From contig CALLYK010000548.1 of assembly GCA_937858365.1 (NCBI GenBank), positions 1-35,489 of the forward strand: a stretch of 35,489 bases of DNA. Reading direction: 5' to 3'. The translations under genes were made by a program, and so were the position numbers. The stretch's first letter is position 1; each line of letters opens with the position of its first letter. Positions 1 through 35,489 of this stretch are shown piece after piece. Source of the DNA: an uncultured Isosphaeraceae bacterium (GTDB lineage Bacteria > Planctomycetota > Planctomycetia > Isosphaerales > Isosphaeraceae). The notes under the pieces are model-generated. The model ran no database searches and was not told the DNA's origin. It saw nothing but the letters and a program-made list of their open reading frames with translations.

Positions 1-134
1 GGTTTGTCCATCTGCGAGACATCGCAGACCTTGTCGACAGTTATCGACTTCGGAGGGGAGACCGACGCGAACACGCAGAAAGCGGCCGGTATCACGAAAA
101 CAGGCAGGGCGAGTAAGAACCATCGCTTCTTCAT
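1..134 (-). CDS. Small exported protein of unknown function (3' end outside window)
   Basis: An open frame begins with ATG at 134 and runs off the left edge of the window, giving 44 codons. The start of the product is MKKRWFLLALPVFVIPAA, a basic N-terminus followed by a hydrophobic core, so it looks like a Sec signal peptide. A cysteine follows at residue 20, but the residue before it is Phe, so it is not a good lipobox. A GGAG sequence lies about 11 bases upstream of the ATG. The gene is downstream of, and on the same strand as, the 208-802 gene (73-base gap), so the two may be co-transcribed. No family is recognised. A frame this short could be spurious, but the ribosome site and leader argue for a real gene. 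Confidence 0.5.
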   Translation of the reverse strand, partial: MKKRWFLLALPVFVIPAAFCVFASVSPPKSITVDKVCDVSQMDK

Positions 135-207
135 GGGACTTGCTCCAGTGGGAGGCATAACGAAGAGGGGTTGATCGAGGACTCGATCACGAATGACAAG
201 GCAGACC

Positions 208-802
208 CTATTGATCATAAATAGGCGATTGAAGAAACGCTTGTCGATTCGGTCCAGGTAAAGAAGACGCAGTGTTACAATCCGCATCGTAGATCTGTAT
301 CATCGTGTCATAGTACCAGCGTCCGGTCGACCCGGGCATCAAGTCCGATAGGAAGTAACAACTCTGATTTGTTTCACCGCAATTCAAAGAGCGGTCTTGA
401 AATGTAGGTGACCAAGGAGGTATCTGCGCGTTGATAGGGACTCCGTTGCCATCCACGACTGTGTTCCATAAGGGAGGTATCGCAGGGGCGCCAGGATAAG
501 GTCCTTCATTGAGAAATGTGTAAATACCTATACAGAAATTGCAACCCCTCCTGCCATCAGGATCGCAATCGAGTCTGGAGTAGATTTCGAGACCCGTGGC
601 GGTGATCGTCCCAGGTCCATATGTAATGCCGGGAAACGAAGCAGAAGGAGTGCATTGCTTTACATTATCAAAGGCAAGAACAGCACTCGACCTTGCGAAC
701 AGAAGTGAACTCGACGATGGCCCAACCAAGATGCCGAGCGCAACGCCTACTGCGGAGCAAATCAACAGATAGGCAAATCGCCAGGCTTGCTTGCTTGGAC
801 AT
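208..802 (-). CDS. Exported cysteine-rich protein of unknown function, start and body in different frames
   Basis: The body of the protein is an open frame of about 185 residues (765 to 208). It has a hydrophobic leader (SAVGVALGILVG) and seven cysteines after the leader, including a CNFC pair, which suggests a disulfide-bonded extracytoplasmic protein. There is no good in-frame start: only TTG or CTG codons near 765, and a stop at 804-802. The best initiation signal is AAGGAG at 816-811 followed 8 bases later by ATG at 802, which is one frame off. Between this ATG and the body lie three tandem AAGC units (796-785). With two units the ATG would read straight into the body as MSKQAWRFAYLLICSAV, a complete signal peptide. 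As written the gene is therefore out of phase. This is either tetranucleotide slippage or a sequencing error. No known family was recognised. Confidence 0.55.
785..796 (-). repeat. Tandem AAGC tetranucleotide repeat, three units
   Basis: The minus strand reads three consecutive AAGC units directly after the second codon of the ATG at 802. Gain or loss of one 4-base unit changes the reading frame of the exported protein encoded at 802-208. Two units, or five, would place start and body in frame. Three units is short for a classical phase-variation tract. Confidence 0.6.
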
Positions 803-1137
803 CAGAAATACTCCTTGTCGGCTTTCCTCTCTTGAACACCCGGCAGGCTAGGTGGTCAAGAGGGCCTTAACTTGTCAAGAAAACACTGGTGATCATGAAG
901 AGAGCGTGCTCGACACGCTTTGCGTCCCTCGTCAGCCCTCGTTGGGCTTCCCTTTGGGGCCGTTGCCTTCTGAGCTTCAACCTCTTCAAGGTCAGGGCGC
1001 CTTGAGGTAACGAATTCTCCCGGCGCTCACACCGACCCCGAGGCTTTGCTCCGGTGCCCCGTTGGGGCGCGAACACTTCGCCCCGACGGGGCGGAGCAAC
1101 GTAGAACCGGGCAACGCCCAGGGACCACGGCACATGG
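803..1137. other. Non-coding stretch between the exported protein and the kinase
   Basis: These 335 bases separate the 3' end of the kinase gene from the start of the exported protein, both on the minus strand. The main visible structure is the GC-rich inverted repeat at 1056-1092. A TTGACA hexamer lies on the minus strand at 878-873, but I see no convincing -10 partner. The open frames here carry no family signature and are rich in Arg, Gly and Pro, as expected of chance frames in GC-rich DNA. The stretch next to 802 probably holds the promoter of the exported-protein gene. Confidence 0.4.
1056..1092. repeat. REP-like GC-rich inverted repeat
   Basis: The left arm GCCCCGTTGGGGCG (1056-1069) and right arm CGCCCCGACGGGGC (1079-1092) pair at 13 of 14 positions across a 9-base loop. 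Each arm is itself nearly palindromic, so a cruciform or double-hairpin form is also possible. It lies in intergenic DNA just downstream of the kinase gene. GC-rich imperfect palindromes between genes are common in planctomycete genomes. Whether this copy belongs to a dispersed family cannot be told from one example, and it could also act as a transcription terminator. Confidence 0.55.
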
Positions 1138-2622
1138 CTATGGTGCGTCCTGGGGCCCTTCTGGGGCCTCTCGTGAGACCCCGCGTTCCTTCTCCTTGTC
1201 GCGGTCCTTGTGACAGTAGAAGCAAGGCTTGTAATTCGATTCGATCGCCTCCGCTTCCGAATCGAACTCCACGCGGCGTTCGTCTGACATGGCGGCGATC
1301 GACTGGCACTCGGGTCGGTGGTAGACTCGGCTGCCCCGATTGCCCACGACGACCGGATGGGTCCGAACCTGTCGCGGAGCGCCGGGGGGGGCCGGCGCGA
1401 TGATCAAGGGCGACTCGACCGCGCCGCCGACCTCCTTCGTGGCCACCGCCTGGTCGGGGGGCGCACCGCGTCGGAGATGGACGGCGATGTCGCCGGCGAA
1501 GGCCCCAACCACCACCAAGCAAGCGGCGCCGCCCACCCAAAAACGCGTCCACTTCGGCCGTTTGATCCAACGGTCCAGGTCGTCCGCCAGGGCGGCGGCG
1601 TCGGGATAGCGGTCTTGCGGGTCCAGGGCCATCGCCCGTCGGCAGATCAGATCGAGGGCCCGGGGCACGTTCCGGTTATGCGTACTAGGGGGCTTGTACG
1701 ACTGGGTCGCGCGCAGGGCGCCGATCGCGCGCCACGAAGGCACGCCGCTGGGCAGGTCCACCGGACGCCGACCGCTCAAGAGCTCATAGAGCGTGACACC
1801 CAGGCTGTAGATGTCGCTGCGGGGGTCGGCCAGATTGCCGTGTCCCGCGGCTTGCTCCGGCGCCATATAGGCGGGCGTGCCGAGGATGGCCCCTTCCTTG
1901 GTCAGGCTCGAATGGATGTCCAAACGTTTGGCCAGGCCGAAGTCGGTCAACCGCGGCCGGCCGTCCCTGTCGATGAGGACGTTCGCCGGCTTCACGTCAC
2001 GGTGGCAAACGCCCCGCTCGTGAGCATGGTGGAGGGCATCGGCCAGCGCGCGCACCACGCGTGCCGATTTCTCAACAGTCAGTGGTTCCGCCTCGGCCTT
2101 GCGGGCGAGAGAGAGCCCCGGCACGTATTGATAGGCGATCCAGCAGCGATCGCAATCGCGCCCCGCGTCGTGCAAGGGCACGATGTTGGGGTGGTCCAGT
2201 TGCGCCGCCGCCCTGGCCTCTCGAAAGAAGCGTTCGAGGTGTCGGGCCGTCGGCTTGGTGTCGTTCAAGATCTTCAAGGCCACGTCGCGGTCGAGGCGGG
2301 GGTCATAGGCGCGATAGACCCAGCCGAAGGCGCCGCCGCCGAGCATTTCACGCAACTGGAAGCGGCCGAGGTTTCCCACAGCGGCGATTTCCATCGTGGA
2401 GCGTCCGACCGCGTCCTCCCGCCAATGTAGGTCCTCGCTCAGGTCGGGACCAAGAAACGGGGCGTCTTCCTCATTCTCTCGCGAGCCGCCGATCAGGTCG
2501 CTCACGCTTTCCACACGACCGCCGCAGTGGGGACAGGTGAAGGGGCCGTCGGCGCCTTCGCCGGAGCCCGGTTCCGCGCTTCGGAGACAATCCGCGCAAA
2601 CCATCCTCGTCGAGGATCTCAT
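1138..2622 (-). CDS. Transmembrane Ser/Thr protein kinase with N-terminal zinc ribbon and C-terminal Ada-like metal-binding module
   Basis: A Hanks-type kinase of 494 residues. In order: a zinc ribbon (C9, C12, C30, C33); a kinase domain at about 86-352 with glycine loop GGGAFGWVY (95-103), VALK lysine K117, HRDVKPANVL (207-216), DFG (227-229) and APE (254-256); a membrane segment at about 361-383; and a short extracytoplasmic tail. All catalytic residues are present, so it should be active. The tail (about 425-473) reads GNRGSRVYHRPEC, then C467 and C470. This resembles the small Ada-type cysteine/metal-binding module found at the ends of some nucleases and surface proteins, placed where a sensor domain would be. 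ATG 2622 is preceded by GGGAGGAG. Receptor kinases with a zinc-ribbon N-terminus are typical of planctomycetes. The ligand is unknown. Confidence 0.9.
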   Translation of the reverse strand: MRSSTRMVCADCLRSAEPGSGEGADGPFTCPHCGGRVESVSDLIGGSRENEEDAPFLGPDLSEDLHWREDAVGRSTMEIAAVGNLGRFQLREMLGGGAFGWVYRAYDPRLDRDVALKILNDTKPTARHLERFFREARAAAQLDHPNIVPLHDAGRDCDRCWIAYQYVPGLSLARKAEAEPLTVEKSARVVRALADALHHAHERGVCHRDVKPANVLIDRDGRPRLTDFGLAKRLDIHSSLTKEGAILGTPAYMAPEQAAGHGNLADPRSDIYSLGVTLYELLSGRRPVDLPSGVPSWRAIGALRATQSYKPPSTHNRNVPRALDLICRRAMALDPQDRYPDAAALADDLDRWIKRPKWTRFWVGGAACLVVVGAFAGDIAVHLRRGAPPDQAVATKEVGGAVESPLIIAPAPPGAPRQVRTHPVVVGNRGSRVYHRPECQSIAAMSDERRVEFDSEAEAIESNYKPCFYCHKDRDKEKERGVSREAPEGPQDAP

Positions 2623-2743
2623 CGCTCCTCCCAGGGAGGACCATCAACCCCGTGCCGTGGGACGGACCTCTGGGGAGAACTTAGAACACAAACGCTTCTT
2701 TTGCCGACCCGACTGCGCCGACTCGCCTAATATGGCGCAACGG

Positions 2744-4075
2744 TCAACCGATCAACGCCTGGATCGGCCTGGCCGTGCCGGGCAGGATCGGTGTGGGCCG
2801 GCCCGACTTGTCAGGTACGGCCCCGTGGGGGTCGATCCCGAGGTTATGGTAGATCGTGGCCAGGAGGTCCTGGAAATGGACCTCCCCCGCGACGGCGTGC
2901 CCGCCCTGTTTGTCGGTGGCCCCGACGACCTGTCCCACGTTCATGCCGCCGCCCGCCATCAGGGCGCAAGCGACTGGCGCCCAGTGGTCGCGGCCCGCGT
3001 CCTTGTTGATTTTGGGGGTCCGGCCGAACTCGCTACAGACGCAGATGGTCACGTCTCGATCCAGGCCCCGCGCGTACACGTCTTCGACCAGGGCCGAAAT
3101 GCCCATGTCGAAAAGCGGGAGATGTTGCTTCAGATACTTGAAGTTATTGCCGTGAGTGTCCCAGAAACCGTAGGCGACGGTCACGCAGCGCGCCCCGGCC
3201 TCGACCAGGCGCCGGGCGATCAGCAGTTGATCGTTCCACATCGGCGCTCCGTCGCCGAGGTGCTTCGCCGACCCTTTGCCGTAGCGATCGCGGAGGCGTG
3301 GGTCTTCCCGCTCAACGTCCAGGGCGTGGGCCACCTTGTTGGTCGTGAGGGCCTCGAAGGCGCGCTGGTAGGAGCCATCCATACCTTCCAGGCCGGACGA
3401 ATCGACCTGGCGGCGGAACTGGTCGAACCGATCGAGCAAGCCGCGCCGGCCGGCGATCCGGGTGGCCAGGGCCGGTTCCGGGCGAAGCAAATTCAGTTCC
3501 TCGCCGCCCCCCAACTTGGCCCCGTTGTACACGGTCCCCAGCAGGCCCGCATCGGGGCTGTTATATGGCTTGTGCTGCATGACCGGGGCCAGGTCGATGA
3601 AGGGCGGGACAACGGGGTCGAGGGGGCCCTTCACTTTGGCGATCACCGAGCCGAAGTTGGGCCTTCCCTCGCGTTGGGCGGTCCCCATCTGGTAACCGGT
3701 CAGGTTTTGATAGCTCGAATGTTCGTCCCTCTGGCCCACGACCGCGCGCAGGACGGCGATCTTGTCGAGTGAGGCGGCCGTCATCGGCAGCAATTCGCCG
3801 ATCCGAACGCCTGGCACGCGGGTCGCAATCGGCTGGAACTCGCCGCGGACCTCCGCCGGGGCGTCGGGCTTGAGGTCGAACGTGTCTTGATGGGCCAGCC
3901 CGCCCGAGAGATAGACAAGGATGACCGACTTCGCGGAGCGCGTACCGGCCTTGGCCTCCATCGCCAAGAGGTCCGCCAGACCGAGCCCACCCAGGGCCAA
4001 ACCACCCACCTTCAAGAACGAGCGACGCGAGACGCCGTCGCAAAAACGCCCAGCGGGGCCCAAGAGTGTCAACAT
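2744..4075 (-). CDS. DUF1501 family protein (alkaline-phosphatase/sulfatase-fold, Tat-exported)
   Basis: This is a DUF1501 protein of 443 residues from the ATG at 4075, which follows GAGGAAAG. A longer frame reaches 4153, but the extra residues look non-native. Residues 17-22 are RRSFLK followed by a hydrophobic stretch, a twin-arginine export leader, so the protein should fold in the cytoplasm and be exported. Family landmarks include LVYLSGGLAHQDTFDLKP, DEHSSYQN, FWDTHGNN and SEFGRTP...GRDHW, the last typical of the DUF1501 metal-site region. DUF1501 proteins belong to the alkaline-phosphatase superfamily; their substrates are unknown. In planctomycetes they usually sit beside DUF1549/DUF1553 genes. 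This one does not: its neighbours are the SGNH-like protein upstream and the kinase downstream on the same strand. Confidence 0.88.
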   Translation of the reverse strand: MLTLLGPAGRFCDGVSRRSFLKVGGLALGGLGLADLLAMEAKAGTRSAKSVILVYLSGGLAHQDTFDLKPDAPAEVRGEFQPIATRVPGVRIGELLPMTAASLDKIAVLRAVVGQRDEHSSYQNLTGYQMGTAQREGRPNFGSVIAKVKGPLDPVVPPFIDLAPVMQHKPYNSPDAGLLGTVYNGAKLGGGEELNLLRPEPALATRIAGRRGLLDRFDQFRRQVDSSGLEGMDGSYQRAFEALTTNKVAHALDVEREDPRLRDRYGKGSAKHLGDGAPMWNDQLLIARRLVEAGARCVTVAYGFWDTHGNNFKYLKQHLPLFDMGISALVEDVYARGLDRDVTICVCSEFGRTPKINKDAGRDHWAPVACALMAGGGMNVGQVVGATDKQGGHAVAGEVHFQDLLATIYHNLGIDPHGAVPDKSGRPTPILPGTARPIQALIG

Positions 4076-4166
4076 GGCGGCACTTTCCTCGATCGCGATC
4101 ACAACGGCCGGCTGAAAATTCAACAAAAGATAATCGACCGCCGATCGGGGCACAAGGCGTCCCCAC

Positions 4167-5246
4167 TCACCGAGGCGCGAGGGAGCGGAATCGGTCGCCC
4201 AGGGCCCGGCCGATCTCTTCGGCCCAAAGCGTGTTCAAGACGCCGTTGGGATGCGGGTCGCCAACGAGCTCCCACTCGGGACGCATCGGAAAATGGGAGA
4301 CGTTTACGACCTCGATCCCGTGGGAGGCGCCGAAGGCCGTTTCACGCTCGACCGCGGCTTCGTCGGCGGTAAGGACGATGTCCACGAACCCGGCCTTGTT
4401 CTTCTCGCAGAGTTCTTTCATGGCGATGAGGAGGGCGTCGGTGACTGTGCGGTATTGTTTTTCGCGACCCCGGCAACGTAGGCGATTGTAGGCCGACTCG
4501 AGCAAACCGACGGTTTCCAACTGTGCTCCTCCGGGCAGCATGCGAAAGTGGTCGGGTTCGTGGCGCCTGAGTTGGCCCTCTTCCAAGGTGCAAAAGGGGA
4601 CCTCGCCGAATTCGCGGCCGCCGTCTTCCCGGAACTTCAAGATGGAGCGCAACCACTGGGAACTGGCGATATTGCGCCAGGGATGGAACCAGATGTAACC
4701 GTGCAAGACCAAGGCGGGCCGATCGGTCTCGGGCCCCTGAAAGAGCCCTTCCAAAGTCAGCAGGCACTGATAGGTCCCATATCCAGGGGTGCCGTAGTTG
4801 CGGATTTCGACTTCGGGAAATGCGTCCTGGAGTTTCCAGGCGTAGGTCTCCTCGTCGCTCAGGCCGACTCCGTGCGTGTACGAACAACCCAAGAGGGCCA
4901 CGATCGGCCTGCCGGGGCGAGGCGACTTCTCGGTCGCCCGGCGGCCCCCGGCCAGCACGGTCTCATGGATCTCCGGTCCTCCCGGCACGAGGGGCGGGAG
5001 GACGTAGCTCCCTTCCCGACAAGCCCAGTAACGGGCCGGATCGCGCTCCGTGGTCGGGTCGTGACTCACTTGCGGCGTCGTTGGGGCGGGTGGACGTCCA
5101 CCGCGATTCAGGACCCGAAGCGCGACCTCCGCGAACCCGAACGCGATGACGAGACCGACCGTGAGGGCGATGGAAGCGAAGAGGGCCTTCCGGCCCCTTG
5201 AAAGGGGCCGGGCGGGCCGAGCAGCGTCGGCGGAGGTCGTGGTCAT
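4167..5246 (-). CDS. Membrane-anchored SGNH/GDSL-like hydrolase
   Basis: This protein of 359 residues has one N-terminal membrane segment (about 22-45) followed by an extracytoplasmic domain. LLGCSYTHGVG (about 117-127) matches SGNH block I with the nucleophile serine in a GCS context. GTPGYGT matches block II. DPHPNGVLN near the C-terminus supplies the Asp and His expected in block V. The predicted activity is ester or O-acetyl hydrolysis on an envelope substrate. A related family, the AlgX/AlgJ-type acetyltransferases, shares this fold and cannot be excluded. The gene lies 91 bases upstream of the DUF1501 gene on the same strand and could be co-transcribed with it. Confidence 0.7.
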   Translation of the reverse strand: MTTTSADAARPARPLSRGRKALFASIALTVGLVIAFGFAEVALRVLNRGGRPPAPTTPQVSHDPTTERDPARYWACREGSYVLPPLVPGGPEIHETVLAGGRRATEKSPRPGRPIVALLGCSYTHGVGLSDEETYAWKLQDAFPEVEIRNYGTPGYGTYQCLLTLEGLFQGPETDRPALVLHGYIWFHPWRNIASSQWLRSILKFREDGGREFGEVPFCTLEEGQLRRHEPDHFRMLPGGAQLETVGLLESAYNRLRCRGREKQYRTVTDALLIAMKELCEKNKAGFVDIVLTADEAAVERETAFGASHGIEVVNVSHFPMRPEWELVGDPHPNGVLNTLWAEEIGRALGDRFRSLAPR

Positions 5247-5321
5247 GTCGTCCCCAGGGGAAGAGAGAACGTTTGGACCATCGTCCGCACCGGGGACCCG
5301 GCCGTCAACGCGCCTGGGCCG

Positions 5322-5834
5322 CTAAAGCCAGACTTCCAACGCGCGCTTGCTCGCGGCATCAAGTTTCTGGATGTCGGGGATCAGGTAGCGGACCCCCTGG
5401 CCATCAACCAGCAAGGCGCGTCGCGGGCCGATCTGCCTCACGTCGTCGTCGCCGTTGATGATGATTTTCACGTCCCCACGATCCGTGCGCAGGTCCCATT
5501 CGGTCGGGTGGGACTCGCCGTGGACCTTGATGATCTTGGTGATCACCGGGATGAACTCGCGCCGGGCCAGGTCGGCCTCCAAGATCGAGCGCACGGGTTC
5601 GGCCAGGGAGGCCAGATCGTCGATGAGGAAGAGTTCTTTGCCGTCGGCGTCCAGGAGGGAGATGAAGCGAGACGGCTCGTTGACGGGAAAGGCCCGGACC
5701 GGTTCCACGCCGAGATGCCGGCGCCCTTCGGAATCGATCAAGACGAGGCGACCGAACTCATCATGTTTTAGGCCGAAACGCTGGTCCATCGCCGTCGGTC
5801 CTTCGCTCGCGGCCGAGGCCGCGGGTCCGTTCAT
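5322..5834 (-). CDS. DUF1854 family protein, cyanophycin-locus associated
   Basis: A soluble protein of 170 residues with the DUF1854 signature: DEFGRLVLIDSEGRRHLGV, then VRAFPVNEP, a central acidic LLDADGKELFLIDDL, and WDLRTDRGD near the C-terminal third. Its ATG overlaps the stop codon of the upstream ABC transporter gene (ATGA at 5834-5831), so the two are translationally coupled and probably work together. A second possible start is the Met at residue 16, but the overlap favours the first. From general knowledge, DUF1854 proteins occur next to this type of ABC transporter in cyanophycin gene clusters of other bacteria. The presence of three cphA-type genes in this window supports the same association here. 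Biochemical function is unknown. Confidence 0.85.
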   Translation of the reverse strand: MNGPAASAASEGPTAMDQRFGLKHDEFGRLVLIDSEGRRHLGVEPVRAFPVNEPSRFISLLDADGKELFLIDDLASLAEPVRSILEADLARREFIPVITKIIKVHGESHPTEWDLRTDRGDVKIIINGDDDVRQIGPRRALLVDGQGVRYLIPDIQKLDAASKRALEVWL

Positions 5835-8143
5835 TGCACGCCCGCGAGTTCCACCTGGGCCCGGTGGAGTCGGGCGTAAGCGCCCGGCTTTTTGAGGAGA
5901 TCCTGATGGTGGCCGATCTCGGCGAACTGGCCGCGTTCCATCACGACCAGGCGGTTGGCCCGACGAAGCGTGCTCAAACGGTGGGCGATCGCGATGGTCG
6001 TCCGGCCGCGGATGAGGTTGTCGAGGGCCTCTTGGATCTGCCGTTCGGTCTCGGTGTCGACGGCGCTGGTGGCCTCGTCCAGGATGAGGATGCGGGGGTC
6101 GATGAGGAGGGCCCGCGCGATCGAAATGCGCTGACGTTCGCCCCCCGAGAGCGACTGCCCGCGTTCGCCCACCATCGAATCGTACCCTTCGGGCAAACGC
6201 AGGATGAACTCATGCGCGCGGGCCGCCTTGGCCGCCTCAATGATCGCCTCGCGACTCGTGCCCGGGCGGCCGTAGGCGATGTTCTCGGCGATCGTGCCGT
6301 AGAAGAGGAACGGGTCCTGCAAAACGATGCCGATGTTCCGGCGATAGCCCTCCACCTCGTAGCGGCGAATGTCCACGCCGTCGACGAGGATGGCCCCTTC
6401 CTTGACGTCGAAGAAGCGGCAGATGAGGTTGATGAGCGTGCTCTTACCCGCTCCGCTCCGGCCGACCAAGCCGATCATCTCGCCCGGCTTGATCTTGAGG
6501 TTCAGCTTCTTGAGGATGGGCCGGCTGCCGTAACGGAAGGAGACGTCGCGGATTTCGATCTCGCCGCGAAGGCGGCCGGGTTGGACGGGGCGCGCCGGCT
6601 CGGGAACGCTGGGCACGCGGTCGAGGACCTCGAAGAGGCGTTGCGAACTGGCGGCGGCGCGTTGCACGGCCTGCACCATGCGGCTCATCGCCTCCATTCG
6701 GGCGTAAAAGCCGGTAATGAAACCGGTGGCGGCGAGCAGGCCGCCCGGCGTGAGGTGTCCCTGACCGATGCGCCAAATGCCCACGACCCAGACGATCAAG
6801 AGCCCCAGCGACGTGAGCAGACCAACCGCCGGCCCGAAGAAGGCCCAGGTCCAATTGACCTCGTCGTTGGCCTTGAGGATGCGCGCGTTCGTGGCCTCGA
6901 ACCGCTCGGTCTCACGACGCTCCTGCGCGAACGCCTTGACGACCCGGATGCCCGGGATCGTGTCGGCCAGCACGCTGACCATGTGGGCCCAGGCGCGATA
7001 GCTCCGGTCGAACCCGTGAAGCATGCGCTCGCGGGTCGCGTGGACGAGCCACCAGATGATCGGAAAGGGCAAGAGGGCCGCCACCATGATCGCCCAGTCC
7101 ATGTGCAGCAGAAAGGCGCACGTGAGGGCGATCATCAGGATGTCGTGGGTGAAGTCGAGGACGTTCACCGAAAGGAAATTGCAGAGGCGCTCGGTGTCGT
7201 CGCTGATGCGCGACATCAAGTCGCCTGTCCGCTTCCCGCCGAAGTACTCCAGCGACAGCTTTTGAAGGTGCGCGTAGGTCTTCTGCCTGAGCCCTGCGGA
7301 GATGCGTTCGCTGATCCAGGCCAAAACGTAGCTGCGCCACCAGGTCAGTAGCCAGGTGGCCACGGCCGCCAGGCCCAGTCCGCCCAGGAACAGACCCGCC
7401 AGACGAAACAAGGCGGCGCGAGCGGCCGGGTCGGTCGCCTTCTCCAAGGGTAAGAGCACCTGGTCGGTCAGGGGTTGCGTCAAATACGTGGGCAGCAAGC
7501 TGACCCAGGTCGCCAACAGGGTGAGGACAAAACCGCCCGCGAGGGCCGGCACCCACGGCCGCGAAAAGGCCCAAAGCCTCCAGAGGGAGGCGGTCGCCGG
7601 CGGGGCCGGCGGCGGGGCGCAAACCGGACACGTCGCCTCTTGCGGGGCCAACGCCGCGCCGCAGGTCGGACACGTCGCATCGCTGGCGGCGACAGGGGCC
7701 GGGGTCGGCACCGCCAAGGGTCCGTGCCCTTCCCCGTTCGACCGAATCGTCTCAAACTGCTCCACCAGCCGATGGACACTCGACGCCCGTCCGGCCGTGT
7801 AGCGCCAAGACGCCAGCAGTCCGTCGGTGCCGAGGGCCTCCAAGGTACCAACGCCCCATTGCTCACGGGCCTTCAGTCCGGCCAAGGTCGACAAGGGTAG
7901 TTCCACCCAGGCCGCGTGTTGGCCGTTGCCCTCGACGTGGCGCCCGGAGTCGGTCCCCAGCAGGCGGCGATCCGTCAGGACCACCAGCCCCGGCCCGAAG
8001 CGCATGGACCCACCCAGGTCGGTCTCGAACCAGGCCTGGATCGACTCCCCTGGCTGGAGCTTCGAGGCCGCGGCCCCACGCCACGATTCCGGCAACAACA
8101 CAAGTTCCTCGTCATGACGGTTCAATTTGGGTGGCTCCGGCAA
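5831..8143 (-). CDS. ABC exporter (membrane + ATPase) with PH-like and zinc-ribbon N-terminus, cyanophycin-locus type
   Basis: A protein of 770 residues. Residues 1-135 look like a PH/GRAM-like beta domain (VVLTDRRLLGTD near 54-65). A zinc ribbon follows (C158, C161, C172, C175), then six membrane segments of an exporter-type ABC domain (about 198-480) and an ATPase with Walker A GRSGAGKST, signature LSGGERQ and Walker B ILILDEATSAVD. It is a complete half-transporter expected to act as a dimer in the inner membrane. Start choice is uncertain: the frame opens with TTG at 8143, with no clear ribosome site. It overlaps the DUF1854 gene by four bases and diverges from the tandem cphA-like genes. 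The same transporter type accompanies cyanophycin synthetase elsewhere. The cargo is unknown; an isopeptide, an amino acid or a lipid are all possible. Confidence 0.88.
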   Translation of the reverse strand: MPEPPKLNRHDEELVLLPESWRGAAASKLQPGESIQAWFETDLGGSMRFGPGLVVLTDRRLLGTDSGRHVEGNGQHAAWVELPLSTLAGLKAREQWGVGTLEALGTDGLLASWRYTAGRASSVHRLVEQFETIRSNGEGHGPLAVPTPAPVAASDATCPTCGAALAPQEATCPVCAPPPAPPATASLWRLWAFSRPWVPALAGGFVLTLLATWVSLLPTYLTQPLTDQVLLPLEKATDPAARAALFRLAGLFLGGLGLAAVATWLLTWWRSYVLAWISERISAGLRQKTYAHLQKLSLEYFGGKRTGDLMSRISDDTERLCNFLSVNVLDFTHDILMIALTCAFLLHMDWAIMVAALLPFPIIWWLVHATRERMLHGFDRSYRAWAHMVSVLADTIPGIRVVKAFAQERRETERFEATNARILKANDEVNWTWAFFGPAVGLLTSLGLLIVWVVGIWRIGQGHLTPGGLLAATGFITGFYARMEAMSRMVQAVQRAAASSQRLFEVLDRVPSVPEPARPVQPGRLRGEIEIRDVSFRYGSRPILKKLNLKIKPGEMIGLVGRSGAGKSTLINLICRFFDVKEGAILVDGVDIRRYEVEGYRRNIGIVLQDPFLFYGTIAENIAYGRPGTSREAIIEAAKAARAHEFILRLPEGYDSMVGERGQSLSGGERQRISIARALLIDPRILILDEATSAVDTETERQIQEALDNLIRGRTTIAIAHRLSTLRRANRLVVMERGQFAEIGHHQDLLKKPGAYARLHRAQVELAGVQ

Positions 8144-8388
8144 ACGAGGAAGGAAGCAAGGACAGGACGAGACCGACGGGAGGTGGACCGCGCGAGGGAA
8201 GGCACCACCATTCTATACGCTGGCCAGGGCCGCAGGAACGAGCGCCCGCCCCCGCCGAGCCGTTCGCGGGCAGACGACCACTTCAAGCATCTGCGTTCTT
8301 GCGTCGGTGAGGGGACGTGGTTAGCGTGGTCCCATGCGCCGAGCTGACTGCGGCGCTCATCCCCGAACCGCATTCATGGGGTCGCGAC
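8144..8388. promoter_or_regulatory. Divergent intergenic region of the cyanophycin-type locus
   Basis: This region separates the minus-strand ABC transporter/DUF1854 pair from the plus-strand cphA-like pair, so promoters for both directions should lie here. A TAGAAT element on the minus strand (8218-8213, within tatagaat) is a possible -10 box, but no good -35 box is seen. No strong operator-like palindrome was found. The exact right edge depends on whether the first cphA-like gene starts at the GTG at 8317 or at 8389. Confidence 0.35.
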
Positions 8389-10257
8389 GTGGCGAGCATT
8401 GGGTCCATCCGGCGTCTGGAAGGGTCGCATCCGTGGGGGCGAAACCGGGCCATCGCGGCCGTCGTGAACGGCCTGCCCACTCGTCCGTTATCTTCTGACC
8501 AGGTGGGACCGTTGGTCGCGGCCTTGAACGCCCTTCATCTGCCACCCTATCTGAAAGGCGCGGGGGATCGCCTCCGGGAAGACCTCACCCCAGACGCTTC
8601 CGCGACCGACCTTCTCCTGGGCCTTGTACATGCTTTCCATTTCGTGACACGTGAGTTCTCAGGTGAGGCCCGGGCCGTGGCCTCGGAGACCGTTGTCATT
8701 GAGGCCGAGGAACACGCCTTCACCGAGGCTTGCCTGGAATCGGCCTTGCGTGTGCTCAAAGGGGCTTCGGACGTTGCCGCCGAGTTCGATCGTTTGGCGG
8801 ACCTGGAATGCGAAATCTGTTACGCGATGGCGTCGACCAAGGTCCTCGCGGCGGCCCGGGCGCGCGGGGTCCCCGTTTATCGCCTCGACGACGGCAGCCG
8901 CATGCAGCTCGGCGAAGGCCGCCTCCAGCAGCGAGTGGCCAAGGGTGTGACTTCGCGGACCGGTCACATCGCCGAGCAGATCGCCACGAACAAGGCGTAT
9001 GTGAAGACGCTCTGGGCGCGGGTCGGCGTGCCGATCGCCGACGGCCAAGCCGTGAACGACGCGCCCGAGGCCGTCGCCGTGGCCGAGCGGGTCGGTTGGC
9101 CGGTCGTCATCAAGCCGGCCGACTCCGACTGGGGCCTCGGCGTCTCAATGCGCCTGGCCGACGCCGACCAGGTCCAAGCGGCCTACCGGCGCGCTCGCGA
9201 GTACTCCGAAAGCGTGCTGGTCGAGCGTCATCTGGAAGGGGCCTGGCATCGTCTCCTCATCATCGACGATCGCCTCGTGGCGGCCCTCCGCCGAGACCCG
9301 GCGACCGTGACGGGCGACGGCACAAGCGCGATCGCGCGCCTCGTCGAGCGGGCCAATGAGGACGAGCGTCGCGGGCCGGATTCTCGCTGGCCGCTCCGCC
9401 TCATGGAACTGGGCGACTTGGAGCGGGAGTACCTCGGCCGGATGGGGATGGGCCCCGAGACCGTGCTGGAAGCGGGTCGACAAGTCGTGCTCCGGCCGAT
9501 CGCCCACACCGATTCCGGTTCGATCAGCACCGAAGTCAGCGACCTCGTGCATCCATCGACGGTCCATCTCGCGCGCGACGCCGTGAAAGTCGTCGGTCTG
9601 GACATCGCGGGCCTCGACGTGATCGCCCAGGACATCTCCCGGCCGCTCGCCGAACAAGGGGGCGGCTTCCTCGAAATCAACCCCTATCCCGCGCTCTTCC
9701 TTCATCTGGAACCGATCTGCGACCGCCCCCGACCGGTGGGCGAGGCGATCGTCGCGTCGCTTTTTCCGGGCACGTCCAACGGTCGTGTGCCACTCTTCGT
9801 AGTCATGGGAGAGGACCCGGCGCGGGCCTTGGTCGCCCCCCTGGCTGACTCCCTCCGCGAACAGGGCGTCCAGGTCGCGACGTCGACCGCCTTCGAGACC
9901 TTCCTGGGTGACCAACGCCTGAGACCGACCGGCCCGACGCCGGCCGATCGTCTCGCCGCGATGATGTTTCACCCCAGGACCGAGGCGGCCGTGCTCGCCC
10001 TCAGCCCGGCCGAGTTCTTCGCCCACGGCCTGGGAACGGACCAGTGCGCCGTCCTTCTGATGGTCGGACCTTTCGAGTCTCAACATCTCGCCGCGTTGGC
10101 CCACCTGCCAGGTTCAGCGCGTCGCGTCGTCGTCGCGAGTGACGACCATTTTTGGGACGAAACACTTGACCCCGCGCGCGTTGTTCGGGCCGACGATTGG
10201 GTCGTCGGGGCGCTCAAGGGGTTGGATCGGGATTGCAGTTCGCCCAAGACTTCATAG
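8389..10257 (+). CDS. Cyanophycin synthetase-like ATP-grasp protein with degenerate, truncated Mur-ligase region (paralogue 1)
   Basis: From the GTG at 8389 the product has 622 residues, close to the 618 of the next gene, and begins like it (SIRRLEGSHPW). A GTG at 8317 would add 24 residues. Residues 1-200 match the CphA N domain but lack its HxxEH motif. Residues about 200-460 are the ATP-grasp domain: K242 (VVIKP), D410, E429 and N431 are retained, so nucleotide and metal binding look possible. The CphA loop RRNANLSTGG is replaced by RPIAHTDSGS, and NAGPG by NPYPA. Residues 464-560 align with the start of the CphA Mur-ligase domain (GRVP, then HPRTEAAV for HPFVEAAV). The P-loop GVNGKTTT has become GEDPARAL, and the rest of the ligase is missing. 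It probably forms amide bonds by ATP-grasp chemistry alone or modulates the full-length CphA. Confidence 0.85.
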   Translation: MASIGSIRRLEGSHPWGRNRAIAAVVNGLPTRPLSSDQVGPLVAALNALHLPPYLKGAGDRLREDLTPDASATDLLLGLVHAFHFVTREFSGEARAVASETVVIEAEEHAFTEACLESALRVLKGASDVAAEFDRLADLECEICYAMASTKVLAAARARGVPVYRLDDGSRMQLGEGRLQQRVAKGVTSRTGHIAEQIATNKAYVKTLWARVGVPIADGQAVNDAPEAVAVAERVGWPVVIKPADSDWGLGVSMRLADADQVQAAYRRAREYSESVLVERHLEGAWHRLLIIDDRLVAALRRDPATVTGDGTSAIARLVERANEDERRGPDSRWPLRLMELGDLEREYLGRMGMGPETVLEAGRQVVLRPIAHTDSGSISTEVSDLVHPSTVHLARDAVKVVGLDIAGLDVIAQDISRPLAEQGGGFLEINPYPALFLHLEPICDRPRPVGEAIVASLFPGTSNGRVPLFVVMGEDPARALVAPLADSLREQGVQVATSTAFETFLGDQRLRPTGPTPADRLAAMMFHPRTEAAVLALSPAEFFAHGLGTDQCAVLLMVGPFESQHLAALAHLPGSARRVVVASDDHFWDETLDPARVVRADDWVVGALKGLDRDCSSPKTS

Positions 10258-10265
10258 GTTTCCCC

Positions 10266-12122
10266 ATGCGCGTAGTATCCCTCCGACGACTCGAAGGGGT
10301 AAGCCCTTGGTCGTCCCGTCGGACCTTGGCCGCGACCCTGACGGACATGCCCGCCGGCGAGGTCCCGGCGCCGGCCGTCGCCACCTTGATCAACGCCCTC
10401 GGAAAACTCACGGTCCCGATCGCCTTGAAGGGCCCGGATGAGCGCCTTCGCGCAGACCTTTCGCGCGACGCCTCCTGGCCGGCCCTCCTCGCGGCCCTCG
10501 TGAGGGAATGGCAATTCCTCACGCGCGAATTTCGGGGCGAGGCCTTCGTATCGTCACGACCGCGAGGAAACCAAGTCACGCTGGCGTTCGAGTGCGAGGA
10601 GTTCGCCCTGGCGGAGCCTTGCCTGCGGAGCGCTTTGGAGGTCGCGGGAGAACTGATCTCCGGTCGGCCGATCGACCTGGGCCCACTGGTCGATCGGCTC
10701 TCCGAGATCGCGTATGACGTCTGTTTCGGCGGCCAAAACACGGCCATCGCCGACGCCGCGCGAGCGCGTGGCGTCCCCTGCCGTCGGGTCATGGGGGACG
10801 GCCTGGTCCAAATCGGTGAAGGCGTCCACCTCAAGCGGTTCTCGGCCGGGACCACGAGCCGAACCGACCACTTGGCCGTCGGCCTTTCCACCAACAAGGC
10901 CAATATCCGGGAGCTTTGGTCGGGGATCGGCGTGCCGATCGCGGAAGGCCGCCTCGTACGCGACGCCGACGACGCGGTCCGCGCCGCCGAAGCGATCCGT
11001 CCGCCCATCGCCGTGAAACCGGCCGACTCCGACTACGGCCGAGGCGTCACGCTCGACCTGACAACGAGCGACCAGGTGCGAGCCGCCTATCACGAGGCCC
11101 TCGCCTATTCGTCAAGCGGCGGCGTGCTGGTCGAGCGTTCTCTGAAGGGCCTCTGGCACCGCTTGCTCGTGGTGGAAGATCGACTCGTCGCGGCCCTGCG
11201 TCGGGAACCGGCGACGGTCGTCGGCAACGGGAAAAGCACCATCGCCGAACTCGTCGTCGAGGCCAACCGCGACCCCAGACGCGGCCCCGATTCTCGTTGG
11301 CCCTTGTATCAGATGGAACTAGGCGACGCCGAACGCGTCCACCTGGCCCGCTTCGGCCGAACGTTCGAGAGTGTCCCGGAGGAAGGAGAGCGCGTCGCCT
11401 TGCGCGCAATCGCCCACACCGAGACAGGCGCGACCAGCCGCGACGTGCTCGACATCGTGCATCCCGATACGATCGCCTTGGCGTTGGATGCCGTGCGTGT
11501 CGTCGGCCTCGACGTGGCGGGGCTCGACGTGATCGCCGAGGACCTCTCGCGTCCGCTCCACGAGCAAGGTGGCGGCTTCCTGGAAATCAACGCGGGACCC
11601 GCTTTGTTCCTGCACTTCGAGCCGATCTCCGACCCGCCGCGTCCAGTGGCCGAGGCGATCGTGGACGCGCTCATGCCGCCGCCAAGTACGGGACGAGTGC
11701 CGCTCATCCTGATGATCGGTCGCGAACGTGCCGACGCGCTGGCGATCCAGGCCGTCGCGATCTTGGAACGACTCGGCAAACGCGCGGCCATTTCGACCGG
11801 CGAGGGGACGATGTGCGGGACGAGGCGATTGCACCCGCGAGAAGCGACCCCGCCGGGACGGCTCCACGCGATGATGACCTTTCCTCGGACCGAAGCGGCG
11901 GTCCTGGCGGCGTCGATGCGTGACCTTCTGGAATGGGGCCCAGGGACCGACCGCGCCCACCTGTTGGTCCTTGCCGACCTCGATGAACCGGAAGACGAAA
12001 GCGAATGGCGAGCCTGGTTCGAGAATATGCGCACCGGGACGCCCCTGGTCTGGTCGGCCGAGGACGGCGACCCCCAGGCCCTCGAAACGCTGATCGAGCG
12101 GGCCATCGCGGCGTCCCCTTGA
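10266..12122 (+). CDS. Cyanophycin synthetase-like ATP-grasp protein with degenerate, truncated Mur-ligase region (paralogue 2)
   Basis: From the ATG at 10266 the product has 618 residues; an upstream start at 10197 would overlap the previous gene. Only 8 bases separate the two, so they are an operon. It is a tandem duplicate: N domain without HxxEH, then ATP-grasp with K251 (IAVKP), D421, E440 and N442 retained. It keeps NAGPA, closer to CphA than paralogue 1. The substrate loop reads RAIAHTETGA where CphA has RRNANLSTGG. After residue 475 it again shows GRVP and FPRTEAAV, but MIGRERADAL replaces the P-loop, and the chain ends about 140 residues into the Mur-ligase region. Intact frames and selective loss of the same elements in both copies argue against pseudogenes. 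They may act as a pair, each with its own substrate. The gene is convergent with the APC permease. Confidence 0.85.
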   Translation: MRVVSLRRLEGVSPWSSRRTLAATLTDMPAGEVPAPAVATLINALGKLTVPIALKGPDERLRADLSRDASWPALLAALVREWQFLTREFRGEAFVSSRPRGNQVTLAFECEEFALAEPCLRSALEVAGELISGRPIDLGPLVDRLSEIAYDVCFGGQNTAIADAARARGVPCRRVMGDGLVQIGEGVHLKRFSAGTTSRTDHLAVGLSTNKANIRELWSGIGVPIAEGRLVRDADDAVRAAEAIRPPIAVKPADSDYGRGVTLDLTTSDQVRAAYHEALAYSSSGGVLVERSLKGLWHRLLVVEDRLVAALRREPATVVGNGKSTIAELVVEANRDPRRGPDSRWPLYQMELGDAERVHLARFGRTFESVPEEGERVALRAIAHTETGATSRDVLDIVHPDTIALALDAVRVVGLDVAGLDVIAEDLSRPLHEQGGGFLEINAGPALFLHFEPISDPPRPVAEAIVDALMPPPSTGRVPLILMIGRERADALAIQAVAILERLGKRAAISTGEGTMCGTRRLHPREATPPGRLHAMMTFPRTEAAVLAASMRDLLEWGPGTDRAHLLVLADLDEPEDESEWRAWFENMRTGTPLVWSAEDGDPQALETLIERAIAASP

Positions 12123-12130
12123 GACGCCGC

Positions 12131-12144
12131 GGACCGATCGGTCC
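12131..12144. repeat. Perfect 14-base palindrome between convergent genes
   Basis: GGACCGATCGGTCC is a perfect palindrome in the 46-base gap between the second cphA-like gene and the convergent APC permease gene. It has no loop and no T-tract, so it is a poor intrinsic terminator. It could be a weak bidirectional terminator or a protein-binding site, or it could occur by chance in GC-rich DNA. Confidence 0.3.
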
Positions 12145-12168
12145 CGGGTCGCGAGACGTGAAGGGCCT

Positions 12169-14064
12169 TCAATCGTCGGCGTCCACCACCCCGGAAGTCC
12201 CGAGATACCAGGGGACGCTGACGATCGCGACCCGCCGTAACCCGGCGAAACGCAGGTAGGCCTTGATGACCGCGGCCGTCTGATTGTGCAATAGGTAGTG
12301 ATACCAGCGAGTGCCAACCATGTCGGGCACGAGGACCGCCACCTCGCGCGTTGGGTGGGCGCGCTCTAGGTCCCTGGCGACCTGGATCAGCGGCCCATAG
12401 AGCCGACGATAAGGCGAGAAGATCACGATCAGACGAGGCGCGGACAGGCCCGCCGCCTGGGCGGGTCCCCGCACGCGACGCTCCCAGGAGTCCTCCAGTT
12501 CCAGCACCCCTTGCTCCTCACCGGCGATGTGCAGGGCGTACACGTCCGGCGAGACGGCCAGTGCGACCCGGAGCGCCTTGCGCGTGATCCGGCTCCACCC
12601 GCGGATGGGCATCAGCACGACCGGCCGTTCCAAATTGGTCGCGTCGAGTGGTTCGTCGGTAGTAAGTTCGCTGAAGACGGCTCGGTAATGCCTCCGAACC
12701 CCGAGGAACAAGGCGAGCGAGCCGGGGACCAGGATCGCCGTGATCCAGGCCCCTTCAGCGAACTTCGCGACCAGGACGACCGCCAAGGTCACTCCGGTGC
12801 AAGCCGCGCCCGCGGCGTTGATCGCCATGGCCGCGTTGGCGCCGGGCCCGCCGACGCGCCTCCAGTGGACCACCATTCCCGCCTGGGAAAGCGTGAAGGC
12901 CAGAAAGGCCCCGACGGCGAAGAGCGGGATCAACGCGTCGGTGATCCCGCCGAAGACGACGAGCAGCAGGCCCGAGAGGACCGCCAGGACCACGATGCCC
13001 TGGGAGTAGACCAGCCGCCGGCCCCTGTGCGCAAAGGCGTTGGGCAAGAACCCGTCCTGGGCGACGACGCGACATAGCCTGGGAAAGTCGGCGAACCCTG
13101 TGTTGGCCGAGAGCGCGAGCACGGCGAGCGTGGAACCGATCGTGAGGTAGTAAATGGTCCCCCGCCCGACGATCGCCGCCACGAGTTGCGAGAGCACGCT
13201 CTGATAGCCAGGCTCTCCCGGCACGGTGGCCGCGATGCCGTAGGCCCCGCAAAGGTAAGCGATCCCCGCCAAGAGCACCGCCAGTAAGACGACGATGGCC
13301 GTCAGGGTTCGACGCGCGTTGCGGATCGTGGGCTGGCGAAAGGCCGCCACGCCGTTGCTCACGGCTTCCACGCCGGTCATTGCCGTGCATCCACTCGCGA
13401 ACGCCTTGAGCAAGACCCAAGGACCGGCCGCCGCGACGGCCAAGGGAATGGTAGGAGGGGCCTCCCAAGGAGTCGGCCGACCTCCAGAGATGAGTGCCTT
13501 GACGACCCCCACCGTCAAGACGACCAGCAACGACACCAGAAAGAAGTAGGTCGGCACCATGAAGGCCAGGCCCGACTCGCGCGCGCCCCGCAGATTGATG
13601 AGTGTGATCAACACCAAGGTCGCCAGGCAGAGAGGCAACGTGTACGGCTGAAGCGCCGGGATCGCCGAGACCAAGGCGCCGATGCCCGCGGAAATCCCGA
13701 CGGCCACGACCAAGACGTAGTCGAGCATCAGGGCCGCCGCGGCGAGCAGTCCCAACGAGGTCCCCAGGTTCTCTTTGGCGACGGTGTACGACCCGCCGCC
13801 ACTCGGATACGCTGCAATCGTCTGTCGGTAGGAGACCGCCACGACGATGAGTAAGGCGATGATCAAGGCGCTGATCGGCCCGATGTAGGCGAGACCCGCG
13901 GCCCCCAAAGGGATCAGGAGTGTGAGCGCGGCCTCGGGGCCATACGCGGAGGAGGCCAGCGCGTCGAGCCCGAGCATCGGAATGCCCGCGACCAGGCCGA
14001 CACGTTGTCCCTCCTCTTCCTCGGTCGCCAGGTGCTTGCCGAGGAGCCAATCCGCGACCTTCAT
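12169..14064 (-). CDS. APC superfamily permease, KimA-like, with C-terminal cytoplasmic domain
   Basis: From the ATG at 14064 the product has 631 residues; a longer frame to 14169 adds an Arg-rich stretch that looks non-native. About twelve membrane segments are visible, starting after HLATEEEEGQRVG. The GPISALIIALLIVV and AYPSGGGSYTVAKENLG segments are typical of the APC fold, the latter with the glycine-rich substrate region. A soluble domain of about 150 residues follows (from LERPVVLMPIRGWSR), with a UspA-like alternation of beta strands and helices, as in KimA-type potassium permeases. The substrate is therefore either K+ (by family resemblance) or an amino acid (by its place between cphA-type genes, where Arg or Asp uptake would make sense). 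I cannot decide. It is convergent with the cphA-like pair and divergent from the acyltransferase gene. Confidence 0.82.
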   Translation of the reverse strand: MKVADWLLGKHLATEEEEGQRVGLVAGIPMLGLDALASSAYGPEAALTLLIPLGAAGLAYIGPISALIIALLIVVAVSYRQTIAAYPSGGGSYTVAKENLGTSLGLLAAAALMLDYVLVVAVGISAGIGALVSAIPALQPYTLPLCLATLVLITLINLRGARESGLAFMVPTYFFLVSLLVVLTVGVVKALISGGRPTPWEAPPTIPLAVAAAGPWVLLKAFASGCTAMTGVEAVSNGVAAFRQPTIRNARRTLTAIVVLLAVLLAGIAYLCGAYGIAATVPGEPGYQSVLSQLVAAIVGRGTIYYLTIGSTLAVLALSANTGFADFPRLCRVVAQDGFLPNAFAHRGRRLVYSQGIVVLAVLSGLLLVVFGGITDALIPLFAVGAFLAFTLSQAGMVVHWRRVGGPGANAAMAINAAGAACTGVTLAVVLVAKFAEGAWITAILVPGSLALFLGVRRHYRAVFSELTTDEPLDATNLERPVVLMPIRGWSRITRKALRVALAVSPDVYALHIAGEEQGVLELEDSWERRVRGPAQAAGLSAPRLIVIFSPYRRLYGPLIQVARDLERAHPTREVAVLVPDMVGTRWYHYLLHNQTAAVIKAYLRFAGLRRVAIVSVPWYLGTSGVVDADD

Positions 14065-14248
14065 CGGTCTCTCCAACCCAAGGAACGATGGCCATCGGAA
14101 CTCACTGGGGTGGCCATCACGACGTCCGGGAGTCGCGGCGTCGCGCCCGCGAGACGAGTGACGACCCACGGTATCATCGCGGCCCGGTGTTTCCTATGCC
14201 GAGGGTCTCGTGCGTCTGTGCCGCCTGGTCGTTGGGGTCTGCGTCGCG

Positions 14249-14254
14249 TATAAT
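14249..14254 (+). promoter_or_regulatory. Candidate -10 box (TATAAT) upstream of the acyltransferase gene
   Basis: A perfect TATAAT hexamer lies 23 bases before the GTG start at 14278, giving a predicted leader of about 15-20 bases. The -35 region at 17 bases spacing (TGGTCG) is weak. In DNA this GC-rich a perfect TATAAT is uncommon, which supports a real promoter. Confidence 0.4.
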
Positions 14255-14277
14255 CGCGTCCCTGGTAAACTGGCCCG

Positions 14278-15528
14278 GTGAATCGCGAAAAAACAGGACG
14301 CACGGCCGTGACCGCCGCCTTGGTCCCAAACGAGACGGTGACGGTGGCTTCCCCTCAAACCGTCCCCAAACCCGGAAGGCTCGATTCCATCGACCTTCTC
14401 AGAGGCGTTGTGATGATCATCATGTCGCTGGACCACGTCCGCGACTTCTTCTCGAACTTCCCCCACGACCCCACCAACCTGGACGAGACCTCCACCGCCC
14501 TCTTTTTCACGCGCTGGATCACGCACTATTGCGCCCCCACGTTCATCTTCCTGGCGGGCGGCAGCGCGTTCATTTACGGCAGTCGTGGCCGGTCGCGATC
14601 GCAGGTCGCCTGGTTCCTCTTCAGCCGAGGCCTTTGGCTCGTCGTGCTCGAATTGACGTTCGTGCGCTTCGGCTGGTTCTTCGACCTCCACTACCGCAAG
14701 ACGGTCGTGCAAGTGATCTGGGCGATCGGTTGGTCGATGGTCGTCTTGGCGCCCCTGGTGTATCTGCCGCGCTGGGCCATCATGACGTTCGGCTTGAGTC
14801 TGATCGTCATGCACAACATGTTCGACTGGATGGACGCCGACGCGATGGGCCACTGGCATTGGCTCGTTAAGGTGCTGCACGAACCCGGCAACATCCATCT
14901 CAGTGGGTCGCACCGCATCTTCGTCGCCTATCCCCTCATTCCTTGGATCGGCGTCCTGGCGGTCGGCTATGTTTGCGGACCCTTCCTGATCGACCCGGAA
15001 CCCAAGCGGCGGCGAACCCGACTCTTGGGGATTGGCCTCTTCCTGATCGCGAGCTTCGTCGTGCTCCGCGCCGGGAACTTCTACGGCGACACGTCCCCTT
15101 GGCGGCCGCAGGCGACCCCCTGGTTCACCTTCCTGGATTTCATCAATTGCGAGAAGTACCCCGCGTCGCTGCATTTCCTCTTGATGACCCTGGGCCCGGC
15201 CATCACCGCCCTGCCCTTGCTCGAGTTCGCCAACGGCCGGCTTGCCCGGGCCGTCGTGACCTTGGGGCGCGTGCCGCAGTTTTACTACGTCTTGCATCTT
15301 TACGCGATCCACGCGGCCATCGCGGCCTTCACGATCTTCCGCGTGGGGCCGATCAAGGCGCTCGAACTGGCGGAAGGGCCCTTCATCCCCACCCAAGACC
15401 ACGGCTATGCCCTCTGGGTGGTCTACCTGGTCTGGATCGGGATCGTGGTGTCGTTGTGGCCGGCCTGCCGCTGGTTCTCCGAGGTCAAACGCCGGCACCG
15501 CGACAGCGTCTTGCTCAGCTACCTCTAA
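14278..15528 (+). CDS. Multi-pass membrane protein, DUF1624/HGSNAT-type acyltransferase family
   Basis: A protein of 416 residues with about ten membrane segments. Residues 34-55 (RLDSIDLLRGVVMIIMSLDHVRD) are the hallmark start of the DUF1624 / heparan-alpha-glucosaminide N-acetyltransferase catalytic family, with the DLLRG motif and the SLDHVR histidine. These proteins transfer acyl groups across a membrane. The natural acceptor in bacteria is usually unknown. The start is GTG at 14278, directly after a TATAAT box, which suggests a short leader and no strong ribosome site. It lies between the APC permease (divergent) and the full-length cphA, with a 615-base gap after it. There is no direct evidence that it belongs to cyanophycin metabolism. 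Confidence 0.8.
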   Translation: MNREKTGRTAVTAALVPNETVTVASPQTVPKPGRLDSIDLLRGVVMIIMSLDHVRDFFSNFPHDPTNLDETSTALFFTRWITHYCAPTFIFLAGGSAFIYGSRGRSRSQVAWFLFSRGLWLVVLELTFVRFGWFFDLHYRKTVVQVIWAIGWSMVVLAPLVYLPRWAIMTFGLSLIVMHNMFDWMDADAMGHWHWLVKVLHEPGNIHLSGSHRIFVAYPLIPWIGVLAVGYVCGPFLIDPEPKRRRTRLLGIGLFLIASFVVLRAGNFYGDTSPWRPQATPWFTFLDFINCEKYPASLHFLLMTLGPAITALPLLEFANGRLARAVVTLGRVPQFYYVLHLYAIHAAIAAFTIFRVGPIKALELAEGPFIPTQDHGYALWVVYLVWIGIVVSLWPACRWFSEVKRRHRDSVLLSYL

Positions 15529-16143
15529 AAGAAGAAGACCAGATGACTCTCCCAGATCGCCGGCAAGATAGGCAAAATGGGCCATCGGACGCAGGTCGAT
15601 TCAAGGCCCTCAGATTACCCCAAGCCAGAGGACCGGCCTGTTTTCATCTCCTTCAGAAATCCCCGAGTTACCCTGTTGCTTTTTGTTTGAACCAATGACT
15701 ATTTTGTCAAAATCCTGCGGAAAGGCCCGGAGCGTGCTGCTTTCCTCGTGAACTCCGCTCCAGGACCGGCCCGTGGTCGGCCGATACATCGCGGAACTCG
15801 GGTCGCGAGGCGCGACCCTCCGGGCGAGGTCGGCGAAACGACCGGGACGCGGGGACCGAGGAGGTTGACCCGAGAAATCCCGTGGCCCCGTCTCGGCGCG
15901 GGCAGAATGGAAGGTACTCCCAACGGCGGGCCATCCATTCCACGTAGAGAAGGGCGAGCGGTCTTCACAAAGGGGTCATGACGTTCGGTGGGCCCCTTCG
16001 CGAACCAATCACGTATCGACGATCTCCTCTGCAAGTTGGTTTCTCCTCACGAAGCGTCCCTCGGGGGTCGAGGGACTTGCGCGGCGTTCGGTCCCCGCGC
16101 CCCTGCGACGGGCCACGCCCTCCTTTTTGGGAGCGTCTCGGTC
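15529..16143. other. Long non-coding leader region upstream of cphA
   Basis: These 615 bases separate the acyltransferase stop from the preferred cphA start. The first 180 bases include an unusually AT-rich patch (about 15671-15715, with TTTTTGTTTGAACC and TTTTGTCAAAAT), a reasonable place for a promoter. A hairpin lies at 15800-15818. The cphA frame stays open upstream to about 15988, but that extra stretch does not resemble a CphA N-terminus. No tRNA, known riboswitch or convincing small gene was recognised. Confidence 0.4.
15800..15818. repeat. 8-base-pair hairpin in the cphA leader region
   Basis: GGGTCGCG (15800-15807) and CGCGACCC (15811-15818) are perfect inverted arms around a 3-base AGG loop, about 325 bases before the cphA start. 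It could be an RNA hairpin in a long leader or a terminator for the upstream gene; no T-tract follows. Confidence 0.35.
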
Positions 16144-18840
16144 ATGGACATCCGTAAGGTCCTGGAACTCCGCGGTCCGAACATCTGGGCCCGGTTCCCC
16201 GTGCTGGAGGCCTGGGTCGATCTCGGCGGCCTCAAAGACACCGCCTCGAACGAAGTACCCGGCTTCAACGACCGCCTCATGGCCTGGTTGCCCACGATGA
16301 TCGAACACCGCTGTAGCGTCGGCGAACGCGGCGGCTTCTTCGAGCGACTCCGACGCGGGACCTATCCCGCCCACATCCTGGAACATGTTTGCTTGGAGTT
16401 GCAGTCCCTCGCGGGGACCCCCGTCGGCTTCGGCAAGGCCCGAGAGACCCACGAGGAAGGCGTTTACAAGGTCGTCGTTCGCTACAAGGAAGAAGCCCTC
16501 GGCCGCGCCGCCCTCGAAACGGCCAAGGCCCTTCTCCTGGCCGCCATCCACGACCAGCCTTTCGACGTGGCCGACGAGGTCCGCAAGCTCCGCGATCTGG
16601 CCCACGAGGTCTGCCTGGGACCAAGCACCGCCGCCATCGTCGAGGCCGCCCAGAAGCGCAACGTCCCCTTCAAACGCCTCAATGAGGGCAGCTTGATCCA
16701 ACTCGGGTGGGGATGGAAGCAGCGCCGGATTTGGACGGCCGAGACCAGCCGGACTTCCGCCATCGCCGAAGGGATCGCCCAGGACAAGGAACTGACGAGG
16801 CGCCTTCTGGCGGCGATCGGCGTGCCGGTCCCCGAAGGTCGGGCCGTGACCGACGCGGACGACGCCTGGGCCGCCGCCGAGGAGATTGAAGGTCCGGTGG
16901 TCGTCAAGCCGCAATACGGTAATCAAGGCCGAGGCGTGGCCACGAACCTAACGACCCGGGAACAGGTCGTCGCCGCATACGAAGCGGCCAAGGAGCACGG
17001 GTCCTCGATCGTCGTGGAGCGGTACGCGCCGGGGGACGACCATCGCATCCTCATCGTCGGCGGCAAGCTCGTGGCGGCGGCCAAGCGCGAGCCGGCACAA
17101 GTGATCGGCGACGGCGTCCGTACGGTCGGCGAGCTCGTCGCCGAGGTGAACAAGGACCCGCGCCGGAGCGACGGCCACTCCACCGTCTTGAGCCACATCA
17201 AGATCGACGCGATCGCGCTGGGCGTCTTGGCCGAACAGGGGCTCACGCCCGATTCGGTCCCGGCGTTCGATCGCAAGGTCCTGATCCGCCGGAACGCGAA
17301 CCTGAGCACGGGCGGCACAGCGATCGACGTGACCGACAAGGTCCATCCCGATGTGGTCGCGCGGGCCGTCGAAGCGGCGCGGATGGTGGGCCTGGACATC
17401 GCCGGTGTGGACCTCGTCTGCCAGGACATCAGCCGGCCGATCGAACCCCAGGGGGGCGCGATCGTCGAGGTGAACGCCGGGCCGGGCCTGCGGATGCACA
17501 TCGAACCCTCGGAAGGCCAACCTCGCCCCGTCGGCGAGGCGATCATCGATATGCTCTTCCCGCCTGGTGACGACGGCCGGGTCCCGGTCGTCGCCGTCAC
17601 CGGCGTGAACGGCAAGACGACCACGACTCGGTTGATCGCCCACCTCATCAAGGGCGCTGGGCTGAAGGTGGGCGTCACGCTGACCGACGGCATCTACATC
17701 GGCGACCGCCGGATCGATAACGGCGATTGCAGCGGCCCCCTGAGCGCCCAGACCGTGCTGATGCACCCGTTCGTCGAGGCGGCCGTGTGCGAGACGGCCC
17801 GAGGCGGCATCCTCCGCGCGGGTTTGGGCTTCGACGCCTGCGACGTCTCCGTCGTCACCAACATCGGCGAAGGGGACCACCTGGGCATCAACGACGTCGA
17901 GACGGTCGAGGAACTCGCGGCGGTGAAGGAGACGATTGTTTACGCGACCGCCCCGACCGGCACGGCCGTCCTCAAGGCCGACGACCCCCTGGTCGCCGGC
18001 ATGGCCCGCTGGGCACGCGGCAAGATCACGTTCTTCAGCCGCGACCCCGAGTTCCCGTTGATTCAGGAGCACCGAGCGGCCGGCGGTCGCGCCGTGATCG
18101 TCCGCGAGAACGCGGTCGTCCTGGCCGAAGGGGCCGACGAGACCTGCCTGATCAACCTGGCCGAGGTCCCCCTCACGTTCAACGGCCGGATCGGCTTCCA
18201 AGTCGAAAACGTGCTGGCGGCCGTCGGCGCCGCGTGGGCCCTGGACCTGGGCCACGAAACGATCCGCTCGGGCCTAGAGACGTTCACGAGTGAGCCCCAT
18301 CAGGTGCCCGGCCGCTTCAACGTCTTCGAGACCCGCGGCGCCACCGTGATCGTGGATTACAGTCACAACCCGTCGGCCGTGATCGCCCTGATCGAGGCCC
18401 TGGAGCACTTCCCGAACCCGCACCGGACGATCGCGTTCAGCGCGGCCGGCGACCGCCGCGATTGCGACATCGTCCGCCAGGGAGAATTGCTCGGCGGCGC
18501 TTTCGACCACGTGATCGTCTTCGAGGACTGCAATCGGGGCCGTCCCGAAGGCGAGGTGATGTCCCTCCTGAAGCAAGGGGCCGAACGAGGCCGACGCGCC
18601 AGCGCGATCACGGCGACCCCAGGCAACGAGCGTGAAACGATCGAATTGGCCCTGAGCGGCCTTCGACCGGGCCACTTGCTCGTGCTTCAACCCGACGACA
18701 TCGAAGCGACCGTCGCCTTCGTGAAGTCATGGCTCCTGGAACAGAGACCGACCCCGGAAAGGCCGCCCGCGGGGACCGTCGAATACGTAGCGGTCTCGGC
18801 GAGCGTGTCCGAGGTCATGCCCACGACCATCCTCGATTGA
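16144..18840 (+). CDS. cphA: Cyanophycin synthetase
   Basis: CphA makes multi-L-arginyl-poly-L-aspartate from Asp, Arg and ATP. The ATG at 16144 gives 898 residues beginning MDIRKVLELRGPN, the standard CphA opening; an upstream GTG at 15988 would add 52 non-homologous residues. The N domain (1-160) carries H77xxE80H81 in AHILEHVCLEL. ATP-grasp domain (about 205-470): K255 (VVVKP), RRNANLSTGG (382-391), D423, E442 and N444 with NAGPG. Mur-ligase domain (about 478-870): P-loop GVNGKTTT (487-494), ETARGGILRAGL (550-561), GEGDHLG, DYSHNP (738-743) and GDRRDCD (769-775). In the family, the ATP-grasp site extends the aspartate backbone and the Mur site attaches arginine to the side chain. All sites look intact. 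No cyanophycinase lies nearby. Confidence 0.96.
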   Translation: MDIRKVLELRGPNIWARFPVLEAWVDLGGLKDTASNEVPGFNDRLMAWLPTMIEHRCSVGERGGFFERLRRGTYPAHILEHVCLELQSLAGTPVGFGKARETHEEGVYKVVVRYKEEALGRAALETAKALLLAAIHDQPFDVADEVRKLRDLAHEVCLGPSTAAIVEAAQKRNVPFKRLNEGSLIQLGWGWKQRRIWTAETSRTSAIAEGIAQDKELTRRLLAAIGVPVPEGRAVTDADDAWAAAEEIEGPVVVKPQYGNQGRGVATNLTTREQVVAAYEAAKEHGSSIVVERYAPGDDHRILIVGGKLVAAAKREPAQVIGDGVRTVGELVAEVNKDPRRSDGHSTVLSHIKIDAIALGVLAEQGLTPDSVPAFDRKVLIRRNANLSTGGTAIDVTDKVHPDVVARAVEAARMVGLDIAGVDLVCQDISRPIEPQGGAIVEVNAGPGLRMHIEPSEGQPRPVGEAIIDMLFPPGDDGRVPVVAVTGVNGKTTTTRLIAHLIKGAGLKVGVTLTDGIYIGDRRIDNGDCSGPLSAQTVLMHPFVEAAVCETARGGILRAGLGFDACDVSVVTNIGEGDHLGINDVETVEELAAVKETIVYATAPTGTAVLKADDPLVAGMARWARGKITFFSRDPEFPLIQEHRAAGGRAVIVRENAVVLAEGADETCLINLAEVPLTFNGRIGFQVENVLAAVGAAWALDLGHETIRSGLETFTSEPHQVPGRFNVFETRGATVIVDYSHNPSAVIALIEALEHFPNPHRTIAFSAAGDRRDCDIVRQGELLGGAFDHVIVFEDCNRGRPEGEVMSLLKQGAERGRRASAITATPGNERETIELALSGLRPGHLLVLQPDDIEATVAFVKSWLLEQRPTPERPPAGTVEYVAVSASVSEVMPTTILD

Positions 18841-18865
18841 TCGATTCACCGTTCCTCGCCTTCGT

Positions 18866-18902
18866 GAGGGCCCGCCATCTCCCTCTCCCGGCTCGGGCCC
18901 TC
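18866..18902. terminator. Inverted repeat after cphA, possible terminator or attenuator
   Basis: GAGGGCCCG (18866-18874) and CGGGCCCTC (18894-18902) are perfect 9-base inverted arms with a 19-base loop, in the 123-base gap between cphA and the SET-domain gene. There is no T-tract. It may separate the two transcripts, but read-through is possible. Confidence 0.4.
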
Positions 18903-18963
18903 CCTGAACTCCTTGCGTCACCCACCCCCTTTCTCCCCTACCCTCCGACGAGACGAGAGCGCC

Positions 18964-19422
18964 ATGTTGGAAGTGCGCGAAGGTTCGCTGGGTTTGGCCG
19001 TTCATGCCCGGCACGCGATGGGGCCCGGAAGGCTCCTCCTCGAATGCCGCGGTCAAAGGATGCCGCACCGCACGCGACACACCATCCAATCGGACTTCGA
19101 CTGCCACGTCGATTTCCCGGCGCCGATGCGTCTGTTGAACCACTCCTGCGAGCCGAACTGTGGCGTGGTCTTGACGCGCGGCACCGACACGATCCTGCTT
19201 TACACCCTCCGCGAGGTCGAAGCGGGCGAAGAACTGACGATCGACTATTGCACGTTCGAGAACGAAATCCACTACATGACGGGCCCCTGCCTGTGCGGTG
19301 AGCCGAAATGTCGAGGGCGCATCACCGGATTTAAGGACCTGACGCCGGAAAACCTGGCCCGTCTGGACGGTTACATCGCCGAGTACTTGCAACCTGTCGG
19401 GGCGGTCTCGCAGGCGGGTTGA
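18964..19422 (+). CDS. SET-domain protein-lysine methyltransferase-like protein
   Basis: A compact protein of 152 residues that is almost entirely a SET domain. RLLNHSCEPNC (about 56-66) is the SAM-binding NHSCxPN motif, EELTIDY (about 89-95) supplies the catalytic tyrosine region, and CLCGEPKCRG (about 107-116) is a post-SET cysteine cluster that can bind zinc with the Cys of NHSCEPNC. The ATG at 18964 is preceded by GACGAGAC. The likely activity is SAM-dependent lysine methylation of an unknown substrate. It lies 123 bases downstream of cphA on the same strand, with an inverted repeat between them. A functional link to cyanophycin (which can contain lysine in some organisms) is speculation. 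Confidence 0.85.
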   Translation: MLEVREGSLGLAVHARHAMGPGRLLLECRGQRMPHRTRHTIQSDFDCHVDFPAPMRLLNHSCEPNCGVVLTRGTDTILLYTLREVEAGEELTIDYCTFENEIHYMTGPCLCGEPKCRGRITGFKDLTPENLARLDGYIAEYLQPVGAVSQAG

Positions 19423-19493
19423 TCCGTTCGTGCCAGGGTCTCCGAATTGTCGGGTGCGGGTGCGTTCTCGCGACGCACCCACGCCTGGCGCGA

Positions 19494-19739
19494 TCAGGTC
19501 TCGGAAGGACAGGTCACGACACCGATGGCCTCAACGGGGCACTCGGCCATCGCTGCGCGGCAGGCGGCCTCTTCCGCCTCGTCGCGTGGTTGGCGGTGGA
19601 CATAGCTATAACCCTCGGCGTCCTGCCGCACGAAGTTGCGCGGGGCCTTCTCGCGACAAAGTTCGCAATCGATACAGGTCCGATCGACGTAGAATCGTCC
19701 CGCGACGTTCTCGGGCACTCGCTGAGTCAGGTCGGCCAT
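19494..19739 (-). CDS. Small ferredoxin, single iron-sulfur cluster type
   Basis: From the ATG at 19739 the product has 81 residues. CIDCELC (C22, C25, C28) and a later CPVEAIG cysteine give the CxxCxxC...CP pattern of a single [4Fe-4S] cluster ferredoxin. The second cluster half of bacterial 2[4Fe-4S] ferredoxins is absent. It would carry electrons in the cytoplasm for an unidentified partner. A longer frame with ATG at 19793 adds 18 residues and would overlap the start of the divergent SGNH gene; I prefer the shorter form, although no good ribosome site is visible for either. It is convergent with the SET-domain gene. Confidence 0.8.
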   Translation of the reverse strand: MADLTQRVPENVAGRFYVDRTCIDCELCREKAPRNFVRQDAEGYSYVHRQPRDEAEEAACRAAMAECPVEAIGVVTCPSET

Positions 19740-19791
19740 GATGGTATGATAGACGGTCCGCCCGTCGTCTTTCCATCCTGTGTTCCGAATC

Positions 19792-21546
19792 ATGAAGTCT
19801 TTCGACCCGCGTCGCGTCCGGCGATGGCTCGTCTGGTCCCTGGCCTGCCTGCTCGTCTTTGTCCTCTGTACGGTGGGCCCGGCCTGGTTTAACGCCCTCG
19901 TGCCCGAGAAGGCCCGTATTCAGGCGTTGATTGGATTGCTCTGGGGAATGGTGGGCGCCTATGTCGCCGCCCTCCTCGCGGCGCCGCTATTGACCATCTT
20001 GGCATTTCGCCGGGTTGAGCGTCAAAGGCGGGCCGGGGGCCCTGTTTCCGCGCGGGCCTTCGGCCTGCTGGCGTTGGGCTTGTCCACCCTGATGGGACTG
20101 GCCCTCATGGAAGTCGGCGCCCTCTTGTATCGATGGCATCTCGTTCGGCTCATCCCGCTGCCCGAGCCTCCGGTTCGGCGGACCCTCGCCCAGGAGCTCC
20201 CCACGACCCCGGGACCACCCACCCAGGCCCCTGACGAATACGTGATCGTCGTCTTGGGAGAATCGAGCGCCACCGGGGAGCCGTTCCAAGGTCACACGTC
20301 GGTGGCCGACATCCTGGCATGGCAATTGGGGCGGTTGGTCCCCGGACGGCGCTATGTGGTTGACATGAAAGCGAGGGCGGGGATCGGCCTGGACCTAGCC
20401 CTGAGCAACCTGCGCGAGATCGAACGGCGGCCCGACGCGGTCTTGCTCTACTCCGGTCACAACGAGTTCCAAGCGCGCTTCCGATGGTCACGCTCGGTCG
20501 AGCATTACCGTCACGCACCGATCCTGGAACGTTGGTCGCTGCGCCAACGCTTCGCGGCCGTCTCCTCAACGTACTTCCTGCTCGACCGGGCCCTGGAACG
20601 CCAACGGATTGCGTTCGCCCCCCCCAAGGAAGTGACGCGCTCCCTGGTGGACGTACCCACTTGTTCACCTGCCGAATATGAGGAAGTCGTCTGGTACTTC
20701 GAGCGCCGGTTGGAGCAATGGCTGGAATACTGTCATCGGTTCGGAGCGCAACCCCTGGCGGTCAGCCCCGCGGGCAACGACACGGGTTGGCCGCCCTGCC
20801 GCTCCGTCCTGGACCCGGAGACCCTCCCCGAAGACAGGACCGCGTTCGCGAAGGAATTCCAAGCGGTCCGGGCCCTCGAAACCACCAAGCCAGCCGAGGC
20901 CGAGGCACGCTATCGGGCGCTCATCGACGCTCAGCCGGGGTTCGCGGAGTCCCATTTCCGCCTGGCCCGGCTCTTGGAAGCACGCGAAGAGTACGCTGAT
21001 GCCGAGCGCCATTACGTCTTGGCCCGAGACCTCGATGGCCTACCGATGCGGTGTCCCACGAGCCTCCTCGACGTTTATCGGCGGGTCGCCGCGGCCCACC
21101 CTGAACTCGTCTTCGCCGACGGTCCCAAGGTCCTGCGGCGGCTCAGTCCGAACGGCCTGATCGGCGACAACCTGATCTTGGACGGCCAACACCCCAGCTT
21201 ACGCGCCTACGTGGCCCTGGCCCAAGACCTTCTCGACCAAGTCGCCGAGCGGGGCCTGATGGGCCTTCCACCGGGAACGAAGGCCCCCCGGATCGACACG
21301 GCTGAATGCGCTGAGCACTTCGGCATCGACGCCAAGACCTGGGGCGCGGCCGCGCGCCGGGCGGCCAGTTTCTACGACCGGACCGCCACCGTCCGATTCG
21401 ACCCGTCTGAGGCCCGCGCCAAGTCGAATCGACTCCTCGAAGCGGCCGAACGCCTCGAGGCGGGCATCCCTCCCGATGAGGAGGGGTTCCCCGGCCTCGG
21501 TGTGCGACCTCTGAAGGCCCCCCGAAAAATACTGAACAGGCGTTGA
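19792..21546 (+). CDS. Membrane SGNH/GDSL-like hydrolase with tetratricopeptide-like region
   Basis: From the ATG at 19792 the product has 584 residues; a GTG at 19780 is possible. Three hydrophobic segments lie in the first 115 residues. The extracytoplasmic or soluble domain begins with VIVVLGESSATGEPF, SGNH block I with GES as the nucleophile context. LLYSGHNEF matches block III, and GQHPSLRAYVALAQDLL supplies the block V His, interrupted by a helical region (AEAEARYRALIDAQPGFAESHFRLARLLEAREEYADAERHYVLARD) that reads as two TPR units. Proteins with this mix of membrane anchor, SGNH domain and TPR-like helices are common but uncharacterised in planctomycetes. An esterase acting on envelope polysaccharide is plausible. 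It diverges from the ferredoxin gene. Confidence 0.75.
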   Translation: MKSFDPRRVRRWLVWSLACLLVFVLCTVGPAWFNALVPEKARIQALIGLLWGMVGAYVAALLAAPLLTILAFRRVERQRRAGGPVSARAFGLLALGLSTLMGLALMEVGALLYRWHLVRLIPLPEPPVRRTLAQELPTTPGPPTQAPDEYVIVVLGESSATGEPFQGHTSVADILAWQLGRLVPGRRYVVDMKARAGIGLDLALSNLREIERRPDAVLLYSGHNEFQARFRWSRSVEHYRHAPILERWSLRQRFAAVSSTYFLLDRALERQRIAFAPPKEVTRSLVDVPTCSPAEYEEVVWYFERRLEQWLEYCHRFGAQPLAVSPAGNDTGWPPCRSVLDPETLPEDRTAFAKEFQAVRALETTKPAEAEARYRALIDAQPGFAESHFRLARLLEAREEYADAERHYVLARDLDGLPMRCPTSLLDVYRRVAAAHPELVFADGPKVLRRLSPNGLIGDNLILDGQHPSLRAYVALAQDLLDQVAERGLMGLPPGTKAPRIDTAECAEHFGIDAKTWGAAARRAASFYDRTATVRFDPSEARAKSNRLLEAAERLEAGIPPDEEGFPGLGVRPLKAPRKILNRR

Positions 21547-21653
21547 CTTCAGGGACGATATCCGGTATAAGATTGTGCGACCCTTGGCTTCATGGGCAAA
21601 ATGGGCAAGGGTTCACTCTCTCCAAATTCTCAAACGCCCAGGGAGAATTTCAC

Positions 21654-22142
21654 ATGCCGGAATCGACGCCAGGGGCGCCCGCCGGGCACCCGACGCTCAC
21701 GCCGTATCTGACCGTGAAAGGGGCCGACGCGGCCGTGGAATACTACTGCAAGACATTCGGCGGCGAGGAGGTCTATCGGATGACCTGCCCGCAGACCCAC
21801 AAGGTCCTTCACGCCGAGGTCCGGATCGGCAACTCCCTGCTTTACCTGAGTGAGGAGTTTCCTCAAATGGGGGTGATGGCACCACAAGAAGGCGTCCCTT
21901 CGCCGGTCACGGTCCATTGCTATTGCGCCGACGTGGACGCCACGTTCAACACGGCCGTCGCATCGGGTTCCACGGGCCTGATGCCCCCCGCCGACATGTT
22001 CTGGGGAGACCGCTTCGCCAAGATCAAGGACCCGTTCGGCCATTCCTGGTCGCTGGCCACGCACAAGGAGGACCTGACGCCCGAGGAAACGCACAAGCGG
22101 ATGCTCGAAGCGATGGCGGCGATGTCCGGTCAATCCTGTTGA
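21654..22142 (+). CDS. VOC family (glyoxalase/PhnB-like) protein
   Basis: A protein of 162 residues from ATG 21654, preceded by GGGAGAA; a longer frame to 21543 overlaps the previous stop and lacks homology. The opening LTPYLTVKGADAAVEYYCKTFGGEE is the PhnB-like VOC start. MTCPQTHKVLHAEVRIGNSLLYLSEE and MFWGDRFAKIKDPFGHSWSLATHKEDLT complete the paired beta-alpha-beta-beta-beta modules. VOC proteins of this group are often annotated as glyoxalase or bleomycin-resistance relatives. The real substrate cannot be told from sequence. It lies 107 bases after the SGNH gene and is convergent with the zinc-ribbon membrane protein. Confidence 0.85.
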   Translation: MPESTPGAPAGHPTLTPYLTVKGADAAVEYYCKTFGGEEVYRMTCPQTHKVLHAEVRIGNSLLYLSEEFPQMGVMAPQEGVPSPVTVHCYCADVDATFNTAVASGSTGLMPPADMFWGDRFAKIKDPFGHSWSLATHKEDLTPEETHKRMLEAMAAMSGQSC

Positions 22143-22173
22143 TCGCCCCGCGGACCGACCGTCGCGCGACTGA

Positions 22174-23079
22174 TCAGGGACCGACCTCCGGTCCCGACTT
22201 CGTCGTCATCGCGGCGGTCGGGTCGTCATCCCAATCAAGACCGGGGACCGCCGATTCCGTTTCGCGGGCCTCCTGGTAGTAGAGGAACCCCGACACGATC
22301 AGGGGGATGGCCAAGACCTCCGCCCAGAGGCCCCCGACCAGCATCCGGACCGGGCCTTCCGGCAAGGGAAGGCCCGCGATCAGGACCTGCCCGCTCAGGG
22401 CGAGGAGGAAGAGAAGGGCCCGCGTGCCCAAGAAGGCCCACTCCCGACGGCGCATCAGGCGCCGGCTCCGGGCCCGCGCCTCGGTCGGCCCGGCCCCCTC
22501 GAGGACCACCACGGGCGCGACCAGGGCCAGCCGAAGCGCATGGATGATCCCCGGCACGACCAGCATCAGCAGACCCAGCAGAATGACCATGCCGGCGAGG
22601 AAGAGACTGCTCCAAAGGCGGCCCCAACAGCGAAGGCCCACCGACATCGCCTCGGCGTATCCGGCCGGCCGGCCGGCCGCCGATTGGGCCAGGACCCAGA
22701 TCGTGGCCGCGGTCGCGATCGGGCCGAAAATCCCCTGAAAGAGCGATTGGACCTGGAGGGCCATCTCGAACCGGCGTTCTTCCGCAACACTCTCGGTCGC
22801 CAGGATGACCGCCAGGACCAGGGGCAAGCCGATCGTCCATGTCACCAGGGTCAGTAAGGGGAGGTTTCGGGCCGTGATTACCAGGGCCTGACCGGCCTTA
22901 CCCGTCCAGGTCGGCTCGACGACCAGGACCTCGGAGGGAAGTGTTGGCCCGAAGGCGCTCGATGCGGGGGCCTCGTAAGGGTTTTCGTCGCGCGTCCGGG
23001 GCCCGAGGGTCGCGCCGCAGTAGCGGCATGGTCCTTCTTCGTCGTTCAACAAGGCGCGACACTGAGTGCAGCTTCGCAT
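22174..23079 (-). CDS. Zinc-ribbon membrane protein of unknown function
   Basis: A protein of 301 residues. The N-terminus is a zinc ribbon (CTQC at 4-7 and CRYC at 18-21), followed by a short linker and about six hydrophobic segments between residues 65 and 275. The pattern of a long membrane region with GLLMLVVPGIIHALRLALVAPVVVLEG resembles DUF975 / glycerophosphodiester phosphodiesterase membrane-domain proteins, often found as integral membrane proteins without a defined reaction. It starts 24 bases after the ilvC stop on the same strand, so it may be the last gene of that operon. Confidence 0.65.
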   Translation of the reverse strand: MRSCTQCRALLNDEEGPCRYCGATLGPRTRDENPYEAPASSAFGPTLPSEVLVVEPTWTGKAGQALVITARNLPLLTLVTWTIGLPLVLAVILATESVAEERRFEMALQVQSLFQGIFGPIATAATIWVLAQSAAGRPAGYAEAMSVGLRCWGRLWSSLFLAGMVILLGLLMLVVPGIIHALRLALVAPVVVLEGAGPTEARARSRRLMRRREWAFLGTRALLFLLALSGQVLIAGLPLPEGPVRMLVGGLWAEVLAIPLIVSGFLYYQEARETESAVPGLDWDDDPTAAMTTKSGPEVGP

Positions 23080-23103
23080 CGGCTGGGCCCTCCGCGTCTC
23101 CCA

Positions 23104-24108
23104 CTACACCACCTTGGCGTCGATCCAGGTCATGAGCGATCGCAGGCGCTTGCCGACCTCTTCCACGGGGTGTTGACGCTCGCGGCGCCTCGTGGCGAGG
23201 AAGCCCGGCTTGCCCGCCTTGTTCTCCAAGACCCATTCGCGCGCGAATTGGCCGGTCTGGATCTCGAGGAGGATACGCTTCATCTCGGCGCGGGTCTGCT
23301 CGTTGATGATGCGCGGGCCCCTGGTGTAGTCGCCGTATTCGGCCGTGTTCGAGATGCTGTAGCGCATATAATTGAGACCGCCTTGATACATCAAGTCGAC
23401 GATGAGCTTGAGTTCGTGCAGGCACTCGAAGTACGCGCTTTCGGGCTGATAACCCGCTTCGACGAGGGTCTCGAAGCCCATCTTCACCAGGGCGCTGATG
23501 CCGCCGCAGAGCACGACTTGCTCGCCGAAAAGGTCGGTCTCGGTCTCTTCGGCGAAAGTCGTCTGCAAGACGCCGCCGCGCGTGCCGCCGATCCCTTTGG
23601 CGTAAGCGAGGGCCAGTTTCTTGCCGGGTTCGGAGCAGTTGTCGCTCGTGGCGATCAAGCAAGGGACGCCGCCGCCACGGACGAACTCGCTGCGGACGAG
23701 GTGTCCGGGTCCCTTGGGGGCCACCAGGGCCGCATCGACGCCCGGAGGGGCCTCGATCTGGCCGAAGTGGATATTGAAGCCGTGAGAAACGAGGAGCAGA
23801 TTACCCGGCTTGAGGTGGGGCTTGATGTCGGCCTTGTAGATGTCGGCGGCCACTTCGTCGGGCAAGAGGACATTGATGAGGTCTCCCGCCTCGGCCGCCG
23901 CGGCGGCCGAGACCGGGCTGAAACCGTCCTTCACGGCCGCGTCGTGATTGGCCGAGCCGGGCCGCTGACCCACCACCACGTTCAGCCCGGAATCCCGCAG
24001 GTTCTGCGCCTGGGCATGACCCTGGCTCCCATAACCGATGATGGCGATCGTCTTGCCTTTGAGGAGGCTGAGGTCGGCGTCGTGCTCATAGAACATCGTG
24101 GCGGCCAT
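23104..24108 (-). CDS. ilvC: Ketol-acid reductoisomerase
   Basis: IlvC converts acetolactate or acetohydroxybutyrate to the dihydroxy acids of valine, isoleucine and leucine synthesis, using NAD(P)H and Mg2+. The product has 334 residues, the length of class I enzymes. [17 protein letters not shown] near residue 25 is the nucleotide-binding motif. [28 protein letters not shown] (metal-binding acidic residues) and [33 protein letters not shown] are all present. The ATG at 24108 is preceded by GGAGAG. It follows the FkbM methyltransferase by 51 bases, with ilvN before that. The large acetolactate synthase subunit (ilvB) is not in this window. Confidence 0.97.
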
Positions 24109-24159
24109 GAGGGGCTTCTCTCCGAAGGTTGATGACGATGTCGAGCGGGACCCGTTCGA

Positions 24160-24960
24160 TCAAGCGGCAGACCGAGGTCCCGGCGCGGCGAGGAAGTTGA
24201 ACGCGGCGACGAGTCCCGAATCGTCGGGTGTCGTCGCGGCCTGGAAGGCGGCCCGGTCGAGTGGTCCCCGACCTTCGAGCCAGTCCTGAAGGAGAAATAC
24301 GTCGAGCCCGCAATCGTCGTGAAGGACCCGGTGGACCTGCTCGGCCGTCGTCTCATAGAGCTGAAACGAAGCGGCCACGCATTCGAAGAGCACGAACGGA
24401 CGCGACGTCCCCAAGAGCCGGGTCGCCCCTTGAAAGACGCCGAGTTCGGCCCCTTCCACGTCCACTTTGACGAAGCGAATGGGGCGGTCGGCCGGCACGA
24501 TGTCGTCCAATCGGGCGACCTGGACATGCAATTCGACGGCCGTCTCGTTCGCGGTGGAGGTCCGCGATCGGAGGCCGCTATACCCGGAGCGTCGCGGCAT
24601 GAAGCTGAAGGTTGCCTCACTCGGGGCCGGGCCCAGCGCGAGTTCGTGGACCTCCACACCAGGGAACTTCCGGCGCAGCCAACGGGCCTTGTGGGGGACC
24701 GGCTCGACGGCGACATGTCGGCCCCGAGGCGCCAGGCGTCGGAAATCGGCGAGGAAGGAACCAAGGTGTCCGCCGACATCGACGCAGTTATCGTCGGGCC
24801 GGAGCACGAGGGGGAGCAAGCGGTCGATCCGCTCTTCCTCCGCCGCGGCGAGGCGTTCCGCGGGCCACTTCCGGGGCTTGAGCCAACTCGCCAAGCGGCG
24901 GGCCGGGCCTTGAAGGGGCGTCCCGATCAACGAGCTTTTCAGCCGCTCTTTCAACGACAT
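24160..24960 (-). CDS. FkbM family methyltransferase
   Basis: From the ATG at 24960 the product has 266 residues; a longer frame to 25071 would overlap ilvN. CVDVGGHLGSFLADF is the SAM-binding motif I, HVAVEPVPHKARWLRRKFPG is motif II, and IRFVKVDVEGAELGVFQGA is the FkbM family motif (KIDVEGxE). Members O-methylate sugars or small molecules. The target here is unknown. It sits between ilvN and ilvC with short gaps (58 and 51 bases), which is unusual because its chemistry has no place in branched-chain amino acid synthesis. Confidence 0.85.
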   Translation of the reverse strand: MSLKERLKSSLIGTPLQGPARRLASWLKPRKWPAERLAAAEEERIDRLLPLVLRPDDNCVDVGGHLGSFLADFRRLAPRGRHVAVEPVPHKARWLRRKFPGVEVHELALGPAPSEATFSFMPRRSGYSGLRSRTSTANETAVELHVQVARLDDIVPADRPIRFVKVDVEGAELGVFQGATRLLGTSRPFVLFECVAASFQLYETTAEQVHRVLHDDCGLDVFLLQDWLEGRGPLDRAAFQAATTPDDSGLVAAFNFLAAPGPRSAA

Positions 24961-25018
24961 GATCGGGGGGCCCACCGTATCGCGCGGACCACGGCGAAGA
25001 GGCTTGAGGGATCGGGAC

Positions 25019-25612
25019 TCACAGGTTGGAATGCCCCACGACGACCCCTTCCGTGTCTTCGAGGTCGGCATCGTTTTCCTTGGCGCGACCGCTTCGGACC
25101 AGGGCGATCCGACCTGTTCGGGCTAGCTCCGAGATGCCGAATGGGCGCATCAATTCGATGAACGCCTCGATCTTCTTCTCCTGGCCGCTGATCTCGATCA
25201 TGAGCTGGTCTTGTCCCACGTCGACGATCCGGGCCCGGAAGACCTGCACCAATTGAATGATCTCGGCGCGACGGGCGGGCGGGGCGCCCACCTTCACAAG
25301 CATCAGGTCCCGTTCGACGAAGTCTTCCTTGGAGATGTCGATCACGCGGACGACCGTGACGAGCTTCTCCAGTTGCTTGCGGACCTGCTCCAAGACCCGG
25401 TCGTCGCCCCGGACGACGAACGTGATCCGCGAGAGGTGCGGGTCCTCGGTCTCACCCACGGCGAGGCTATCGATGTTGAACCCGCGCGAGGCGAGCATCC
25501 CGGAGACGTGGGCCAAGACACCGGGCGTGTTCTGCACGAGCGCGGAAAGGACGTGCCGCAGACGTTTCGGCTTACCCGCGGCCTCCTGATTCAACGGGTC
25601 GTTGGCCCCCAT
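25019..25612 (-). CDS. ilvN: Acetolactate synthase small (regulatory) subunit
   Basis: From the ATG at 25612 the product has 197 residues. The frame stays open far upstream (to 26602), antisense to the deacetylase gene, but only the last 197 residues match the family. LRHVLSALVQNTPGVLAHVSGMLASRGFNIDSLAVGETEDP is the ACT domain that binds valine. SKEDFVERDLMLVKV and EIIQLVQVFRARIVDVGQDQLMIEISG form the second half. It regulates and activates the catalytic subunit IlvB, which is not in the window. Downstream on the same strand are the FkbM methyltransferase and ilvC. The symbol ilvH would be equally valid. Confidence 0.93.
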   Translation of the reverse strand: MGANDPLNQEAAGKPKRLRHVLSALVQNTPGVLAHVSGMLASRGFNIDSLAVGETEDPHLSRITFVVRGDDRVLEQVRKQLEKLVTVVRVIDISKEDFVERDLMLVKVGAPPARRAEIIQLVQVFRARIVDVGQDQLMIEISGQEKKIEAFIELMRPFGISELARTGRIALVRSGRAKENDADLEDTEGVVVGHSNL

Positions 25613-25795
25613 CGCAAGCGACACTCCCCATGTCAACGGATCAGATACGAAGTCGTGAATGTAAGCGAAAGAAGGCCCGATCGGCAAGGCACGCCGCGCG
25701 ATTGTCTCGGGAGAATGGCCGGTGCCTCCGTCCATCGCTAGAATCTCCGCCTGACGATCGAACGTGTTGGTCCCGTCCCCGATCGCGGAGGAGCC

Positions 25796-26740
25796 ATGTC
25801 GTGCCCGCCCACCATCGTGCTCAGTTTCGACGTGGAAGAGCACCATCGGATCGAGGCGGCCACGGGTCTGACGATCGACAACTCGACCAAGGCCAACTAT
25901 GCACGCCGCGTCGCGCCGACCACCCATTGGCTGCTCGAACAACTCGCGGCGAAGGGCCTTCGGGCCACTTTTTTCTTCGTCGGCGAGCTGGCCCGAAGTG
26001 AGCCGTCTCTGGTGAAGGAGATGCATCGGGCCGGCCATGAGGTCGCTGGCCACGGCTGGGACCACCGCCGCATCCTGGAGATGACCCCCGACGAGTTCCG
26101 AGAAGACCTGCGCCGGACCGTCGGAACCTTGAGCGACCTGATCGGCGCGCCGGTCGTAGGTTATCGCGCGCCGACGTTCAGCCTGGTCCGGCGGACGGCC
26201 TGGGCAGTGGACGTGCTCGCGGAGGCCGGGCTTCGCTACGATTCGTCGATCTACCCCGTTTCCCATGATCGTTACGGCGTGGTCGACGCCCCTCGGTCCC
26301 CCTTTCGGGTCCGAGGTCCTGAGCGGTCGATCCTGGAATTGCCGCCGGCCTTGCTGCAACTTCCGGGGGACCGGAGGCTCCCGGCCGGAGGTGGCGGCTA
26401 TTTCCGACTCTTTCCGCTCGCTGTCGTCCGCGCCGCGATCCGACAATCCCTTGGGCAAGGCCAGGCCCCCGTGGCCATACTCTATTTCCATCCCTGGGAG
26501 TTCGACCCGGACCAGCCGCGTCTGCCCCTGCGTCCCTTGAGCCGGGCGCGAACCTACGTGGGGACCGGGAAGACCCGAGAGCGTCTGGGACGCCTGCTTC
26601 AAAGTGAGTTCCAGGCGACCTACCGGACGGCGGCCGAGGTCGCGGGGATGCTGGAAGAATTCGGGGGACTGGCCGAGTTCGCCCTGGTCGACCCGGCGGC
26701 GCCGAAGGGCCCTGGGCGGGAATGGTCTTCTCCCCGTTGA
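25796..26740 (+). CDS. Polysaccharide deacetylase (NodB homology domain, DUF3473 type)
   Basis: A protein of 314 residues, with ATG 25796 directly after GGAGGAGCC. LSFDVEEHH (about 9-17) holds the catalytic Asp-Asp/Glu region of NodB motif 1, HEVAGHGWDHRR is the motif 2 histidine set, and GYRAPTFSL is motif 3. YDSSIYPVSHDRYG and the C-terminal YFHPWEFDPDQPR are characteristic of the deacetylases seen in exosortase/PEP-CTERM polysaccharide loci. It probably removes N-acetyl groups from an exopolysaccharide. No signal peptide is visible, which fits that subgroup. No other exopolysaccharide genes are next to it. It diverges from ilvN. Confidence 0.9.
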   Translation: MSCPPTIVLSFDVEEHHRIEAATGLTIDNSTKANYARRVAPTTHWLLEQLAAKGLRATFFFVGELARSEPSLVKEMHRAGHEVAGHGWDHRRILEMTPDEFREDLRRTVGTLSDLIGAPVVGYRAPTFSLVRRTAWAVDVLAEAGLRYDSSIYPVSHDRYGVVDAPRSPFRVRGPERSILELPPALLQLPGDRRLPAGGGGYFRLFPLAVVRAAIRQSLGQGQAPVAILYFHPWEFDPDQPRLPLRPLSRARTYVGTGKTRERLGRLLQSEFQATYRTAAEVAGMLEEFGGLAEFALVDPAAPKGPGREWSSPR

Positions 26741-26766
26741 TTTCCCCGACCGGCAGTCTTTATCAT
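26737..26766 (+). promoter_or_regulatory. Candidate sigma70-type promoter for the ABC/GldFG operon
   Basis: TTGATT (26737-26742) and TATCAT (26761-26766) are separated by 18 bases, matching the -35 and -10 consensus at 4 and 5 of 6 positions. The -35 box overlaps the stop codon of the deacetylase gene. A start near 26773 would give a leader of about 140 bases. That leader contains the palindrome CCCCGGCCGGGG at 26810-26821. Confidence 0.35.
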
Positions 26767-26915
26767 AAGGACCTCACCACGGGACGACCGCGGCCCCCTC
26801 GCCGCTCGGCCCCGGCCGGGGTGGAGACACTTGGCCCGGCCCGCGGAAGTTCGCGTCGCACTCTGGCGCCCCTGAGCGTCTTCGGTCCTTGTTCTCTTTA
26901 GGGATGACAGTCGGC

Positions 26916-27644
26916 ATGTCGAACCCATTGATGATCGAGGCCATCGGCCTGAGCAAGACCTTCGGGTCCTTCCTGGCGGTCCGTGACGTCACCTTCCAGG
27001 TCCCCAAGGGGCAAGTGGTCGCCTTCCTCGGCCCCAACGGCGCGGGGAAGACCACCACCATGCGCCTTCTGACCGGCTTCCTCGCCCCCACGAAGGGGAC
27101 CGCCCGGATCGCTGGCATCGACGTGCAAAACGACCGGATCGCCGCCGCCGAACACCTGGGCTATCTGCCCGAGAACGGGCCGCTTTACGCCGACATGTCG
27201 CCGGTGGACCTCCTCAAGTTCTTCGGCACTGTCCGCGGCATGGAAGGCGCCGAACTCTCCGGCCGGATCGACGAGGTCGTCTCCCTGTGCTCGCTGGGAC
27301 AGGTCGCTTACAAGGCGATCGGCAAGCTCTCGAAGGGCTATCGCCAGCGAGTCGCCATGGCCCAGGCCCTGCTTCACGACCCCGAAGTGCTCATCATGGA
27401 CGAACCGACCAGCGGCCTCGACCCCAACCAGATCAAGGGGGTCCGCCAACTGATCCGCCACCTGGGCGAATCGAAGACGATCATGGTCTCGACCCATATC
27501 CTTCAGGAAGTGGACCCTGTCGCCGACCGCGTCTTGTTCATCCACGACGGCAAACTCGTCTTCGATGGACCACCCAGGGATTTCGCCGCCGACGCCAAGG
27601 GGATGGAAGAACGCTTCCATAGCCTGACGTCCCAGCCCGTTTGA
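26916..27644 (+). CDS. ABC transporter ATP-binding protein (GldA-like)
   Basis: A protein of 242 residues from ATG 26916; ATG 26904 is equally possible. Walker A is GPNGAGKTTT, followed by the Q-loop substitute YLPENGPLY, signature LSKGYRQRVAMAQALLHDP, Walker B VLIMDEPTSGLDP and the switch histidine in VSTHIL. The YLPENxPLY segment is typical of the GldA/NosF-like ATPases that partner with ABC-2 permeases. The following genes encode that permease fused to a GldG domain and a DUF4340 protein. The three should form one membrane complex. In Bacteroidota the Gld ABC proteins affect gliding; in planctomycetes the role is unknown. Confidence 0.92.
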   Translation: MSNPLMIEAIGLSKTFGSFLAVRDVTFQVPKGQVVAFLGPNGAGKTTTMRLLTGFLAPTKGTARIAGIDVQNDRIAAAEHLGYLPENGPLYADMSPVDLLKFFGTVRGMEGAELSGRIDEVVSLCSLGQVAYKAIGKLSKGYRQRVAMAQALLHDPEVLIMDEPTSGLDPNQIKGVRQLIRHLGESKTIMVSTHILQEVDPVADRVLFIHDGKLVFDGPPRDFAADAKGMEERFHSLTSQPV

Positions 27645-27703
27645 TTGGATCGCGTCTCTTCGCGGATTGACCCACCGATTCGGACTTCCGAGGACCTCGA
27701 ACG

Positions 27704-30604
27704 ATGTCCAAGCGGCCGAAGCCGGCGCGCAAGGGAAACCAGGGCCAAGCCAACCCCAAGCCCAGCCCCAACCCCAAGCCGAGCGCCGACCCCACACCCG
27801 CCACCAGCCAGCCAGCCGCCGTCGCGACCCTGGAACGCCCCGCTTCGTCCCCGACGCGAACCAGCTTCCCACGCCCCGCGTCGTTTCGCCCCCATGTGGT
27901 GGCGGCGATCTTCCAGCGCAATTTCTCGGCCTACTTCACGAACCCGCTCGGTTACGTCTTCACGGCGATCTTCATCCTCATTTGCTCGCTCGCCGCGTTC
28001 GTGCGTCCCGAGTTCTTCACCAACAACCTGGCCGACCTGAGCACCCTCAACGAGTTGATGCCCCTGCTCTTGATGGTCTTCATCCCGGCCATCACGATGA
28101 ACATCTGGGCCGAGGAACGACGCCAAGGGACCGATGAACTCCTCCTGACCCTCCCCGCCCGAGACCTCGAAGTTGTCCTAGGGAAATACTGCGCCGCCCT
28201 GGGGATCTACACGGTGGCCCTGGCCTTCCTGGCCCTCGGCTGCTTCGGCCTGCTTCTGTATTTGGGTCGGCCCGATTGGGGCGTGCTCTTCGCCACGTTC
28301 GTCGGTTACGAATTGATGGGCGCGGCCCTGATCGCCATCGGTATGGTGGCGTCGATCCTCGTGGCCAACCTGACCGTCGCCTTCATTCTGGGCGCGATCC
28401 TCTGTGCACTGCCCGTTTGGATCGCCGTGCTGCTGGGCCAGCTCAATCGAGGAGTGGAGCGACTGTCCATCCCCAGTCAGTTCCAACCGTTCGGCACGGG
28501 TAAGATGACCCTCGACGGCTTCCTCTACTTCATCGCCTTGGCTGCGGCGATGCTTTATGTGAACATGCTCTTGTTGGGACGAAGGCACTGGGCCGGCGGC
28601 GAGCGCAGCCTGCCCCTTTGGTCGCACGCCATCGTGCGGACCACGGCCCTCTTCCTGGCCCTGGGCAGCCTCGTGGTCCTCGTGCGTCAGGCCGGGAGCA
28701 GTGTAGACGTCACCCAGGAGGGCCTGCACAAGCTCTCGCGCGAGTCCATCGCCCAATTGCAGCGAATCCCGGCCGACAGGCCTGTTTTCATCCAAGCCTA
28801 TTACAGTTCGGTCGTCCCTCGTGAATATGTTCAGGTGAAGAACGACCTTCTTAACGTCCTGCGCGAGTTCGCGGCCAAGGGCGGCAGCAAGGTGCGGCTG
28901 AGTTTGATCGAGACCGATCGCTACAGCGAGCAGGCGCGCGAGGCCGACAAGCGGTACGGGATCACCCCGCGACGGGTCTTCAGCCTGGACGGCAAGCGGC
29001 AGGAGTCGGACGAGATCTTCCTGGGTGTCGCCTTCACGTCGGGCCTGGAAGAAGTGGTCGTCCCCTTCTTCGAGCGGGGCGTGCCGGTGGAATACGAGGT
29101 GACACGCTCCATCTCGACCGTCTCGCGCACGGGCAGGAAGAAGGTGGGCATCCTCCAAACCGACGCGAAACTGCTCGGCGGGCTGGACTTCCGCACGTTC
29201 CAACCCAATGAGGAATGGTCGATCGTCACCGAGCTGAAGAAGCAATACGACGTGTCGAGCGTCTCGGCCGACAGCGCCATCCCCAGCGACATCGACGTAC
29301 TGGTGGTCGCCCAACCCTCCTCGCTGCCCCAGCGGGGCATCGACAACCTGACGAGCTACATTCAAGGCGGCGGCGCGGCCATCATGCTCGTCGACCCGAT
29401 GCCTTTCGTGGACCCGGCCATCGCGCCCAGCGAGCCGCGCCAGAACCCGGGCGGCATGTTCGGCGGCGGCCCGCCTCCGGAGCCGAAAGGGAACCTCACT
29501 CCCCTGCTCGACCTGATCGGTTTGGAATGGCCCAACACGCAAGTCGTTTGGAACCCGTTCAATCCACACCGACAACAACTCCGCGAACTGCCTCCCGAGA
29601 TCATCTTCATCACGCGCGAAAGCGCCGGCGCCGAGGCGTTCAACCAGGAAGAGATCGCGACCGAAGGCCTTCAGGAAGTCGTGGCCCTCTTCCCGGGGCT
29701 CTTGCGGGCCAAGCTGAATGGGAGCGGCGGGCCAAAATTCACGCCCCTCTTGAAGACCGACGATTTCGGTGGCTCCCTCTCGTACGATCAAATCATCCGA
29801 CGAGGCATGTTCGGGGGCCCCAGCCTGAACAACGACCGCACCTACTTCCGTTCCGGCGAGTCGTACGTGCTGGCCGCCCGCCTTCAAGGCACACCGACCA
29901 CCGAGAAGAAGGACGAAACCAAGAAGGACGACGAAGCCAAGAAAGACGATGAGGCCAAGAAGGACGAGACCAAAAAGGGACCGGCCAAGGCGATCAACGT
30001 CATCGCCATCGCCGACCTCGACATCATCTCCGAGACCTTTTTCAACCTCCGCCGCAAGCAACCCGGAGCGTCCCTGGAACTCGACTTCGACAACGTCACG
30101 TTCATGCTCAATTGCGTCGACGTGCTGGCCGGTGACGACGACCTGGTGGCCCTGCGCAAGAAGCGGCCCCAGTTCCGGACGCTCAGCAAGCTCGAAGCTC
30201 GTACCAAACAGTTCGAGAAACAGCGTCTCACCGAAGAGGAAGGGGCCGAGAAGGAAGCCAAGCAGCAACTCGACGAGGCCCAGGCCCGCTTGGACAAGCG
30301 CGTGGACGAACTCCGCAAGGACAAGGAGACCGACCCGCGAACCAAAGAGGTCATGCTCGCCAACCTCGAGGCGGTCGAGAACCGCCGGCTCGAAGTGGCC
30401 AAGGCCCAGATCGAGGACGAGAAGCGACGAAAAATCAAGAACGCCAAAGACGAGGCTGAACGGGCCGTCCGGGGCCGCCAAGACCAGGTCCGGCTTCTGG
30501 CCGTGGCCGCCTGCCCGCTGCCAATCTTCATCGTCGGCGTGGGCGTCTTCTTCTTCCGGCTCGGTCTGGAAAACAAGGGGGCCAACCCCAACCGCCTCGC
30601 CTGA
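27704..30604 (+). CDS. Fused ABC-2 permease and GldG-type auxiliary protein
   Basis: A protein of 966 residues. The first 65 residues are Pro/Lys/Ala-rich and probably cytoplasmic. About six membrane segments follow (75-300; NPLGYVFTAIFILICSLAAF to FLYFIALAAAMLYVNMLLL), forming a GldF-like ABC-2 permease. One more segment near 310-330 leads into a large exported GldG/ABC_transp_aux domain (about 335-880). That domain contains a Lys/Asp/Glu repeat of KKDE(T/A) units near 733-757 and a charged coiled-coil-like helix (about 830-925) before a last membrane segment (VAACPLPIFIVGVGVFFF). GldF and GldG are often separate proteins; here they are one chain. It lies 59 bases after the ATPase gene. Confidence 0.88.
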   Translation: MSKRPKPARKGNQGQANPKPSPNPKPSADPTPATSQPAAVATLERPASSPTRTSFPRPASFRPHVVAAIFQRNFSAYFTNPLGYVFTAIFILICSLAAFVRPEFFTNNLADLSTLNELMPLLLMVFIPAITMNIWAEERRQGTDELLLTLPARDLEVVLGKYCAALGIYTVALAFLALGCFGLLLYLGRPDWGVLFATFVGYELMGAALIAIGMVASILVANLTVAFILGAILCALPVWIAVLLGQLNRGVERLSIPSQFQPFGTGKMTLDGFLYFIALAAAMLYVNMLLLGRRHWAGGERSLPLWSHAIVRTTALFLALGSLVVLVRQAGSSVDVTQEGLHKLSRESIAQLQRIPADRPVFIQAYYSSVVPREYVQVKNDLLNVLREFAAKGGSKVRLSLIETDRYSEQAREADKRYGITPRRVFSLDGKRQESDEIFLGVAFTSGLEEVVVPFFERGVPVEYEVTRSISTVSRTGRKKVGILQTDAKLLGGLDFRTFQPNEEWSIVTELKKQYDVSSVSADSAIPSDIDVLVVAQPSSLPQRGIDNLTSYIQGGGAAIMLVDPMPFVDPAIAPSEPRQNPGGMFGGGPPPEPKGNLTPLLDLIGLEWPNTQVVWNPFNPHRQQLRELPPEIIFITRESAGAEAFNQEEIATEGLQEVVALFPGLLRAKLNGSGGPKFTPLLKTDDFGGSLSYDQIIRRGMFGGPSLNNDRTYFRSGESYVLAARLQGTPTTEKKDETKKDDEAKKDDEAKKDETKKGPAKAINVIAIADLDIISETFFNLRRKQPGASLELDFDNVTFMLNCVDVLAGDDDLVALRKKRPQFRTLSKLEARTKQFEKQRLTEEEGAEKEAKQQLDEAQARLDKRVDELRKDKETDPRTKEVMLANLEAVENRRLEVAKAQIEDEKRRKIKNAKDEAERAVRGRQDQVRLLAVAACPLPIFIVGVGVFFFRLGLENKGANPNRLA

Positions 30605-30664
30605 TGACATGTAGGCCGCTCGACAAGAGACCCATCAACACAACTTGCTGTGAGATCGCCGGAG

Positions 30665-32221
30665 ATGAATGAATTCACCAAGACGATGGCGTTCGCGGGT
30701 GTGGGGGCCGTGCTTTTCGTGGCCGCCTACGCCGCCACGCGCGTCCCCGACCGCGCCGTCCCCGACCTGGCGAGCAAGGAACTCGGTCAGGGCGAACCCT
30801 TCTTCCCCGACTTCAAGGACCCCAACGCGGCGACCTCGCTCGAGGTGGTCGAGTACGATGAGGCGACCGCCTCGCAACGCCCCTTCAAGGTCGAGTTCAA
30901 AGAGGGCAAGTGGACGATCCCGTCGCATTACGACTACCCGGCCGACGGCAAGGACCGGCTCGTCAAGACGGCCACCGGCGTCATCGACCTGAAGAAAGAC
31001 ACCGTCCGCTCCATCAGCATCGAAGACCAAGAGAAACTCGGCGTCATCGACCCCCTCGACTCCAAGTCCACCTCACTCAAAGGACGCGGCAAGCGCGTCA
31101 CCCTGAGGGACAAGTCCGAGAAGGTGCTCGCCGACCTGATCGTCGGCAAGACCATCAAGGCCGATGAGAAGCGATCGGGTCAGCGCTACGTGCGGGTCCC
31201 CGAGCAGAAGGCCACCTACGGCATCAAGTTCGACGTCGACCTCTCGACCAAGTTCGCCGACTGGATCGAGACGAACCTCTTGAAGCTCGATTCGGCCAAG
31301 GTCCGGCGGATCACGTTCAACAGCGAGAAGGCCGACATTCGCGGCAACCAGATCGTGGTCCAGCCCGGCGAGTCGTACACCATCAGCCGCAAAGACGGCG
31401 CCAGCCCGTGGACCATCGAGGGACTCGAGCCCGACCAGGAAGTGGCCACCGACAAGGTCTCCGACCTCACGTTCGGCCTCTCCGACCTGAAAATCAACGG
31501 CGTGCGGCCCAAGCCGGCCGGCCTCACGAAAGACCTCAAGGTCTCCGACCCAGGAAAGATCGAACCGACCAGCCGCGAAGGGATGATGTCCCTCGTCAAT
31601 CGCGGCTTCTATCCCACCCAGCGCGGGGTGATCTCCAACCAGGGCGAAGTGGAAGTAGCCACGGAGGACGGCGTCGTTTACACGCTTCGCTTCGGCGAGG
31701 CGACCTTCGCAACCGGAGAGGCCCTCACCGCCGGCTCGGAAGACGAGGTCCCTAAGACCGAGACGCCCAAGGGCAAAGACGACGAGGAAAAGACCGAGAA
31801 AAAGGCCGAATCCAGCGGCGTGGGCAGTCGCTACCTGATGGTCACGGCGCGCTTTGACGATGCCCTGATCGTCAAGCCCGAGTCGGTCGTTCAGCCCGAA
31901 GAAGGGGACTTGCCCAAGGACGTTTTCGAACGCTCCGACGACGAGCAGAAGACGGCGCAAGCAAAGATCGACCGCGAAAAGGCCGAATACGAGAAGAAGG
32001 TCGAAGACGGCAAAAAGAAGGCCGAAGAACTGAGCGATCGGTTCGCGGCCTGGTACTACCTGACACCTGACTCGAACTTCAAGAAGATCGCCTTGGAGCG
32101 CTCCTCGGCCGTCCGCAAGAAGTCCGACAAACCGGCGACGGGAGACGGCGCCCCGAGTCCCTTCGGCAGTCCGGCCGGCCGGGGTCTGCCGCCAGGCATC
32201 GCCCTGCCGGACAACCCCTGA
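30665..32221 (+). CDS. DUF4340 domain protein, partner of the GldFG-type ABC system
   Basis: A protein of 518 residues from ATG 30665 (a GTG at 30650 adds five). One N-terminal membrane anchor (MAFAGVGAVLFVAAYAA) is followed by an extracytoplasmic region with DUF4340 features: EFKEGKWTIPSHYDYPADG, then LVKTATGVIDLKKDTVRSIS and VGKTIKADEKRSGQRYVRVPEQ. An acidic/Lys-rich insert (about 365-390) and a charged helix (about 428-462) precede a Pro/Gly-rich tail. DUF4340 proteins regularly follow GldG-like genes, and the 60-base gap here supports an operon. The molecular role is unknown. It is convergent with the downstream DUF1501 gene, 26 bases away. Confidence 0.88.
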   Translation: MNEFTKTMAFAGVGAVLFVAAYAATRVPDRAVPDLASKELGQGEPFFPDFKDPNAATSLEVVEYDEATASQRPFKVEFKEGKWTIPSHYDYPADGKDRLVKTATGVIDLKKDTVRSISIEDQEKLGVIDPLDSKSTSLKGRGKRVTLRDKSEKVLADLIVGKTIKADEKRSGQRYVRVPEQKATYGIKFDVDLSTKFADWIETNLLKLDSAKVRRITFNSEKADIRGNQIVVQPGESYTISRKDGASPWTIEGLEPDQEVATDKVSDLTFGLSDLKINGVRPKPAGLTKDLKVSDPGKIEPTSREGMMSLVNRGFYPTQRGVISNQGEVEVATEDGVVYTLRFGEATFATGEALTAGSEDEVPKTETPKGKDDEEKTEKKAESSGVGSRYLMVTARFDDALIVKPESVVQPEEGDLPKDVFERSDDEQKTAQAKIDREKAEYEKKVEDGKKKAEELSDRFAAWYYLTPDSNFKKIALERSSAVRKKSDKPATGDGAPSPFGSPAGRGLPPGIALPDNP

Positions 32222-32247
32222 TCGATCGCCGCTCTACCGACCGATGG

Positions 32248-33696
32248 TCAGACGACCCCCGCGATGACCTCCCCGTGCACGTCGGTCAGGCGCATGTCGC
32301 GCCCGCCGAAACGGAAGGTCAACCGCTTGTGGTCAATCCCCAGTAGGTGCAGCATCGTCGCGTGGAGGTCGTGGACCTCCACCTTGTCAGCGATGACCTT
32401 GTACCCATATTCATCCGTTTGACCGTGGATGACGCCCCCTTTCACGCCCCCGCCGGCCAGCCAGATGCTGAAGCCGAACGGGTTGTGGTCGCGACCGTCG
32501 CTCCCTTGCGCGAAGGGGGTCCGACCGAACTCGCCGGACCAAACCACCAGGGTCGATTCCAGCAATCCCCGCGCCTTCAAGTCGGTCAACAAGGCGCCGA
32601 TGGGCTGATCGACGGCCCGCGCGTTGTCTTGATGCCCCTTCTTGAGGTTGCCGTGCTGGTCCCACCGATCCGCCCCCACGCTGGGGCACGTCAGTTCGAT
32701 GAACCGGACGCCGCGCTCCACCAGGCGCCTCGCCAACAAGCACTGACGAGCAAACGTCGCGGTGGGCTTGAACTCGGCGTCGAGGCCGTAGAGGTCCTTC
32801 GTCGCGTCGCTCTCCCCGCGGAGGTCGGTCAATTCCGGCACGGCAATCTGCATCCGATAGGCAAGCTCATCATTGGCGATCGCTGATTCGATTTCGTCGA
32901 TCCGACCCAACCGCGCGACGACCCCCTCATCGACCTTCTTGAGCAACTCTCGCTTGGCGAGTCGGAGGTCGTCGCGTTCGGCCATTGGCCGGATGTTGGC
33001 GAGCGGTTCGTCGCCCGGGTTGAAGAGCGAGCCCTGATACGACGCGGGCAGGAAACCGCTGTTGAAGTTGTCGAGTCCGCCAGGCGGCACAAGCCCACCG
33101 TTCAGGACCACGAACCCGGGAAGCTCGCGGCTGTCCGAACCAAGGCCGTAACCGAACCAGGCCCCCATGCTGGGCCGTCCCTGAAGGCCGGAGCCCGTGT
33201 GCAGGAAGTAGTTCGCGCTGGTGTGCTCTGAGAAGTTCGACACCATCGACCGGACCACGGCCAGGTCATCCACGTGCCGGGCGACATGCGGAAAGAGGTC
33301 GCTCACGGGCGTACCGCATTGGCCATATCTCTCGAACTTCCAGGGAGAACCGAAGGTCGTCCCGTTGTTGTTGAACTGGGTCGGCTCCATCTTGAGGGCG
33401 AACGGCTTGCCATGCTCGGCCAGAAGGCGGGGCTTGGGGTCGAAGGTGTCCACTTGCGACGGCCCGCCGTCCATGTACAGGAAAATCACGTTGCGGGCCT
33501 TGGGGGCGAAGTGCGGAGGCCGCGGAGCGAGGGGCCCGCGATCATCAACCGGCCCGACGAAGGCCCCTTCACCCCGTTCGACCATTAAGGCGAGCAAGGC
33601 GACACCGCCAAAACCGTTCGCCAAACGCGAAAGGGCCCGCCGGCGCGACATGTCCGCCGAGACGATCCCAGATCGATTTGGCATGTTTCTTTGCAT
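32248..33696 (-). CDS. DUF1501 family protein (Tat-exported)
   Basis: A protein of 482 residues from the ATG at 33696, four bases after the DUF1553 stop codon. Met codons at 33684 and 33651 are alternatives, and the long frame to 33852 overlaps DUF1553. The leader MSRRRALSRLANGFGGVALLAL is twin-arginine-like. FLYMDGGPSQVDTFDPKP, SEHTSANYFLHTG, DRWDQHGNLKKGHQDNARAVDQ, WSGEFGRTPFAQGSDGRDHNP and YGYKVIADKVEVHDLHATMLHLLGIDH are canonical for the family. DUF1501 proteins have an alkaline-phosphatase-like fold and are thought to act outside the cytoplasm with their DUF1549/DUF1553 partner. Substrate unknown. This is the classic planctomycete gene pair. Confidence 0.93.
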   Translation of the reverse strand: MQRNMPNRSGIVSADMSRRRALSRLANGFGGVALLALMVERGEGAFVGPVDDRGPLAPRPPHFAPKARNVIFLYMDGGPSQVDTFDPKPRLLAEHGKPFALKMEPTQFNNNGTTFGSPWKFERYGQCGTPVSDLFPHVARHVDDLAVVRSMVSNFSEHTSANYFLHTGSGLQGRPSMGAWFGYGLGSDSRELPGFVVLNGGLVPPGGLDNFNSGFLPASYQGSLFNPGDEPLANIRPMAERDDLRLAKRELLKKVDEGVVARLGRIDEIESAIANDELAYRMQIAVPELTDLRGESDATKDLYGLDAEFKPTATFARQCLLARRLVERGVRFIELTCPSVGADRWDQHGNLKKGHQDNARAVDQPIGALLTDLKARGLLESTLVVWSGEFGRTPFAQGSDGRDHNPFGFSIWLAGGGVKGGVIHGQTDEYGYKVIADKVEVHDLHATMLHLLGIDHKRLTFRFGGRDMRLTDVHGEVIAGVV

Positions 33697-33700
33697 ATGG

Positions 33701-34690
33701 TTACGGAATATACAAGAATTCCTTGGAATTGAACAAGACATGGGCCACGGCCGACCAAACGTCAGGGTCGTCGCGACCCTGGACGAAATCGCCGAGGGCG
33801 GCGACTTCCTCGGGTGTCGCCTCACGTCCGAACGCGGCGCGGTACATGGCATTCACGCGGGCCTGGACGGTCCGTTCGGGGCCCTCCAGAGTGTGTCGGG
33901 CCCAGCGTTTCGCCTCGTCGGTCACGAATGGGTCGTTGAGCAAGATGAGCGCCTGCGCGGGCACGTTCGAGACGTTGCGCCGCCCCATCGTGTTGAACGG
34001 GATCGGCGTGTCGAACGCGAGCAGGAAGGGCGACAGGAAATTGCGCCGGACTTCGAGATAGAGCGAGCGACGGCCGGCGCCGTCGAGCGGCCCGCTCTTG
34101 TCCGGCTTGCCGCGACCCTGCATGAACGGAGTGAGATGGACCGGCACGCTCGGCCCGAATTGGGTCCGATCCAGCCGGCCCGAAACCAAGAGCATGGCGT
34201 CGCGCAGGGCCTCTCCCTGAAGCCGGCGCACTCGGGCGCGATGGAGGAGGACGTTGTCGGGTCCCTTCTCATCGCTCAATGCGTCCGCGCGGCTGCTCAT
34301 ACGATAGGTGGACGAGAGCACGATCATGCGCACCAGGCGTTTCGTCGACCAACCCTCGCGGACGAAGCGATCGGCCAGAAAGTCGAGAAGCTCGGGATGG
34401 CTTGGCCGCTCGCCGAGCACGCCGAAGTTGTCCACCGAGGCCACGATCCCGCGCCCGAAGAGGTGGTGCCAAACGCGGTTGACAAACACCCGAGCGGTGA
34501 GCGGATTGGCCGCCGAGGCGACCTGCTCGGCCAGTTCGCGACGACCGCTCGTCTCGCTCGAGCAGGCGAGTGGGTCATCCCCCGCGATCGCTTCCAGAAA
34601 ACGTCGGGGGACGGTTCGAGCAGGGGCCCGCGAGTTCCCACGAATCAGGAGCGGCTCATCCACGCCGTTGCCCTCGACCATCGCGGGCGC
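33701..34690 (-). CDS. DUF1553 protein, 5' part missing at an apparent junction
   Basis: The visible 326-329 residues are the C-terminal DUF1553 domain: AMVEGNGVDEPLLIRGNS, PRRFLEAIAGDD, NPLTARVFVNRVWHHLFGRGIVASVDNFG, GERPSHPELLDFLA, LVRMIVLSSTYRMSS and RRLQGEALRDAML. A complete protein would have several hundred further residues (signal peptide, often a cytochrome-like CxxCH segment, DUF1549). The Met of AMVEGNG is an internal residue of the family, not a start. Upstream of about 34690 the frame no longer resembles the family, and an unrelated gene in another frame begins. The gene is therefore cut by the junction rather than naturally short. It is in an operon with the DUF1501 gene (4-base gap). 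Confidence 0.85.
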   Translation of the reverse strand, partial: APAMVEGNGVDEPLLIRGNSRAPARTVPRRFLEAIAGDDPLACSSETSGRRELAEQVASAANPLTARVFVNRVWHHLFGRGIVASVDNFGVLGERPSHPELLDFLADRFVREGWSTKRLVRMIVLSSTYRMSSRADALSDEKGPDNVLLHRARVRRLQGEALRDAMLLVSGRLDRTQFGPSVPVHLTPFMQGRGKPDKSGPLDGAGRRSLYLEVRRNFLSPFLLAFDTPIPFNTMGRRNVSNVPAQALILLNDPFVTDEAKRWARHTLEGPERTVQARVNAMYRAAFGREATPEEVAALGDFVQGRDDPDVWSAVAHVLFNSKEFLYIP

Positions 34691-34692
34691 CG
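34682..34692. other. Apparent chimeric junction between unrelated sequences
   Basis: Left of this point the minus strand encodes DUF1553 in frame (AMVEGNG). Right of it the same strand encodes methylmalonyl-CoA epimerase in another frame (HFLAHGAR). Both genes lose the part that should lie on the other side: DUF1553 its N-terminal domains and the epimerase its C-terminal 30-40 residues. A GC-rich stretch (GCGCCCGCG) fits both reading frames, consistent with a join at microhomology. Confidence 0.7.
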
Positions 34693-35009
34693 TGCGCGAG
34701 GAAGTGGGCGTGCGCGGCGGCGCAGTCGTCGACCCGGTAGCCCACGTGGTGCAGTCCTTCGCCCCGCTTCTCGATGGCCTTGGCGATCGGCGAATCGGGC
34801 CGGGTGGCGGCCGTGAGCTGGATGTAGCTGTCGGCCACCTTCACCAGCGCCTCCTCGACGCCGTCGGACTCGACGACCTCACGATGGGCGACGGTGGCGC
34901 CGAAGGCCCGCTGGTAGTAGTCGACCGCGGCGTCGAGGTCGCGCACCGCGATGGCGACGTGGTCGATCTCGGTCAGCAGACCGGATGTGGCGTCGGGGTT
35001 CTCGCTCAT
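34692..35009 (-). CDS. mce: Methylmalonyl-CoA epimerase, C-terminally truncated at the junction
   Basis: This enzyme interconverts (R)- and (S)-methylmalonyl-CoA in propionate metabolism. ATG 35009 follows GAGGAGA with 6-base spacing. LTEIDHVAIAVRDLDAAVDYYQRAFGATVAHREVV is the family opening with the metal-binding His, VKVADSYIQLTAA follows, and GEGLHHVGYRVDDCAAAHAHFLAHGAR carries the second metal His region. After that the frame runs into DUF1553 sequence and stops at 34656, so about the last quarter (with the metal-binding Glu near the C-terminus) is missing. The style resembles actinobacterial epimerases. It is probably from a different organism than the rest of the window. Confidence 0.8.
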
Positions 35010-35094
35010 GTCGTCTCTCCTCGTTCTCAGTGCGCGGTGCCGGAGCGGCCGGTGAGAAAACAGCAGTCGGCGCAGGATCTACCGGCTCGAGTGA

Positions 35095-35489
35095 GCCAGT
35101 TCTATCGCCGCTGCTACCGCCCCGGTGAGTCCCAATTCCACGCCATCATCCATGCGGTCGAACACCCCGCGAGCGGCGTGATCGCCTTCTCAGGCCCGAT
35201 GTATCGGGCGGACGGCGGATTTCCCGTCACGCGCATCGCTACGGTAGCTTCGGATGGCCTCGTGACCCTGCTGGGAACCGGTTCCAGTAATGACACTGAT
35301 CCGCAGTGGTCGCCGGATGGGCGTTGGTTGGCCTTCCTCTCGGACCGCGCCAGCGGCGAGGGTAACTTTCAACTCTTTCTCGCTCCCGCTGACACGCCTG
35401 GAGAGGCGGTGGCGCCCACCGTGTTGGCGGGCGAAGCGGTGGAGAGCTTTGCCTGGTCGGCCGACAGCCGCCGCATCTCGGCCGGCTCG
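35095..35489 (+). CDS. S9-type peptidase / TolB-like beta-propeller protein, N-terminal fragment
   Basis: An open frame from 35095 runs off the right edge. NDTDPQWSPDGRWLAFLSDRASGEGNFQLFLAPAD is a WD40-like/TolB propeller blade, and ESFAWSADSRRISAGS starts the next blade. This arrangement is typical of the N-terminal propeller of acylaminoacyl-peptidase or prolyl-oligopeptidase (S9) enzymes. The catalytic domain would lie beyond the window. No convincing start codon or ribosome site is seen: in-frame stops lie at 35053 and 35092, and the first in-frame ATG (35200) would remove conserved-looking sequence. The 5' end may therefore also be cut. Its codon use is less GC-biased than its neighbours (AGT, AAT, ACT, TTT). 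Confidence 0.6.

Follow-up and report, generated by a model that had tools for sequence, protein, structure and literature searches.

Tandem CphA paralogues retaining a Mur-ligase core relic in an uncultured Isosphaeraceae bacterium

Two adjacent genes in a 35,489-nucleotide stretch of DNA from an uncultured Isosphaeraceae bacterium (the whole stretch is referred to here as the window) encode paralogues, which we call P1 and P2, of cyanophycin synthetase (CphA), an enzyme of nitrogen storage. Both have a shortened Mur-ligase (M) domain, raising the question of what reaction such proteins could still carry out and why the remnant of the ligase persists. For comparison, we refer to PDB 7LG5 and 7WAC for CphA1 (family TIGR02068), to 7TA5, 8FXH, and 8FXI for CphA2, a cyanobacterial β-Asp-Arg polymerase, and to 3LN6/3LN7 for GshF, a bifunctional glutathione synthetase.

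Gene layout and the Mur-ligase relic

P1 (8317..10257, plus strand) was recognized from its ORF, its alignment, and its membership in a clade of M-dead proteins; it comprises 646 aa counted from the first GTG, and its start is probably the GTG at 8389. P2 (10266..12122, plus strand), recognized from ORF and alignment, comprises 618 aa from an ATG at 10266, in a frame that ORF calling found open from 10197. The P1 stop codon (10255-10257) is followed after 8 bp by the P2 ATG, and the P2 stop lies 46 bp from the end of the next, opposite-strand gene. Each frame is uninterrupted up to a genuine stop codon, in agreement with the initial annotation of this locus. Because these stops are abutted by neighboring genes, no lid is concealed in another frame or downstream. 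A frameshift or assembly truncation was ruled out on the same grounds, together with the presence of the same loss in relatives.

The surrounding genes point to cyanophycin metabolism. Divergent from P1 is a cyanophycin metabolism-associated ABC transporter (NF052233; 5831..8143, minus strand; 1061 bits against a cut-off of 880), a type that adjoins CphA paralogues in many related loci. Beside it is a cyanophycin metabolism-associated DUF1854 family protein (NF052234, DUF1854 in Pfam; 5322..5834, minus strand; 171.5 bits against a cut-off of 150). Approximately 4 kb downstream of P1/P2, the window encodes a full-length canonical CphA (16144..18840, plus strand; 1084 bits for TIGR02068 against a cut-off of 850) in which the G and M sites are intact and the N-domain HxxEH motif is present. 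Between P2 and this gene are an amino acid permease (AA_permease_2) and an HGSNAT-type membrane protein (12169-14169, minus strand, and 14278-15528, plus strand); HGSNAT relatives also adjoin M-dead CphA copies in the related loci L217 and L218.

In each paralogue, an ATP-grasp (G) domain, delimited by residue alignment in TeCphA1 numbering (P1, 8758..9780; P2, 10662..11690; both plus strand), precedes a Mur-ligase core relic that was delimited by alignment, AlphaFold, and profile comparison (P1, 9781..10254, from GRVP to the protein end; P2, 11691..12119; both plus strand). The interval 9778-12122, first described as the relic of both proteins, actually spans the P1 relic and the whole of P2. 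Aligned with the window's own CphA, P1 and P2 have GRVP and, at the same spacing, GDQRL/GTRRL for GDRRI. The CphA P-loop GVNGKTTT is replaced by GEDPARAL in P1 (9808-9831, plus strand) and GRERADAL in P2 (11718-11741, plus strand), and HPFVEAAV reads HPRTEAAV in P1 (9970-9993, plus strand) and FPRTEAAV in P2 (11880-11903, plus strand). The alignment bears out all the landmarks listed in the initial annotation for both paralogues.

One loss calls for a refinement. The ETARGG motif of the active-site segment is gone as claimed, but the stretch is not deleted: CETARGGILRAGLGFD of CphA is swapped in place for LALSPAEFFAHGLGTD or LAASMRDLLEWGPGTD, and the GLGxD motif that follows is retained as GLGTD in P1 and GPGTD in P2. 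The C-terminal part of the ligase is missing, and both proteins end ≈250 to 260 residues short of the CphA end. Neither protein has an active Mur-ligase site (GxxGKT P-loop, ETARGG, GDHL) or a lid, and the earlier deduction that side-chain arginylation should be impossible for P1 and P2 alone is sound.

Profile and structure comparisons both connect the tail to CphA. With E values of about 1e-68 to 1e-73, the phmmer alignments of P1 and P2 with CphA1 extend into the M domain. Another CphA model, from NCBIfam, matches residues 117-592 and 25-597 of P1 and P2, respectively, well into that domain; the TIGR02068 scores (319.6 and 335.5 bits) are below the curated cut-off of 850. Fold evidence for the relic came from a whole-model fold search and from a profile comparison of the relic only. 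The AlphaFold models (mean pLDDT 78.9 for P1 and 82.8 for P2) give the tail an alternating strand/helix fold, with pLDDT mostly 85 to 95 over approximately its first 70 residues. They align almost end to end with the CphA1 and CphA2 structures (about 580-660 columns), at an RMSD of about 9 to 10 Å that is high but expected when flexible domains are compared as a single body. This agrees with the Mur-ligase core remnant initially proposed, and an unrelated fold was not seen. The AlphaFold input alignments were mostly of cyanobacterial CphA1, so the modeled relic fold leans on CphA1. The relic-only comparison is cleaner evidence for Mur identity: when the relic family is compared by itself, with the G domain left out, hhalign matches it to the M domain of CphA at 99.8% (E 2.4e-29, 218 columns). 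By alignment and model together, the tail is a homologue of the CphA M core that lacks the P-loop, the ETARGG segment, and the lid.

P1 and P2 are 57% identical in the G domain and 43% identical in both the N domain and the relic, and the relic has a third-position GC content (0.76-0.79) similar to that found elsewhere in the two genes. Since the relic is conserved between the two proteins as well as the N domain is, it is being maintained rather than decaying. Its present role is likely structural, as previously suggested. The oligomer interface with CphA put forward at that time is not required, however, because the contact between N and M domains inside CphA1 (PMC9262961) would explain why the core was retained.

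Ancestry of the pair and its relation to CphA2

We gathered relatives from several hundred genomes and scored G and M residues for each CphA-like ORF. A careful G-domain tree joins P1 and P2 as sisters and places them within an M-dead clade whose other proteins come from a second family (support 100/98); the closest outgroups, L007 and L008, belong to the window's own family and are full-length paralogues with M intact. The M loss in P1 and P2 is thus a single event that predates their duplication and is common to relatives in the other family. Parallel loss in the two copies was dropped in favor of one ancestral loss, given their sister position in the M-dead clade. The initial annotation had argued from the same elements being lost in both copies, but this reflects common ancestry and hence is no evidence of parallel selection. 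Three clade members (L186, L188, and L193) retain a larger part of the M core, making P1 and P2 the most advanced erosion. L075, the counterpart of L007, has the same ABC/DUF1854 neighbors as P1/P2, which supports descent of the pair from such a paralogue.

The clade is rare: of 398 genomes sampled from the class, 7 have it, and the window genome is the sole case among 45 from its family. Such rarity is what would be expected of degenerate paralogues heading for loss without a specific function, an explanation that seems to us very improbable: the frames are intact, the composition is that of coding sequence, the catalytic residues are conserved, the relic matches the N domain in its conservation between P1 and P2, and the clade is old enough to be common to two families.

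Beyond this clade, a constraint that puts every planctomycete M-dead copy in one clade was rejected (AU p 0.0006, 50-row careful set), so M has been lost repeatedly. A search of GTDB contigs with patterns from the P1/P2 alignment, which were too strict as peptide patterns, found no relatives, and the matches in a plasmid collection were ordinary CphA and N-acetylglutaminylglutamine synthetase. A literature search limited to open-licence papers gave no report of such CphA paralogues in planctomycetes, which is weak evidence of absence.

A precedent for the architecture, missed in the initial annotation, is CphA2, which is published as likewise lacking the P-loop and lid of its M domain (PMC9427784) and in which the N-domain Cx19HxxEH motif is missing (PMC9262961). 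P1 and P2 resemble it in consisting of N, G, and truncated M domains over about 640 aa, with no P-loopM and no Mlid. Their N domains also lack the primer-making Cx19HxxEH motif, which the window's CphA has. Arg458 is replaced in both groups, by Phe in P1/P2 and by Tyr, Phe, or Asn in cyanobacterial CphA2. Unlike P1 and P2, which have His394, cyanobacterial CphA2 keeps Asn394 together with Arg323; position 267 is Lys in CphA2 and Trp/Tyr in P1/P2. P1 and P2 also differ in forming a tandem pair that adjoins ABC/DUF1854 genes.

The CphA2 comparison set, four cyanobacterial sequences of CphA2 type (L170-L173), branches far outside the planctomycete clade holding P1 and P2 (100/100, careful tree). 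A tree constrained to unite the P1/P2 clade with these sequences is rejected by the AU test on the careful set of 50 rows (p 0.0066), whereas the quick set of 80 rows does not reject it (p 0.157). Separate, convergent truncation is therefore probable on the trees, being favored rather than proven. The CphA2-like architecture was already known, and P1/P2 probably represent a CphA2-like enzyme of separate origin, in tandem, in a bacterium whose gene content and relatives point to a planctomycete. Because P1 and P2 are not in the CphA2 clade, the CphA2 substrate cannot be transferred to them by descent.

The ATP-grasp site and the incoming unit

In TeCphA1, K220, K261, R309, D431, and E450 interact with ATP, metal, and the end of the chain. 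The incoming Asp is bound at its β-carboxylate by N394 and R323 and at its α-carboxylate by R458; alanine at N394, R323, or R458 reduces activity (PMC9427784). In TeCphA1 numbering, K220, K261, R309, R323, D431, E450, and N452 are retained in both P1 and P2. The substrate site is altered, a point absent from the initial annotation. Both proteins have Asn394 to His, Gly456 to Ala, and Arg458 to Phe substitutions, His267 is replaced by Trp in P1 and Tyr in P2, and Ser396 is replaced by Asp/Glu. Only one of the three Asp contacts, R323, is kept. Compared with CphA1, P1 and P2 are homologous over the N domain, the G domain, and the first half of M but lack the M active site, the lid, and two of the three Asp contacts, and fall below the TIGR02068 cut-off.

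Our leading explanation, to which we give somewhat less than an even chance, is that P1 and P2 are single-site, M-dead ligases adding a preformed unit such as β-Asp-Arg, with the relic as a scaffold. The G domain would use ATP to activate the C-terminal carboxylate of a chain resembling cyanophycin, and the incoming nucleophile would be a preformed unit, most likely β-Asp-Arg from cyanophycinase, instead of free Asp, so that the arginylation site would not be needed. The proteins would thus work like cyanobacterial CphA2 but stem from an independent truncation, that of a CphA paralogue in planctomycetes. The M relic would be kept for N-domain packing or as an oligomer surface and not for catalysis.

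In favor of this explanation, P1 and P2 have the architecture and length of CphA2, the N-domain motif is absent, and the catalytic G residues are kept. The R458 change is shared with CphA2, and M-dead copies without an M-only partner (see below) nearly always lose R458. The neighboring genes are the cyanophycin-associated ABC and DUF1854 genes, and the relic is conserved like the N domain. Against it, CphA2 keeps N394 and P1/P2 do not, positions 267 and 458 also resemble GshF, and cyanophycinase was found in the window's incomplete genome only as a cyanophycinase-like fragment. The genome also carries two genes of the asparaginase-2 family, which includes the isoaspartyl dipeptidase IaaA. These genes and the fragment are consistent with a dipeptide pool but do not prove one.

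The resemblance to GshF, whose ATP-grasp domain adds glycine, bears on the main rival, which we consider rather unlikely: that P1 and P2 are peptide-amino acid ligases for some other amino acid, such as a small neutral one, and would thereby make, cap, or modify either a peptide resembling cyanophycin or a different polymer. The ATP-grasp domain of the clade would first have adapted, in an ancestor of full length, to a monomer other than aspartate, and the useless Mur site would then have eroded to a scaffold. Two of the three Asp contacts are changed, as are S396 and G456, and residues 267 (Trp/Tyr) and 458 (Phe) are of GshF type, aromatic and non-Arg, respectively. P1 and P2 also share the ATP-grasp fold with GshF (TM about 0.4), but they differ from it in carrying a CphA-type N domain and an M relic. 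No γ-glutamylcysteine ligase domain was found in P1/P2, the Pfam matches being to ATP-grasp models only.

The timing of the changes also speaks for an altered monomer. His394 occurs in the nearest full-length planctomycete outgroups of the careful tree (L007/L075, L008/L085, and L038/L074), paralogues that, unlike P1 and P2, have an intact M domain and of which L074 and L075 likewise lie beside ABC/DUF1854 genes. Its presence in the M-intact outgroups L007 and L008 suggests that the substrate site was changing before M was lost. Weighing against a new monomer, the genomic neighborhood is one of cyanophycin metabolism, R323 is retained, and true CphA2 also shows the R458 change.

Elsewhere in the window's genome, contig C284 (L004, 1123-3783) encodes a second full-length CphA paralogue of 886 aa with an intact M domain. 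It has Pro394, Ile323, and Trp458, none of the three Asp contacts, and its M-dead relatives are L080, L217, and L218.

Complementary domain loss among planctomycete relatives

Nine M-dead planctomycete copies, drawn from three lineages, have an M-only (G-deleted) CphA partner, and all nine retain the full set of three Asp contacts. The partner gene is adjacent except in one case, where it is carried by a different contig of that genome. Without such a partner, R458 is lost in 36 of 38 copies and kept in 2. The contrast in R458 (Fisher p 4e-8) counts sequences rather than independent events, under a grouping drawn up while viewing the same residue data. By lineage, three stand against about four, and there is one exception, L213; an M-only copy is present elsewhere in its genome, in L214.

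These counts bear on whether P1 and P2 might instead add Asp, with the M site of the downstream full-length CphA arginylating in trans, perhaps in a mixed oligomer formed through the relic. A full-length-type CphA is present in all seven sampled genomes that carry the P1/P2 clade, and real split pairs of G-only and M-only proteins seem to occur in relatives. The G-only members of those pairs, however, keep three of three Asp contacts in 9 of 9 cases and P1/P2 keep one of three, and the window contains no M-only partner for P1 or P2. We therefore judge this arrangement distinctly improbable, and addition of a preformed unit by P1 and P2 stays our leading explanation.

Several other arrangements were observed among the relatives. 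Adjacent complementary pairs, in which one copy has an intact ATP-grasp domain and a dead M domain and the other a deleted ATP-grasp lid and an intact M domain, occur in L076 (5971-10506), L083 (5814-10907), L082 (1-7495), and L219-L223, mostly adjoining ABC/DUF1854 genes. Each pair resembles a cyanophycin synthetase divided between two proteins. M-only paralogues of 640-830 aa, with G deleted or dead, lie beside ABC/DUF1854 genes with no adjacent G-only partner in L227 (4164-6095), L228 (4441-6372), L229 (4320-6242), L230 (3637-5682), L070, L073, and L225. The paralogues in L071 (5743-7911) and L072 (5711-7771) are dead at both G and M and keep the N-domain HxxEH motif; possibly only a primer-making hydrolase is left.

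A further group has a changed substrate site with M not lost. In L236 (7114-9783), L239 (2820-5459), L240 (4147-6786), L019, and L030, a full-length second CphA stands in tandem with the canonical one and has an intact M domain, Gly for R323, and Leu for R458. The R323G-type M-dead copies in L066, L081, and L187-L208 are relatives of this L236-type protein. In more distant genomes of the phylum, L231 (3559-8103), L232 (3372-7872), and similar pairs have CphA directly followed by a Mur-ligase-only protein of 576-586 aa.

Truncated single-site cyanophycin synthetases have been described from cyanobacteria, and comparable architectures seem to have evolved several further times in a second phylum. 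That phylum also shows the mirror-image loss, represented by M-only proteins, and some of its lineages have G-only and M-only genes side by side. The pattern that Asp contacts are kept with an M-only partner and otherwise lost allows the substrate of such enzymes to be predicted and the prediction to be tested. Enzymes of the P1/P2 type could serve to polymerize dipeptides or other monomers into cyanophycin-like materials, and the complementary domain loss across the planctomycete group may outweigh the pair in the window in interest.

Follow-up and report, generated by a model that had tools for sequence, protein, structure and literature searches.

What do two diverged relatives of cyanophycin synthetase (CphA), encoded side by side in an uncultured Isosphaeraceae bacterium, join, if they join anything at all? 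A preliminary description of the 35,489-nucleotide stretch analysed here (the window) had pointed to a changed loop in their ATP-grasp domains and taken it as a sign of a different acceptor or amino acid.

Two CphA-like genes near a canonical synthetase

The two genes, P1 and P2, lie in a neighbourhood associated with cyanophycin metabolism. Genes for an ABC transporter and a DUF1854 protein, both of which pass their NCBIfam cut-offs, are located directly upstream of P1 in divergent orientation, and a canonical CphA1 gene, whose RRNANLSTGG loop is encoded at 17287-17316, is found 4 kb from the pair:

5322-5834, minus strand: cyanophycin metabolism-associated DUF1854 protein (PF08909; NF052234, 171.5 bits, cut-off 150)
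5834-8143, minus strand: cyanophycin metabolism-associated ABC transporter, exporter type (Pfam ABC_membrane and ABC_tran; NF052233, 1061 bits, cut-off 880)
8389-10257, plus strand: P1, CphA-like protein with an N-like part, an ATP-grasp (G) domain and a truncated, dead M part; GTG start
10266-12122, plus strand: P2, second CphA-like protein; ATG start
16144-18840, plus strand: canonical CphA1, which possesses the N-domain motif, the NLSTGG loop, Arg458 and Walker A

P2 begins 8 bases downstream of P1, and the two genes likely form one operon; their products are 50-52% identical. A second open GTG is present upstream of the P1 start, at 8317. Both proteins score below the curated cut-offs of PRK14016 (NCBIfam; 395.6 bits for P1 and 414.2 for P2, cut-off 877) and TIGR02068 (319.6 and 335.5 bits, cut-off 850). 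The Walker A motif of the Mur ligase is lost in both, with MGEDPARAL and IGRERADAL at its position, and neither P1 nor P2 has a Pfam match to Mur_ligase or Mur_ligase_C. The primer-cutting motif CX19HXXEH of the N-domain is also absent from the two proteins, a trait ascribed to CphA2 in PMC9262961. Judged by sequence, the build of P1 and P2 is CphA2-like, with a dead, shortened Mur-ligase part. AF2 yielded a model of P1 with a pLDDT of 83.9, its tail (residues 584-622) being low, and a model of P2 with a pLDDT of 88.9, a pTM of 0.86 and a value of 86 for the loop block.

A remodelled aspartate pocket next to an intact ATP site

In TeCphA1 with bound aspartate, Asn394 lies 2.5 A from the beta-carboxylate, with Ser396 beside it, and Arg458 acts as a clamp on the alpha-carboxylate; alanine at position 394, 323 or 458 impairs TeCphA1, and tryptophan at 396 abolishes the activity of SuCphA1 (PMC9427784). 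The corresponding features of the paralogues are listed below, with pocket positions numbered as in TeCphA1 and residues counted from the GTG at 8389 for P1 and the ATG at 10266 for P2:

9250-9252, plus strand: P1 R288, equivalent to Arg309 (acceptor carboxylate), kept
9292-9294, plus strand: P1 R302, equivalent to Arg323, kept
9493-9522, plus strand: P1 omega-loop RPIAHTDSGS, with H373 at N394 and D375 at S396 of TeCphA1
9679-9693, plus strand: P1 NPYPA (NAGPG in CphA), with Asn452 kept and Gly456 (oxyanion, PMC9427784) changed to Ala
9697-9699, plus strand: P1 F437, replacing Arg458 (aspartate alpha-carboxylate clamp)
11160-11162, plus strand: P2 R299, equivalent to Arg309 (acceptor carboxylate), kept
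11202-11204, plus strand: P2 R313, equivalent to Arg323, kept
11403-11432, plus strand: P2 omega-loop RAIAHTETGA, with H384 at N394 and E386 at S396 of TeCphA1
11607-11609, plus strand: P2 F448, replacing Arg458 (aspartate alpha-carboxylate clamp)

The ATP-grasp residues previously named for the two paralogues (K242, D410, E429 and N431 in P1; K251, D421, E440 and N442 in P2) are found at those positions, and the ATP, Mg and acceptor residues K220, K261, R309, D431 and E450 are all present. The reported substitutions relative to RRNANLSTGG, which convert the loop core NLSTGG into HTDSGS (P1) and HTETGA (P2), could each be located on the window, and the residues were confirmed in the alignment, ruling out misreading or chance as their source. 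The exchange of NAGPG for NPYPA in P1 was borne out as well; its counterpart in P2 reads NAGPA, so that G456A occurs in both paralogues. In total, the pocket is changed at Asn394, Ser396, Gly399, Arg458 and position 267 (W in P1, Y in P2), and at Thr397 in P1 only. Among the aspartate contacts N394, S396, R323 and R458, R323 alone is retained in P1 and P2.

When mapped on the structure, the loop proved to lie within the active site, where two of its residues, Asn394 and Ser396, touch the aspartate to be added (TeCphA1, PMC9427784). The change had been placed near the acceptor site; however, the loop touches the incoming amino acid, and the acceptor-carboxylate residue Arg309 is kept. A stronger change lies beyond the loop and outside the preliminary description, namely the replacement of Arg458 by Phe in both paralogues. 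This arginine, which GshF lacks, is the aspartate-specific residue. The loop, from which the proposal of a new substrate had been derived, does not carry it alone: Asn394, Ser396 and Thr397 are also present in the glycine-ligating GshF, so their change does not in itself imply a new amino acid, and the occurrence of N-x-S-T-G-G in GshF rules out the loop alone as proof of a switch. Since these residues occur beyond CphA, their loss could also damage catalysis generally. Plain decay, by contrast, is unlikely, in agreement with the original proposal, because the models fold well, the ATP site is intact and the P1-P2 dN/dS of ~0.42 indicates purifying selection, albeit only moderate and with dS near saturation.

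An old group of variants with diverse loops

Across a comparison set of 225 non-redundant CphA-like rows, K220, K261, R309, D431 and E450 are present throughout and N452 in 224, whereas R323, N394, S396, T397 and R458 occur together in 112, this combination itself being the definition of the 'canonical' class. The pocket therefore varies, while the ATP site does not. The variant group that includes P1 and P2 comprises 17 of the 225 rows, from Planctomycetota and Verrucomicrobiota, and combines altered pockets with intact ATP sites (K220, K261, R309, D431 and E450 in 17/17, N452 in 16/17). After removal of the loop, 267, 323 and 458 columns, it made up one side of a branch (98/93) in a tree that contains no CphA2 sequence; with GshF and NAGGN outgroups, it formed one clade in 35% of bootstraps only. 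The NAGGN synthetase row did not group with GshF in the outgroup tree. A local origin of P1/P2 by recent duplication of the window's CphA1 was rejected (p-AU 3.5e-6). As far as sequences can tell, the P1/P2 group is an old, separate set of CphA relatives.

The loop does not represent one conserved new motif, because His394 extends beyond the P1/P2 pair to 8 of the 17 variant rows, while the nearest relative has FITSGG. The loops of the nearest relatives are diverse (FITSGG, SRIGAGG, PQACYAE and SCEWQGD), leading us to reject a conserved motif specific to P1/P2, and AHT[DE] was not found in any other genome searched; this pattern also fits relaxed constraint. An acid at 396 or 397 accompanies His394 in 8/8 rows versus 1/9 of the others (p 0.0004; post hoc), and the same pairing is seen when counted by lineage (4/4 versus 1/7, p 0.015; post hoc). 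A scan of the named genomes with P2 alone as the query returned no relative, and viral contigs contained five distant ATP-grasp matches. The neighbour genes common to P1/P2 relatives gave no clue to the substrate. For DUF1854, there was no match in the plasmid collection, and a literature search found no paper.

Possible activities and relationship to known systems

The preservation of the ATP parts together with the loss of most aspartate-holding parts suggests that a different building block is probably joined. Reasoning from the missing contacts, we tentatively favour the view, to which we give somewhat less than an even chance, that both paralogues are catalytically active ATP-grasp ligases whose incoming substrate is not free L-Asp. 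They would work as cyanophycin-synthetase-type amide ligases with the G domain alone, activating the C-terminal carboxylate of what is probably a cyanophycin-like chain as an acyl phosphate, which would be attacked by an amine other than that of free L-aspartate. In favour of this view are the retained ATP, Mg and acceptor residues, the structural match of P2 to TeCphA1, the likeness to the glycine-ligating GshF at 267 and 458, the pairing of His394 with an acid and the linkage to the ABC and DUF1854 genes; the diverse loops of the nearest relatives, the moderate dN/dS and the low bootstrap share of the outgroup tree speak against it. Given that Phe replaces the clamp and His plus an acid replace Asn and Ser, a neutral or basic partner is likely on the incoming side; small neutral amino acids, basic amino acids and polyamines are examples. 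In the product, the chain from the adjacent CphA1 would be terminated, decorated or lengthened, perhaps for the linked exporter.

It is also conceivable, if on balance fairly unlikely, that P1 and P2 add ready-made beta-Asp-Arg (or similar) dipeptides to the chain in the manner of CphA2, a substrate that would explain both the dead Arg-adding M part and the opened free-Asp pocket. The loss of the M P-loop, the M lid and the N-domain motif and the match of the P2 model to Gloeothece CphA2 (7ta5; Z 28.1, rmsd 3.5, 559 aligned) conform to this idea, as do the nearby CphA1 and the cyanophycinase-like pieces in the genome. However, these pieces are partial and below the cut-off (115 and 47 bits), both paralogues are nearer to CphA1 in sequence (phmmer with P2: 249 bits versus 167 for CphA2), and the alpha-carboxylate of Asp is still present in a dipeptide, although Phe has taken the place of Arg458. 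That the proteins instead associate with CphA1 and bind both ATP and cyanophycin as pseudoenzymes or regulatory partners, ligating nothing while an unused loop drifts, appears unlikely. Relatives' loops vary freely while the fold holds, two of the three active sites are gone, the dN/dS is moderate and no CphA family cut-off is reached, all as expected for such a role; but the ATP-site residues are virtually invariant across the variants, and the M part of the relatives L084/L085, L087/L089 and L103 retains an intact Walker A despite their altered pockets, which suggests working enzymes. Histidine can donate a hydrogen bond to a carboxylate, and with Arg323 and Arg309 kept in both paralogues, His394 might take over the beta-carboxylate contact and Arg323 the rest, so that the proteins would still ligate aspartate in a reshaped pocket. 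We regard this as very unlikely, because Asp/Glu396 adds a negative and Phe458 removes a positive charge at a site for a dicarboxylate, and N394A and R458A impair TeCphA1 (PMC9427784).

Extending the non-aspartate reading, it is tempting, though rather doubtful, to speculate that P1 and P2 represent a third, so far unrecognised branch of cyanophycin-synthetase relatives in Planctomycetota and Verrucomicrobiota, which might use a His-plus-acid loop instead of Asn-Leu-Ser to read a non-aspartate building block and build or cap a cyanophycin-like chain handed to the linked ABC exporter, giving rise to an exported, non-storage cousin of cyanophycin. Should the pocket reading be true, CphA-type non-ribosomal polyamide synthesis would be wider than cyanophycin, and the few changed positions, located on a fully substrate-bound structure, offer a direct test of backbone amino acid choice. 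Loci that combine a changed with a canonical CphA, an ABC exporter and DUF1854 are widespread. A literature search, which covered few subscription papers, found none on these paralogues, nor did we find a paper testing the function of this locus.

Among known systems, CphA1 (TeCphA1 7wac-7waf; SuCphA1 7lg5, 7lgn and 7lgm) shares with P1/P2 the fold, the ATP, Mg and acceptor residues and R323, and is their best match by sequence. The P2 model superimposes on the TeCphA1 complex with ATPgammaS, primer and Asp (605 residues, Z 32.6, rmsd 3.9), aligning to TeCphA1 residues 1-709 only. Unlike P1/P2, CphA1 has intact N394, S396 and R458, a live, full-length M site and the N-domain motif. CphA2 (Gloeothece 7ta5, Stanieria 8fxh/8fxi) works with the G domain alone, as P1/P2 would, and resembles them in that the M P-loop, lid and N-domain motif are missing and the chains are of similar length (629 and 642 versus 618-622 residues). 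However, CphA2 is cyanobacterial and less close to P1/P2 in sequence than CphA1. Judging from match lengths, the CphA2 loop is full-length. The likeness noted here is one of build. GshF (gshAB) has an ATP-grasp G domain, an aromatic residue at 267 (Y/F versus W/Y) and a non-Arg residue at 458 (Y/H versus F), but keeps an N[VI]STGG loop, differs in its N-terminal half and is distant in the tree; its model matches P1/P2 over the ATP-grasp half only. Finally, tandem cphA pairs of Betaproteobacteria and Planctomycetota encode a loop-deleted CphA, which likewise places an altered Asp pocket beside a canonical CphA and ABC/DUF1854 genes, an arrangement comparable to the 'two copies of cphA' plus ABC transporter in PMC10687191. 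In contrast to P1/P2, this CphA shows a five-residue loop deletion, R323G and mostly R458L, mostly possesses the N-domain motif and forms a separate branch.

Genes and pocket residues of P1 and P2

Four CphA-like genes were found in the genome (85% complete, 591 contigs), one on contig C284 and three in the window:

8389-10257, plus strand, P1, CphA-like gene, GTG start
10266-12122, plus strand, P2, CphA-like gene adjoining P1, ATG start
16144-18840, canonical CphA1

PMC9427784 describes TeCphA1 with ATPgammaS, primer and aspartate: Asn394, in loop 389-399, and Arg323 contact the beta-carboxylate of the incoming aspartate, whose alpha-carboxylate is held by Arg458 and whose space is bordered by Ser396. 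The acceptor carboxylate is held by Arg309, which together with Gly456 is proposed to stabilise the tetrahedral intermediate, and ATP and Mg are bound by Lys220, Lys261, Asp431 and Glu450. With this numbering carried over by aligning the window's CphA1 with PDB entry 7wac, P1 and P2 carry N394H, S396D or S396E, G399S or G399A, G456A and R458F, with W or Y at position 267, and retain R309, R323, K220, K261, D431, E450 and N452.

The preliminary description had reported a loop change from NLSTGG to AHT[DE][ST]G with the ATP and metal residues preserved in both paralogues. This observation is sound: the named residues and loop sequences were recovered at the positions given for them, the ATP and metal residues are all present, and the loop lies at the active site of aspartate-bound TeCphA1. 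R458F was absent from its list of changes. A substrate site has indeed changed; however, the TeCphA1 contacts and the P1/P2 substitutions together place the loop in the incoming-amine site and, R309 being kept, not in the acceptor-chain site, near which the change had been placed. The proposal of altered ligases is right in part, in that P1 and P2 are probably ATP-using ligases with a rebuilt incoming-substrate site.

Distribution and descent of altered pockets

The set comprised 245 CphA-like reading frames. Of these, 99 came from the window and Planctomycetota stretches (selected after searching 45 genomes of the order, 392 of a phylum sample and 397 of a class sample); the remaining 146 came from 80 named loci, which were the best 80 of at least 469 relatives. 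Exclusion of 20 frames (13 duplicates and 7 whose G domain was short or missing) left 225 rows, comprising 112 canonical, 96 loop-deleted and 17 full-loop variant rows, P1 and P2 included; these classes were defined from the pocket itself. K220, K261, R309, D431 and E450 occur in all 225 rows and N452 in 224. The M-domain Walker A is intact in 110 canonical and 5 variant rows, and in 55 of the loop-deleted rows, being lost in the other 41. Loop-deleted rows (e.g. L195:5644-8259, L075:10315-13053) have an intact ATP site and mostly carry R323G (94/96) and R458L (75/96); NCBI models still rate some of them as cyanophycin synthetase.

Among the variants, position 458 is Arg in only 2 of 17 and position 394 is His in 8, each with an acidic residue (Asp or Glu) at 396 or 397, as against one of the nine others (p 0.0004; 4/4 versus 1/7 by lineage, p 0.015; both post hoc). 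No AHT[DE] loop was found outside P1/P2 among the collected rows, whose named loci are the best 80 of at least 469 relatives; the nearest rows read FITSGG, SRIGAGG, PQACYAE and SCEWQGD.

In a tree of 60 rows chosen from the 225, from which the loop and columns 267, 323 and 458 had been removed, all 17 variants fell on one side of a branch (support 98/93), with P1 and P2 as sister genes (100/98) and a Schlesneria MAG gene (L139 = L183) as their nearest relative. A quick tree of 93 rows agreed. Grouping P1 and P2 with the window's CphA1 was rejected (p-AU 3.5e-6). When GshF, NAGGN synthetase, a Microvirga CapA fusion and a Deinococcus CphA were added, support fell: 35% of bootstraps recovered the variants as a single clade, and the canonical class was split. 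The gene on contig C284 (L103:9047-11830) is kin to the variant group and has a PPFIESGG loop, R323I, W458 and an intact Walker A.

Genomic setting and tandem loci

Directly upstream of P1 and divergent from it lie an ABC exporter gene and a DUF1854 gene, both above the NCBI 'cyanophycin metabolism-associated' cut-offs. Of the order's 45 genomes, 15 have both DUF1854 and a CphA-like gene, one has only the former, one only the latter and 28 neither (Fisher 7e-10). Fifty of the 80 named loci carry loop-deleted CphA, canonical CphA, ABC and DUF1854 genes together; these loci were picked by similarity and are not a random sample. A report on activated sludge describes clusters with two cphA copies and an ABC transporter (PMC10687191). 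Genome G011 has ABC and DUF1854 genes over the cut-off (contig C2, near 4,958,000-4,960,800); a search of that genome found no CphA-like gene.

Between the ABC gene and cphA, the window has P1 and P2 together with an amino-acid permease gene and an HGSNAT-like gene. Of the genes at 22858-32218, those for ketol-acid reductoisomerase and the small subunit of acetolactate synthase are found close to cphA in other Isosphaeraceae loci too, the later ones in fewer, and the locus therefore looks syntenic. The P1/P2 relatives of other genomes at L144, L145 and L146 adjoin a Ser/Thr kinase and a sigma factor of ECF or other type, not the ABC/DUF1854 pair; for L139 this setting is attributed only by similarity to L144/L145.

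In 74 of 75 sampled loci pairing loop-deleted with canonical CphA (e.g. L195, L236, L074), the primer-cutting N-domain motif CX19HXXEH is present in the loop-deleted and not the canonical copy; the remaining locus has it in neither. Such pairs look like a division of labour. P1 and P2 occupy the place of the loop-deleted copy, but belong to a different branch and lack its motif. At L078:7974-12545 and L187:3282-7941, one gene encodes a full G domain with a degenerate Walker A and its neighbour an intact Walker A but a broken or partial G domain, so that the tasks of G and M seem to be divided between two proteins. On a Microvirga ossetica plasmid (L272:4515-7529), a CphA-like ATP-grasp domain with a NISQGG loop and Ser at 458 lies within a CapA-family protein, near type I secretion genes.

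Candidate partners and comparison with known ligases

A partner other than aspartate or beta-Asp-Arg is the favoured, though tentative, reading for P1 and P2. The AlphaFold2 model of P2 (mean pLDDT 88.9, pTM 0.86; loop block 381-390 at 86) aligned with TeCphA1 7wae (605 residues, Z 32.6, rmsd 3.9) and with Gloeothece CphA2 7ta5 (559 residues, Z 28.1, rmsd 3.5), and its matches were also ranked by Foldseek; that of P1 reached pLDDT 83.9 and pTM 0.83, with a poor tail (584-622). P1 and P2 differ by dS 1.17 and dN 0.49, a ratio of 0.42 by a simple count method on GC-rich genes. CphA2-like dipeptide ligases are an unlikely reading, and pseudoenzymes slightly more so. That both are aspartate ligases after all is improbable. 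R458F is a better sign than the loop change that the partner is not free aspartate.

GshF, which joins glycine and is also treated in section 11 of PMC9427784, keeps an N-[VI]-S-T-G-G loop, and Arg323 as well; Asn394 and Ser396 are therefore not aspartate-specific. In contrast, Arg458 appears to be so: GshF has Tyr or His there (and Tyr or Phe at 267), and NAGGN synthetase, with its NLHTGG loop, has Ala. By this comparison, the loop change in P1 and P2 shows the rebuilding of something more general.
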